A DNA stretch of 64,000 bases from Nicotiana tabacum (taxonomy: Eukaryota > Streptophyta > Magnoliopsida > Solanales > Solanaceae), in NCBI RefSeq assembly GCF_000715075.1, contig NC_134082.1, positions 138,868,948 to 138,932,947 of the forward strand, read 5' to 3'. Of the stretch, positions 1 to 64,000 are shown piece by piece. The translations under genes were made by a program, and so were the position numbers. The notes beneath the pieces were generated by a model. It did not search any database. It saw only the letters and a program-made list of their open reading frames with translations, and was not told the origin of the DNA. Position 1 is the stretch's first letter. Each line of letters begins with the position of its first letter.

Positions 1-69
1 ATTAATGGCTCTGTTGGTGGAGGTCTATTCTTATCTTCACCTCGAGCTGTTGAAGTATTAAAATTCTGA
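1..69 (+). CDS. Possible 3'-terminal exon of an unidentified gene (partial)
   Basis: Frame 1 is open from the window edge to a TGA at 67-69 and ends in a plausible C terminus (...LFLSSPRAVEVLKF). No other forward frame continues past about position 60. I do not recognise the family. The next 900 bases look like 3' UTR and intergenic DNA without long ORFs. It could be chance, since only 22 codons are visible; the preceding sequence would decide. Confidence 0.3.
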   Translation: MNGSVGGGLFLSSPRAVEVLKF

Positions 70-984
70 AGAGCTTGCTGCTTGATACTCCTTTGGATGA
101 ATATCTTCTAAAATAGAAGTTTAATCCTGCTCTCTGCATTGAAATCTTGTACTACAATAATTTCTGGAAACCAGGTATGAATGTGAAGGAACAATCAAGC
201 TGAGAGTGGGAAAGAGTGGTGGTCATGTGATCTAGAGATGGATGGATAATATATCTGATCTGATAATATATCCGATGTATGTGTGGTGTTCCAGTTTGCG
301 GTGGTAATAGCGTGTATGTATATCACGAGGCAGCTATGCAAATAACTACTTGGCAGCTTGGATAAACACTGCTGAAGATTGGACTGTCTACTTGAATAAT
401 GCACCTTGTGAAGAATTAAGTCCATCCATGTACACTTGATATTGGTGAAGCTTACATGGTATTCAATTCATATGTCGTAGGTTACAGTTATTTGCGCACA
501 AGCTTTTGTGCTTGCTTACTACTGTAATGTTTTCTCCTAGTGCTTGTATCGTTAATCGGTTGAGCTTAAACATTGAGAGCTAAGTTATTTTGTCTGACAG
601 TCTTTGCTTTTCTACTTGTCATTTTTTATGGAATATTTACGGTACGAAGGCTAATAAATAGGAACATGAACGGAGGATCCGAACTCTTAACTTGCTCTAC
701 GACTATACCTTTTCATCATTTGGTCTCATACCAATTATACTATCTTCATTGGTTCAAAATTGAAAATATTAATTTTATCTTTGTAATATAGATGCTAGTA
801 AAAGAAATAATTAAAGTACTCGAAATTAAATAGTATTCAGTATTTTAAGATGTTATTTAAGTACAACAGTGTCATAAATTGGACTAGAAAGAGTGTATGA
901 TGATGAGTCCTTTTACAGGTTGACTAGTAATTACATGGTTTACATATTTTAGGAGCAAGCTCGCATTCAATGAATGCGACAAAC
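70..984. other. Stretch without a recognised gene
   Basis: AT-rich sequence with only short ORFs (the longest about 76 codons) and no recognisable domain. The left part may be the 3' UTR and downstream flank of the putative terminal exon at 1-69. I see no clear repeat or transposon end here. Confidence 0.5.
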
Positions 985-1200
985 CTATTGAAATGCTGCT
1001 CCAGCACTACCTAATTTGGTCTTAAATACCAAAATCCAACAAAGAGGCAAAAGGAAACATAATGCTATACTACAGATGTAATGAGCATAGGAAGGATCAA
1101 GCTCTGAACCATCAAGTAACGAACCAGTGCTTGAAAATAACAAATGGAATGAGGCAAATTGCATACTTTCCAGCTTCTTTTTGAGATAGAAGGATCTTTG
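985..1200 (-). pseudogene. MATE efflux-transporter exon fragment, frameshifted
   Basis: Read on the minus strand, three consecutive frames together match the middle of a plant MATE/DTX multidrug-and-toxin extrusion protein. About 1,196-1,145 reads DPSIS.EAGKYAICLIPFVIF, about 1,140-1,070 reads QALVRYLMVQSLILPMLI, and about 1,068-985 reads ALCFLLPLCWILVFKTKLGS followed by GAAF. MATE proteins are 12-TM H+ or Na+ antiporters of plasma or vacuolar membranes. An extra A in the run before EAGKY, a missing segment after LIPFVIF and a shift near 1,065 break the frame. No neighbouring MATE exons are visible, so this is a dead fragment and not a gene. The family call rests on the characteristic LIP, QSL.LPML and LCWxLVFK blocks. 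Confidence 0.7.
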
Positions 1201-1215
1201 CACTGATATTAGCAT

Positions 1216-1837
1216 TTAGTTGTGTGATGCCTCGAAAACATGTCTCTCTTAATTAAGCTTGCATGAAGCTACGATGTTTCAACGTGTTCGATGTAGAAAT
1301 GATAAGCAAATGAATTTAGAAGATAATTCCCCTGCTCTCAAATATTAATAGTCTTGGCAAAATTAATTTGCTTCAAAATATTTGACATTTTAGAAAAATA
1401 AGAAGCATTTATCACTACTTTCTTTTCAAATTCACGCTTAATTTGTGCTCCAATTAGTCATCTAGAGGTATAGAGTAATTTGCACAAATACTACTCGTAT
1501 GTATAAGTAATTAAAAGGCTATGTTTTTTTTATTTAAAATATTGTGCAAAATTCTTCAAAATTAATTAGCTCTTAAATATGAACCAATTGTGAATTGATC
1601 AGGATTTAGTAGCATTGCTTTATAAATACTACTACTAGTAGTGGTAGTAGTAATAATAAAAGACTGAAAAACTATATACAAGAGAGAAGGAAAGAGGGCA
1701 GCTTACAGGAAAAGAGTAGGCACTTAAAAGAAAAGAGTAGGCAGTGAGCCAGTGACATTGCAAATGGAGTTAGAAAGGGAAGAACTAAGAGAGGGAGCTC
1801 CCCAACATTATCAAAGTAGAAGGCCCATTATTTATAG
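1216..1837. other. AT-rich stretch without a recognised gene
   Basis: No domain-bearing ORF. There is a short trinucleotide-like run of ACT/AGT/TAG units at about 1,627-1,658 and a purine-rich stretch at 1,680-1,800. Nothing else can be supported. Confidence 0.5.
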
Positions 1838-1847
1838 AGAAATCTTG
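1838..1847. repeat. Target-site duplication, left copy
   Basis: AGAAATCTTG, identical to 2,271-2,280 on the other side of the MITE-like element. Confidence 0.8.
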
Positions 1848-2270
1848 TAAAAATAGCACGGTCTAGCTAGTTTTTGGACTGATCAATCAAAAATAGTCAG
1901 CGTTTATCAAGTCAATGAAAAATAGCCACTATTTTGCTGTAACAGAGACCGGTCCAGCATAATATACTGGAGTTCGGTACACCTATGTATGAACTCCAGC
2001 ATATTATGCTGGACCGGTATATTTTGCTGGCTCCAGTATAATATACAGGAGACTGGAGCACCGGTGCTCCAAACTCCAGCATATTATGTTGGACCGGTAT
2101 ATTATACTAGATATACTATTATATTATGTTGGAGTATTTTTCTGGATTTTGAACAGTGTTTTCGTTCAAATTTATCTTTACATAAAAAGTGGCTAAATTT
2201 CGATTACTTTTGAAACTGTGGCTATTTTTGAACAACCACTTATAAATCTGGTTCTTTTTTAATTTCTCCC
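1848..2270. mobile_element. MITE-like element with 10-bp target-site duplication
   Basis: The 423-bp segment is bracketed by the perfect 10-bp direct repeat AGAAATCTTG at 1,838-1,847 and 2,271-2,280, so insertion is directly supported. It has no coding capacity. Inside is a 28-bp inverted repeat with one mismatch (arms 1,948-1,975 and 1,991-2,018, 15-nt loop), plus a third direct copy of the arm at about 2,071-2,098 built around CTCCAGCATATTATG and GGACCGGT. A 9-11-bp duplication is typical of Mutator-type elements. I could not align convincing terminal inverted repeats, so the superfamily is tentative. Confidence 0.75.
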
Positions 2271-2280
2271 AGAAATCTTG
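2271..2280. repeat. Target-site duplication, right copy
   Basis: AGAAATCTTG, identical to 1,838-1,847. Confidence 0.8.
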
Positions 2281-2899
2281 GCCCAGATTATTTTGAACGT
2301 TGGGCCTAGGAATGCTGAAAAGAGTTTAAAATGTTGTCTTAGTTTTGCACGTAAATTTTAAGAACGAAAGCAGAACATAGTTACGCAACATGAAGGATGA
2401 AGTGACGACGTCCTTTAGAACAATTGGTGAAAATATTGGTGATTTTTTCCTCATATCTTTAATTAGGCAATCAGAACACTTAATCCTCATTCCAAGTTAA
2501 GCAAAAATAATATTGGTTTCATTTTATATGGTGATATGTTATTAGATACGGAATTTAATAAAAAAAAGAAAAAAGTTGTCAAAGAAAAAAAATACACTTT
2601 GAACTTGTGATCTTAAATATGTCATGACATTCATATGATCAAAAGAGCATGTTACTAAGGGTAAAATAAAAAGTTTAATGTTAAAACAATTTAAATATAA
2701 AAAATATGTAATTTTTTTAAAAATAAACTCTAAAGAAAAGAGTGGAAGATAAAATTGAGAAATGTATCTTTTTGACATCCATTTATTTGAATAATTGAAA
2801 TTCAACAAATATTTCTTACTTGAAAGAATTTGAGCATCCAGTTTTAAAACATTTATAACTCAAACTTTACATGTTCTTATACGCTTAATTGTGGACGTC
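2281..2899. other. AT-rich flank, possibly with a decayed Stowaway-like MITE
   Basis: No gene is seen. Within about 2,570-2,810 the words CTTGTGATCTTAAATATGTC and ATGATCAAAAGAGCATG resemble, in the opposite orientation, the interior of the Stowaway element at 8,607-8,865. Ends cannot be placed, so this is a weak call. Confidence 0.3.
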
Positions 2900-2913
2900 T
2901 TTTTTTTTTTTTT
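2900..2913 (-). repeat. LINE poly-A tail
   Basis: An uninterrupted run of 14 T on the + strand, immediately 3' (minus strand) of the short LINE 3' UTR. Confidence 0.75.
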
Positions 2914-3116
2914 GGTTAGAAGGGATATTTATATATAAAGCAAGAAAACTAGGAAATACAATGCATAGTACTGTCTGTGCCGCGGGGTACTGTAATTCCC
3001 CCAATACTGCGATGTTTTGTTCTACTGTATCAATATTACATGCCAAAAATTTTCTAACAACTTCAGTCCCTAAAATGTCTGCCCAAAATACTCATTTGCA
3101 AACATCGGAGGAACTG

Positions 3117-6100
3117 CTAGTAAGCTGGTTCGTCCCAAAAACTTGACTTTGCTGCCTCTTTTGTCAGTGTGTCGGTCACCCTATTCTGCTCCATGTACGT
3201 GTGCCTCACCGTGGCCTTGTCCATCCTTTGCATTAACAACCTTCATTCACAAATTATGGGATCATAGGTTAAGTTACCCGTAAGAAGCATTTGAATTATT
3301 TCAGCCGAGTCTGTATTGATGTCTAGAGGGATTCATCCATTTTGCTCAGCTAGTTGTATCCCTTTCACAAGAGATTTCAGCTCAACTATGGTATTGGTGG
3401 TATGTGGTATATTCTCCATATACCCCATAATCCAATCCCCGTTATGGTTCCTAAATACTCCACCGATTCCTCCAATACCTGGATTACCCTTAGCGGCACC
3501 ATCCATATTCATTTTATAGTGTCCTCTCTTGGAGGGATCCCATTTCACATTGGTTTGGAAAGACTTCTTGATGGTTTCATTTTTCACCAACATAAAGTAT
3601 TTTGTTGCTTTTGAGATGGTGTTGGTGATGCTGATGCTATCTTTTTTTGTTGTTGAAGAGGTTGTGATTCCTAATTAGCCAAATGTGCCAGAAACAGAAG
3701 GGAATGGTGTTCTCCTAAGGAATGTTTCCGTTAAAGAGTATGTTCTTAAGTTTGTTCCATGTTGATGGCCATGGTTGGGCTGAGAAAACGGGATTCAGCT
3801 GCTTCCTTTCAGTCAAAGCCTTAGATAGTAACTCCTGCTAGAACTGAGTGTCATTTATGCACTCAAAGAAGATGTGGTCACTAGTTTCTTGGTTGCTTTG
3901 ACAGGAGCAGCATTGTGGGTTACATTTAACCCCAATTCTGCGCAAGTAGGCTCCGGTATGCAACCTATTTTGGGCAAGAAGCCAGATGAAGTTCTTAACT
4001 TTGTTAAGAGCTTTTAATTTCCAAATTCAAGTGAAGGTCCCTTCCTCCCTATTTCCAAAAAGCTCTTTGTTTTTGCTAAATAATGTGTAGGCTAAATTGT
4101 TGGTGAAGGACCCACTTGGAGTCAACCCCCATGTTAGCATGTCCTCCTTGATAGTGTTGGAAGGGGTGAAAACAGAATTGATCATATTGGAGATACTTTC
4201 AGGCATGTTCATAGAGATAGAAGAGAGGTCCCAGATCCCCGATCGTAGACAGAGTCTACTTTGATAGCTATGTCATTTGGGTTTAGGGGGCATGCAATCA
4301 TATCTCTAATGGCTGGCTAGTTAGGGATCCAATCATCATTCATGAAGCTTACCCTGTTGCCCTTATGGACCACCCATCTACTAGCCTTCCTGCATATATC
4401 CCATCCCTTGAGGATGCATTACCAGATAGGAGATTTAGGTTTCCTAGGGGTATGGTTCCAATTACAGTGCTTAGAGATCAACACTCTAGCCCATAAGCTG
4501 GAAGTGTTATGATAGATCCTCCAAGACAGACTTGCATGAGCAGCTTTATTTTTAAGCTCTACTTTTTGTAGGCCCAGCCACCAGTGGTATTCTTCTTAGT
4601 GACCTTATCCCAGCTAACTAGATGCATTTTTTCTTATTTGGGGTAGTGCCCTAGATAAAAAAATTCTGGATTCTATCAATTTACTTTGTGATTTTTGTGG
4701 GCAATTTGATGTATTGCATGGCATGGCTAGGGATACTACTGAGGGATGTCTTGGCCAGAATGGTCCTTTAAGTCATGTTGAGACAATTTATTTTCTAGCC
4801 AGCCAGCTTGAATTGCATATTATCTATTATTATGAACTGGAAATCAGAACTAGTGAGTCTCTTATAGAACATAGGGAATCCAAGGTATTTACCAAAGGAA
4901 GTAGTAGCTTGGATTGACAGCGCATTTGTGAGACATTTTATGGTGTCCTGACTAGTATTAGAGGAGAAGAGAACTCTGGACTTAATGAGGTTAACGTTTT
5001 GGCCAGAGTTCTCATTGAAAGTCTGCAAGATAGAATATATGGTAGTGCAGTTCCTATTGTTGGCCTTGGCAAACAGGGTAAGGTCATCATCAAAGAAAAG
5101 GTGGAAAATTCCCAGGCTAGACCTACTAATACTGATAGGCTGCCACTGGTTGTCTAGTACAGCTTGGTTAATTAACCTAGAGAGTCTTTCCATACACAAA
5201 ATGAATAGGTAAGGGGATATGGGGTCCCCTTGTCTGATGCCTCTAGAGGGCTTAAAAGGTTCAGCTTTACCTCTATTCACTAAGATTGTGATGCTAGATG
5301 AGCTAATGCAAGACATAATTAGCTTAGTCAGCCTGGGCGGGGGGGGGGGGGAGTTGAAAGCATAGAGTGTGTCCGTAATGAAGGACCAGTCTAGCCTATC
5401 AAATTTTTTTTCTAGATCTATGTTGAGGATCATGTGAGCCTGCCTCCCCTACATTTTCCTAACATGGGTAATATACTCTTGCACAATGATAGCATTATCA
5501 GAAGCCCTCCTATTTGAAAGAAAACTGGCCTGGATTGGGCCAATTATGTCAGGAAATATTGGTTTGATTCTATTAACAATAATCTTAGTGATGGACTTGT
5601 AGATGGTGTTACAAAGTTCAATTGGTCTGATATTTTTGAGCATGGAAGCTTAGGGGCACTTGGGAATGAGACAGAGCAAAGTTTGATTCATACTCTCATT
5701 CATGGAGTTAGTATTGAAGCATTGCCTGCAGAAATCAATTATTGAGTTTCCTACAATGCTCCAGTACTTCTAATAGAAGAAGGGATGAAGACCATCAGGC
5801 CCATGGGCCTTGAAAGGCTTGAAGGAGAAGATAGTCATTTTATTTCACTGATCTCAAAAGGCATATCCAATCTATTCCTTTGAGAGTCAGATAGGATATA
5901 GGGCATGTCCATGCGGTTGGTAGTGGATATGGGAGCTTGCGTGTGTGGGGAGGTATAGAGATTCTTGAAGAAGGACAAAATGGATATCTTAATGTCCCAT
6001 TGGTCATAGAGCCAGTTTCCACTCTCCTCTTTGATAGAGAGGATCTTATTTCTTCTTCTCCTGTTGAGAGTGGATGTATAGAGAATCTAGTTTTGGCATT

Positions 6101-7155
6101 CCCTTTATTTAGCCAGTTAATCCTAGATTTGAGTTTACAGAAATCTTCCGCATTTTGAGGATAGAATCAAGCTCACTGGTCAGGTTGCTTTCTAGGTATA
6201 ACATGTAGCTGCTGAACTGGTAGTTAGGTGATTTTTGGATTCCAGCAATTCTGGCTAAGATTCTTCTTTTTTATGGAATATATTGCCAAAAGTGTGCTTA
6301 TTCCGTTAAGTCATAATCCTCTTAAAAGTTTCAGTACATTGGATTAGGGTGTAGTTAAAGGTGAAGGCCTCGTTGATGATACTAGGAAATGATGGGTGGC
6401 TAGTCCACATCGATTCAAACCTAAAAGGTCTACTAGAGTTATTGAGGGAATTCCCTTTTAGCACAACTTGAATGAGACAGTGATCAGAGTGGATCCTAGG
6501 AATATGTATCACAGTAGCGTCAAGGTATTGGGAAGTCCAACTCTCATTGGCAAAACACCTATTTATTCTCTCAAGGATCAGACTAGTCCTATTCTTGTAT
6601 CTTTTATTAGTCCAGGTGAACTTACTTCCTTTGTAACCTAAGTCTAATAACTTGCATTCGTTAAGGCAATTCTAAAATAAGTTACTCCGACTTAGGTTAA
6701 TTGGGTTGCCCCAAATTTATCCCTAGCTTTCAGGAATTCATTGAAGTCACCACCCACAAACCAGTTGTTTAGGTAGGTTTTGGAGATAGTGGCTAGGCTT
6801 TTCCAGAGTAATTTTCTATTAGCTAACATGTTACTAGCATAAATAACACAAAATAACCAAGGGGTGTGGTCAATGAGTACCTTTACCATGGCATGGATGC
6901 CCTGAAGGGTGGTGAAAATCTCTTCCACACTAACACTATCCTCTCTCCACATCAGCACGATCCCCCAAATAGGCCAATAGCCGGAGATTGGAGTAGCATG
7001 TCAAAATGCAGCTCCTCTGCCAGCTTTTTATGGTCATCCATCTTAGTTTCTAGTAGTATTAGTAGGGTTGGCTTATAGAGCTGAACCATATCCATGCAGT
7101 TCCTCTTAAACTCAGCATTATTGCCACCTCTAACGTTTCATATGATGTAGTTCAT
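3117..7155 (-). pseudogene. LINE ORF2: endonuclease, reverse transcriptase, zf-RVT, RNase H
   Basis: This is the polyprotein that nicks target DNA and copies LINE RNA. The start ATG at 7,155 opens MNYII.NVRGGNN, the classic N terminus of the plant LINE endonuclease, with its Trp mutated to a stop. VGGDFNEF near 6,760-6,740 and HSDHCLIQV near 6,490-6,460 are endonuclease motifs. RT spans about 5,640-4,795 with ASFLSNRRASDN, GIRQGDPISPYLF and the catalytic box as FFDDDL. zf-RVT is at about 4,070-3,850, with conserved Cys/His in NPQCCSCQSN and DHIFFEC. RNase H is at about 3,530-3,160 with MNMDGAAKGNPG and INTDSAEIIQ. The stop TAG at 3,117-3,119 ends the frame. Length is about 1,340 codons, near full length, but there are many stops and shifts, including at a 13-G run (5,339-5,351). 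Confidence 0.85.
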
Positions 7156-7289
7156 CAAGGGTGGTTGGTGGTGTGGGGACTGGCTTTTTTGAGGTTTCTC
7201 CATTCCCTGTGGAGGCCTCGTTAGAATAGCTTGGTTCTTTCTCCTCATGCTGAGGACTGGTGTCAGTTGAGAGCAGCTTGGTCACTCCC

Positions 7290-8540
7290 TAGGTGTGGTG
7301 AGACACTAGGCTCACTCCACATTTGGTCATTGTCTTTGGACACAACAACACCACTACTTCGCTGGTTTCCATACTAAACTCTATCGTCCTGACTGAGTCT
7401 AGTAGTAGAGAGTCTATACGAAGGGGACCATAGGTTGTTCCTTCTATTCCCGGTGGGCTTTTCCTTTTCGGAACATCTAGGTCTTTGTTGATTTTCCTTG
7501 TAATGTTTCCCAGCGGTGGTGACTGGTTCTTCTCTAGTGGAACAGAAGATGATAGAGCCTGGTGGAATTGGGGTTCGACGGTCACAAAGACCGGAGACAC
7601 TGCTGGGTCTTCCGTTGCCGGATCTAGAAAGAATGATATTGACTGGAACACTTGGGAAATTAGGTGTTGAGCAATGAAGGTCGAGGTTTTGTTGCATGTT
7701 GTTGTTTCTTGTCATTGTTTGCCATAGGTATGGACCAAAGGCAGCGAAGGCCTTGTTTAGGGCTTCCACTGTTACCCTCGCTAGATGCTCCATATTCTGG
7801 ACAATCAATGTCACTGGTTGATTTCTCACGGTGAAATTATAGGCGAGACCCTGTCCCTGTAATGCCACCTCCAGCTAGGATACTGGTAAGTGGTCCGGTG
7901 GTAGTGGTAACGATGTTACAATGGTGGGTGGCTTTTAGTTTTTTTTTTCATTTTTGTATTTTTTGGATTTGCTACTTTGGGTAATGGGGGGATTATGTTA
8001 ATGAGCCGATTCATAATTGTGTCTCTTGGTGTCAAATATGAGTCAATGGAAAAGGCATCGGTTATTGTATCTAGGGAGGGGGATTCAGAATTAATGTGGT
8101 ATCTATTAGAGTGGATGGATTGTGTCTTTTCACCTGAGCTTGAGTGGGTTCTCAGGTGAGGCACTTGAGTGTTCATGGAGTGTGGTGAGTTTTCCCCATT
8201 AGAGCCTTTCTTTAAGAGAGAGGTATGGGATATGTAGGTGTTTGCGTAGGGGTGATTATTTAGGCTGGGTGTCTCCAATTGGGTGTGAGCCCCAACTGGT
8301 TATTCAGAACCAGTCTGGTGATCCAATGCCCCAAGTTTGACATTTTTTGCGTCAAGGATTGGGCTAGGGGAGGGGCCTCATTGTAGGTGCCAATGAGTGG
8401 CCCAAGGATTAAGTCAGTGTCAGTTTCATTAGGCCTCATTCCTGCCTTACGTTTGGCATTATGTTTGGGTTGGGGCCGCGTGGAATGGGTTACTAAGGAG
8501 TGGGGAATGGAGTTTTGTTTATTGGCTGGGCCGTTGGGTC
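7290..8540 (-). pseudogene. LINE ORF1-like region (nucleic-acid-binding ORF), degenerate
   Basis: Upstream of ORF2 on the same strand, long minus-strand frames (7,374-7,868, 7,916-8,278 and the proximal part of 8,260-8,760) encode Ser/Pro/Thr/Asn-rich basic sequence without an enzyme motif. Position and composition fit the first ORF of a LINE, which codes for an RNA-binding chaperone. No zinc knuckle or RRM is clear, so the call rests on position. The frames change several times, indicating decay. Confidence 0.5.
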
Positions 8541-8606
8541 GGTTATAATTTTTTAGTCTGGTATTGTTTGAGTTAGAATTGTATTGGATTGTATAGAAAA
8601 TTATTA

Positions 8607-8865
8607 CTCCCTCTATTTCAAAAATATTAATTGTCTTAGTTTGAGACACAAACTTTAATAAAGAAGGGAAGATTTTTGAGCTATGTGGTCTGAAGTAAGC
8701 CATAACATTTGTGTGGTTGTAAAACTTTTGAAAGTTGTGGTATGAAACATGTGATAGCATTGGTGTGACTATAAATAATTCTTATTAAGAAAATATTAAA
8801 ATGTGTCATTCTTTTTAAAACAGTCTAGTAAGGAAATAGTGCCAATCTTTTTTAAAGGGAGGGAG
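8607..8865. mobile_element. Stowaway-type MITE (Tc1/mariner)
   Basis: The termini are CTCCCTCTATTTCAAAAA on the left and the near-inverted TTTTTTAAAGGGAGGGAG on the right. The dinucleotide TA flanks both ends (8,605-8,606 and 8,866-8,867), which is the mariner target duplication. The length of 259 bp and the lack of coding are typical. It sits at the 5' edge of the LINE. Confidence 0.85.
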
Positions 8866-8974
8866 TAATATCTTACTTCTTATCTTGGAGCCTTCAAAAT
8901 TGTGTTCACTTTCTCAAAAGTTTCACTTTGTTTCTAATAACAAAAGGCATTTCACGACCTAATGTCCTAATTTT

Positions 8975-8979
8975 ATTCT
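8975..8979. repeat. Target-site duplication ATTCT (left) of outer Tat element
   Basis: Identical to 51,818-51,822 at the far end of the nest, nearly 43 kb away. Confidence 0.85.
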
Positions 8980-9732
8980 TGTTTTACCAAAAAATATAGA
9001 TCTTGGTTCAAATAACTAAACTTATATCAATAAGGGTTAACCTTAGCTAACAATAATATCCTCAGATGGAGCGCTTAAAGAAGCAAAAAATATTATGTAA
9101 ATACGGTCGGACAGCGGCGGTGACATACAATAAATATTCTAGAAATAAGAAGCAATAATGTTGCATTCAATATCAATAAATAGCAATAAATGACATTTAA
9201 GTAAATAGAATGAATGGGTGACCCAAGAAGGGATGAAATATGTGGATGTTCTTTATGACAATGATGAATGATAGACAATCCCTTGAATAGATGAGTTATT
9301 CTCGGATCTAGTAGAAAAGTATAGATAAGAATCTTGGTGAAAAGGTGATGTTTACATCTTAGCAAATGAGATCCGATTCTCTTTCTCAATTCAAAGTGTA
9401 TTTTTACAAATGAATATCACATGTCCCCTATTACTGTGTCTCTTTCTATTTATAGGGAACATGCTCCTAAGAAACTCTAGTAGTACAAATGTAGAGAATA
9501 TCCACTAGAATATTCTCTTTGATATCCTATCTTGAAACTATCCGTTATAACTCTGTCAAAGGTACTCGACCTCGGCCTTGACCCTTGTCGACTCTTCGAC
9601 TTTGGCCTTTGTTGACTCTTCGACCACAAATTTCGTCGCTTCTTGGGCCATTTCGACAAGCGACAACTTGAGAACTTTTTCTCTACTATTATCTTAGCTT
9701 AAATATTCTAAAGATAAACTTTAACCCATACA
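8980..9732 (-). repeat. 3' LTR of outer Tat element
   Basis: 753 bp, beginning TGTTTTACC and ending CCATACA on the + strand (TG...CA). It aligns end to end with 51,062-51,817. Over the first about 240 bases I count roughly one difference in ten by eye. The adjoining polypurine tract on the minus strand is AAGTGGAAGGACTAAC (9,733-9,748). Confidence 0.9.
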
Positions 9733-9974
9733 GTTAGTCCTTCCACTTATTGAGACCGACTTAATGAGGATTCAATGAGCGGATCTTGTTTTTGTGGTCG
9801 AAACAATCGAGCGAGCTATGCAGGTCGTAGTGGTTTTGGCGAACTGGTAGCGTGGCCCTACGTGGGCTGCATACTTTAAACGCTTCGATTTTTCCGAGCG
9901 ATTTGCTGGAATTATGTCGTCCACGAATTAGGGTGACATCATGCTTCATTATGACACATATTCCCGATGTATTG
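9733..9974 (-). other. 3' UTR end of outer Tat element
   Basis: Non-coding interior of the outer element between its 3' LTR and the Athila-like insertion. It includes the polypurine tract next to the LTR. It resumes at 18,918. Confidence 0.7.
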
Positions 9975-11668
9975 TGATGACGTCCAAATCAGCTACTAAA
10001 AAGTAAATATATACGGTCGCATGCAATATAATTTACCCAACTATGAGTCGGGGTCGAATCCCACAGAGAACAATATATAGGCAATTAGGTGTGTAAGAGA
10101 ATTATCACTCATTATGCTAAGCCAAACACTTAGAATGGTTTTGGAAAATATTTATAACTAAATGCGAAAATGTAAACTAACCTAGAAAGCAAATAAAATG
10201 ATCAATAGCTACAAGTATGGATACATAGGGAATTACACGGTCAATGGCTAAATAGACACGGTCACATGCAATATAATTTACCCAACTATGAGTCGGGGTC
10301 GAATCCCACAAAGAACAATATGTAGGCAATTAGGTGTGTAAGAGAATTATCAATCATTATGCTAAGCCAAACACTTAGAATGGTTTTGGAAAATATTTAT
10401 AACTAAATGCAAAAATGTAAACTAACCTAGAAAGCAAGTAAAATGATTAATGGCTACAAGTATGGATACATGGGAAATTACACTCAAGTAACGATCCAAA
10501 GTATTTCACGATTTTACAAATATGAGCGAGTTTATGCTAATTAGCCTCAGATAATAATTCTATATTAGTTTCTTCCAATGACTAACAAGACTTCCTAATT
10601 GAATTACCCCTAAAACAATTAAGTGACTAGGCACACCCGAATATGGCTACAAGTAGTTCAATCCTATTTCTAGGTAGAATCTATAAAATGAGGGTTAAAG
10701 CCTCAAGTTCTTGTTAATTAATCTTTACGAACCCCAAATAATCTTTCTCAAACTTAATTCGAAGTTAATGGAAGAGTCCTAGGGTTACCTAATCCCTTTG
10801 GAAACATTAAAGAACAAGAATAATTAAAGAAACAATAACCCACTTCATAATAAATAAAAATCGTTCAATACATAAGCACAATAAGATATTTAATCCACAC
10901 TTTAAATATGAAAATTCTCATAAACAAGATTCAAGTGTTGGCAAAAATATTACACACTTAGATATACAATACAAAGCAAGGAAATGAAGAAATGACCATA
11001 AATGAGTAAGAAATTCTCAACCAAAAGCTTCAAATCTTCAAGACCCAAGTGTGTGTGCAAGAACCCTAGCTTCCAAAACTTGTCTTCTCTAGTCTAAGGA
11101 CGGAAATTAAACCAAAGATATTTTAAAAATGAGCTAGGTCGTGTATTAAAGGATTTGGGATGAAGAAAATGTGAAAAGACAAAATTTCCCAGAACTGAAG
11201 CACGAGATTCACATTTGCGAATGTTAGTTCGCAATTGCGAGCCCAGGGAATACCGTTGCTCATCGCATTAGCGATTATTATCTTCACAATTGCGAACTTG
11301 ACACTGTGCACCGTGTTTCGCATTTGTGATGGAGACCTTCACATTTGTGATGGAGACCATCACATTTGTGAAGGTTGACCTTCTGGTTTAACTTTGCATT
11401 TGTGATCCCTCCTTTGCAATTGCGACCTCTGTTATCTTTGCATTCCCGCAGTTATGTCGCAATTGCGACTTCTGAGGGCATTTTTCATATTTTCTTCTTT
11501 TCAACTTCTTTTTGACTCTTTTTTAATTGGTTTTTTCATGGTCACTTCTAAATCACATAAAACCTATAAAATAGAAGTAAACGATATTAAACACATGATT
11601 TTATCACTCAAACATAGGAAAAATCTATGCTTGAAGACAAGATAAGTTGGTAAAATACCAACTTATCA
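9975..11668 (-). repeat. 3' LTR of Athila-like element, with internal tandem duplication
   Basis: 1,694 bp, against 1,429 bp for its partner. The extra length is a tandem duplication of about 245 bp: ATGCAATATAATTTACCC occurs at 10,021 and again at 10,266 with the same downstream sequence. The right part (11,200-11,480) is packed with GCAATTGCGA/GCATTTGCGA words. Confidence 0.85.
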
Positions 11669-13513
11669 AACCCCAAACTTAAACTATTATTTGTCCTCAA
11701 GCAATTAAAGTGACAAAATCTCCTTCCAAGTATTCAACTCAATAGTGCATCAAGATCATGCCAAGTCAAAAAAGTCTACTGTAAGCACAAACACATGACT
11801 TCGATTGGTACCAACAATTAATCCAAAGCATATGAAGTACCAAAAACTTCTCATGAATTTCATTACAATTCAAGTTCTCAAACACTATGTAAATCAAAGT
11901 AGCAATCAAGTCATGACACTAAGGCTTCAAATTTTGTCTCTTTATCACAATTAACTTCCCTTGTTCATTTCTCCCAATTGAAAATGGGATTAAATTCACA
12001 ATTCAAATCTCATGTGCACTCACACTTAAGAGAGAATCCCACACTAATTTCAATTCACTACATAAATGGGATATCAAATGGAAAGAATTAACTCTCTCTC
12101 ACAAAGATGTTCAAATGCATACAAGCAGTACCATAAGCTTGTCCTTCATGTATTTCTCCACTAATGTAGACAAACTTGGTTAAAAATCAATTAGGACTTA
12201 AAAGGTTGTAGTTTATGCTTTTGGTTAAGGTAGGACACAATTTTGGTTAGAGTGGCTCAAAACCTCCCCAAGCACTACAATATTTTTCAACAATCAAAGT
12301 GCACTTCCTTCAAGAACTTTTTCACCCTTTCTTCGTTTTTTTTATTTCATCACCTAGTCTTCCTATTATTCACAATTCCTTATTTTTCCTTTTTTTCCTT
12401 CAAATATTACCCTTTTTCTCTTTTTTTATTACTTTTTACCTTTTAAGTAACTTTCACATCATAACTTTTCCAACCTTCACCCCCAAACTTAGGCTTTTAG
12501 CCTATGTTTATACTTTCAAAGTACTTAGGGAGGTAGGGTGCCAAAAGATAAATCAATAAAGAATGAAAGGTTAAAGCTTGTAACATGGTTTCCAAAGAAA
12601 AAGTTTAAAGGCACAAAAGGGGTTGAGTAGGGAAAGTATACAAAGGTAGGAAATTTAAGGCACAATAGCATTCCAAGGAAGGCCTAACATCATTTTTCAA
12701 CCCAAGTTAGTCTAGGATTTCGCTTTGAAGAACATTCAGGGCAAGTTCTAGACTACAAATGATGCAAAAGAACTCACAATAAATCTCACCACACATGGCA
12801 CATGAAAACTCAAGTGGAATACAAATCCAAAATCCAATTGAAACCAATGAACTCAAAGAAGTCACATATAGCCTAAGAAACTATTTAGGGAATCAAAGAG
12901 CCAAAAATTGAGTCTAAACGTCATGATAATTATCTTTACGTCAATCATATTTCTTTTTTAAAGATCAAGAATTCATATGCCGAAGTTTAAATCATGTTGG
13001 TACCAAGCAAGCCACACATTGGCTAATGGGCACAAACCCCAACTCATAACACTTATTCTTCCTAAATTAATAAAAACTATACCTGAACTACAAGACTAAT
13101 TCCCTTAAGAGAGTCGCCTAGCTATCCATCATCGGGAAAAGTCGACACAAAAATTCACCAAAATTACCCGGTTCAAAAAGAAAATTGGCATCCTCGGAAA
13201 AAGAACCGTGGTACAAAGAAAACCAAGGATATCGCCACCAAAATAAAACATACTATTTAAAAAAAATTAGAAGCTAACAAACATCAAGTCAAATAAAACA
13301 TACTATATATAAAAACAAAAATTCAAGAAGCTAGTAAACATACTAATATAACACATCACATGAAAACAAACAAAATACCAATATACCATATCCATAGTTA
13401 TACAAGATCAACAGTTATACAAGAAGCCACCCCTAACTAGAAATGTTGCAATGTCCCCAATGCAACTAAACAAAATAGAGTAAAATGGTGGAAAGTGCTC
13501 CCTGAATACTGCA
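11669..13513 (-). other. 3' UTR of Athila-like element, non-coding
   Basis: It begins at the LTR with the polypurine tract (CCCCAAACTTAAA on the + strand). The rest is AT-rich and without recognisable protein domains. Short ORFs at 12,243-12,559 are T-rich low-complexity reads. Confidence 0.6.
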
Positions 13514-14844
13514 TCAAGTGCTCTCCTTGCTGTCGAACTCAGTCGCATCCTCCTTTTCTTCTTCTTCCTCGGACCAATAAACTGGAGCATCATCGTCATC
13601 TTCCAGCTCAGTTGATGACACTGGCTCTTGAGGCTTTAGAACTTTCCATTGCCCCTTAACACCCTTCCACATGCGGGTGAAGAATTTATCTTGTTTCTTT
13701 TCCCTTTTATTCACCCTGGTATGTGCCTTTGCCAGATTGTCATGAGAAGTACTCAAAGTACTGTGCACCGTGGCCAAATCAGTGTATGCCTTCTCCAGCT
13801 GCTTAAGGTGATCCCCATACTTCTTCTGATCATTAAGATACTTTTGAAATTCTTTCTTTGAAATGTATGTCGAGGGTCTCTCAGATGTTTTCCCAGGTCC
13901 CTGTGGACGGTCAGCTACTAGGTCGCGAATTAGCCGCATTTCCTTAGAAAGCATAGCAAATGGTCCTCCTGCAGAAGATGATGGCTGGCTACCCTGATCG
14001 GTCTGAGAAGAAGATCCCAACTTTCCTCTTTTTGTTGTTGACGGCGCCGCCCTCTCCTCTTTTCTTCAATGGGTTAATAGGCTTTTCCAGATCTATCCAG
14101 TTGTCTCCCAGAGCCTCCTGAACTCTAGCAAGTTGGCGCAACTCAGTGATGAGAGATGAGAACATTAGTGATTTCCCCCCAAGGTCAGATACTCCTTCAC
14201 TTCACTTATGAAAATTTCACCAACATTGAGCCAAATACCATCAATAATGGAGGCTATCATTTGAGCTCTCGTTACTGGTACATTCCATACATTCCCTGTA
14301 GGGGAGATGTGACTGCATATGATGGCCAGCCATATCTTTACTTCGGCAGTGAATTCTTTGGATGTGATCCCTCTCTTTTCAGCTGCCCATGGAACATCTA
14401 CACCCGAGCACAATTTGGAGACCAACCATTCGCCCGAGGCATAATCTTTAGCACGAAATGGGGCCATGTTATGGTCATGTAGGTGATAGATTTGGTTCAC
14501 AGCTTCAGCTCCGACATGCACCATTTTGTTGTGAATCCTTATTTTTGGCTTTTTAACCGGATGTCTAGAAGATTAGAATAGAACTCCCTCACTTATTGCT
14601 CATCGGCTCTGCAAGGTTGAGGGGAAAAACAGGTCCATCCCATGTCTACAAGAATCTGATGGAACTCGGGAAGACATTCCGGGACCTTATCCAGCACTAT
14701 ACCCCTTTCCGGTAGCACTTTCTTCGAAATCAGCTTAGCATAGTACCGTTCCTGGCATTCCAATGATAAGAACCAGTGTTGGTCATAGTTCTCCTCCACT
14801 TCCAAAGGGTTGTCATTTGGGGATTCGTCGGAGTTAGAGCTCAT
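13514..14844 (-). pseudogene. Transposase_32-type plant transposon protein, frameshifted
   Basis: A start at 14,844 (MSSNSDESPND) leads into ECQERYYAKLISKKVLPERG (about 14,755-14,695). After a shift near 14,590 comes IYHLHDHNMAPFRAKDYASG...WAAEKRGITSKEFTAEVKIW (about 14,490-14,330), then the acidic-tailed segment MGSSSQTDQGSQ...KEST ending at 13,514. These blocks match the 'putative plant transposon protein' family (Pfam Transposase_32), abundant in Solanaceae repeats. No catalytic function has been shown for the family to my knowledge, and no active-site triad is obvious. The C-terminal third (13,514-14,020) is Lys/Glu-rich and likely coiled-coil. At least one frameshift plus a break near 14,165 disable it. 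Confidence 0.75.
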
Positions 14845-16097
14845 TTTCAGCTTACGGTACCTGTAAAACAAAAGATTGGAGTGAAAATATGGAATGACTA
14901 TGAAAAGCATTGCAAATTTATTCAAATATGGTCTAGAAATGATTGGACAGTCGAAACTCAGCCTTAGAAAAAATTTCACATTTTCAAGTCTGTAACTCAC
15001 AGCTCTCTGATGTCGCAATTGCGGCATTTACTTCGCAATTGCGAAGGCAACAGAAAAGCCAAGAGATCACAAATGCAACTAATTCTTTGCAATTGCGAAG
15101 ATGGCCATAGCTGACAGATTTTGCAATTGAGACCACCTCTTTGCAAATGCAAAGAGGTCATTGCAATTGCGGCCTCATCGTCCCCAGCCATGGAATAGTC
15201 CCAAGATCCAAAAAATTTCGAACAAAATCACACTTTTAGATAACCCAATCAGTTTTTAGGCACACAAACATACAATAAACTTCACACACAACCACGAGTT
15301 GAAGAAATTTTAATGGTTCAGCCAAGAATTTCATTCGGGCCTTTCATCGATCATATAGTAAGCACACAAAATCACTTCTATTTTCACAAAGCTATGGGTA
15401 CTCAGACTTCCCTATTTTTCAAGCAAAAGGCTCACATTCTCAACCAACCTCACCCAGAGAGCAACATATGATTTGAACATTTTTTTAAACAATTTTGACA
15501 GATGAATAGGACCCATTTGAAACCTAGGTTTTGAGAAATAAAAGAGAGAAGAATAAGAAGATGATGATGCAAAGATCAAGCTTTCATACTTGGATGCTTG
15601 CACTTAGGAGTGAAAATGAAGGAGTTTCGAAGTTGGGAGAGTGAGGAAGATACCAGTCGTTCAATTTTAGGGCCTCAAAAGTTTTTTGCAATTTTTGGCA
15701 AGTGTTCAACAAGACCTAGTTTAAGTGCCTCAGAGGTCGCATTTGCAACCCCTTCTTCGCATTTGTGAACTTTAAAATTTCAGCAGAGGTCACAAATGCG
15801 ACCCTTTCTTCGATTTTTCAATTGGGCCAAGTTCACAAATGCGAATGAACATTGTAAATGTGAATACTGATGCTTCTGTAATTTTCAGCTACTGGTTTTT
15901 GGCTCTCTGTCACCCCGACCTGCTCAAATCAACTCCAAAAAATCTAAAACTTGGCAGATTAGTCAAAAATAGTATACTATGCTATTCTAAAAAATAAAAT
16001 TTTAAAAACGACTAAAACTTTGAAAACTATGGGTTGCCTCCCACCAAGAGCCGCATTTAACGTTGTTGCACGACGCGAATCAACTTTACCACTTTTC
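14845..16097 (-). other. Internal spacer of Athila-like element
   Basis: Lies between the gag-like ORF and the Transposase_32-type gene. No domain-bearing ORF. It contains two clusters of GCAATTGCGA-type words (about 15,010-15,175 and 15,735-15,865) also found in the LTRs. It may hold the promoter of the downstream gene, but no TATA can be singled out. Confidence 0.5.
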
Positions 16098-17330
16098 TTA
16101 CCACTTTGACGATATAAATTGGTCACCTAACTTGGAATCAAGCTTGGGACCACGAGCGATGGGGGGTGGTAAGTACATGATCAAACCACGCATTAATTTC
16201 TTCATTTTGCATTTTTTGGCTTTCATGTGAGGAATGCCATTTTGCCTCCTTGGGCCTTCAAATTGTAAAATGTAAGATATTTTCCTTTCTTCCTCACAAT
16301 CCCTTATTGAGTCATGTAATTCAATTCCCATATTGCCACACAACTCCAATGTTGAGAAATGCTTGGAATGTGACATCAAGCCTCCAAATTTCAATTCTTC
16401 CCGGATTTTGACATCCACTTTTTCTCCAAACTAGAGTCAATCTCAACTATATTTTCAATTACACCGGTTGACTCTAATTCCATAATTTTTCTGGCAAAAC
16501 TAACAAGCCTGGAGTCGGTTGGCGGATATTCAATTATTGATTCCTCCAAATAAAGCTCACTTTCTTCATCGAAGTTGGACTCTTCTTGACCTCTTTCCAC
16601 ACTCTCAAGTTAGTGGGCATAGTGAGCCTCAACCAATATTTCCATTTGATCTTCCAAAGTGCGGATATTCTCATCATTTTGAGTCAAAACTTGTTTCAAG
16701 TCGTCGAGTGCAAAGTTGTGCTTCTCCTTATTTTCAAGAATGGCCTCCAACATGAGCATCATCTTCTCATTTTGAGCATTTGAGAGTTCTTCTTGGTTTT
16801 GATCAAGTGCCAAAGAAGGATTTTCGGCTTCAACTCTAAGGAAGTTTCTTGGCTATCATTCACTTTCGAGGCTTTTTGGACCTCTAAAGCTTCAAGCATT
16901 TCTCTCATTTGTAAGTTTAGCCTTTCAAGCGCCAAATCATTTTGGAGACTATTTTTCAAAAGCTCATCCAAGGCATTTTGCTCTTTGTTTCCTCCGTCAA
17001 GTAGGCATTCTAACATGAGCTTGAACTCTCCATTTTGACCATGCTCAATTTCTTTCACTTCTATGCCCCTATACTTGTCATCACAAAAAGTAAAATCATC
17101 ATAAGGGGGTTTGGAGAAAGGAAGGACGAATAAGAACAATTATCCCAATGACCATTTTAACGACCATACTTATCACAAATACTCCATTCATGGGTTTGAG
17201 ATTGTGCGCATAATCCGCCTCCAGGAGAATTTAAACAATTTTTCCACGAGTGTGGTCCTCCATAATAAGGACAAGGGTTATCAAAGTATGAACAACTACC
17301 ATCCGACCAATTTTCATTACATGATGCCAT
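16098..17330 (-). pseudogene. Gag-like ORF of Athila-like element, degenerate
   Basis: An ATG at 17,330 opens MASCNENWSDGSCSYF and a Cys/His-rich stretch (CPYYGGPHSWKNC) reminiscent of a zinc knuckle. After frameshifts follow coiled-coil-prone segments (ALDELLKNSLQNDLALERLN; NAQNEKMMLMLEAILENKEK; IRTLEDQMEILVEA) and an acidic region (FDEESELYLEESIIEYPP), ending GPKLDSKLGDQFISSKW at 16,098. Position just inside the primer-binding site argues for a gag-derived protein. No retrotransposon gag core domain is clear, so the name is by position and composition. Confidence 0.5.
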
Positions 17331-17466
17331 TTTTCAAAACTAAGAAAATAAACAAGAACCAAATAAGAAAATAAATTAAGATAAAAAAATAATTACACAA
17401 ATATTCACAAGTTTGGACCAAAGAACTTACGCTTATTTCTCAAACAACCTAAATACACCAAATTGT

Positions 17467-17486
17467 TCCCCGACAATGGCTCCAAT
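17467..17486 (-). other. Primer-binding site of Athila-like element
   Basis: The minus strand reads TTGGAGCCATTGTCGGGGAA, two bases inside the 5' LTR edge. It resembles the tRNA-Asp 3'-end complement used by Athila/Tat elements with a few substitutions. It fixes the element's orientation. Confidence 0.75.
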
Positions 17487-17488
17487 TT

Positions 17489-18917
17489 TGATGACGTCCA
17501 AATCTACTACTAAAAAGTAAATGGACATGGTCGCATGCAATATAATTTACCCAACTATGAGTCGTGGTCAAATCTCACAGAAAATAATTTGCAGGCGATT
17601 AGGCGTGTAAGAGAATTATCACTTATTATGCTAAGCCAAACACTTAGAATGATTTTTGAAAATATTTATAACTAAACACAAAAATGTAAACTAACCTAGA
17701 AAGCAAGTAAAATGATCAATGGCTACAAGTATGGATACATGGGGAATTACACTCAAGTAACGATCCAATGTATTTCACGATTTTACAAATATGAGCGAGT
17801 TTATGCTAATTAGCCTCGGATAATAATTCTATATGAGCTTCTTCCAAAGACTAACAAGACTTCCTAATTGAATTATCCCTAAAATAATTAAGAGATTAGA
17901 CACACCCGAATATAGCTACAAGTAGTTCAATCCTATCCCTAGGTAGAATCTATAAAATGAGGGTTGAAGTTTCAAGTTCTTGTTAATTAATCTTTCCCAA
18001 CCCAGAATAATCTTTCCCAAAATTAATTCAAAGTTAATGGGCAAGTCTTAGAGTTAGCTAATCTCTTTCGAAACATTAAAGAACAAGAATAATTAAAGAA
18101 ACAATAACTCACTTCATAATAAATAAAAATCCTTCAATACATAAGCACAACAAGATATTTAATCCACACTTTAAATATAAATATTCCCATAAAACAAGAT
18201 TCAAGTGTTGGAAAAAATACTACATACTTAGATATAGAATACAAAGCAAGAAAATAAAGAAATGACCATAAATGAGTAAGAAATTCTCAACCAAAAACTT
18301 CTAATCTTCAAGACCCAAGTGTGTGTGCAAGAATTCTAACTTCCAAAACTTGTCTTCTCTAGTCTATGGACTAAAAATAAATCAAAGATATTTTACAAAT
18401 AAGCTAGGTCGTGTATTAAAGGGTTTGGGATGAAGAAAATGTGAAAAGACAGAAGTGCCCAGAACTAAAGCACGATTTTCACATTTGCGAATTTAGTTCA
18501 CAATTGCTAACCCAGGGAATACTATTGCTCATCGCATTTGCGATCATTATCTTCGCAATTGCGAACTTGACACTATGCACCTTGTTTCGCATTTTCGATG
18601 GAGACCTTCGCATTTGGAAAGGTTGGCCTTTTGGTTTGACTTCGCATTTGCAATCCCTCCATCGCAATTGCAACCTCTGTTATCTTCGCATTTCCCACAG
18701 TTATGTCGTAATTGTGGCATCTGAGGCCATTTTTTAGATTTTCTTCTTTTCAACTTCTTTTTGACTCTTTTTCACTTAGTTTCTTCATGGTCACTTCTAA
18801 ATCATATAAAACCTATAAAATAGAAGTAAACAACATTAAACACATGATTTTATCACTCAAACATAGCAAAAATCTAAGCTTAAAGACAAGATAAGTTAGT
18901 AACATACCAACTTATCA
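17489..18917 (-). repeat. 5' LTR of Athila-like element
   Basis: 1,429 bp, TGATGACG...CTTATCA on the + strand, homologous to 9,975-11,668. About one difference in twelve bases over the first 240 by eye. A cluster of about nine GCAATTGCGA-like words lies at 18,480-18,720. Confidence 0.85.
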
Positions 18918-19013
18918 CATTACTTCGTTTAGCATGTGACCTCTGATTAACCTACCGCTTCGATTCTGATGCCAGTAGTGATGAGCCATTTTCGGTTCTG
19001 GTGCCAAGACCTT

Positions 19014-19021
19014 TATAAATA
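19014..19021 (+). promoter_or_regulatory. TATA box of the antisense ORF
   Basis: TATAAATA, 169 bp upstream of the ATG at 19,183, on the strand opposite to the retroelement's own gag-pol. Spacing and context are good for a Pol II core promoter. Function is inferred. Confidence 0.5.
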
Positions 19022-19889
19022 GAGGTATTTGGATGCAATTTTGAGGTTTTAAGTTTTTGCTCTTTCGAAACCCTATATTCTTCTTTGCTCGCTTCTTGCT
19101 TCGAACTTCTCTCCTCTGTTCCTATGATTTTTATTATTCTTAACTCTTCCTTGTTTGATACCTCTCTTTCCTACATTAAACTATGTGTGACGTATCTTCT
19201 GAGTCTGGTTAGGGAAGTCATGTGGCCCCCTTGGCAATGGTGTTTCCCTCCCATGAGCAGAGTGCTCCTGCTGCCGTTGAGGATGGAACATTCCCGTCGG
19301 TAGAGGAGATAATTCCCTGCAACCCTGATTCTAGATCTGATGTCACCAAATCACCTGATGTTGAACCTGGAGCCTTTGGGTTAATGATGACGGTGAAAGA
19401 ATTGGAAGAGCTTAAGGCTATGTTTATCCTTCCCAAAACATTGAGTTAATCCCGGCTCGGTAGGATATGGTGCAAGTTCACCATACTGGGTATTTCACCT
19501 TCTATGCTTATCCCTTCCAAGTTGGCTATTCCCTTCCCCTCCTACCGTTGGTCGAGGAGTTTTGTAATTATTACGGTATTTTCCAAGCTTAGCTCGTGCA
19601 GTATGTTTATAAGCTCATAAAGATGCTTACCAAATTTGCCGAGCTAGCCGAGGTCGAGTTGACACTTCGGCACTTAATACATCTATTAACCCCTAGCTAT
19701 TATAGGGGAACAATGTTGAATCTTTGCCACTGAGGGGGCAAATGCTTGGTGGTGAAGATGGACGACAAAGCCAATCATCAATTCTGGTTCACTTCTTTTT
19801 TGTCAGAACTGAGGACGTGGTGGCCAATGTCGATGATATTCCTGAGGCTTGGAATTATGCTCGTAACTACATAATTTCCTTACTTGTAG

Positions 19890-19951
19890 GTATATGATTT
19901 TTCTTTTGCCCTTGGTCGTGGGTTTTGACCTCTTGTCTTCTTCTCATGCAG
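19890..19951 (+). other. Candidate intron 1 of antisense ORF
   Basis: GT at 19,890 (TTGTAG/GTATATG) and a pyrimidine-rich stretch ending CTCATGCAG at 19,951. Coding resemblance exists on both sides. Confidence 0.5.
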
Positions 19952-20080
19952 CCAAGACCTCGCCTCCTCCTCTGGTCGCTCAAATTTCTGACTGGGTCGA
20001 TCGGCTCCTCCCTCACATTGTGGGGATTCGTGAATGGCCTAGTTCTTTCAAGAAGTTTAGACATGCTCTCCCTTCAACTG

Positions 20081-20166
20081 GTAAGTCCCTTTTAGCACCG
20101 GTGTCTTAGTTTTTTTTTTCTTTTTTTAAACTTTGATGATCTTTCCCTTTCCCTGTGTTTTCTTAG
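20081..20166 (+). other. Candidate intron 2 of antisense ORF
   Basis: Donor CTG/GTAAGT at 20,081, a long T-rich tract, acceptor TTTTCTTAG at 20,166. The exons continue as AKTSPPPLVAQI... and ASARGSLRRSRD.... Confidence 0.6.
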
Positions 20167-20946
20167 CTTCGGCCAGGGGATCTTTGAGGAGGTCGAGAGA
20201 TCCCCCACCGTCATTCCAAAAGAGGAAAGCTACTACGTCCTTGGCTCCTGTCCCTTCTTCGACTTTGGCTGATGCTATTTTTGTCCCGATCCCCCCTCGT
20301 TGCCGCATCAGAATTTTCCCTACCTTCGGCCGTGGAGACTTCGGCTTCTCCCTTGTAAGATCTTATAGATGAGGACTACGAACCTTTGCTCAGTTATGGA
20401 GATTTGATTCCTTGTAAGAGGAGGGTCGTGGACGTCGGAGGAGAGAGGTCGTAGGCTACTGATGTAGGAGACTGCGATTTTGTCTTTCAATAGACGGCCA
20501 TAGTGCATATTGGGGAGAGACTAGAGGCTAGTTCTGAGGCCATTTTTACGTATATATAACCTACGGGGGATACAAGCGAAGGCGCGGTGGGTAGAGACGG
20601 CCCTGTTCTTCCCAAATATGAAGAGGCCTCATCTTCCGGGATCACGACTAACGTACCCTCTTCGATTGATATTAGAGGTAAGTTTATTATTGAGGAGGAT
20701 TTTGGATCCAATTCCAACATGGATCTGGATGAGATGAGGAAGATTAACGAGGGTCTTACTCAGCTTGAAATGAGGTTGGAGGGAGATTCGAGGACTATTA
20801 TGATCCCGATGGACCGTAATCTTCTCGTGGATACTGAGAAGATTATCCCCTCCCTGGTCCCTCTTAGTTCTGAAGTTGAGGGTATTACTCTCAAGAATAT
20901 GAACGGCATGAATCTGTCGAATAACATTGCCGGCATCGCCCTTCGG

Positions 20947-21024
20947 GTAAGTACATTTGTTGTTAGTTGTTTTCCTTTGGTTTTGTTCTTTTACGGTCTC
21001 CAACTTCCTTTGTTCATTTTGTAG
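20947..21024 (+). other. Candidate intron 3 of antisense ORF
   Basis: Donor GTAAGT at 20,947 and acceptor CATTTTGTAG at 21,024, T-rich between. The following exon starts a charged coiled-coil region. Confidence 0.6.
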
Positions 21025-21440
21025 ATGATCGTCTTAGAAATTGAGAGTGCCCGTAGGGAGCAGAGGCATAAATATATCTACATGAAGTTGAAGGACAAGT
21101 ACTTCAGAGTCCTAGAGAACTATAGGGAGCTTCGGTGCCGGCTCCGTGAAAATGGCGATGTGCGCCAATTGAGGGATGACTTGAAACAAAGAGGCGAGGA
21201 GCTAATGTAGATGGTGGGAAAGTGCAGCGTCTTGGAGGGGACATTAAGGAGCAAGGAGGAAGAACTCGAGCTCAGCAAGGGGGTCGAAGCCTAGTGCAGT
21301 GATCTCCAAGCTCAAGTGGTTTTTCTGTGAGCCCAACTTGAGGAGTATCAATTCAGGATGGAGGCTCTTAGTGGCGAGGTCGCCGAGAAGACGGAGGAGC
21401 TAGAGATAGGCGGAGTCCTCTCAGTTGGAGGATTTGAGGA

Positions 21441-21445
21441 AGGCA
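21441..21445. repeat. Target-site duplication AGGCA (left) of Ogre element
   Basis: Identical to 43,584-43,588. It lies inside the antisense ORF. Confidence 0.9.
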
Positions 21446-24400
21446 TGTGAGCACGAGATTTTTGCCCTATATGAATTACTCCCATAAATTCAAAACAAAA
21501 TAATTTCTTTCAGTGTTTGCAATTTTGTGGATTTTCGTGACATGTTCTGTTATTTGTTTGCATTTTGTGTGTGCATTTTAGTTAATGAAAAATACAAAAT
21601 ATGTTGCATTTGCATTTAGAGTTTAACTTTGCATTTTCTTAAAAAATTAATTATTAATTTAATTGTTTCGTAAAAAGGGAAAAATCAAATAATAATAACG
21701 TATTTTTGCATTTTTAATTTTAGTTTCGAATTTGGTAGATTTTTGTTGATTTGGTATTTAATTAATGGTGGTAATTATTATTTAGAATTAATTAATTCAA
21801 TTTGATAAGATAATTTTATTAGGAATTAATTTAGGTTTTATTTTTAATTTTAATTTTATTTAAAAGAAATTAAAGAGAAAATTGAAAAAAAAAGAGAAAG
21901 AAGAAAAACAAAAAAAGAGATCAGATTTTTGCGCCAAATCTGATTTTTCAGCCCAAAATACCCGTTTAACCCAGGCCCAAACCAGCCAAAACCCGGTCCG
22001 GTCACCCTTTTCCCCGAACGACACCGTTTCCTTTGTAACAGATCAGGATCATCGAGGTTTCTTCATCAGACGGTCCTGAAGCTAGGATCATCTGATATTT
22101 AAGTGTCCGAACCACTCAGACTCCCCCTCGTCGTCTCCAACACTCCCAAAGACCCCAACGCAACCCCACCGTGCACCGCCGCCGGAAATTGCCCTATGAC
22201 AGCGGTAGGTCTCCGATGGCCACCAAATTTACACCCTAGCTCCTTCTCCTTCTCCTCATTCCAAATCCACACCTCTTTTCCCTCGAATCACACTCAAACG
22301 TCTCAAATCTGGCTCAGAAGTTCCAAACCCTAATTCGCCGCCCTATTTTTCCACCGCCTCAACCAGCGACGCCACCACCAACCACCACCAAATTTACACC
22401 CCATTACCTCCTTCATCTTCTCTACCCTATCCCGTAGTCAGTTTTCCCCAAACATGGCTTGAGCCCTTCGAATTTCAAATATAGGGTTCGAGTTCAGAAG
22501 CCAAATTGGAGGTCATGCATTCAAGTTCAGTCCTCCGCGTTTATCTGAGTGTCCAAGTCTGTTTCATCTCAGAGTGGTGTTATTCATGTGTTCTTACCGA
22601 AGAACAGGCGAGTTGCACTATTTTGAGGTTAAATCAGAATTGTTCGATGTCTTCAAGTCTAAATCAGTAAGTTTTCTCTTTCTTTCTTCATTTTGTATGT
22701 TATTTTTGCCCTGCCTTTTCGTTTTCTCCCTTCTCTAGCATGTTCTGAGTGAAATCAGTGTTGGAGTCCAGTTTTCCTTCCCAAATTTTAGCCAAATGTC
22801 CTTTGTTATCTTCTTGGTTTCATGTTATTTTCCTGATAATAGTCTAGGTTGGATTGTTAATTAATTGGTTAATCAGTGTTGTTTTAAATTTCGTTTGTTT
22901 TAACTTTTGGGCCATTAGGGTTTTCTTTGTTCACATTTTGTTTGGGAATCTCATGATTGGCAAGGTTGGACCTGGCCCCAAAGAGAGGGTTCAGCCCAGG
23001 TCTTGCCAGAAATAACTTGTGTGGAGCCTTTGGGGTCCAACCGGACCCATTCTGGGCTGATAGGATAGGGTAAAAACAAGGAACTTGAAAGGTAATTTAG
23101 GAAATTGGGGTAAGGAATCTTGTTCTAACTAACTAGGAAGCTTCTAGAAAGCTGGGGATGGGGACTAGTTTGGAGTTCTGAGATTTAAAAGAAGGATAGC
23201 TAAGCAAAAACGAAAATTTCTGAAGGTTTAAAATGCAATGGTGAATTTATTAGAGCTGCCCTAGTGGCTTGCCTCTAAAGGCATAAGTTACTTGCATCTC
23301 AAGGGAGATTTTTCGAGAGCTGAAAATCCAGAAATAATATAGAAGCTGCATAAATTTACACTTTCATAGACTTCAAGAGCTAAAAAGGGGGTTCTGAGCA
23401 GCTGAAGGTTTTAAAAAAGAAGCTGAATCTGTTTGGTATTCCAGTTTTAGTTCACTATTGAGTGGATTTTAGTTCTGATCTTTGTGTGATATCATTGTGA
23501 ATACAAAACTGGGCTAAAGTGGTCTTTTCTCAATCATTTCTGGGCTGATTTTGTTGCTGATTCATGTTCCTGCTACTGATTCCATTACTGATTCTTCATT
23601 TCTCTGTTTTGCTTTTCAACTTCCAAGTATTTCCTTCAAACCTTGAATGGAAATGAAGCTTGTTATGGCAATTGTGCTTGAATTATGTAATGCGAGTCGA
23701 AGAAATTGATCGTTACCTTTTCCCGGTTAACTTACCAGCTTTGATGTTTATTATAAGTCGTCTTCACGTTCCTCCTAGGCTCATATAAGTTACTTAGTTT
23801 ATGGTCATTATCTTTTGGATTTTTTATGGTAATGTATAAATGTTTCCCTTTTACTCACTTAGCTTGAATGTTTTAAAGTTCTTGATCATGTGTAGGAGCA
23901 ACAGAGAATTATTGTAAAGAAATTTTAGTAGTATTCAGTGTATTTCAGGTCTGTTTGGGATTTGTTGAGACCTATGCTGTTTGATTGAATTCATGTTGCT
24001 CAGCTTTCTTTTAGCTATACGCTTGCAGATTGAGGCTTGTTTATTATACATACATTGTTTGCTGCTGAGGAGACTCGATATCGAGTCTTAAGGATCCCGG
24101 CGGGTTACCTTGAAATCTGGCTTGGGCTCGCTTGGGCCCAAAGTTCATTTTTCTTGTGATGTGGCCTTGTGAATCCAAGGCAAATATGGGCTTGAGGTGC
24201 ATACAGGATTAGAATTATAATTTTAGTTGCTCTATGTTTGAATAACTAAGAAAGCAAAGATGTTGGTTTAATCGCTGCTCAACATAGCTTTAACTGATTG
24301 GTCTTCAATAAAAATATGTACAATGCTGAGTTCTTGGGTATGATCTGGCATTGGAGCGTGCAATTGGGCCTTTAACGTTGGCCCCGTGCCTTCGACGTGC

Positions 24401-25333
24401 TGCAAATTTCGTTCCAAGACTTCTGTTATCTTTTGTGATTTGGGCCCGTGACTGATTTGGGCCGGCTGTTGGTTGGGTTCTATATTGATGAGACGTTGTC
24501 CCATTTCGTTAAGTCACTTGTTTGCTTTCGACGGAATTCAAATTACCTTAGACCTTTAGCTAACTAATTAGACCTTTTAAAAATGGGTCGAGGCCTGCCC
24601 GATTAGTCAAATGTATAACTTATGGCCTTCAAAAGCTCAATTTCGAACTTCCTTTAAAAATTGGGAACGAGTTGTGTCGTGTCAAATAAAATCTTAGAAC
24701 GCATGGCCCTTTACTAATTTCTTATGATTTAGATATAAAATAACAAATGTTCGTAGTTTGCTTTAGGCCCGTTTAATATACCACCGTGATCGTGGACACG
24801 TTCGCGTGACATGATTACGGTTTCTAAAAACAAAATCGGAGTATGCGTTTGCGCAACTTCGGCTAAACTTTCTTAATAATAATAATGCGTTATTAATTGT
24901 GGACACGTTCGCATGACATGATTTTGACACGCCAAATAGACAGGTATACGTACGCATGACCCGTTTCAAGATAATTGTCTTAATTATAAAGCGGTAAAAG
25001 GTAAATGCACATAGGTTCTAAAATCAGTAATTAAATAATTTTAGTAAGCCAAGTATGATCAAAGCGACCGTGCTAGAACCACGGAACTCGGGAGTGCCTA
25101 ACACCTTCTCCCGGTTTAACGGAATTCCTTACTCAGATTTCTGGTTTGCAGACTGTTAAACAGAGTCAATCTTTCCTCGATTCGGGATTCAATCAGTGAC
25201 TTGGGACACCGTAAATCTCCCAAGTGGCGACTCTGAATTTTTAATAAATAAATCCCGTTTCGATTGTCCTTTAATTGGAAAAACTCCCTTTATTTATACC
25301 CTTACGGGGCGTAGTAAAAAAGGAGGTGTGACA
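21446..25333 (+). repeat. 5' LTR of Ogre element
   Basis: 3,888 bp, starts TGTGAGCACG and ends GGTGTGACA. It holds no protein domain. The centre (22,080-22,430) is C-rich and contains pyrimidine-rich segments. Compared with the 3' LTR it retains about 100 bp (around 24,018-24,117) and about 55 bp (around 24,830-24,885) that are missing there. Otherwise only about three differences per hundred bases were seen in the part compared by eye. Confidence 0.9.
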
Positions 25334-25337
25334 GCTC

Positions 25338-25355
25338 TGGCGACTCTGCTAGGGA
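25338..25355 (+). other. Ogre primer-binding site
   Basis: TGGCGACTCTGCTAGGGA, four bases after the 5' LTR. It has the form of a tRNA 3'-end complement; Ogre elements are known to use tRNA-Arg. The exact tRNA was not checked. Confidence 0.8.
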
Positions 25356-26557
25356 AGGAACCCAGAATCTCTGGTTCAGGGTTCAAGAATTCGAGCTTGA
25401 TAATATGATTTTGTTTGGCTTTATTGTTAATGTTACTGTATTCTGTGAATCTTTTGTGCTAAATGCTATCTGTTTACGCTTTAATATTATTCGAATTGTA
25501 TATAACTGTCTTCTTACGCCACTTATCTGAGTCTTCTGGAAATGGTGCATACGTTCGCGTAGCCCACTTTTTCTCTAGAAATTATACCAAATAGAACGAG
25601 GCTGGGCAAGCGACAAGGCCGGGTAGACTTCAGTGCTTTCGGTACGTCACCCCCTCTTCGGCCCCAGTTGTCCGCTCGGGTACCCCAAGTCTAGACCAAA
25701 ACCCCAGGATTTAAACCTAGAAAAAACATAGCCTCATGTCAGATCCTTAGTAGGAACGTTTGTTTACATCATGTGCATTTGACTTAGGGGACTCAACACA
25801 GGGGTTGGGTCCGTCTAGGACAGGTATGGCTGAAATAACAGACCATCCTGATGCATTCTACGTGCTATGTGAACATTTATTTGTTTTGGCTTGCATGCTG
25901 ACCGGTCAGGGAAAATAAAGCAAAAAAGGAAAACCAAGAGTGATATAGGGAAGGAAATAAAGCCCGGTTCTAAAAATTCTGGTATTTGAAAAACGTCCTG
26001 AAACTCTGCCCAAAATTTTTCAAAAAGAGTTATTTCAACAGAGTCAGACACTGTGTTCTTTCAAATGTGTCAAAACTGATCGAACTACACAGGTCTGATT
26101 CTCACCGGATGTGGGATACGTAGGCAACATACATAAGGTTCGGCCTTATTTTTGAAAAAAAAAAGAAAGAAAAACAAGAAAAGAGAGTCGGTGGTCGAGT
26201 GAATGCAATCTGGATTTTTTATCAAAATAAGCCGATCTAGCTTCGGCAATGTCTTAAACCATTCTTGCCGAGATAGCCTCAGAGTATTCTTCAGTTTTCG
26301 AAAGGATATTTTCGTAAAAGAATGGACAAGTTTGTGAAGGGTCATAAAATAATTCCCCCCTGCCTCAAAATTCGCGTGAAATTGGGAAGGGGCCGCGTTT
26401 GCAAAAACAGTCACTTGGATAAAGTTGGCATATAGGGGAAGAAATTATGGTTCTTTTCTTCTTTTCTTTTCTCTTTCTTTTTCTTTTCTTCTTCAAAAAA
26501 CTGTTTACAAAAGGGTCCACTCGAGTCAACCCTAACCTTAATTTTCCACAGGAACAA
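25356..26557 (+). other. Ogre 5' UTR
   Basis: Non-coding leader. Contains boundary motif copy 1 (26,082-26,150), a purine-rich run after it, a long pyrimidine tract (26,448-26,495), and a good splice-acceptor context (CCCTAAC...TTTTCCACAG at 26,550) just before the ORF1 start. A leader intron is therefore possible. Confidence 0.55.
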
Positions 26558-28622
26558 ATGAATACCATCCAGGATCCGCCAGAAGTGGTCAGGGAACATG
26601 CTCAGTTGCACTTGCATATGTGGTGGAATGATCTAGATGAAGATGGTCAGAAATGGGTGAAAAAGCAATTGGGTGCTCTTATAAACATTTTTGAGATCAA
26701 ACCACGGGAAGATCTGATCAAGGCTTTGGTAACTTTCTGGGATCCTGTCCACAATGTCTTTCGTTTCTCGGATTTTGAGATCACCCCTACTTTGGAGGAG
26801 ATAGCTGGGTACATTGAATTCAGACGGGATTTGAGGAAGCAACAACTTATATTTCCAAGGGCTCCATCGGTGCACAAGTTCTTTGACCTCCTGAATATCA
26901 GTAAACAGATAAATAAAGAACGTGTGAGCAATGGGTGTTGTGCTTTCGATTTCTTATACTTCAGGTTCGGGCATTCTACTGGTTTTGAAACGCATGAAAA
27001 GGGACGAGCAACAAACAAGACAAGGGCCTTTGGCAAATTCATCGCCGGTTCGCATTTATTGTGGCATTCTTGGGGATCATGGTTTTTCCAAATGAGAAAG
27101 GGACGGTGGATATTTGTATGGCTAGAATTGCACAAATCCTCGCTACCAAGGAAGATCATACACTTGCCCCGTTGGTGCTGGCAGATATTTATCGAGCATT
27201 GACCTTATGCAAAGTAGGGGCTCAATTCTTTGAAGGTTGCAGCATCCTCCTGCAAATGTGGTTGATTGAGCACCTTTGCCATCATCCCAGATTCATGAGT
27301 TATGGTTCGAGCCCAAATAACTTCGTCACTAGTTACGATGAGAGGGTAAAAGATTACAACGCACGAGAAGGGTTTGAAGCATGGGTCTCTCACTTGAAAG
27401 TTCTTAAAGTAGGTCAGGTCGAGTGGACTATAGGATGGCTCCCGAGGACAGAAGCCATCTATATGACTGATAGCAAAGGCTACCTGAGGTTAATGGGTGT
27501 AAGGAGTATCCATCCATATGCACGCAGAGGGTCTTGAGGCAATTGGGAAGGTATCAGATTGGGCCTGAAGATGAAGATCTAAGCACCCATGTCATAGAGT
27601 TACGTACAGAAGTGGCATTGCCCGAGGCTGTAGTTCAGCAGGATTGGAATAACTACCGATATCTAAAAAATGGCACCCAGGTACCAGACATCACTAAGGG
27701 GGAAGTAGATCCAAATTATGCTGCTTGGTTTGAGAAAATGTCTTATGTAAACAACTAGCCAGAGCCCGAAAGGCCCGCCAAAAGGCCTCATGTTCAAGCC
27801 TTTAATGATAAAATTCAGGAGAGGTTAGCTTGGGGGGAGAAGGAAAAGGAATATAAGGCCATCATCCATGGTCTACAAGAAGAATTGAGAAATTTCACCT
27901 TCAACAATGATTTGCAGACACAAAAGGCCGAAGGTAAAAGGAGAAGATTGGTGCGAGAAAATGAAGCCCTCAGAGCTCAGGTACGAATGTTGAAAATTGA
28001 AGCCGAGAACCCAGGCCGAAGCAGGAAAGATGAAAGGCTCATTTATAACCTTACTCAAAAGGTACGTGACTATGAAGATGACCTGCAGAAAGCTGAGTCT
28101 GAACTTGCAAATGCACGGGTGAGGTTGGCTAAAAGTGCCGAAGGGCGTGCAGCTTTCGTTCAACAGATGAAAGAAAGATATGAGAAAGGGGTCGTAGGTT
28201 GGGAAAAGGCAATTGGCAACCTCGAGGGTGAAATGGCTAAACAAACCAAAAATTTTAAGGCTGAAAGAGAACATTGTTATGCCTTAATGGCACGGCTAGA
28301 AAGAGACTTGCAACAACTCCAAGAGCAGAACCAGGTAGCCGAACGAACTTTGGAAGCTAGAACCGAACAAATTGGGCGTTTGTTGCAAGATAAGGGCGTC
28401 ATAAGAGAGCGAGTCAAAAGGGTCGCTAACTACATCGTGATGAAGTGTAGTAGCTGTGAGGATATGACTAGATCTATGTTCTTCTCTACTATGATGATTT
28501 TCGTTCACCGGGTAATGGAAGATCTCTACCACCTCCAAGGGGATTTAGCGAGTCGGGCCGCGGAAAGGCCGAATGATACCCCGTGGGTCCCAGGGGCAAT
28601 TGAGACACTGATGTATTCGTGA
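26558..28622 (+). pseudogene. Ogre ORF1 protein (DUF7745 / plant-mobile-domain-like plus coiled coil), frameshifted
   Basis: I place the start at 26,558 (MNTIQDPPEVVREH) because upstream codons in frame are a pyrimidine tract. The N-terminal part (FSDFEITPTLEEIAGYIEF; then LADIYRALTLCKVGAQFFEG and LQMWLIEHLCHHP) resembles the DUF7745/plant-mobile-domain-like proteins of Tat elements. The C-terminal third (27,885-28,500) is a long Lys/Glu/Arg/Gln-rich coiled coil. Function is unknown; a structural or RNA-binding role is only a guess. Frameshifts lie near 27,050 and 27,530 and a stop at 27,756-27,758, giving four separate frames. It ends at TGA 28,620. Confidence 0.7.
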
Positions 28623-29300
28623 TTTCTTGAGTCTGTATTTTCTTTCCGTTAAAGTCTACCAGTTGTTTTGGAGTCTGTATTTCTTTTATCAGAGTATGTG
28701 GGTTGTTTGTTTTTTGAGTCTGTATTTCGTCTTTCATCAGAGTCTGTTAGTTTCTATTTAAGTTTATTTCCGAGTCCTATTATGAAAATTTGAAAATTCC
28801 AAAAATATTTTATTATTTTTATCTCCAGAACTACGCTCGGTCTGATTCATGCGGGGTCATGATACGTAGGAAATCTCCATAGGATTCAACCGTAACCAAA
28901 TGATAAAGAGAGAAAGAAAATAAGAGGAAAAACAAGAGAGTAAAGAAAAAAAAAGAGAAAAGAGAGAGAGCGGAAAAACAAGAAAGAAAATAGAGAAAAT
29001 AAAAAATCAAGAGAGAATAAAAACAAAGAGAGAATGAAAGGAAGGAAAAGAAAAAGAAAGAAAAGGGGGAAGTTTGCAATCGAAAGTAAGAAAAGGCCGG
29101 GATGACGCATGCAACCGATCAAATACATAATAGAGTCGGTTAACTGTTTAGGTGCATTCATGCCCAATGTGCGGTTGCCAATTTGTTAAAGCCTAATCGC
29201 TAACAAGGTTGTTGTTGATGTATTGAGTCCAGGTAGGTGGTTAGTTGATTGGCATTCTGGCAACTCACTCATACAACACCGATCAAAAGATAGGCTGAAT
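28623..29300 (+). other. ORF1-gag spacer of Ogre
   Basis: Non-coding. It has GAGTCTGTATTTC-type short repeats (28,629-28,745), boundary motif copy 2 (28,829-28,895), and a 160-bp purine-rich tract (28,905-29,075), whose long open frames on either strand are composition artefacts. Confidence 0.7.
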
Positions 29301-31165
29301 ATGGCCAACCAGGAACCGGAAACAAGTATTGTCGACCCATCAAAAGAAGTGGAAGAATTGGACGTTAATGCGATGACGGAAGAAATATATAAGCTAAAGC
29401 AACAGATGGCTGAAATGTACCAAGCCTGGGCTAAGGGGCATCCACCACCGGCTTATCCCGCCAACCCTGCTTATATCCCACTATCAGCCTAACTTCCGGA
29501 GCCTCCCACTGTGAACTCATCTCCAGCCTTTCCCCTCTACCAACAATGCCACGATACCACTTCCCATACTTCTCAAGCTCTACCACCCAAACAAGTCCCA
29601 TACCCTCCCCCACCAATTACACCTGTTTTTATGGCACCTCCACCTGCTACATTACATCGATCTTATAGTAAACCCCTGTTCCAAACTCACGACAACCAAT
29701 ACTATCCCCCTGAACCCAACTTCAAAGTTCCAGAACCATATCCTTACACCCCTCATCTTGATCTCCCAGCAGAGACCGAGAAACCACCCAAAATTCCCGA
29801 GCATGAAGAGATGATCAGAAAGGTCAAAAGCTTAGAACAGTCGTTCCGAGATATAAGGGGGTTGGGAGGTCAAGTAAGTGTGGCCTATAAGGATTTATAT
29901 TTGTTCCCAGATGTTCAGTTTCTAGCGGGGTTCAAAATGCCCAAGTTTGATCTGTACGATGGGCATGGTAACCCAGTAGCACTCTTAAGAGGATTTTGTA
30001 GCAAAATGAGAGGAGCGGGTGGAAGAGATGAGTTGCTGATGGCATATTTCAGCCAAAGTTTAAGTGGATCGGCCTTAGAATGGTATACCAGACAAGATCA
30101 CAACAGGTGGTACACATGGGACGATTTGGCCCAAGCCTTTGCCTGCCATTTTCAGTACAACCTCGAAATTATCCTAGACCGTCTGTCATTGACAAAGCTT
30201 GAGAAGAAGCCCGGTGAGAGCTTCAGGGAATATGGATTCCGTTGGAGAGAGCAAACAGCGAGGGTTTACCCTCCGATGAAAGAAAGCGAATGGTTGATTA
30301 TTTCTTGCAGGCTTTGGAACCCACTTATTTCGATCACTTGGTGTCAGCAGTAGGTAAGTCCTTTAATGAAGTCGTAAAAATTGGAGGCATGGTTGAAGAG
30401 GGACTCAATTCCAACAAGATCATGAGTTATTCGGCTATCAAAGAGACTACTCAGGCAATTCAAAATGGTACTGGGGATGTGCTCGGGAAGAAGAAGGAGG
30501 AGGATGTTGCGATAATTGAGTTAGGAGCTTGGGTTGGATCCAAGAACCTTCCCCATTACTACAACCAGCCACGACCCTATCCCCAAACTTACCCCCACAC
30601 TCCATATAACCCACCACAACACTATTACCCACCGCCAGATCACCATATTTCTATCTATCACGCACAAACCTATACCCAACCTCCCGTTCACTCACAATGG
30701 CATGCGCCGGCCCCTCAAAGTCCATACCTAGCTCCACAAAATGCCCATCCACCCCCAAGAGCCTACAGAAATCCCCCTGGAACAGGTTTCCGGCCAAATC
30801 AAGCCTTTAAGAATAAGAGGTTGCAGAAACAGAAGACCTTCACTCCTTTGGGAGAATCATATGCTAGTTTATTTCACCGACTAAGATAGTTGGGTATGTT
30901 GAATCCGATCGAGGCTAAACTGTCGAATCCCCCTCCCAGAAATCTTGACCACTCGGTGAGTTGTGAGTATTGTTTAGGGACCCCGGGACATGACAGAGAG
31001 AAAAAGCTATAAATTGAAAACAACCATTCAAGAACTCATTGACACCAATCGAATTGAGGTCCAAGCTCCGGAGGCGCCCAATATCTATCAGAATCCCTTG
31101 CCGGCCCATCATAAAACAAATACTATTGAGATAGTGCATAAGGGAGGGGAGCCTAAGAAACCTTA
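29301..31165 (+). pseudogene. Ogre gag (capsid and zinc-knuckle nucleocapsid)
   Basis: Start at 29,301 (MANQEPETSIVDP). A Pro/Tyr-rich N-terminal region (29,440-29,790) is followed by the retrotransposon gag core with FKMPKFDLYDGHGNP and MAYFSQSLSGSALEWY (29,930-30,090) and KKPGESFREYGFRWREQTAR (30,210-30,260). The knuckle CEYC.GTPGHDREK sits at 30,960-31,005, with the last Cys lost to a frame change. Gag forms the virus-like particle and packages element RNA. There is a stop at 29,490, a frameshift near 30,270-30,350 and a stop at 30,887. Confidence 0.85.
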
Positions 31166-31175
31166 GCAAACCATC

Positions 31176-32844
31176 ATGATGATTCAGGCTAGTGAAGCCA
31201 GGCCATTTGAAAAGTCAACAAGTGAGAAGTCTGTGATCAAGTTGAACAGGGCAAATAATGAACCATCTATAGAGGTTAAGAAGGGGTCCTCAAGTGACAT
31301 TGCAAGAAAACATGAAAGAGCAAAAGTGGTTATTCCAGGAGTGACGAACAAGCCTGTGGTAATTGTGAAGGGCGCCCCCACGGATCCTGTCATTATCAAA
31401 CCGGTAACTCAATTACAGATAGTCAACAATAAGGCAGTCCCATGGAATTATGAACGAGTGACCGTGACTTACAAAGGAAAAGAGGTTAAAGAAGAAGTGT
31501 GTGAGAATCATGGTTTGACTAGATCGGGGACATGCTTTGCCCCCGAAGAGTTGAGAAAAGCTAAGACCTCAAAAGATAATCCAGTGTTGGTGAAAAAAGC
31601 GGTGACTGAGGAAGAAGCAGAAGAATTTCTAAGAAAGATGAAAGTGCAAGACTATTCCATTGTGGATCAGTTAAGGAGGACACCAGCTCAGATCTCGCTC
31701 TTGTCATTATTGATCCATTCAGACGAACACCGTCGTGCTTTGATGAAGATCTTGAACGAAGCCCACGTTCCTGACAAAATCTCAGTAAACCACTTGGAAA
31801 AGATAGCTAACAAGATATTTGAGGTAAACAGAGTCACTTTTTCTGATGATGAGTTGCCCGTGGAGGTACCGAGCACAATAGAGCCCTCTATCTGATAATG
31901 AAATGCGAAGATTCTGTGGTTACTCGGGTACTGGTTGACAATGGGTCTAGCGCGAACATTTGTCCTCTCTCCACATTGAACAAGCTGAAAGTGGAGGATG
32001 AAAGAATTCACAAGAACAATATTTGCGTTCGGGGATTCGACGGTGGAAGGAAAGATTCAGTCGGGGATATAGTGCTTGAGCTCACAATAGGGCCAGTTGA
32101 ATTTACTATGGAATTACAGGTGCTAGATGTGGTTGTTTCCTATAATATGTTATTGGGACGACTTTGGATTCATGCTGCCAAAGCAGTCCTGTCTAATCTG
32201 CATCAAATTGTCAAGTTTGAATGGGATCGACAGGAAATTATCGTACACGGCGAGGATAATTTGTGTGTGCCCAATGATGCCATTGTTCCGCTCATAGAGG
32301 TTGAAGACGACAAGGGGCCATGGGTTTATCAGGTTTTCGACACAGTATCGGTAGAGAAAATTCCAGAAGGGAAGTGCGTCCCAACTCTAAAGGTAGCTAC
32401 TACATCAGTCATGGTAGCCGTTGAAATATTGAAAAATGGTTTTGTACATGGCAAGGGTTTGGGTGCATCTCTGCAAGGTATTGTGCAGCCAGTTTCTCTT
32501 CCAAAGAATCTGGATACTTTTGGTCTAGGGTTCAAGCCTACAGTTGCAGATGTGAGACGAGCCCACAAAATGAAACAGAAAGCATGGGCATTGCTAAGGC
32601 CAATCCCGCGCCTGTCCAGATCATTCGTCAGGTCGGGTATCAGAAAGCAATTATTGTAAAAGGTTCCTGGATCATTGATTGGTGCTGATGGAGAGTTGGA
32701 AAAGGGGTTCGAAAGGTTATTTGCCGAGGTTAACATGGTTGAGGCTGGGGAAGGGTCCAGCAAGGCAGATGTGCAATTCATGGGACCACGTGCAAAAGTC
32801 AACAACTGGGAAGCTACTCCTCTTCCTACCCGGAGGGAGTCTTG
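31176..32844 (+). pseudogene. Ogre protease region with G-patch-like motif
   Basis: An aspartic protease of retropepsin type. The active site reads VLVDNGSSANI (about 31,927-31,960; Asp present, Thr/Ser replaced by Asn), with the flap/second-loop region IGPVEFTMELQVLDV and YNMLLGRLWIH after it. Downstream, GFVHGKGLGASLQGI (about 32,440-32,485) looks like a G-patch, a nucleic-acid-binding motif reported in some retroelement proteases. Internal stops are at about 31,893 and 32,657. The frame then runs to the candidate splice donor at 32,845 rather than a protein end. Confidence 0.8.
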
Positions 32845-33021
32845 GTAGTGGGTTTTGATTTTCTTTTAGTTGTCTGGATTATTCCAGGGTCTGTAATTCA
32901 GATATTATGTTCCGTCCAGTTGGATGTGTTAAAACCCTGTTATCTTTAAATTCAATGAAATGCAATTATTCCTTTCCCTTCATTTCTTCTAATTTTATTT
33001 TTGTTTTCTTCTTTTGTACAG
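32845..33021 (+). other. Candidate Ogre intron between protease and RT
   Basis: 177 bp. Donor GAGTCTTG/GTAGTGG at 32,845; acceptor after a T-rich tract, CTTTTGTACAG, at 33,021. Unspliced, the upstream frame hits TAG one codon past the donor. Joining the two sides keeps the frame open into the RT ORF (SFYADINDMTCLRNL). An intron at this place is a known Ogre feature. Confidence 0.75.
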
Positions 33022-35105
33022 TTCTTTTTATGCTGATATCAATGACATGACATGCTTGAGGAATCTTCGGCCCAGTTTTAAAAGCCAATCTAACTCTGAA
33101 ATAATAATACAAGAAATTGAGTGTGATGACGAGTTGGAATTTGATGATGATGAGGCCTATAAAGAAATTAGTAAGGAACTAAGTCATTTTGAGGAAAAGC
33201 CCAAACCTAATTTGAACGATACAAAAGCAGTTAATCTAGGGGACCAAGATAATGTCCGTGAAACTAAAATAAGTGTACATCTGGAATCTCAACTCAGGGA
33301 TGAGATAATTAAAGCACTGTTCGAATACAAAGATGTTTTTGCATGGTCTTATGATGACATGCCGAGTCTAAGCACTGATTTAGTGGTTCACAAGTTGCCC
33401 ACTGACCCGGCATTCCCTCCTGTCAAACAAAAGCTGAGAAAGTTCAAAACGGATATGAGTGTAAAGATCAAAGAAGAGGTCACCAAGCAGTTCGATTCCA
33501 AAGTCATTCGGGTCACGCGGTATTCCACCTGGTTAGCCAATGTTGAGCCTGTGCCGAAGAAGGATGGCAAGACCATGGTGTGTGTTGACTATTGGGATCT
33601 CAACAAGGCGAGTCCAAATGACAATTTTCCATTGCCGAACATCCATATCTAGATTGATAATTGTGCCAAACATGAGATTGGTTCTTTTGTGGATTGTTAC
33701 GTGGGTTATCATCAGATCTTAATGGACGAGGAAGATGCAAAAAAGATGGAATTCATCACGCCGTGGGGAACGTACTACTATCGGGTCATGCCATTTGGCT
33801 TGAAGAATGCTGGGGCAACCTACATGAGGGCAATGACAATAATATTCCATGATATGATACACTAGGAAATCGAGGTGTACGTGGATGATGTGATCGTGAA
33901 GTCTAGAAAGCAAGCTGACCATGTGAGGGATCTGAGGAAGTTCTTCCAAAGGCTTCGCAGGTACAATCTCAAGCTTAATCCTGCAAAGTGTGCTTTTGGG
34001 GTGCCGTCTGGAAAGTTGTTGGGGTTCGTAGTCAGCCGCCGGGGCATTGAACTGGATCCATTGAAAGTCAAGGCCATCCAGGAATTGCCACCTCTGAGGA
34101 ACAAGACCGAGGTGATGAGTTTGTTGGGGAGATTGAATTACATCAGCAGGTTCATCGCTCAGCTCACGACAACTTGTGAGCCTATCTTCAAACTGTTAAA
34201 GAAAGATGTTGCGGTCAAGTAGACAGATGAATGTCAGGAAGCCTTTGATAAGATAAAGGGGTACTTGTCAAGTCCACCCGTGTTGGTCCCGCCAGAACTA
34301 GGGCGACCTTTGATTCTATATTTGATGGTTTTGAACAATTCATTCGACTGTGTATTGGGTCAACATGACATCACTGGTAGGAAGGAGCAGGCCATATATT
34401 ATCTCAGCAAGAAGTTCACATCTTACGAGGTTAAGTACACTCAGCTTGAGAGGACGTGTTGCGCCTTAACTTGGGTAGCCCACAAGTTGAAACATTATTT
34501 GTCCTCTTATACTACTTACCTCATCTCTCGCTTGGATCCGCTGAAGTATATCTTCTAGAAGCCTATGCCCACGGGAAGGCTTGCAAAGTGGCAGATCTTG
34601 CTCACAGAATTTGACATTGTCTACGTGACTTGGACCGCGATGAAAGCACAAGCATTGGCTGACCACTTAGCTGAGAATCCTGTGGATGAAGAATACGAAC
34701 CTTTGAAGACTTACTTCCCTGATGAAGAGGTAATGCACATTGATGAGTTGGAACAGATTGAAATGCCAGGATGGAAACTTTTCTTTGATGGGGCTGTTAA
34801 CATGAAAGGCATTGGGATAGGAGTGGTACTTTTCTCTGAAACAGGGCATCATTACCTTGTTACGGCTCAGCTTCGGTTCTACTGTACTAACAACATGGCG
34901 GAATACGAGGCATGCATTTTAGGTTTGAGGATGGCTGTGGATATGGGTGTCCAGGAAGTCTTGGTCTTGGGTGACTCGGACCTACTGGATTCAGGGAGAA
35001 TGGGAAATACGAGATTTAAAACTCATACCGTAGTGATAATGCTTGCGCGATCTTTGCCAGCGGTTTCAGTCAATAGAATTCAGGCATATCCCAAGGATTT
35101 ATAAT
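33022..35105 (+). pseudogene. Ogre reverse transcriptase and two RNase H domains
   Basis: RT motifs in order: KVIRVTRYSTWLANVEPVPK (33,500-33,560), MVCVDYWDLNKASP (33,577-33,618), TPWGTYYYRVMPFGLKNAGA (33,762-33,820), the catalytic YVDDVIVKS (33,876-33,905), and GKLLGFVVSRRGIELDP (34,010-34,060). RNase H follows (ILYLMVLNNSFDCVLGQ..., YYLSKKFTSYEVKYTQLERT), then the second, archaeal-type RNase H typical of Tat (KLFFDGAVNMKGIGIGVVLF; NNMAEYEACILGLRMAVDMG). Stops at 33,651, 33,864, 34,220 and 34,558 are all TAG. A frameshift near 34,990 follows the second RNase H. Confidence 0.9.
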
Positions 35106-36490
35106 GAAGTTGTCGATGCTTGGGCTATTCTGGCGTCAATGTTACATCATCCAAATAAGGCTTATGTGGACCCTTTGCAGATTCAGGTCCGTGATCAGCA
35201 TGCTTACTGTAATATGGTGGAAGAAGAACTTGATGGGGAGCCATGGTTCCATGATATAAAAGAATACATCAGGATGGGGGAATATCCGGTACAGGCCACA
35301 GGTGATCAGAAAAGAACAATTCGACGATTGGCAAGTGGATTTTTCTTCAGTGGAGGGGTGTTATACAAAAGAACTCTAGATCTTGGATTGCTAAGATGCA
35401 TAGATGCCAGACAGGCCACAACTATCATGACTGAGGTACACTCTGGAGTTTGTGGACTGCATATGAGTGGGTACATTCTAGCAAAGAAAATTCTCCGAGC
35501 AGGTTATTACTGGCTCGCTATGGAGCGAGATTGCATCTGTTTTGTGTGCAAGTGTCATCAGTGCCAGGTGCACGGAGATTTGATTCATTCCCCACCATCT
35601 GAATTACATACAATGTCGGCACCATGGCCCTTTGTTGCTTAGGGCATGGATGTCATTGGGCCAATCGAGCCAGCAACATCAAACAGACATAGATTTATTC
35701 TAGTAGCCATTGATTATTTTACCAAGTGGGTTGAAGCGAAATTTTTTAAATCTTTGACCAAGAAAGTGGTGGTCGATTTTGTGCATTCAAATATCATTTG
35801 TCGGCTTGGGATTTCGAAGGTAATCATCACGGACAATGGCGCTAATCTCAACAGTCACCTGATGACGGAGACATGTCAGCAGTTTAAGATTATACATCGC
35901 AATTCCACCCCGTACCACCCTAAGGCGAATGGAGCAGTCGAGGAGCCAACAAGAATATAAAGACGATACTTCAAAAAATGGTGGAAGGTTCAAGACAATG
36001 GCATGAAAAGCTGTCGTTTGCATTGCTGGGTTATCGCACTACTGTCCGTACTTCAGTAGGGGCCACTCCTTATTTGTTGGTGTATGACACGGAGGCAGTA
36101 ATACCCGCAGAAATTGAAATCCCATCCCTTCAGATCGTCGCTGAGGCGAAAATTGATGATGTTGAGTGGGTCAAAACCTGCTTGGAGTAACTAAGTCTGA
36201 TTGATGAAATGAGATTGGCAGCAGTATGTCACGGCCAATTGTACCAACAGAGAGTGGCGAGAGCATATAACAAAAAAGTACATCCACGGAAGTTCGAAGT
36301 GGGTCAGTTAGTGTTGAGACGTATCGTGCCTCATCAGGCTGAAGCAAAAGGAAAGTTCGCCCCAAACTGGAAGGAGCCGTTTGTCGTAACTAGAGTGTTG
36401 TCCAATGGCGCGTTATATTTGACAGATGTAGAAGGGAAATGTGTAGAAATGGCTATCAATTCCGATGCAGTCAAGAGATACTATGTATGA
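35106..36490 (+). pseudogene. Ogre integrase
   Basis: The HHCC zinc domain reads HSGVCGLHMSGYILAKKILR...CKCHQC (35,440-35,565). The DDE core has Asp in GMDVIGP (35,643-35,665), Asp in ITDNGAN (35,827-35,848) and Glu in NGAVEE (35,927-35,945). The C-terminal part has LGYRTTVRTSVGATPYLLVY (36,027-36,085) and KFAPNWKEPFVVTRVLSNGA (36,353-36,412), ending at TGA 36,488. It inserts element cDNA into chromosomes. TAG at 35,640 (Trp expected), a frameshift near 35,950 and TAA at 36,188 break it. Confidence 0.9.
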
Positions 36491-37159
36491 TTTCTTTGTT
36501 TGATTGTACTTGTTTGTATTTGGCATATTTTGAAGATTGAAATGACGAAGGCGTTTTGTTCTGCTATCGAAACACTTTATCCCTCGTCATCCCCTTTGAG
36601 CCTTATTTATTTTTCTTTCATACCCCCTTTCGGAATCAATAGCAATATCAGAAACACAAACATGAAAGATAAGAAAAGGAAGAAAAGGGAAAAAGAAAAG
36701 GAAAGAGAAAGAAAAGAATGAAGAAAAAGAAGAAAAGAGAAAAGAAGGAGAAAAATAGTAAAAGAAAAAGAGAGAAGAGAAAAAGAAAAAAAAGAGAAAG
36801 AGAAAAAGAAAAATCGCAACAACAAAGTAATTTCTATGACATGAACTACGTTCGACCTGATTCCTTTTAAGGATACGTAGGCAGCCTCACGGTTCGGTCT
36901 CATCAAACAAAAATCCAAAAGCCCCCAAGCAAGAAACTGGGGCAGAAGTCGTGGTTGTTCTGAGAAATCTGATTCCGAAAGTTGTAATTTTAACCCATTT
37001 GAATTGTTTTGAGCCTTTTATGCCCTTCCTTACTAACCCTGTCCAAAAGGCCATATTACGTTCCAAAAAAAGACCTTCTGATCAGTCTTTGAGAAATGTC
37101 AAGTCGAGCAGGTAAAGGTAATTCATGTCAGGGGCAACACTCTGGTTCAAGCAGGAAAA

Positions 37160-37415
37160 ATAAAAATGAGAGAGTCTTATTGGTGAAAACCTTCACAGGC
37201 GCCGTAAGGCAACGGGAGTTGAAAGAAATAAAATAAGAGAGTCTTATTGGTGGAAACCTTCACAGGTGCCGTAAGGCGACGGGAGTTGAGAGAAATTAAA
37301 ATGAGAGAGTCTTATTGGTGAAAACCCTCACGGGCACCTTGAGGCGAAAGTGAGTTGAAAAGTCAACAAGTGAGAAAGGTTTGTTGGTGGAAAACTATTT
37401 CAAGGCACCGCAGGA
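37160..37415 (+). repeat. Tandem repeat, about 68-bp unit, three to four copies
   Basis: Units start near 37,163, 37,231, 37,299 and (diverged) 37,366 with AATGAGAGAGTCTTATTGGT and contain CACAGG.GCCGTAAGGC and ACGGGAGTTGA. It lies in the Ogre 3' UTR. Confidence 0.85.
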
Positions 37416-38689
37416 TGAACAAGGTCAAGGCTTGGGTAAAGTAATCAGGTCATGGAAATTCTGAGGCGACAAAGTACGGCAACTGAAAGTTGATTAGTTG
37501 GACAGATTGGGCCGATTAATTCGAAATACATGTCATGATCATTGGTACCAGCTGTTCCACTCAGATAAGTTTCTTTTTCTTCTTCCCTTTGTAGCAGTCA
37601 TCTAGTTTTGGATTCTTCTTATCCTTAACCCGCAAAGTCATTGCATTTCATTTTCTTTTAGGTTGATTTGTCTAAGATGTTATAATATTAGTCTTGTCCC
37701 AAGTAAGTGGAAAAGAATTTCAAAGCTCATTACCAACTTCCAAAATTGCAAATCACAACGTGGTTAGAGCATACTAAAGACAACATGATGTAAGGTGGGA
37801 TACAGGGGATCACTAGAAGTTTCACTGGTAGAATGATTTGGTAATGTCATGGGAGATGCAAAGGTTCAGATAAAGGGGTCAGAGGTGTGAAACAACAACA
37901 TGGGTATAGAACACTCGGTTCGTCAAAGGTCATGAGATTTGAAAGTCAGTCAGAAAGTCAAAGCGGTTCAGGGCCAGTTTGGGAAAGCAATTCAGAACAA
38001 AACAATGGAGTGGAAAGATCTTCAGCAAGAAGGCCATCAGCTAACCACCACTTTAAATTGATAAAATTTTCTTTGATTGAAACAGGGGTAGAAAATTCGT
38101 TTGTTTCGGAGAAACTCTCCGTAGGGGAAAGAGCAAGCATCAAAACAAGTTTGACCGTAAACTTTCAGGACCCTCCTGGAAAATGGGACCTAGTTAAAGT
38201 TCAAAAATAGCATAATCTATCATAAATGTATCCCAAAATAATATAAGTTAGCTTAGAAGTTTGCACGTTCGAGATAGGATTCAATTAGGAGTTCCCAGGA
38301 CCCTCATGAATAATGGGACATAGCTTTAAGATTTCGATTAGATAATAATATTTAGCGTAAGTTCTGCTGTAGGGTAGTATAATTCAGCCATGAAAGTTGT
38401 TACTCTTAAGATAAAACTTGACTTTTGATTTTCAGGACCCTCCTGGATAATGGGGAGTAGTTTAAGACCCTCTTAGATAACAAGATTTAGCAGAAATCAC
38501 ACATGTAGAAGACATAACTTAGATTTTAAAAATTGTCATTCAGTTAAGAGTTGTTAGGACCCCCTGAATAATGGGATCTAGCTTTCAATTCTTAGTAATA
38601 CTTGGTAATATGATTTAGTTTTACACTCACATCTGTGCCCAGCCACCAAACTGGGGCAGAATAATTTTCTTTGTTTCATCTATTTTGAA

Positions 38690-39430
38690 GTCAAGAGCCC
38701 GCCTGGAGAGTAGGGAATACATTTAGAGTTGAAGCCAGGAGCCCGCCTGGAGAGCAGGGAATACATTCAAGTGAAGCAGTCAGGAGCCCGCCTAGATAGA
38801 AGGGAGCACATCTCAAGATGAAGTCAGGAGCCCGCCTGGAAAACAGGGAATACTTTCAAGTTCAGCAGTCAGGAGCTCGCCTGGAGAACAAGGGAGTACA
38901 ATTTAAGTTTTAGCTTTCAAATTCTGTGTTTTGTCTATTTTGAAGTCAGGAGCCCGCCTGGAGAGCAGGGAATACATTCAAGCGCAGCAGTCAGGAGCCT
39001 GCCTGGAGAGTAGGGAGTACATCTCAAGATGAAGTCAGGAGCCCTTGGAAAGCAGGGAATACTTTCAAGTTTAGCCGTCAGGAGCCCGCCTGAAGAACAA
39101 GGGAGTATAATTCAAGTTTTGGTATTCAAAATTCTTATTGATATTCGGTAATGTGATTTGTTTTACACTTACACATGGGCCCACATACCCAAACTGAGGC
39201 AGAAAATTTTCTTTGTTTTGTCTATGTTGCTGAAGTCAGGAGCCCGCCTGGATAGCTTGAGAATAAATTCACGTTTTGAAGGCAGAAGCCCGCCTGGATA
39301 GCATGGGAATACATTCAAGTTCAGCGATCAGGAGCCCACCTGGAGAACAAACTTGGAGAACAAGGGAATACAGTTCAAGTTTTGGAAATCAGGTGCCCAC
39401 CTGAAGAATAAGGGAGTTCACTTCAGAATG
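38690..39430 (+). repeat. Minisatellite in Ogre 3' UTR, about 45-bp unit, about 13 copies
   Basis: The core GTCAGGAGCCCGCCTGGAGA is followed by AGGGAATAC and a variable tail ending in alternating forms. A higher-order period of about 250 bp is visible: the block 38,695-38,943 is repeated in the same unit order at 38,944-39,190. Confidence 0.85.
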
Positions 39431-39855
39431 CAATTCAAGTCGGCAACAAAGGAACTTCACTCGAAGAATAAAGGACATCAAGGCAACAAGAACTACAAGA
39501 TCAAGTTTGAAGATATAGATAGGACTTTTGTAATCCATAGATCATATTCTAGTCTAACTTCATGTTTTATTTTGACATGGTGTAATAAGGGGGTTCAGTA
39601 AGCAGTAGCAGCAGCAGCAGCAACAACAACAGTGGAATCACAGCTTCATGGTAGTCCCAGCTACCAAAACTTCCCGAACTACACTGACCTGATTCCTTTT
39701 TAGCCAAGGATATGTAGGCAACCTCGGAAGCAGGGTGCGGTCAAATCTTTCAAAAATACTTCCCACAGAGTATTCAAACGGGCAAAAATCACTCGTATTC
39801 GCTCACTTTATCTTTGCACGAAAACTCTTCGTGTTTCCGGGCAAAGAGGGGCAGC

Positions 39856-42800
39856 TGTGAGCACGTGATTTTTGCCCTATATGAATTACTCCCATAAATT
39901 CAAAACAAAATAATTTCTTTCAGTGTTCGCAATTTTGTGAATTTTCTGACATGTTCTGTTATTTGTTTGCATTTTGTGTGTGCATTTTAGTTAATGAAAA
40001 ATACAAAATCTGTTGCATTTGCATTTAGAGTTTAACTTTGCATTTTCTTAAAAAATTAATTAATTTAATTGTTTTGTAAAAAGGGAAAAATCAAATAATA
40101 CTAACGTAGTTTTGCATTTTTAATTTTAGTTTCGAATTTTGGTAGTTTTTCGTTGATTTGGTATTTAATTAATGGTGGTAATTATTATTTAGAATTAATT
40201 AATTTAATTTGATAAGATAATTTGATGAGGAATTAATTTAGGTTTTATTTTTAATTTTAATTTTATTTAAAAGAAATTAAAGGGAAAATTTAAAAAAAAA
40301 AGAAGAAAACAAAAAAATAGATCAGATTGGGCCAAATCTGATTTTTCAGCCCAAAATACCCGTTTAACCCAGGCCCAGACCATCCAAAACCCGGTCTGGT
40401 CACCGTTTTCCCCGAACGACACCGTTTCCGTGGCAACAGATCAGGACTGTCGAGGTTTCTTGATTGGAAGGTCCTGAAGCTGGGGTCATATGATATTTAA
40501 GTGTCCAAACCTCTCAGACCCCCCCCCCGGTCGTCTCCAACACTCCCAAAGACCCCAACCCAACCCCACCGTGCACCGCCACCGGAAATCGCCCTACGGC
40601 GGTGGTAGGTCTCTGATGGCTACCAAATTTACACCCTAGCTCCTTCTCCTTCTCCTCATTCCAAATCCACACCCCTTTTCCCTCGAATCACACTCGAACG
40701 TCTCAAATCTGGCTCAGAAGTTCCAAATCCTAATCCGCCGCCCTATTTTTCCACCGCCTCAACCGTCGGCGCCCCCACCAACCACCACCAAATTTACACC
40801 CCATTACCTCCTTCATCTCCTCTACCCTATCCCTTAGTCAGTTTTCCCCCATACATGGATTGAGCCCTTCAAATTTCAAAAATAGGGTTTGAGTTCAAAA
40901 GCCAAATTGGAGGTCATGCATGCAAGTTCAGTCCTCCGAGTTTCTCTGAATGTCTAAGTCTGTTTCATCTCAGAGTGGTGTTATTCATGTGTTCTTACCG
41001 AAGAACAGGTGAGTTGCACTATTTTGAGGTTAAATCAGAATTGTTCGATGTCTTCAAGTCTAAATCGGTAAGTTTTCTCTTTTTTTTCTTTGTTTTGTTT
41101 GTTATTTTTGCCCGCCTTTTCGTTTTCTCCCTTCTCTAGCATGTTCTGAGTGAAATCAGTGTCGGAGTCCAGTTTTCCTTCCCAAATTTTAGCCAAATGT
41201 CCTTTGTTATCTTCTTAGTTTCATGTTATTTTTCTTGATAATAGTCTAGGTTGGATTGTTAATTAATTGGTTAATCAGTGTTGTTTTAAATTTCATTTGT
41301 TTTAACTTTTAGGCCATTGGGGTTTTCTCTGTTCACATTTTTTTTGGGAATCTCATTATTGGCAAGGTTGGACCTGGGCCCAAAGAGAGGGCTCAGCCCA
41401 GGCCTTGCCAGAAATAACTTGTGTGGAGCCTTTGGGGTCCAATCGGACCCATTCTGGGCTGATAGGATAGGGTAAAAACAAGGAACTTGAAGGGTAATTT
41501 AGGAAATTGGGGTAGGGAATCTTGTTCTGACTAACTAGGAAGCTTCTAGGAAGCTGGGGAGGGGGACTAGTTTGAAGTTCTGAGATTTAAAAGAAGGATA
41601 CCTAAGCAAAAACGAAAATTTCTGAAGGTTTGAAATGCAATGGTGAATTTATTAGAGCTGCCCTAGTGGCTTTCCTATAAAGGCATAAGTTACTTGCAGC
41701 TCAAGGGAGATTTTTCGAGAGCTGAAAATCCAGAAATAATACAGAAGCTGCATAAATTTACACTTTAATAGACTTCAAGAGCTAAAAAAAGGGTTCTGAG
41801 CAGCTGAAGGTTTTAAAAAAGAAGTCGAATCTGTTTGGTATTCCAGTTTTGGTTCACTCTTGAGTGGATTTTAGTTCTGAGCTTTGTGTGATATCATTGT
41901 GAATACAAAACTGGGCTAAAGTGGTCTTTTCTCAATCATTTCTGGGCTGATTTTGTTGTTGATTCCTGTTCCTACTACTGATTCCATTACTAATTCTTCA
42001 TTTCTCTGTTTTGCTTTTTAACTTCCAGGTATTTCCTTCAAACCTTGAATGGAAATGAAGCTTGTTATGGCAATTGTGCTTGAATTATGTAATGCCAGTC
42101 GAAGAAATTGATCGTTGCCTTTTCCCTGTTACCTTACCAGCTTTGATGTTTATTATAAGTCATCTTCACGTTCATCCTAGACTCATATAAGTTACTTAGT
42201 TTATGGTCATTATCTTTTGGATTTTTTATAGTAATGTATAAATGTTTCCCTTTTATTCGCTTAGCTTGAATGTTTTAAGGCTCTTGATCATGTGTAGGAG
42301 CAGCAGAGAATTATTGCAAAGAAATTTTAGTAGTATTCAGTGTATTTCAGGTCTGTTTGGGATCTGTTGAGACCCATGTTGTTTGATTGAATGCATGTTA
42401 CTCAGCTTTCTTTTAGCTGGCTTGGGCTCGCTTGGGCCCAAAGTTCATTTTTCTTGTGATGTGGCCTTGTGAATCCAAGGCAAATATGGGCCTGAGGTGC
42501 AGACAGGATTAGAATTATAATTTTAGTTACTCTATGTTTGAATAACTAAGAAAGCAAAGATGTTGGTTTAATCGCTGCTCAACATAGCTTTAGCTGATTG
42601 GTATTCAATAAAAATTTGTACAATGCTGAGTTCTTGGGTATGATCTGGCGTTGGAGCGTGCAATTGAGCCTTTAACGTTGGCCCCGTGCCTTCGACGCGC
42701 TGCAAATTTCGTTCCAAGACTTCTGTTATCTTTTGTGATTTGGGCCCGTGACTGATTTGGGCCGGCTATTGGTTAGGTTCTATATTGATGAAACGTTGTC

Positions 42801-43583
42801 CCATTTTATTAAGTCACTTATTTGCTTTAGACGGAATTCAAATTACCTTAGACCTTTAGCTAACTAATTAGACCTTTTAAAAATGGGTCGAGGCCCGCCC
42901 GATTAGTCAAATGTATAACTTATGGCCTTCAAAATCTCAATTTCGAACTTCCTTTAAAAATTGGGAACGAGGTGCGCCGTGTCAAATAAAATCTTAGAAC
43001 GCATGGACCTCTACTAATTTCTTATGATTTAGATATAAAATAACAAATGTTCGTAGTTTGCTTTAGGCCCGTTTAATATACCACCGTGATCGTGGAGATG
43101 TTCGCGTGACATGATTACGGTTTCTAAAAACATAATGCGTTATTAATTGTGGACACGTTCGCATGACATGATTTTGACACGCCAAACAGACAGGTACACG
43201 TAAGCGTGACCCGTTTCAAGATAATTTTCTTAATTAAAAAGCGGTGAAAGGTAAATTCACATAGGTTCTAAAATCAGTAATTAAATAATTTTAGTAAGCC
43301 AAGTATGATCAAAGCGACCGTGCTAGAACCACAGAACTCGGGAGTGCCTAACACCTTCTCTCGGGTTAACAGAATTCCTTACTCGGATTTCTGGTTCGCA
43401 GACTATTAAACAGAGTCAATCTTTCCTCGATTCGGGATTCAATCGGTGACTTGGGACACCGTAAATCTCCCAAGTGGCGACTCTGAATTTTTAATAAATA
43501 AATCCCGTTTTGATTGTCTTTTAATTGAAAAAACTCCCTTTATTTATACCCTTACGGGGCGTAGTAAAAAAGGAGGTGTGACA
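39856..43583 (+). repeat. 3' LTR of Ogre element
   Basis: 3,728 bp, TGTGAGCACG...GGTGTGACA. Shorter than the 5' LTR by two internal deletions: at about 42,418, where TTTTAGCT joins GGCTTGGGCTC, and at about 43,130, where AAAACA joins TAATGCGT. Confidence 0.9.
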
Positions 43584-43588
43584 AGGCA
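43584..43588. repeat. Target-site duplication AGGCA (right) of Ogre element
   Basis: Identical to 21,441-21,445. The antisense ORF resumes right after it. Confidence 0.9.
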
Positions 43589-44291
43589 GAGTCTCTTGAA
43601 GCGGTGATTTGAACTCTCCGCTCCGAGTAAGAAAATGACACAACGGCAAGGCTTAAAGAAGAGCGGCTCTATGAGAGGATTGGAGAGGTGGAGAAAGAGA
43701 TTTCTGGCCTCTACGATCGAGTTGTTGTTCTATAGGCCGAGAAGGCCCAATTGCTAGCACGGCCGTCCTCTTCCCGTACTTCAGATTCTCCTAATTTTCC
43801 TCGGGATTTATATGAGGAATGGATCCATTTCGAGGCCCAGTTAGACGTGTTTTGAGATTTGCATGCGGCAGGGTCTGTTGTTGAGGCTGACCTCGAAGAT
43901 GTTCGTATTAGGACTCGTGAAGCCCGTGTCGCTTGTGGGTATGATCCTGCTATGCCTGAGGACGGTGATGACGAATGGGACAAGGGTGTAGACCGGCTCA
44001 AGGAGAATGCCTGGTATGAGGCCACATATCCTGAGGGCCAAGGTGGCGATGGCGAGGGTATTGATGGTCAAGGTGGCAACGATGTTGAATGCCAAGTTGT
44101 CGAGGATGTTGAAGGTCGTAATGGTGGGGGCCAGTAGTTTTCTCTTTTGATTTTTTGTATATGTTTTCCGGCGTCCTCACGAGCCTATTGTAAATAGTTT
44201 TAACTAGGTGAAATATCAAAGTTGTTCCGTGCATCTTCTTTTCTTCCTGTGGTTTATTTTCTGTACTTGTGTATATTTTTTGTTTTTTTTG

Positions 44292-45124
44292 TTGGGATGT
44301 GGTCGAGGGCTGATAGGTGTATATTCGAGAGAGGTCAAACATAATCTTTCGTTAAATCACGGCCGAGGGCCAGTAGATGTTTGTTTGATTGTAATCAAAC
44401 ATCACCTTTCGGTAGATTGTGGCTAAGGGCCGGTAGGTGTTTGTTTCAGCTTAGTCGAACATAACCTTTCATTAAATTGCGGCCAAGGGCCGGTAGGTGT
44501 TTTTTCGAGCGGGGTCAAACAAAACTTTTCATTAAATTGTGGCCGAGGGCTGGTAGGTGTTTGTTTGAGCTTAGTCAAACATAACCTTTCGTTAAATCGT
44601 GGCCAAGGGCCGGTAGGTGTTTGTTCGAGCAGGGTAGAACATAACCTTTCGTTAAATTGCAACCGAGGGTCGGTAGGTGTTTGCTCGAGTGGGGTCAAAC
44701 ATAACCTTTTATTAAATCACGGCTGAGGGCCGGTAGGTTATTCGAGCTTGGTCAAACATAACATTTCATTAAATCGCGTCCGCAGGCCGATAAATATTTG
44801 TTCAAGCTTGGTCGAACATAACCTTTTGTTAAATCGCGGCCTAGGCCGGTAGATGTTTGTTCGAGTGTGGTCGAAACATTACCTTCATTAAATTGCGGTT
44901 GAGGGCTAGTAGGTGTTTGTTCGAGCGGGGTCGAACATAAACTTTCATTAAATTGCGAACAAGGGCCAGTAGGTGTTTGTTTGAGCAAAGTCGAACATAA
45001 CCTTTCATTAAAATGCGGCTGAGGGCCGATAGGTGTTTGTTCGAGCGGGGTCAAACATAACCATTCATTAAATTGCGGCTGAGGGTCGGTAGGTGTTTGT
45101 TCGAGCGGGGTCGAACATAACCTT
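44292..45124 (-). repeat. About 60-bp tandem repeat array, about 14 copies, in outer Tat element
   Basis: The unit contains GCGGCCGAGGGCCGGTAGGT, GTTTGTTCGAGCGGGGTC and AACATAACCTTTC-TTAAAT. The period is 60 bp in the left part and slightly shorter to the right. It lies between the converging ends of pol (45,449) and the antisense ORF (44,137). Minus-strand reading frames through it encode a repeating Pro/Thr/Gln pattern and are not credible genes. Confidence 0.9.
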
Positions 45125-45448
45125 GACACGAAAAAGGTGTGCTCATAAGCGTAAGTTTCTTATTGCTTTTGAAATTGTTGTTTTGGTTACATACTTGGAG
45201 AAATTTATAGGTTTTTGGGTGTTGGCTAGCGTTCCAGTCCCAGTCCTAATCTATTTATTCCCTTCATTGGTTGACTTGGAGAATATTGAGAGGTCGAGCA
45301 ATGAAATAGTAACCACGACCCTACCATCACGTACTTCAACTCGAAGCATTGCCTTTGCCACCTCGTTAAAAACCTCCTTGAGAAAACCCAAATGGGACAA
45401 AACTCAAGTGAGGGAAAAAAGAGTACGACTTGGGGGACGCTTTTTCTG

Positions 45449-46520
45449 TCAGAAGTTGAAATGTTTGAGGTAACTGATATTCGAGTTGTTTAGTAGTAGC
45501 TTTCCTTCCATTATCTCTAGTTGGAATGAACCGTTATTTGCTTTGGCTGTGATTTTGTATGGACCATCCCAGTTTGTTTCCAGCTTTCCTTCTCAGGGAT
45601 CTTTGCTCACCTGAGTTTTGGCTTTCAGTACGTAGTCCCCGACTTTAAGCAGCCAAACCTTTGCTTTCGTGTTGTAATAACATTCTGCTTGTTTTTTTTT
45701 GGTGACCATTCTTATATAGGCCATGTCTCTTTGTTCGTTAATTTTGTCGAGTTCCTGCCTTCTACTTTTGCTGTTTCATGAGAGTACCTTAAGTTGGGTT
45801 CTCCGGCCTCTATCGGTATTACTGCCTCATTCCCATAGACCAAAAAGTAGGGCGTCTCTGTTATGCTCGTCTCTGGAGTTGTTCGATAGGCCCATAATAC
45901 TTCCAGTAGCATTTCCGGCCACAGTCCCTTGGCGTCTTCGAGCTTTTTCTTTATGATGTTTAGTATAGACTTATTGGAGGACTATGCTTGCCTGTTGCCC
46001 GCTGGATGGTATAGGGTTTAGAGTATCTTCTTGATGTGCCATTTCCCGAAGAATTCGGCAGTTTTCTTCCCTGTGAACTATGGTCCGTTGTCACAGTTGA
46101 TTTCCTTAGGTAGGCCAAATTAGCATATGATGTTTCTCCATATAAAGGTGATTACCTCCTATTCCCGTATTTGGGCGAATGCTCCTGCTTCCACCCATTT
46201 AGAGAAATAGTCAATTAAAACCAAAAGGAATCGTACATTACCTCACCCTGCTAGGATGGGACCCATGATGTCCATTTCCTATTTGATAAACGACCAAAGG
46301 AAGGTGCCCGAGTGGAGGTGTTCGCCTTCTTGGTGAATTATTAAGGTAACAAAGTCTGCGGCATCATTTTTCATGGTGGGCCGGTAGTAACCCGCATGTA
46401 TGAGGCATCTAACCAGTGCTCGATTACCGAAATAAGCTCCGCAATGGCCTTTGTGAACTTCTTCGAGGATGCACTGTGTTTGATTTGGGCCTAAGCACTT
46501 CGCTATAGGGCTGCTGTAAG
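45449..46520 (-). pseudogene. Integrase of outer Tat element
   Basis: On the minus strand: a zinc domain (HKGHCGAYFGNRALVRC, about 46,460-46,400), a core with MDIMGPI-like (about 46,275) and CDNGP (about 46,095) sequences, then AYRTTPETSITETPYFLVYG (about 45,895-45,835) and a C-terminal GKLETNWDGPYKI (about 45,590-45,550), ending at TGA 45,449. Several stops (for example right after CDNGP) disable it. This is the 3'-most pol domain; the tandem repeats begin about 325 bp further on. Confidence 0.8.
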
Positions 46521-47600
46521 TCCTCTTGTATAGGTCTCTATGAAGGAGATTGCATCTAGCCGCTTAAATTCTTAGTTTCTTAGCCTTTTTTTTGTCGCCT
46601 GGGAGTGTGTAATCCTGCAAATATGCAAAAATGCGACTGTGCCAGTCCCAAGTTAAGTTTATGGTTCTTACTTCAATTTGGTCTAGTGATGAGTTAAGGA
46701 GGTGGACTATACTGTTATCTCCTGTTCTGATGTTTTTGGTAGCTGCGGCTAGTTTGGCGAGGCCATCAACTTCGACATTCTACGCTCGTGGGTTTGATCG
46801 AGCTGGTATTTGTCGAACTAAGGCAATAGCTTCCAGATTTTGATTTGGTATTTTTGCAATATTTGCACCTTGATTTGGAAAGTCCCTATAACTTGGTTGA
46901 CTACGAGCTGGGAGTCAAAGCGGAGTTTCAACCGTTTTGCCCCATATTTGAGTGCTAGCCTTAACCCTACAATTATGGCCTCATACTCTACCTGATTTTT
47001 AGTCATATCTGGACACCTTATAGACTGGCGAATTACTTCGCATGTCGGGACCTCGAGTACGAGTCCTAGTCCAGACCCTGATATGTTGGTTGCACCATCG
47101 GTGAATAGGACCTAGAGGTCTTGTGTTTAAGGGGAAGCTTTGATGGATTCCCTTTCGACTTCGAACATTATTTTTGCACTGAAGTCGACGACGAAGTCGA
47201 CGAGCACTTGTGACTTTATCGCTGTTTGCGGCTGGTATGTGATATCGTGCTCGCTTAGCTCAATGGCCCATTTGGCTAGCCTACCCGATAGCTCGGGTTT
47301 ATTCAAAATGCTCCTCAGGGGAAAAATTGTGACGACCAAGATAGGGTGACATTGGAAATAGGGTCTAAGCTTCCGTGAAGCTACGACCAAGGATAGAACA
47401 AGTGTTTTGAGGTGTGGGTACCTCGTTTTGGCGTTGATGAGTGTTTTGCTAATGTAATAAATGGTAGGTTGCATACCTTTATTTCGCGGATCAAGATTTC
47501 ACTTACTGCTACCTCGGATACGGCTAGATAAATGAGGAATTGCTCCCCAAGTTCGGGCTTTGAATGCATGGGCAGTGATGATAGGTATGACTTTAGTTCT
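46521..47600 (-). pseudogene. RNase H domains of outer Tat element
   Basis: The RT-linked RNase H shows IYYISKTLINAKTRYPHLKT and LSGRLAKWAIELSEHDITYQ (about 47,465-47,250). The second, archaeal-type RNase H shows NQVEYEAIIVGLRLALKYGA and LRFDSQLVVNQVIGTFQ (about 47,000-46,870). The second domain is the hallmark of the Tat lineage. Stops and shifts separate the frames. Confidence 0.8.
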
Positions 47601-48620
47601 CACATATCTTAGACGCACTCGGAAGTCCATTTGAGGTCATTTTCCTTCTTGAGTACGCCAAAAAATTTGTGACATCTATCTGACGACCAGGAAATGAACC
47701 TTGATTGGGCGGCGATACAACCAGTCAACCTCTGGACTTGCTTTTTGGTGGTTAAAAGTTCTATTATCCCCTCTATAGATTTCATTTGGTATAGGTTGAC
47801 CTTGATCCCTCGCTGCAACACCAGGAAACCCAAGAATTTTCCCGAGGCTACGCCAAACGTGCATTTCTCTAGGTTCAGCTTCATTTCGTATTGTCTGAGT
47901 ATGTTGAAAGTTTCTTTCAGATGATCGATGTGATCCTCTGCCCTTTTGGACTTGACCAACATATCGTCTATATATACCTCCATGATCTTCCGAGCTGGTC
48001 TTTGAACATCTTGGTTACCAACCTTTGATAAGTAGCCCCTGCATTTTTTAGTCCAAATGACATGACCCGATAGCATTATGTTCCTTGGAGGGTAATGACG
48101 CGTCTACTCCTGGTATTCTTCCTAAATGAGAATTTTATTATAGACTGAGTAAGCGTCCAATAAACTCAATAATTTATGCGCGACTATTGCGCCGATGAGT
48201 TGGTCGATCTGGGGTAATAGGAACGAATCCTTCGAAAATGCTTTGTTCAAGTCTGTGAAATCCACGCACATCCTCCACTTCCCATTTTTCATTTTGACCA
48301 TCACTACGTTGGCAATCCACTTGGGGTAATGGAGCCGTTTTCTAACACTTTTCCCACCTCCTCACGGACCTCATCGTTGATGGCAGGGTTGAATTTACGT
48401 GTGACTTGCCTTACTGGGGGTGGAATGGGTCGACGTTTAACTTGTGTGTGGAGATTTCCTTTGGGATGTCTGTCATATCTGCATGGCTAAAAGCAAACAA
48501 ATTTGCATTAGCTATTAAGGATTGATTGAATTTACCTGGTTGTTCGAGTTTATAGCCAGTATAGGCCTTCCTACTATAATTGTTGAGGTCCAATTAAATA
48601 AGATCAAGGTCTTCTATGGT
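47601..48620 (-). pseudogene. Reverse transcriptase of outer Tat element
   Basis: Minus strand: KMNGKW-like KNGKWRMCVDFTDLNKA (about 48,295-48,240), QIDQLIGAIVAHKLLSLLDA (about 48,215-48,155), the catalytic box YIDDMLVKSKRAEDHI (about 47,980-47,930), and GKFLGFLVLQRGIKVN (about 47,850-47,800). The frame changes near 48,100, and the region before YIDDM is partly shifted. It copies element RNA into DNA using the primer-binding site. Confidence 0.85.
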
Positions 48621-49530
48621 CGAACCTGCAGCCTCGGCCATGTCGGGGTCCATGATGACATCCCTAGTTTCTTCTTGCTTCGACCTCGACCCTGTTGATT
48701 GCTATGCCTCTTTTTCTTTATTTTTTTTCTGCTAGATGGTTGTGCTGTCCAAGGCAATGCGGTAGCATTCTTAAGATGTGCGATGTTCTCCCTATATGCA
48801 GAATATCCTCTATGGTGTCGGGAACTTAATTACTTAGTATATGCTGGATGAGATGGCTCTCATGGAGTGTATCCATGGTCGTCCCACTATGGCATTGTAC
48901 GTCGTGGCCTGGTCCATAATGTGGAATGTCGTCTCCAGAGTCATACTGCCGTCCAGGACGGGGAGTGTAATTTCCCTGGATGGCAGCTCAACTACATTAT
49001 TAAAATCGGTTAGCGTGATGCAAATGCGGCACTATCTTATCCTTGAGCCTCATTTGGGTAAGGACTTTGGTATAGATAACGCATGCACCATTCCATCGTC
49101 CACCATGATGCATTTGACATCGATATCCAAAATACATAAAGTAATAATGAGGGCATCATTATGTGGGAAAATCAAATCGTTGGCATCCGACTCGTCGAAG
49201 ATGATACTTTCTTCGATTCCGTCGTACCCTTCGTGGGTGATAGACCGCTTGAGTTTATGATTGGTGGTGAATTTCACTCCATTGATAGAGGCGTCGTCGT
49301 TGCCACCAATGATCATATTGATGGTAAGAGCTGGCGATGGCAGCTTCGGCGGGCCTTGATGTTCACGTCCTTTAGTGAAGTTGGTCCTCCCCTTATCACT
49401 TAACAGCTCTTTAGGGTGCCCTTGCCATAACATATTTACGACTTCCTGTCTGAGGGCGATGCAATATTCCATTTTGTGCCCGTGTTCCTGGTGGAACTCA
49501 TAGAGGGCATCATACTTTCTCAATCTTTGG
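48621..49530 (-). pseudogene. Protease region of outer Tat element
   Basis: Minus-strand frame 49,523-49,050 begins with a Cys/His motif-like segment (YEFHQEHGHKMEYC, a degenerate zinc knuckle of the gag end). It continues to LTINMIIGGNDDASINGVKF and the protease active-site region (LDIDVKCIMVDDGM, about 49,125-49,085; DDG where D[ST]G is usual). The rest down to about 48,620 is degenerate. Confidence 0.7.
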
Positions 49531-50938
49531 CTGCCACTTCACTTTTCTGATATCATCTTTGGCGGCCACTTAACTTTTGTTCTAAGTTTCTCAAGAGCTT
49601 AGACTATTTCTATAGGTGACATACAAAAATTATGAGCAGATAATAAAGGAGGCATACCTCTTTCGTTCCAATGAGTCCCTATCCTTGGCCTGGACAGGCC
49701 TTCTTCATAGCGGAGGGAGGGTGGGGCGGCTGCCCTAACATATGGTTGGTGACGTTCCATGTTAGGCCGCGGAATCGGATGATCTCTTACGGTATTATCT
49801 CTTCGTTTTTTTATGGATTCGGCTTGTACTGAGGTTAGCCGATGAGTTGGTTCGTTGAGATCGTCCTCGTCTGCTCGGACCTCAGCACAATAAGCATTGT
49901 GGATTTCATCCTAAGTGGTTGGAGGATACTTCATCAATTGGCTTAACAGCTTTCTAGTTGCTCTTGAAGCACTCTGCTCAGCCCGTTCTAAAAAGCTGCG
50001 ACCGACATCCCTTCGGATATGTTTGGCAGAGTCATCCTTACTCTGTTGAACCTGGCGAAGAAGTCCCTTAGTCCCTCTCCCAAGGACTGCTTAATAGCAA
50101 ATATGTTGTTTACTCTCGCCTCGGCCTTCTTGGCTCTGACATGGGCGGTTACAAACTTGTCGGCCATTTCTTCAAAAGTTTCTATGGAGCGGGCTGGCAA
50201 CTGCGAATACCATGTTAATTCCCCTCCCGTGAGGGTTTCTCCAAACTTCTTCAGCAAAATGGAGGACACTTGTTCCTTGGCGAGGTCATGCGGTGACGTA
50301 ATAAGTCACATGATCTTCAGGATCATTCATTCTGTCGTATATCCTGAGATAGGGCGACATTTTGAAGATCTTTGGTATGGCATGTGTGGTTTCATTATTG
50401 TTGTATGGGTGCTCTACGAACTGGCTAGCGTTCCTTTTCAGCAGCAGCTTAGGAGCACCTGGTATCTTGTCAACTCGTTCTTGATATTCTTTCATCTGGT
50501 CTCGGAGTGCCTTATTTTCATTCTTCATTTCTTCCATCCTCTTTAGAATGGCAGCAAGGGCGTTGTCACCTACACTATCAGTAACATTGTGAGTTATACC
50601 TATTGCTGGCGGGAGCCAGTTGCACTGCTCGTCTGTTTGTTGTATCGTGCATGCCCTTGCGATTTCTGTAGTCTTGCCTGGAGCGGGTTTATTGAGGACG
50701 CTTGCTAGCGTGTCGGTCAACCATGCCTCGAGGAGTTTTTTGTTGGGGGCGTCCCTTCCTCTGTAGATGTGGAGGCCCCTTTTCTGCTGGGTTTCGTTAT
50801 GTTGCCGCATAGGAGTGGTGACCTCTCTCGTCTAGGGGACGCGTTGGGGGTCGTGTCTTCACCTACTATTTCACAGCTTTCGTTGATGACATTCATGAGG
50901 TTGGTTGGGAAACACTCGTCATTCTTTCCCTTTCTCAT
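49531..50938 (-). pseudogene. Gag of outer Tat element
   Basis: Start ATG at 50,938 (MRKGKNDECFPTNLMNV). The coiled segment ILKRMEEMKNENKALRDQMK is near 50,555-50,495. The gag core has MNDPEDHVTYYVTA (50,330-50,290), LTGGELTWYSQLPARSIETF (about 50,230-50,175) and SLGEGLRDFFARFNRVRMTL (about 50,090-50,030). Frames switch near 50,810, 50,285 and 49,990. Non-enzymatic particle protein. Confidence 0.8.
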
Positions 50939-51061
50939 CGATTACCTGCCATGTAGGGTTTTGTATACACAAAAAAGGAGATCTCGGGATTTTTGACGTT
51001 AGCGACTTGCGTTAATTATAGATCTAGAGGAAGCTAAAAATTTAACTAAGAAGCGCCAAAT
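50939..51061 (-). other. 5' leader of outer Tat element with candidate primer-binding site
   Basis: Just inside the 5' LTR the minus strand reads TTTGGCGCTTCTTAG. TGGCGCT fits the first bases of the tRNA-Asp-type site common in Tat/Athila elements, then diverges. Confidence 0.5.
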
Positions 51062-51817
51062 TATTTTACCAATAAATATAGATCTTGGTTCAAATAACTA
51101 AACTTATATTAAAAAGGGTTAATCATAGCTAATAATAATATCCTCAAATTGAGCTTTTAAAGAAGCAACAAATATTACGTAAATGTGGTCGGACAGTGGC
51201 GGTGGCATACAATAAATATTATAGAAATCATAAGCAATAATGTAGCATTTAATATTAATGAATAGCAATAAATGGAATTTAAGTAAATAGAATGAATGAG
51301 TCACCCAAGAAGGGATGAAATATGTGGATGTTCTTTCTGACAATGACGAATGATAGACAATCTCTTGAATAGATGAGTTATTCTCGGATCTAGTGGAAAA
51401 GTATAGACAAGAATCTCGGTGAAAAGGTGATGTTTGTATCTTAGCAAATTAGATCTGATTCTATTTCTCTAGTCAAAGTGTGTTTTTACAAATGAATATC
51501 ACATGTCCCCTATTATTGTGTTTTTTTTTCTATTTATAGGAAACATGCTCCTAAGAAACCTTAATAGTACAAATACAGAGAATATCCACTAGAATATTCT
51601 CTTTGATATCCTATCTTGAAACTAGTCGTTATAACTCTGTCAAAGGTACTCGACCTCGGCTTCGACCCTTGTCGACTCTACGACTTCGGCCTTTGTTGAC
51701 TCTTCGATCACAGACTTCGCCACTTCTTGAGTCATTTCGACAAACGACGACTTGAGAATTTTTTTCCCTAGTATTATCTTGGCTTAAATATTCTAAAGAT
51801 AAATTTTGACCCATATA
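51062..51817 (-). repeat. 5' LTR of outer Tat element
   Basis: 756 bp, homologous over its whole length to 8,980-9,732. The terminal dinucleotides have drifted (TATTTTACC... and ...CCATATA). Confidence 0.9.
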
Positions 51818-51822
51818 ATTCT
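51818..51822. repeat. Target-site duplication ATTCT (right) of outer Tat element
   Basis: Identical to 8,975-8,979. Confidence 0.85.
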
Positions 51823-51994
51823 AAACAATATTCTAATTCTTCGAAAAGTTAACCGTATCTTCGTATTCGAATCATCCTATATTTAGATAAAACCAAACTT
51901 CATTTCTTAATTAGTTGCCTAAAAAATTATGCCGAAACTATTTAGAACGGACTGAGTGCTTTCAATATCACCTAAGAATCCGTATATTTTTAAT

Positions 51995-52377
51995 TAGTGG
52001 TGGCAAAATAGTTAAAAGAAAATGATTAACCACATATATTATTCACTAAAAAATAGGTTGGATAATGAACTTTTTAAAAACGGGTCAAATATGGATAAGA
52101 ACCATATTATCTATTTAGAAAATGGATAACTAATGGGTTTAACTTTTACATTTGTAAAGCCTCAAATTGGGGGTTCCTCAAGTTTAAGAAACTAGGAATT
52201 CTCCCAAAAGTGATCATATTCAAGAAGTCATGGATAATATGGTTATCCATATTATCCGCCGGTTAACCATATTTTATCAGTATTAATATGGGCCGGATCG
52301 AATAATTTATCCGTTTTTCATTACCCGCTTTCGACCCATTCCATATCTGACCTAACCCGCCCGTTTGCCACCCGCTG
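51995..52377. mobile_element. Probable hAT-type MITE
   Basis: Ends TAGTGGTGGCAAA and, inverted, CAGCGGGTGGCAAA (the + strand right end reads TTTGCCACCCGCTG). No coding capacity; TGGATAA/TTATCC words are repeated inside in both orientations (for example at 52,225-52,330). This matches the general form of short hAT elements. Flanks (TTTTTAAT and TATTTAAC) do not form a clean 8-bp duplication. Confidence 0.55.
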
Positions 52378-53931
52378 TATTTAACCGAGCACAATACATC
52401 AAAAAGCAATTTTGATAGGATTTAACTTATATACTAACAGTAAGATGAGTCTATTTTTCGGATAATTACTTCAACTTATAATGGACAATTACGTGTCGTT
52501 ACATTTTGGTTTTCTAATAGTGTATAATCCTTAAGTTTAATTTGATGAGTCACTCATTGCATAGTAGGAGAGATACTGAGCTAGCTAAGAACAAATGGCA
52601 TGTGGTCCTCTGTTACAAGAACTTTCAGTCAACTTAAAGCATTAAAACAACATACGTTAAATGGGTAACTCATCTAGTCTAGAACTAAAAGAAGAATGAT
52701 ATTTGGTAGTGGTCCAAAATCCAAACTGCATTTCTGGGTCCTATATATACTACTACATGTTTGTGAGTTGAAACTATTTAGAGTGCATTAAATTCATAGT
52801 CACCTACCTAGAACACTCCACAGTAAAACTCAACAAATGTGTGAAAACTTTAAGAAAAAAGTACATTAAAGCAACCATTTCCATCTCAGACTTTCTCCTT
52901 CAATGGACCACCATGCCCATATTATACGTAGGAATATCTAATCTTAGTAATTTTACTTCCTTCACGCGCATCAAAATTTGAAAGAAAAAACTATTTCAAA
53001 TAGTGAATATAAAGTTTGTGGATTATGGCTAGGGTTTTTTTTACTTCATTTGGTTTGGTAGTCTCTTTCTTGGTATTAATTACAAAGAAAGCGAGAAAGA
53101 AATGGAGACTTGTAGCATAATATGTAGAAAAAGAAGGTAGAGAGATCTGAAGATGATGTTAGAAAAATCTTTCAAGATATTGCGAAAGCTAGCTATGGCA
53201 AAATTATACTTATATTTTATTATCTATAATACTAGGATATATTATGATTACCCGCAAGAAAAGGGAATATATGTACTTGTCAAGAATTGTAGAAGGCTAG
53301 AGATGAGGTAAGAGGTTTTGGTTTGTTTAGAAAATAATATAAAACGAAAGATCAAAGAGTACTGATGTTGAGCTTTACTAGCAAATCAATGTCCGATAGA
53401 CTTTGAAAGACAATCTGGCCAAAGGAGTAGCCATCACTCCTTACTACTCTTTCCTCCCGTTCCAATTTTTTGTTCAAATTTCGAGAGCCTTACGAATTCT
53501 TTAAATATTTTAAATTATTAAATTATTGTGAGTTGTGACTTATACTACGTACTTTTTGTATCATTTTCAAATATGTAAATTTAAGTCAAAATATTACAAA
53601 TTTTACATTGTATTCACAGTAAAAGTTTGAATCTCAATAAGCGACAATTGTAATATCAAATATTGTAGTACCAAATTCGAGAATTAAATTTAATAATATA
53701 CTTATATACACACACAAAAAAAAGGTTTAGTTCATTTTAAAAGAAGACTTTATTCAAAATTAGTGAGAGTTCTCACAATATAAATTTCTTACTATAGTGC
53801 CATGAATTTTAGTTTTATTAAAGAAGATTCTAATTTTAATATAATTTAAAAATGTACTTCCATTTTGTACTACGGTAATTCTATCATTTTAGGTGTTCTT
53901 AATTAATATGATATTACTAGTACATACCCTT
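52378..53931. other. Intergenic AT-rich stretch
   Basis: No recognisable gene. A TATA-like CCTATATATACTACTAC occurs at about 52,740-52,756 without an ORF after it. Nothing else stands out. Confidence 0.5.
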
Positions 53932-55003
53932 GAGTCTAAGGGTTTCAAGTTGAGCAGGACTAAGGCAGAATATCACGAGTGCAAGTTCAGTGCCGAGTCG
54001 GGGGAAGTTGGCATGGACGTGGGGCTTTGATCACAGGTCATCCCCAAGAGAAGTAGTTTTAAGTACCTGAGGCCGATTATCCAAGGGGACGGAGAGATCG
54101 ACGAGGACATCACACACCGTATATAGGGATGGGGTGGATAAAATGAAAATTAGCATCAGGAGTCCTGTGTGACAAGAAAGTACCATCATTACTCAAAGGT
54201 AAGTTCTATAGAGTTGCGGTTAGACCGGTCATGTTGTATGGGGCAGAGTATTGGCCGATTAAGAACTCTCATATCCAGAAGATGAAAGTGGCAGAAATAA
54301 GGATGTTGAGGTGGATGTGCGGGCATACTAGGGTGGATAAGTTTAGGAATGAAGTTGTTCGGGAGAAGGTGGATGTAACTCCTATGGATGACAAGGTGCA
54401 GGAAGCGAGACTCAGATGGTTTGGGCACGTGTAGAGGAGGAGCCTTGATGCTCCAGTGAGGAGGTGTGGGAGGTTGGCCTTGGCGGGTACGAGAAGAGGC
54501 AGATGACGGCCTAAGAAGTATTGGGGAGAGGTGATCAAACAGGACATGGCGTTGCTGCAGATTTCCGAGGACATGTTCCTTGATAGAAAGGTATGGAGGT
54601 CGAGTATTAGGTTGTAGGTTAGGACGTAGTCGAGTCCAGGGGTGAGGCTAGTTTGATAGGGTTGGCCTTAGATTGCTAGTGGTTAATGTTGTATTCCCAC
54701 TATCCTTCCACTTTTCATAGCATCGGGGCTTATTTTCTGATTTTGTTATTGCATTTCTACTATATATTTTCTAGTTCTTATGATGCTGTTATTATTTCTT
54801 TAATTTGGTTTCTGTTTGATGATACTAATATATTGTCCTTTCGCTTCTCTTCTCGGCTTTTCTGTCTTCTTGAGCTGAGAGTCTTTCGGAAACAACTTCT
54901 CTATCACTTCGGGATAGGGGTAAGGTCTGCGTACACACTACCCTCCCCAAACCTCACTTATAAGATTTTACTGCGTCGTCGTCATTGTTGTTTTTGTTGT
55001 AGG
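53932..55003 (+). mobile_element. RTE-type LINE, 5'-truncated
   Basis: Only the C-terminal end of the RT polyprotein remains: FKLSRTKAEYHECKFS (53,940-53,990), [20 protein letters not shown] (54,038-54,097), then in another frame [20 protein letters not shown] (54,202-54,260), [17 protein letters not shown] (54,282-54,330), [10 protein letters not shown] and RGRPKKYWGEVIKQDMALLQ (54,497-54,556), ending at TAG 54,617. The 3' UTR ends with the typical plant RTE tail (CGGGATAGGGGTAAGGTCTG at about 54,909 and ACACACTACCCTCCCCA) and a TTG/TCG-rich terminus at 54,971-55,001. Stops and a frameshift show it is dead. Confidence 0.85.
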
Positions 55004-56903
55004 ACATAGATTATACAACATTCCGTTTCACAAATAATGCATAGACTTTCACAGATATTACTAATGTATAAATGCAAGTACTAATTAAGTTTCTTATATG
55101 GATCCTTATTGCATTAGTTCCTACTCTTTTCTTTTCATTTTTCCTTCTTAGAGGTGAAAAATGAAGCGAGACAGCTGAGAGAAAGAAATAATATAAATGC
55201 ATGATAATGAAAGGTAAATGTAATGATGACAGTAGCAAAATCAGAAAAAGAAAAAAAATAGCGCAATCTCAAATGTTGAACTCCCAATAAAGAGTGAGAG
55301 TCTGGTAACAGTCAGCAGAATTGAAGGAAAATTGGAATGAGACTGCAATACGATGACTTCAAGGTGAGAGTATATATTCCTTCCCTATATGTTAGACCTA
55401 ATTTAATTTAATTTCCCCTAAGTTTCATAATTTGCAATAGATATCTTGAATTATCAGCGTATTTACGCCACGGAAAAAGTTTAACTAATATTTGGAGGTT
55501 TAGAAACTTCCAGAAAAGGTTAAATTTTCTTCGAAAAAATCTCCACCTAACAAGCTTTTTTTTAAAAAAATGGGAAAATTATTTATATAAAGAAAACTCC
55601 GAATATTCTCCCAAAAAATTAAATTTGATATATTATGTGAGTTTGGATTAGAGAAATAGTAAAAGTAATGTAAATGATATTAGAAGCGAAATGGTTTCAA
55701 GTATGTTCGGACATGCAAAATAAATAAAAATTATATTTTGAAAAATAAGAAGAATGTCCTACAAATTAAGAGCCGAGAATGACAAAACCATAGCCTATTT
55801 GGCCAAAATTTTAAAATGTGCTTTTTTAGAAAAGTACTCTTTATCAAAAGTACAATTCAAAAAAAATACTTTAGAACAGTAAGGGTTTCTTTTTATTTAT
55901 TTTATACTATAATGATATTTATGTGAACACCACTTTTATATTTTTAATTTAAATTAATTTTTGAAAAGCTTATAAAATGAAATAATATATCAAACATTTT
56001 AAAACTAAATAAAAGAGTGATATAACTTAAACTTTCTTTACGATATAACCATCTTGAATTCGAGTACCTACCAACCCCATTAATCGTGATTCCCATTGCG
56101 TAAACCCCATTAAAGAAGGAATTGCTTTCGATTAATTATTTCTCCCATCAAAAGCTTAAATTCAGAACTCTTGTTAAAGTTAATAAATTATATCCGTCTC
56201 ATCACATCCCTTAATGAGTATAACTTAAGTAGCTAAAAAGAAAAAGAAAAGAACCCGCTATTTTTAGACTCCAATTGAGTAATTGGGAGAAAGAAGTTTC
56301 CCTAAGGTAGGAGTCTAGCTGCAGTCTATCGGTGCATAGGAAAAGGTAGGATTTGGAAGATTAATAAAATGCGGCGATAGAAAGCAATTCGCTGAAAGGG
56401 ACTGAATTTTTTAAAACATCCAATTATTTTGATCTCGTGCTTTTTCCTCCTTTGTCTGCATCAAATTTCATTGTCATTTAGACCAAAACCTAAACAAAAA
56501 CCCTTAAGATTAACTTCTTTTTGTATAAACGACAAATAAGTATTTTCCTCCTCTATGAAACTTTTAATACACATAATATTTACATCAAATTAATTATTAA
56601 TATAAGAATGAAAAATATCACATATATAAATTTAGTGAGTAGAAATATTTAGTATATGTGCAGAATTACTTGATACTTATAGTTAGTACTTGATAGAATA
56701 GTTGAGGTGTCTAATATTGGAACTGTAAAGAGTAATTTTGTAAAGAATACGTAAAACATGAGCGATGAGGTTCCTAGGTAGTATTTTTCATGAGTTGAAT
56801 GATCATACTACGGAGTAACTCGTAATATCACTACGTAGAGAGCAGAAGTAGATGTTTTGGCAATAAATATTGGGTAGCGTGCTCTACTGTTCCGTAGCAG
56901 AAG

Positions 56904-56958
56904 ATTATGAATTATGAATTATGAATTATGAATTATGAATTATGAATTATGAATTATG
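56904..56958. repeat. Microsatellite (ATTATGA)n, nearly 8 copies
   Basis: Uninterrupted perfect 7-bp units, about 2.2 kb upstream of the WUS start. Perfect tracts of this length are usually polymorphic. Confidence 0.95.
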
Positions 56959-57377
56959 TTGACGTGATATATGCCATCCATGGCTTTCAATATAATGTTC
57001 TCTTTCTGTCTTTCACTCCTAATTCCATTCTCTTTCCACCCCTTTTCTTTTTTCACCTTCCTTCTCTGTGTTACTGCTTGTTCTTTTCCTAAATAGTTCA
57101 AGATTCTGGCTGGTATTTTCCTGTGGAGAGTTTCCATTTCCTATTTATAATTATCCAAATTATATGTTTTAAGGATGATATACTTAGATGGTACGTACTA
57201 TTCGAATGAGAGAAAAATACACAAAGATCGGTTAACAAATGTGCTTAGACGCTCCATCGGAATATGATGATATTTACTAAATCGTACATAATACTACTTT
57301 TTAGTAGCTATTGTATAGGATTTCTTTAGAGTTAGCTTTTATACAGAGACGGTAAATAATTATTTTTACATTATAAA

Positions 57378-57856
57378 GAGCTCATTTGGGGTACTGAAAA
57401 TCACTTTTACTTGTTCAACCTAAATTTATAAATAAATAGTTACAGTATGTTGTTGGATAAAATTGCTGAAATAGATAATAAGCAATTATTGTGTTTGGTA
57501 AAAATGTACTTAGTATTTTAAAATATTCTTAAAGCTACTTACAAAAAATAAATTTTAAGTATTTTTACATGAAAAGGACTAATAATGGAAATTGAATTGA
57601 GAGATAATCCGGAATTATGTTTTAGGAAGAGTATTTCAAAGATTTCACAAGATATAGTTTACCCAAAAATCATAAATGTTTTGGTCAAACCAAAAATGCT
57701 TACAAGCATCAGTAAAATCATACGAGGGGTAGATCAACTTATGACTTTTGGCTGATTTTGATTTATAAGTATTTTTTATGTTTACCAAACATATAATAAA
57801 AAGTGTGTATAAGCTAGCTAGACTAGCTTATTATAAGCTTGGCCAAACATACTCAA
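57378..57856. mobile_element. Possible MITE
   Basis: The left end GAGCTCATTTGGGGTA and the right end TAAGCTTGGCCAAACATACTC contain the complementary words TTTGG and CCAAA and resemble common Solanaceae MITE ends with GTTTGGCCAAGCTT. No target duplication was identified. Confidence 0.35.
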
Positions 57857-58907
57857 ATTCACCTAAAAGATAATTATATATAACAATGTAGGTAATCGGA
57901 ATTAGTATCTTAAAAAAATAAAGACAAATAACATACTATAACATGTTATAATAGACTAAAATAGTATATACTAGTCCTATAAATTACTGTAAATCCTTTC
58001 TTTTGGCGCAGTACCTACTGATGTGTGGATGAGGGACAGGGAATTATCTTCTATATTTTTTTACCCATCAAAATCTGCTGAAGAATTATTCTATTTCTTA
58101 GCGGTGTGAACTATAATAATATTTCCCATGTCCATTTGCTAATGCTTGATCTCAAATAAAGAAAAAAGAAGGAAAAAACTAAAAACTGGGAAATGCATGG
58201 TATCCTATATGATTAATAATGCTGAAGAACCAAAGAAGTTCACTAATGATCTGTTGGATATTTGCAAGTGCTTCAACTAGCAGAAAACTCTGACATTAAT
58301 GCTACTTCTGAGAATGTGGCTTTAATAATACCCTCCCAATAGCAGCTGCATTTATATCCAAATGACCACACATCATTTGCAAATTAGTATACTTTTGAAT
58401 CTTTTCTCTGTATTTATATATGGGAAGAATATTTGTATTACTCCTCCTCACCTTTTACTAGCACATTTACAACTTTACCCTAGTAATCTTTTTGTAAGTA
58501 CTAGAGTACAAAGAATATCCTAAATTTCTGGCATATTTAACCAGAGACAAAGAGGCCATATCTCCCACATAAAGAAGAATTCCCCTAAATGAAGTCTAAA
58601 AATCACAAGAACATATACTAGATAGTAAGTAACATTTTGTAACAAAAATCCATTCATTCATTCATTGAAAAGAAGCTCTAATACTTTCTCTTCTGTCTTC
58701 TCATAAAGCACACTTTTTTCTTTCCCATATCTCCACTTAATAATCATAACTTGTCATTGCCTTTTCATCCAAGCAAACTCCTCTGAATTCCACCTTTTTC
58801 TAGCCCCTCTTTTGTCCCATATTTTTTTCTTAACTCTTTGCTCTGTCAATTTCAGTCCTTCTCTCCCAGATATCCCTCTGATTTCCTTCCCATGTGCCCC
58901 TCCTACA

Positions 58908-58919
58908 CCCCCCCCCCCC
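58908..58919 (+). repeat. Poly-C tract (12 C)
   Basis: Lies in a C/T-only stretch (about 58,890-58,950) about 200 bp upstream of the WUS ATG. It is followed by further C runs (58,927-58,945). Confidence 0.9.
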
Positions 58920-58962
58920 TCTCCATCCCCCCACCCCACCCCCCAACAAAACCAAAACTTTC

Positions 58963-58970
58963 TTTATAAT
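58963..58970 (+). promoter_or_regulatory. TATA-like box of WUS
   Basis: TTTATAAT, 146 bp upstream of the ATG, followed by a pyrimidine-rich leader (TCTCTCATTCTCTCC). The best core-promoter candidate close to the gene; the transcription start is not known. Confidence 0.4.
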
Positions 58971-58985
58971 TCTCTCATTCTCTCC

Positions 58986-58991
58986 ATGTAA
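58986..58991 (+). other. Start-stop upstream ORF (ATGTAA)
   Basis: ATG immediately followed by TAA, 130 bp before the WUS start. It is in the leader if transcription starts at the TATA-like box at 58,963. Minimal uORFs can stall ribosomes; the role here is inference. Confidence 0.35.
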
Positions 58992-59115
58992 CTCCTCACT
59001 CTTCAGTCTTCAGTCTTCACCTACCTAGCCTATAGCCACATTCTTCATTTTTATCTGTTTTTTTTGTCTACATCCCTTTGTTCTCTTCTTGTTTTAGTAC
59101 TACTCTCTATACACT

Positions 59116-60715
59116 ATGGAAGCTGCCCAACAACAAAACCAGCAGCACTATCTTCACCAACAACATTTATCAATTGGACAGGTGACAAACAACATTATTG
59201 AAGATGGTGTTGGTGGTAATAGCAGCAAAAACAACAGCAGCAGTTTCATGTGCAGGCAAAGTAGTACGAGGTGGACACCCACAACTGACCAGATAAGAAT
59301 CTTGAAGGATCTTTACTACAACAATGGAGTTAGGTCTCCAACTGCTGAACAGATTCAGAGGATCTCTGCTAAGTTAAGACAGTACGGTAAGATTGAAGGC
59401 AAGAATGTGTTTTATTGGTTTCAGAACCATAAAGCTCGTGAAAGGCAAAAGAAGAGGCTTATTGCTGCTGCTGCTACTGATAGCAACAATAATATTCCCA
59501 TGCACATGAGAGGTGTTTGGAGATCTGCTGATGATCCTATCCACCACAAGTATAACAACACTACAGGTAATTTACTGGTCAAAATATCATGAAAGACAAA
59601 AGAAAATATAATCTTTTGCCTTTCTTTTTTGTAAGAAAGTTAACTTCTGTAACTATTACTAGGTACTAACATTTCACAAAAAATTGAACTTTATTATGAA
59701 TGGTTCTAAGGACTTGTTTCATATACAGGTATTCACTGTCCATCAGCTTCTTCTCATGGTGTACTGGCCGTTGGACAGAATGGAAACTATGGTTATGGAA
59801 CTTTAGCTATGGAAAAGAGCTTTAGGGTAAGTTTGGTGTAAATTCCTTTGCTAATAAGTTAAAAAGGAAACTACTTAAGCCCAAAAAAGAATCTTTTGGA
59901 CCAGTTTCAAGCTATCATGACAATCCACCAATATTGGGGTAAATAGTTTCTGTTGCTTATGTTTACTCTTTTTTTTCGCCAAGTTTCTTTCTTGTAAACA
60001 TGAAATGAAGAAGAAAAGGACATAGTCACATAATCAAGACAACAATTTTCCCAAACTTGTGAGTTTCTTCTATAAAGAACTAAACACCCTTTTCTTTACT
60101 TCCTCTTTATTTTCCCCTTAAACCAACTCTAATAACACAAATGGAAGAGATATTTCAAGTTATTAGCAGTAGGATAATACTTTCTTTGAGACACAAAAGA
60201 AAAGGTGCAATTTTTTTAAAAAAAATTGAGCTTGTCATATGCAAATTTCCTTATAATAGTATATACTAACTTAAATAAATAATTAACAAAAATTGAATTT
60301 CTAATTAATGTTAGTGGTTCAAAAACAGGACTGTTCAATATCACCAGGTGGTAACTCCAACGGATCAATGGGTCATCAAAACTTTACATGGGTTGGAGTT
60401 GATCCCTACACTTCTCATCAAGCTTATCCTTTTCTTGAAAAGACTAAACATTTTGATGAAACCCTAGTAGACGATTATGAGGAACTGCAACAAGAAGAAG
60501 AAAATTACCAAAGAGCCTCTGCTTTAGAAACTCTCCCACTTTTTCCCATGCATGAAGAGAACATCTCCAGTTTCTGCAACATCAAACATGAATCTTCAGG
60601 CGGATTCTACACAGAATGGTACCGTTCAGATGATCATAACTTGGCTGCTGCGGCCAGAGCTTCTCTTGAACTTAGTCTCAACTCTTTCATTGGCAGATCT
60701 CCTAATTCCCCTTAA
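59116..60715 (+). CDS. WUS: WUSCHEL homeobox transcription factor (3 exons, 311 aa)
   Basis: Exons 59,116-59,566, 59,729-59,826 and 60,329-60,715 join in frame (GT-AG introns of 162 and 502 bp) into 311 residues. Nuclear factor that maintains stem cells in shoot and floral meristems, acting in the CLAVATA feedback loop. The homeodomain spans about residues 51-114 ([17 protein letters not shown]...[17 protein letters not shown]), with the extra loop/turn residues typical of the WOX family. An acidic stretch is at about 225-242, the WUS box TLPLFP at 251-256, and the EAR-like repression motif LELSLN at 296-301. The N terminus is Gln/His-rich. The start is chosen as the first ATG of the frame containing the homeodomain. 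The presence of WUS box plus EAR motif, intron positions and length favour WUS itself over other WOX members. No disabling change is seen. Confidence 0.96.
59567..59728 (+). other. WUS: WUS intron 1
   Basis: ACTACAG/GTAATTT to CATATACAG/GTATTC, splitting a Gly codon (phase 1). 162 bp. Confidence 0.9.
59827..60328 (+). other. WUS: WUS intron 2
   Basis: TTTAGG/GTAAGTTT to CAAAAACAG/GACTG, phase 0, 502 bp. It contains a perfect CArg box at 59,928-59,937. Confidence 0.9.
59928..59937. promoter_or_regulatory. CArG box in WUS intron 2
   Basis: CCAATATTGG, a perfect palindromic match to the MADS-domain site CC(A/T)6GG. AGAMOUS is known to repress WUS in floral meristems through CArG sites at the Arabidopsis locus; use of this site is inference. 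Confidence 0.5.
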
Positions 60716-61289
60716 ATGTTTTAATAGTTTATAGGATCAGTACTTAGTTTCTTTAATTTAGTCTTATGCTAATTAGTAGTACTAATTTGGTGTGTCTATG
60801 GACCATGGTAATGTTAATTATAGTATTAATCTAAGTTACTTCCTATGTAATGTTAATTAAAGTACGGAAAAGTTAATATATGATGGTTCCAAAGTTCTCG
60901 ATCGGCTGCACCAACTTGCAATATTTATGAGTTTTTGCCTTTTGTTACTATTAGACCTAGTTAGGTAGCAGACAGTACGAAGGAAATATATTGTACTGTG
61001 TTGTACCTCCCTGCAGTTAGAGTTGCCTACGGCAAAATAGAACCTAACATGCCATGGGTTTCTAGGCTTTATAGTACCCATATTCTAAGGCTAAACAGTA
61101 ATAGAGACCGTGAACTGATTATGAATATTTAATGGAAGAATTTATTTTTTATGCACTTATACTGTTAAAGAAAAATTGCACCATTAGGTAAAAGTAACTT
61201 ACAAAATCAGGTAATTGTCTATATTGAGTATAATGTGAAAACGTAAAAAATAAAGTAAATAACCTACTAAAATGTGTTAAAATATATAT
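60716..61289 (+). other. WUS 3' UTR and downstream flank
   Basis: No gene is seen. AT-rich 3' UTR directly after the stop; no unambiguous polyadenylation signal can be fixed. Confidence 0.5.
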
Positions 61290-61390
61290 ACAACAATAAC
61301 AACATACCCAATATATTTCCATATTTGGGTCTGGGAGAATAGTGTGTACGCAGAACTTAGCCCCTACCTAGTGAAGGAAAATGTCTTCAA
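61290..61390 (-). mobile_element. RTE/TS-SINE-type 3' tail fragment
   Basis: The + strand reads ACAACAATAACAACATACCC, then GGGTCTGGGAGAATAGTGTG and TACGCAGAACTTAGCCCCTA. This is the reverse complement of the conserved plant RTE LINE/SINE tail also present at 54,900-55,003. No head region is recognisable. Confidence 0.7.
61319..61328. promoter_or_regulatory. CArG box within transposon tail downstream of WUS
   Basis: CCATATTTGG matches CC(A/T)6GG exactly, 604 bp after the WUS stop codon. It lies inside the RTE/SINE-type tail, where the usual tail has a CCCA...TGGG sequence, so it arose by mutation of the repeat. Confidence 0.45.
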
Positions 61391-64000
61391 AATATAATCG
61401 TGTAAAATAATATTACAGGGTATGTAAGTTAAATTCATAGTATAATGTTTTAAGAACCGCACGGTCAAGGCTCGAGCCAGGGATCACAAACACTGGGATT
61501 CTTTTTTTTTTTTTTTTTCTTTTTTAGAAACTGCCAAATACCTTTTACCATTGATCTTTGGAGCATTGTTGATTTTGTGTTCTTTCTCCTTGATTTCCTT
61601 TCACTTGTACCAGCTTAACAAGTCAATAGATCATTAATGAAGACATTTTAGCTTTATTTGATTAAAGATAGAAATACCGATATTTGGTTTTCTTGTCACT
61701 TTTGGTAGCTCAAGTATCAAGAGCTGATTGTACCTATAATTAATATTGGGTTTGGTCATCCATTTAATTCCAAGGAGGAAAGGATTTTTGTGATAGTGGG
61801 TAAATCATTTTGTCTCATAAGAAGTAATGTGAGTATTGGTTACAGTATATAACCTATAGAATTGTCTTATTAAGTCTTTATTGCTCATTAGAATTTTGGT
61901 CAACAAGTGTCTATTTCATTGAGGTAATCATCTCATGCGTGTCTTGAACTTGTCTGTTTTACATCTCTCTCACGTGGAATAACAGATTGTGGTGTTCTTT
62001 TCTGAAATAACTTTAGTAATATTATCATATAGTACTAGTAGAATAATACTAATATTAGGGTTTGATCAAGGCCTTGAATGGATGATCTTTGCACTTAAAA
62101 GCTCCTACCCGTACTAACAAATGGCGACAATTAATAAGGGGAAAAAACAAAAGAAAGTAAACAAGCACGGATTTATTAGACCTAAAAATTTATGTTAGGA
62201 ATATCTCTCCAACAATTGATTTTCACTTGGGTGCTTTAACTCGTTTATTAGACCACTGTAAAGTACAGAAATCTATATATCTATATATATATCTATATCT
62301 ATATATATTAAAGCAAGAAAGTTACCATATATAATTGACATTATAGTTAAGCCAAGTGACAAGCTAATAAATGTCAATAGTATATGATAACTTTATTCTA
62401 TATTTTATACAAATATAATATATATATATATATATATACGGAATTTGAATTAAAAGATAATTTTAAATTTATAGATAAAGTTCTAACATTCGAATTTAAA
62501 TTAAAAATAAAATTTATCTTTTTTTATCATGTTATCATATTTAATTCGGTTAATGATCATATGCAATCATGTTAGGAAGTTTTGTTATTTTTTCTAATTA
62601 TTTAAATACTACTTTGCCCTCTAGCAAAGAAAAAAACTACTCCATATAACTATAAAAATCTTTCACATTTAAAATCCTATAAGTATAGTTCTTTGAAACA
62701 CTGTAGCTAGATTTGAATAAAACGAAATTCTTTTAAAATAAATGTAATATATAGGGTACATCTATATGTTTATCTAAATAACAAAAAAGAGCTTACAAAA
62801 CCAAATAAAAGTTTACTTACATATATAATAAAGTAAACATACATGCTGGAGAAAGAAACATCATAAAATCAATCAATATAAAAAAAAGTTGTTTCTTTTT
62901 TCTTTTTGAAGAATATTTGCTTGAAGAGTCAATTTGCATAAATGGACATCAAACAAATAACAAAACTTTAGCTATACATATTAATTTTAATTTAGCATAT
63001 TCAAGAAATTCAAGGGTATAAGCTGAAACCCCTTCGTTTAGCTGTAGTCAAGCCAATATTGCAAGGGTATAATATTTTTTTCGTTGAAGAATATTAGTTT
63101 TGAATCATTAGATTATGTAAAAGGTTTTTTTTTTCAAACTCAACAAGAGAGAAATTGGTTTCTAATTGATAGTTTCTATAGTGACTTTTACGTGTAACAA
63201 AGAGTATATATAAAGAAAAAATTGTTATGACATAAAATATTTTTTTAATGTAAACAAACTATTTCGAAAAAACTCTTTATTTTTTTAATTCAAAGATAAT
63301 AAAAAGATAAGAATTTTTTAACATTAGTAGAGAGTTTTAAAATTGTTATAATAGAAGTTATATCATGAATAAACTCAAAAATCCGAAATCATATGGAAAA
63401 TTTACATAATATCCGGCCATATTTATTGTTTACTTTTTATAGCTAATATAAATAGATGATATACCGGCAACACATGATTATACACATATTATAAATGGAG
63501 TATATATATAAATTACACATCATTCAATTTTTTAATTTAAGTGGTCAGGTGAGCACCTATTTAGGCTGATTAGATAAAGCCAAAAAAAAAAATATGAAAT
63601 AATTTCAAAAAAAGATTAAAAATATAATTAAATTTCATATGTAGACAATTTTTTAAAAACTCATCCTTTTATAGTGAAATAAATTAATTTTTTGTAACAA
63701 AAGAAATGACGACATACAAAATATGATAAAAGAAAATAAATATTGAAAAAAATGTTAGAAAGATCTAAAAACCATAAATAAAAGAAGACAACAAATTTCT
63801 TCTTATGTTTCATCTTTGTTGAGTATAAAAAATTTAAAAGTTAATTTCATCGATTTCAAATATATTTTTTTCCAACTCAAATACATAGATTATAAGATAA
63901 GGATATCTTAGAATATTTTTTTTATTTGCATTACGTGTCGTTTTTTAAAAATCACTATTACTAACAAACTGATATGATATTCGAATTTGAATTGGAATAC
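61391..64000. other. AT-rich downstream region, no gene
   Basis: No recognisable coding region. Contains a T-run (about 61,502-61,519), TA microsatellites (62,270-62,310 and 62,418-62,439) and a hairpin (62,321-62,391). The words TCTATATATATTAAAG at about 62,296 resemble the 5' start of plant Helitrons, but no 3' Helitron end was found. Confidence 0.5.
62321..62391. repeat. Imperfect inverted repeat (hairpin)
   Basis: The arms GTTACCATATATAATTGACA (62,321-) and, inverted, GTTATCATATACTATTGACA (to 62,391) are about 25 bp with few mismatches and a 21-nt loop. Flanked by TA-rich repeats. Confidence 0.75.

What the first reader, a model, noticed from the sequence alone, without database searches (positions are those of the whole stretch)
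26082..39755. A ~60-bp motif repeated four times at coding-block boundaries of the Ogre element
A conserved non-coding motif built from GAACTAC, CTGATTC, GGATACGTAGGCA and CGGTTCGG occurs at 26,082-26,150 (before ORF1), 28,829-28,895 (between ORF1 and gag), 36,844-36,905 (after pol) and 39,676-39,755 (just before the 3' LTR). The first three lie next to purine-rich tracts. Its spacing along the element tracks transcription units and not tandem duplication. It could be an RNA processing, internal promoter, packaging or translation-reinitiation signal. I know of no described function.
Basis: seen in the sequence. Interest (0 to 1): 0.75.

Follow-up and report, generated by a model that had tools for sequence, protein, structure and literature searches.

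The report
Repeated RNA pseudoknot in Ogre retrotransposons
A giant plant jumping gene carries the same small knotted RNA shape in four non-coding stretches, and crippled relatives with no recognisable genes still keep it, so it is probably a tag on the RNA itself that the element needs in order to be copied.

Summary
A covariance model finds four copies in the 64-kb window, all in element sense, at the stated places, and no other at E<=1. The motif is a pseudoknotted RNA of about 57-69 nt: helix P1 (CTACG/CGTAG), crossing helix P2, hairpins P3 and P4. P2 covaries strongly (GACC/GGTC, GGTT/AACC, GGTC/GACC, GACT/AGTC, AACC/GGTT): it is the best-scoring 4-bp stack and exceeds the best stack of all 100 tree-based null alignments. 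Eight copies fetched by position pair at 32 of 32 P2 cells. The four slots (before ORF1, ORF1-gag, after pol, before the 3' LTR) are old: 56 of 57 copies match best to the same slot elsewhere. Pol-less elements and a multi-copy family without recognisable genes keep the motif. It therefore most likely acts in cis on the element's RNA, not in translating one ORF. Best guess: a packaging/recognition handle; main rival: nuclear export. The helix order equals that of the HDV ribozyme, but catalytic features are missing. No Rfam family matched. Function is inferred, not shown.

The parts
26082..26146 (+). motif copy in slot 1, between the leader and ORF1: GAA, P1a CTACAC, P2a GGTC, TGAT, P3 TCTCAC/GTGGGA, P1b ACGTAG, GCA, P4, C, P2b GGCC
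   Evidence: 62.6 bits
28828..28892 (+). motif copy in slot 2, between ORF1 and gag: P1a CTACGC / P1b ACGTAG, P2 GGTC/AACC (3 of 4 pairs), P3 TCATG/CATGA
   Evidence: 65.6 bits
36843..36900 (+). motif copy in slot 3, after pol: P1 36846-36851 with 36875-36880; P2 (pseudoknot) 36854-36857 with 36896-36899; P3 36862-36865 with 36870-36873; P4 36884-36886 with 36891-36893
   Evidence: 73.3 bits; helices
39676..39743 (+). motif copy in slot 4, 112 nt before the 3' LTR: P1 CTACAC/ATGTAG, P2 GACC/GGTC, P3 TCCTT/AAGGA
   Evidence: 71.9 bits
21446..25333 (+). 5' LTR of the host Ogre-type element
   Evidence: pieces 94.1% and 92.3% identical to the 3' LTR; AGGCA target-site duplication
39856..43583 (+). 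3' LTR
25338..25350 (+). primer-binding-site-like sequence TGGCGACTCTGCT next to the 5' LTR (tRNA-Arg type of Ogre by recall; PMC9289625 says that the Ogre PBS is antisense to tRNA-Arg)
   Evidence: passage; not compared with a tRNA
26447..28622 (+). ORF1 region (DUF7745), interrupted reading frames
29511..35642 (+). gag-pol region (Retrotrans_gag, G-patch, RVT_3, Integrase_H2C2), interrupted reading frames

Best explanation
The motif is a compact pseudoknotted RNA element of the retrotransposon's genomic RNA, found in the leader, between ORF1 and gag, after pol and before the 3' LTR, and it acts in cis. Shown here by sequence: the four-helix structure with a crossing helix P2, conservation of the four slots between lineages, and retention in elements without pol, without ORF1 and without recognisable genes. 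Inferred: that it is a recognition handle by which an element-encoded protein (Gag of the autonomous partner, or less likely the ORF1 protein) picks the genomic RNA, own or non-autonomous, for packaging and reverse transcription, several handles per RNA adding up. The nearly invariant unpaired bases (GAA, UGAU, the U before and GCA after P1b, the C before P2b) would be the protein- or fold-specific contacts. My estimates: structured RNA about 0.95; cis-acting on the element's own RNA about 0.85; packaging in particular about 0.4.
For: Structure: on 53 copies 91.4% of 950 cells pair (81.1% after shuffling, 17-39% when slid), with 124 two-sided changes against 40.7, 0 of 500 shuffles. RNAalifold on its own returns P2, P3 and P4. 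P2 is the top 4-column stack, score 2.485 against a tree-based null maximum of 1.676 in 100 alignments. In 8 copies chosen by position and not by motif, aligned by a model without P2, P2 pairs in 32 of 32 cells. Island of conservation: 0.76-0.81 identity in the motif against 0.44-0.63 in flanks and 0.46 at random, over same-slot pairs with motif identity under 0.9. Position: all four slots in 11 of 12 elements examined at both ends (window; L011, L013, L016, L018, L019, L028; L010+L080, L014+L077, L015+L078, L023+L079; miss: L026+L081). Cis: a coding-less stretch of L013 has 40 long matches (901-1141 bases, 85-91% identity plus L013 itself), only 40 of 6,360 candidates being scored. All 8 fetched copies (L013 itself and 7 others), found without using the motif, carry slots 1, 2 and 3: 24 of 24, and none of the 8 has a tblastn match to the window's ORF1, gag or pol pieces at E<=1e-3. 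Motif identity among them is 0.98/0.96/0.93. Non-autonomous elements need LTRs, PBS, PPT and RNA recognition, not translation of their own genes (established knowledge).
Against: No binding, packaging or expression data. Known packaging signals cluster at the 5' end (recalled), whereas here two of four copies lie 3' of pol. Single-sequence folding energies are unremarkable (z from +0.38 to -1.04 in 8 copies); nested folding cannot score a pseudoknot. Pair by pair, only one P2 pair passes my R-scape-like test, and two of five measures on A1 do not exceed shuffles. G-U versus A-C asymmetry supports the sense strand overall (110 to 44, or 110 to 84 with the innermost P1 position) but not within P2 (12 to 12). 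In the divergent lineage of L026 slots 3 and 4 are present, but no slot 1 or 2 was found where expected (L081). Slot 4 of the gene-less family was seen only in L013 itself.
Confidence: 0.45

Rival explanations
1. RNA nuclear-export or stability element, like CTE of MPMV, RTE of IAP or MTE of MusD: each spacer copy recruits host export factors so that long unspliced or partly spliced Ogre RNA leaves the nucleus.
For: Works in cis and would be kept by gene-less elements. Ogre RNA of pea and Medicago is spliced in only a subset of transcripts (passage of PMC6317226), which creates a need for export of unspliced RNA. MTE holds a pseudoknot, and RTE and MTE act in LTR elements (passage of PMC12786077). 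Two copies lie 3' of pol, where such elements usually sit (recalled).
Against: No homology to any Rfam family. Four copies per RNA are more than known export elements use (recalled). [quoted passage not shown]
Confidence: 0.25
2. Translation element (IRES, 3' cap-independent element or reinitiation signal) for ORF1 and gag.
For: Slot 1 precedes ORF1 and slot 2 precedes gag. Purine fraction of the 150 bases after slot 2 is 0.58-0.89 in the 9 copies of the first set.
Against: Slots 3 and 4 have no recognised ORF after them. Slots 1 and 2 are both kept where ORF1 is gone and where no gene is recognisable. Distance from slot 1 to the ORF1 coding region varies: 301 nt to the ATG at 26447 of the window frame, but only 87 nt to residue 37 of the same piece in L077.
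Confidence: 0.1
3. Exoribonuclease-resistant RNA that stops 5'-3' decay and leaves protected fragments.
For: Compact pseudoknot with nearly invariant unpaired bases; repeated before coding blocks and before the 3' region; would protect non-coding elements too.
Against: No match to Rfam 15 families. Helix order differs from flavivirus and dianthovirus resistant RNAs (recalled). Full-length RNA, not fragments, is what reverse transcription needs.
Confidence: 0.1
4. Self-cleaving ribozyme of HDV-like architecture that processes the genomic RNA at coding-block borders.
For: Helix order P1a-P2a-P3-P1b-P4-P2b is that of HDV-like ribozymes (HDV order recalled). A nearly invariant C precedes P2b (91 of 93).
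Against: No consistent P1.1 partner in the P3 loop, no CNRA-type J4/2, P1 starts with C in 92 of 93, and the upstream GAA is conserved (HDV features recalled). No Rfam match. Each inserted copy descends from an RNA that was still whole across its motifs.
Confidence: 0.04
5. DNA-level feature (internal promoter, protein binding site) or mere inherited similarity.
For: Short, conserved, many copies.
Against: Compensatory changes across a pseudoknot, above tree-based nulls, are not expected of a DNA site or of relatedness alone.
Confidence: 0.04

Closest known systems
MusD MTE / IAP RTE / MPMV CTE (cis-acting RNA transport elements of LTR elements and retroviruses)
   Same: Structured cis RNA of an LTR element; MTE holds a pseudoknot (passage of PMC12786077)
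   Different: Different helix layout as far as recalled; one site per RNA (recalled); here four slot-specific copies; export not shown here
Ty1 5' RNA pseudoknot and retroviral packaging signals
   Same: Pseudoknotted cis RNA in an LTR retrotransposon thought to govern RNA selection (recalled)
   Different: Ty1's is a single long-range structure near the 5' end (recalled); here small local units repeated along the RNA
HDV-like self-cleaving ribozymes
   Same: Order of strands P1a-P2a-P3-P1b-P4-P2b (HDV order recalled)
   Different: No P1.1, no CNRA J4/2, conserved 5' GAA, 5-6 bp P1; no Rfam match
Ogre (Tat clade) Ty3/gypsy elements
   Same: Host element: giant LTRs, ORF before gag, tail repeats; [quoted passage not shown]
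   Different: The held open-access library gave no description of this RNA element in them (searches)

Membership tests
HDV-like ribozyme | nested order P1a-P2a-P3-P1b-P4-P2b | tested here: met
   HDV order recalled
HDV-like ribozyme | P1.1 pairing of the P3 loop with the strand after P1b | tested here: not met
   P3 loops vary (GAAA, AAA, TTTA, CGGAT, CGGGGT, TTTAGCC and others); no consistent partner for the following G and C
HDV-like ribozyme | catalytic C in J4/2 followed by an NRA-like stretch before P2b | tested here: not met
   the C (91 of 93) abuts P2b directly
HDV-like ribozyme | score in Rfam models | tested here: not met
   no ribozyme family at E<=1 in the element or in 20 of the 40 short loci, nor at E<=10 in slot 3
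HDV-like ribozyme | self-cleavage | not testable with these tools
   needs an in-vitro assay
Ogre / Tat-clade Ty3/gypsy element (host element) | very large LTRs and element | tested here: met
   3.7-3.9 kb LTRs, 22.1 kb from end to end
Ogre / Tat-clade Ty3/gypsy element (host element) | extra ORF before gag | tested here: met
   DUF7745 upstream of Retrotrans_gag
Ogre / Tat-clade Ty3/gypsy element (host element) | PBS antisense to tRNA-Arg | tested here: inconclusive
   TGGCGACTCTGCT at 25338 fits the Ogre PBS by recall; not compared with a tRNA
Ogre / Tat-clade Ty3/gypsy element (host element) | additional RNase H domain between RH and INT | not tested
   one RVT_3 match only was seen
RNA transport element (CTE/RTE/MTE) | promotes export of unspliced RNA | not testable with these tools
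   no expression data
RNA transport element (CTE/RTE/MTE) | homology to a described element | tested here: not met
   no Rfam match
Retroelement packaging signal | kept by elements without genes that must be mobilised in trans | tested here: met
   24 of 24 slots in 8 of 8 copies of the family without recognisable genes
Retroelement packaging signal | bound by Gag and needed for encapsidation | not testable with these tools
   needs binding and packaging assays

The most novel reading that the evidence does not exclude
A new RNA family: a small pseudoknot with the strand order of the HDV ribozyme but without its known catalytic features, installed in four untranslated spacers along a 22-kb retrotransposon RNA and kept by gene-less derivatives. 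It would be a distributed packaging/recognition code of plant giant retrotransposons, read additively by Gag or by the unexplained ORF1 protein.
Probability: 0.35. Interest if true: 0.88.

Novelty: new variant of a known kind. Interest (0 to 1): 0.78.

Why it matters
How plant giant LTR elements select, export and package their RNA is hardly studied; [quoted passage not shown] A defined RNA of about 60 nt with 18,700 exact core matches in one genome gives a concrete target to pull down its protein, and could explain how gene-less families ride on autonomous ones. It also gives a covariance model that marks the spacers of these elements where protein annotation fails.

Tried and rejected
Rejected. 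(1) Known RNA family: cmscan of the element at E<=1, of slot 3 alone at E<=10 and of 20 of the 40 short loci gave only miRNA, lncRNA or tmRNA matches far below gathering scores. (2) tRNA or Pol III box: ARAGORN (bacterial code setting) found no tRNA in the window, and GGTTCGGTC is the P4/P2b part and changes with its partners. (3) Unusual folding energy: not seen in 8 copies. (4) The idea that Gag lacks a zinc knuckle and so needs the motif: the strict pattern was absent, but a variant C-x2-C-x5-H-x4-C is present in L020, L024 and L028, so I dropped it. (5) Purine tracts as part of the signal: not general. (6) Occurrence in IMG/VR: one exact pattern, 0 matches; I found no other plant genome among the tools.

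Results that went against or did not add: on A1 the number of pairs with two-sided change (11 against 10.1, 174 of 500 shuffles as high) and of further pair types (28 against 27.3, 228 of 500) did not exceed shuffles; on A4 further pair types were lower than shuffled (14 against 16.2). In my all-columns covariation test only pair 12-66 was above every null; the next helix pairs had E of 0.7 or more, although the five top-scoring of 3,403 column pairs are all predicted pairs, counting one (8-70) that extends P2. In the 39 distinct hold-out rows 29 form 4 of 4 P2 pairs against a permutation mean of 20.1 and maximum of 28. Part of the P1 variation (G-C to A-U) could come from CpG deamination on both strands (inference).

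Row handling: 104 core hits with up to 2 mismatches, 97 parsed, 7 dropped for lack of the GAACTAC or TGATT parts; loci L001-L006 and L008 left out as duplicates of places in L009 and following; 95 rows, 93 distinct; 52 at under 93% identity plus window slot 3 made A1. In one search, copies 1b and 3b count as slots 1 and 3 in the nearest-neighbour test, and identity means use only pairs with motif identity under 0.9.

Ascertainment: the first 20 stretches were picked by an exact 13-mer, so P1b is conserved by selection there; P2, P3 and P4 were not selected. L012 shows only slot 1 within 10 kb. L027 shows slot 3 but no slot 4 within 5 kb. L081 shows no motif.
Full report
WHAT IS THERE. The window holds a 22.1-kb LTR retrotransposon, 21446-43583, with 3.7-3.9 kb LTRs (pieces 94.1% and 92.3% identical) and a 5-bp target-site duplication AGGCA. 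Its interrupted frames match DUF7745 (ORF1), Retrotrans_gag, G-patch, RVT_3 and Integrase_H2C2. This fits the Ogre group of the Tat clade. The genome is 4.0 Gb; that it is a Nicotiana is my guess from size and contig lengths, and no call names it.

THE MOTIF. The core GGATACGTAGGCA occurs 9,456 + 9,244 times against 15 + 7 for the reversed control. I read 20 stretches of 10 kb around early core hits on contig 1 and 40 stretches of 240 bases. All 20 long stretches show similarity to the window element. Reading the copies by eye suggested four helices, written down in the notebook before the short stretches were fetched. P1 is CTACG(T) with (A)CGTAG. P2 is the 4 bases before TGAT with the 4 bases after the nearly invariant C at the 3' end. 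P3 is a hairpin between TGAT and P1b. P4 is a hairpin between P1b and P2b. P1 and P2 cross, so this is a pseudoknot. Model matches are 58-69 nt long in the first set and one of 57 nt was met later.

STATISTICS. Over 93 distinct copies, 76 form all four P2 pairs against a permutation mean of 47.3 and maximum of 57, with forms such as GACC/GGTC, GGTC/GACC, GGTT/AACC, AACC/GGTT, GACT/AGTC and AGTT/AACT. On 53 copies under 93% identical (window slot 3 added by hand), aligned by MAFFT without structure, 91.4% of 950 cells pair, against 81.1% shuffled and 17-39% slid, with 124 two-sided changes against 40.7 (0 of 500); two of the five measures did not exceed shuffles. RNAalifold, given only the alignment, returned P2, P3 and P4. 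In a tree-based null that keeps the number of changes of each column, the best 4-column stack anywhere scored at most 1.676 in 100 alignments (mean 0.865); P2 scores 2.485 and is the best of all stacks, and P3 comes third after the stack shifted by one from P2. A stricter pairwise test gave only pair 12-66 as significant by itself, though the five top-scoring column pairs of 3,403 are all predicted pairs, one of them an extension of P2. Hold-outs: 29 of 39 distinct short-stretch copies form 4 of 4 pairs (permutation mean 20.1, maximum 28), and the 8 copies in stretches fetched by position pair at 32 of 32 P2 cells. Minimum free energies of 8 single copies are ordinary, so the case rests on covariation.

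A CLEAN MODEL. A covariance model without P2 run over 264 kb gave 57 matches at E < 1e-12, then nothing until one at E = 0.71. Four are in the window and none elsewhere in it. The 57 all lie in the sense of the element.

POSITIONS. Landmarks by tblastn and blastn show the order LTR, PBS, leader, slot 1, ORF1, slot 2, gag, pol, slot 3 (about 0.9-1.2 kb after the INT match), tail, slot 4, LTR. Of 12 elements examined at both ends, 11 have all four slots; for four of these (L010, L014, L015, L023) the 5' part comes from a second stretch on the same chromosome, strand and expected distance. The miss is L026, whose upstream stretch L081 shows neither slot 1 nor 2, nor any recognisable LTR, leader or ORF1. 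L016 and L018 have an extra copy in the leader, and L028 has one after slot 3. Other exceptions: L012 has slot 1 only, and L027 has no slot 4 within reach. Each copy resembles the same slot of other elements (mean 0.80, 371 pairs) more than other slots of its own element (0.65, 63 pairs), and the nearest neighbour is the same slot in 56 of 57. So the four-slot layout is older than the lineages compared (longest RT pieces 56-61% identical to the window in L010, L015, L017 and L021).

CIS ACTION. Five elements lack the pol matches but keep gag and all four slots (L011, L016, L018, L019, L028; L011 holds a 39-residue RT remnant and L028 a 44-residue ORF1 remnant). L013 has no recognisable gene: no tblastn match, no ORF over 138 aa, and no Pfam match above cut-off in the three ORFs of 100 aa or more. 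The stretch between its slots 2 and 3, which contains no motif, has 40 long matches in the genome (L013 itself and 39 at 85-91% identity), only 40 of 6,360 candidates having been scored. The eight loci fetched (one is L013 itself) hold 24 of 24 expected motifs of slots 1-3; none of the eight has a tblastn match to the window's ORF1, gag or pol pieces, while all eight match its leader and tail. The motifs are 92.5-98% identical between copies, while neighbouring 65-70-base blocks range from 11% to 94%, gaps counted and simple repeats included. A family that multiplied without recognisable genes and keeps the motif suggests strongly that the motif serves the RNA that carries it.

MECHANISM. What a gene-less element must keep is what lets the proteins of others pick, prime, copy and insert its RNA. 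LTR, PBS and PPT are known; RNA selection is the missing part, and a repeated structured handle fits it. Export from the nucleus fits nearly as well, given that Ogre RNA of pea and Medicago is spliced only in a subset of transcripts (PMC6317226, passages read) and that IAP and MusD use structured export elements (PMC12786077, passages read). Translation fits poorly, because slots 3 and 4 precede no recognised ORF and slots 1 and 2 outlive theirs. A ribozyme fits poorly: the strand order is that of HDV (recalled), but P1.1, the J4/2 sequence and an unconstrained 5' flank are not there, and every inserted copy descends from an RNA uncut across its motifs.

NOVELTY. No Rfam family matched. Full-text searches of the held open-access library found no description: Ogre with Solanaceae (listing), the core letters (none), LTR retrotransposons with self-cleaving ribozymes (listing), Ogre with conserved motif (listing), Ogre elements with splicing (passages of one paper read), LTR retrotransposon with pseudoknot and packaging (passages of one review read), retrotransposon with exoribonuclease-resistant RNA (listing), Ogre with zinc knuckle (none) and Ogre with pseudoknot (the same review). 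Subscription papers on Ogre, such as Macas and Neumann 2007 (seen only in a reference list), were not read. I recall seeing similar letters in other dicot genomes, but no call tests this.

Noticed in passing
window 39650-39665 and the same place in relatives: A short perfect hairpin GGTAG-TCCCAG-CTACC sits just 5' of slot 4; the stem pattern GTAG-N6-CTAC is kept in 9 of 17 slot-4 copies. It may belong to the 3' signal.
   Followed up: partly
L013:3760-4900, L069-L076: A multi-copy Ogre derivative family without recognisable genes (40 long matches scored, 6,360 first-look candidates).
   Followed up: partly
L016:892-956, L018:714-778, L028:6142-6200: Extra motif copies: a second leader copy in two pol-less elements and a second copy after slot 3 in another.
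   Followed up: partly
L020 near 385 on the minus strand (9616 in element sense), L024:9344, L028:3541: Gag of relatives has an atypical single zinc knuckle, C-x2-C-x5-H-x4-C.
   Followed up: partly
window 38667-39425: Degenerate repeats around GTCAGGAGCCCGCCTGGA in the tail between slots 3 and 4; tails of some relatives hold similar repeats.
   Followed up: no
window 44248-45244: 60-bp tandem array just outside the 3' LTR.
   Followed up: no
window 9971-11668 and 17485-18917: A second pair of long direct repeats, about 90% identical, looks like another LTR element; it carries no copy of the motif.
   Followed up: no
L081 and L009, L025, L026: A divergent lineage (INT about 51-57% identical to the window) has slots 3 and 4 but no slot 1 or 2 was found upstream in the one copy checked.
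   Followed up: partly
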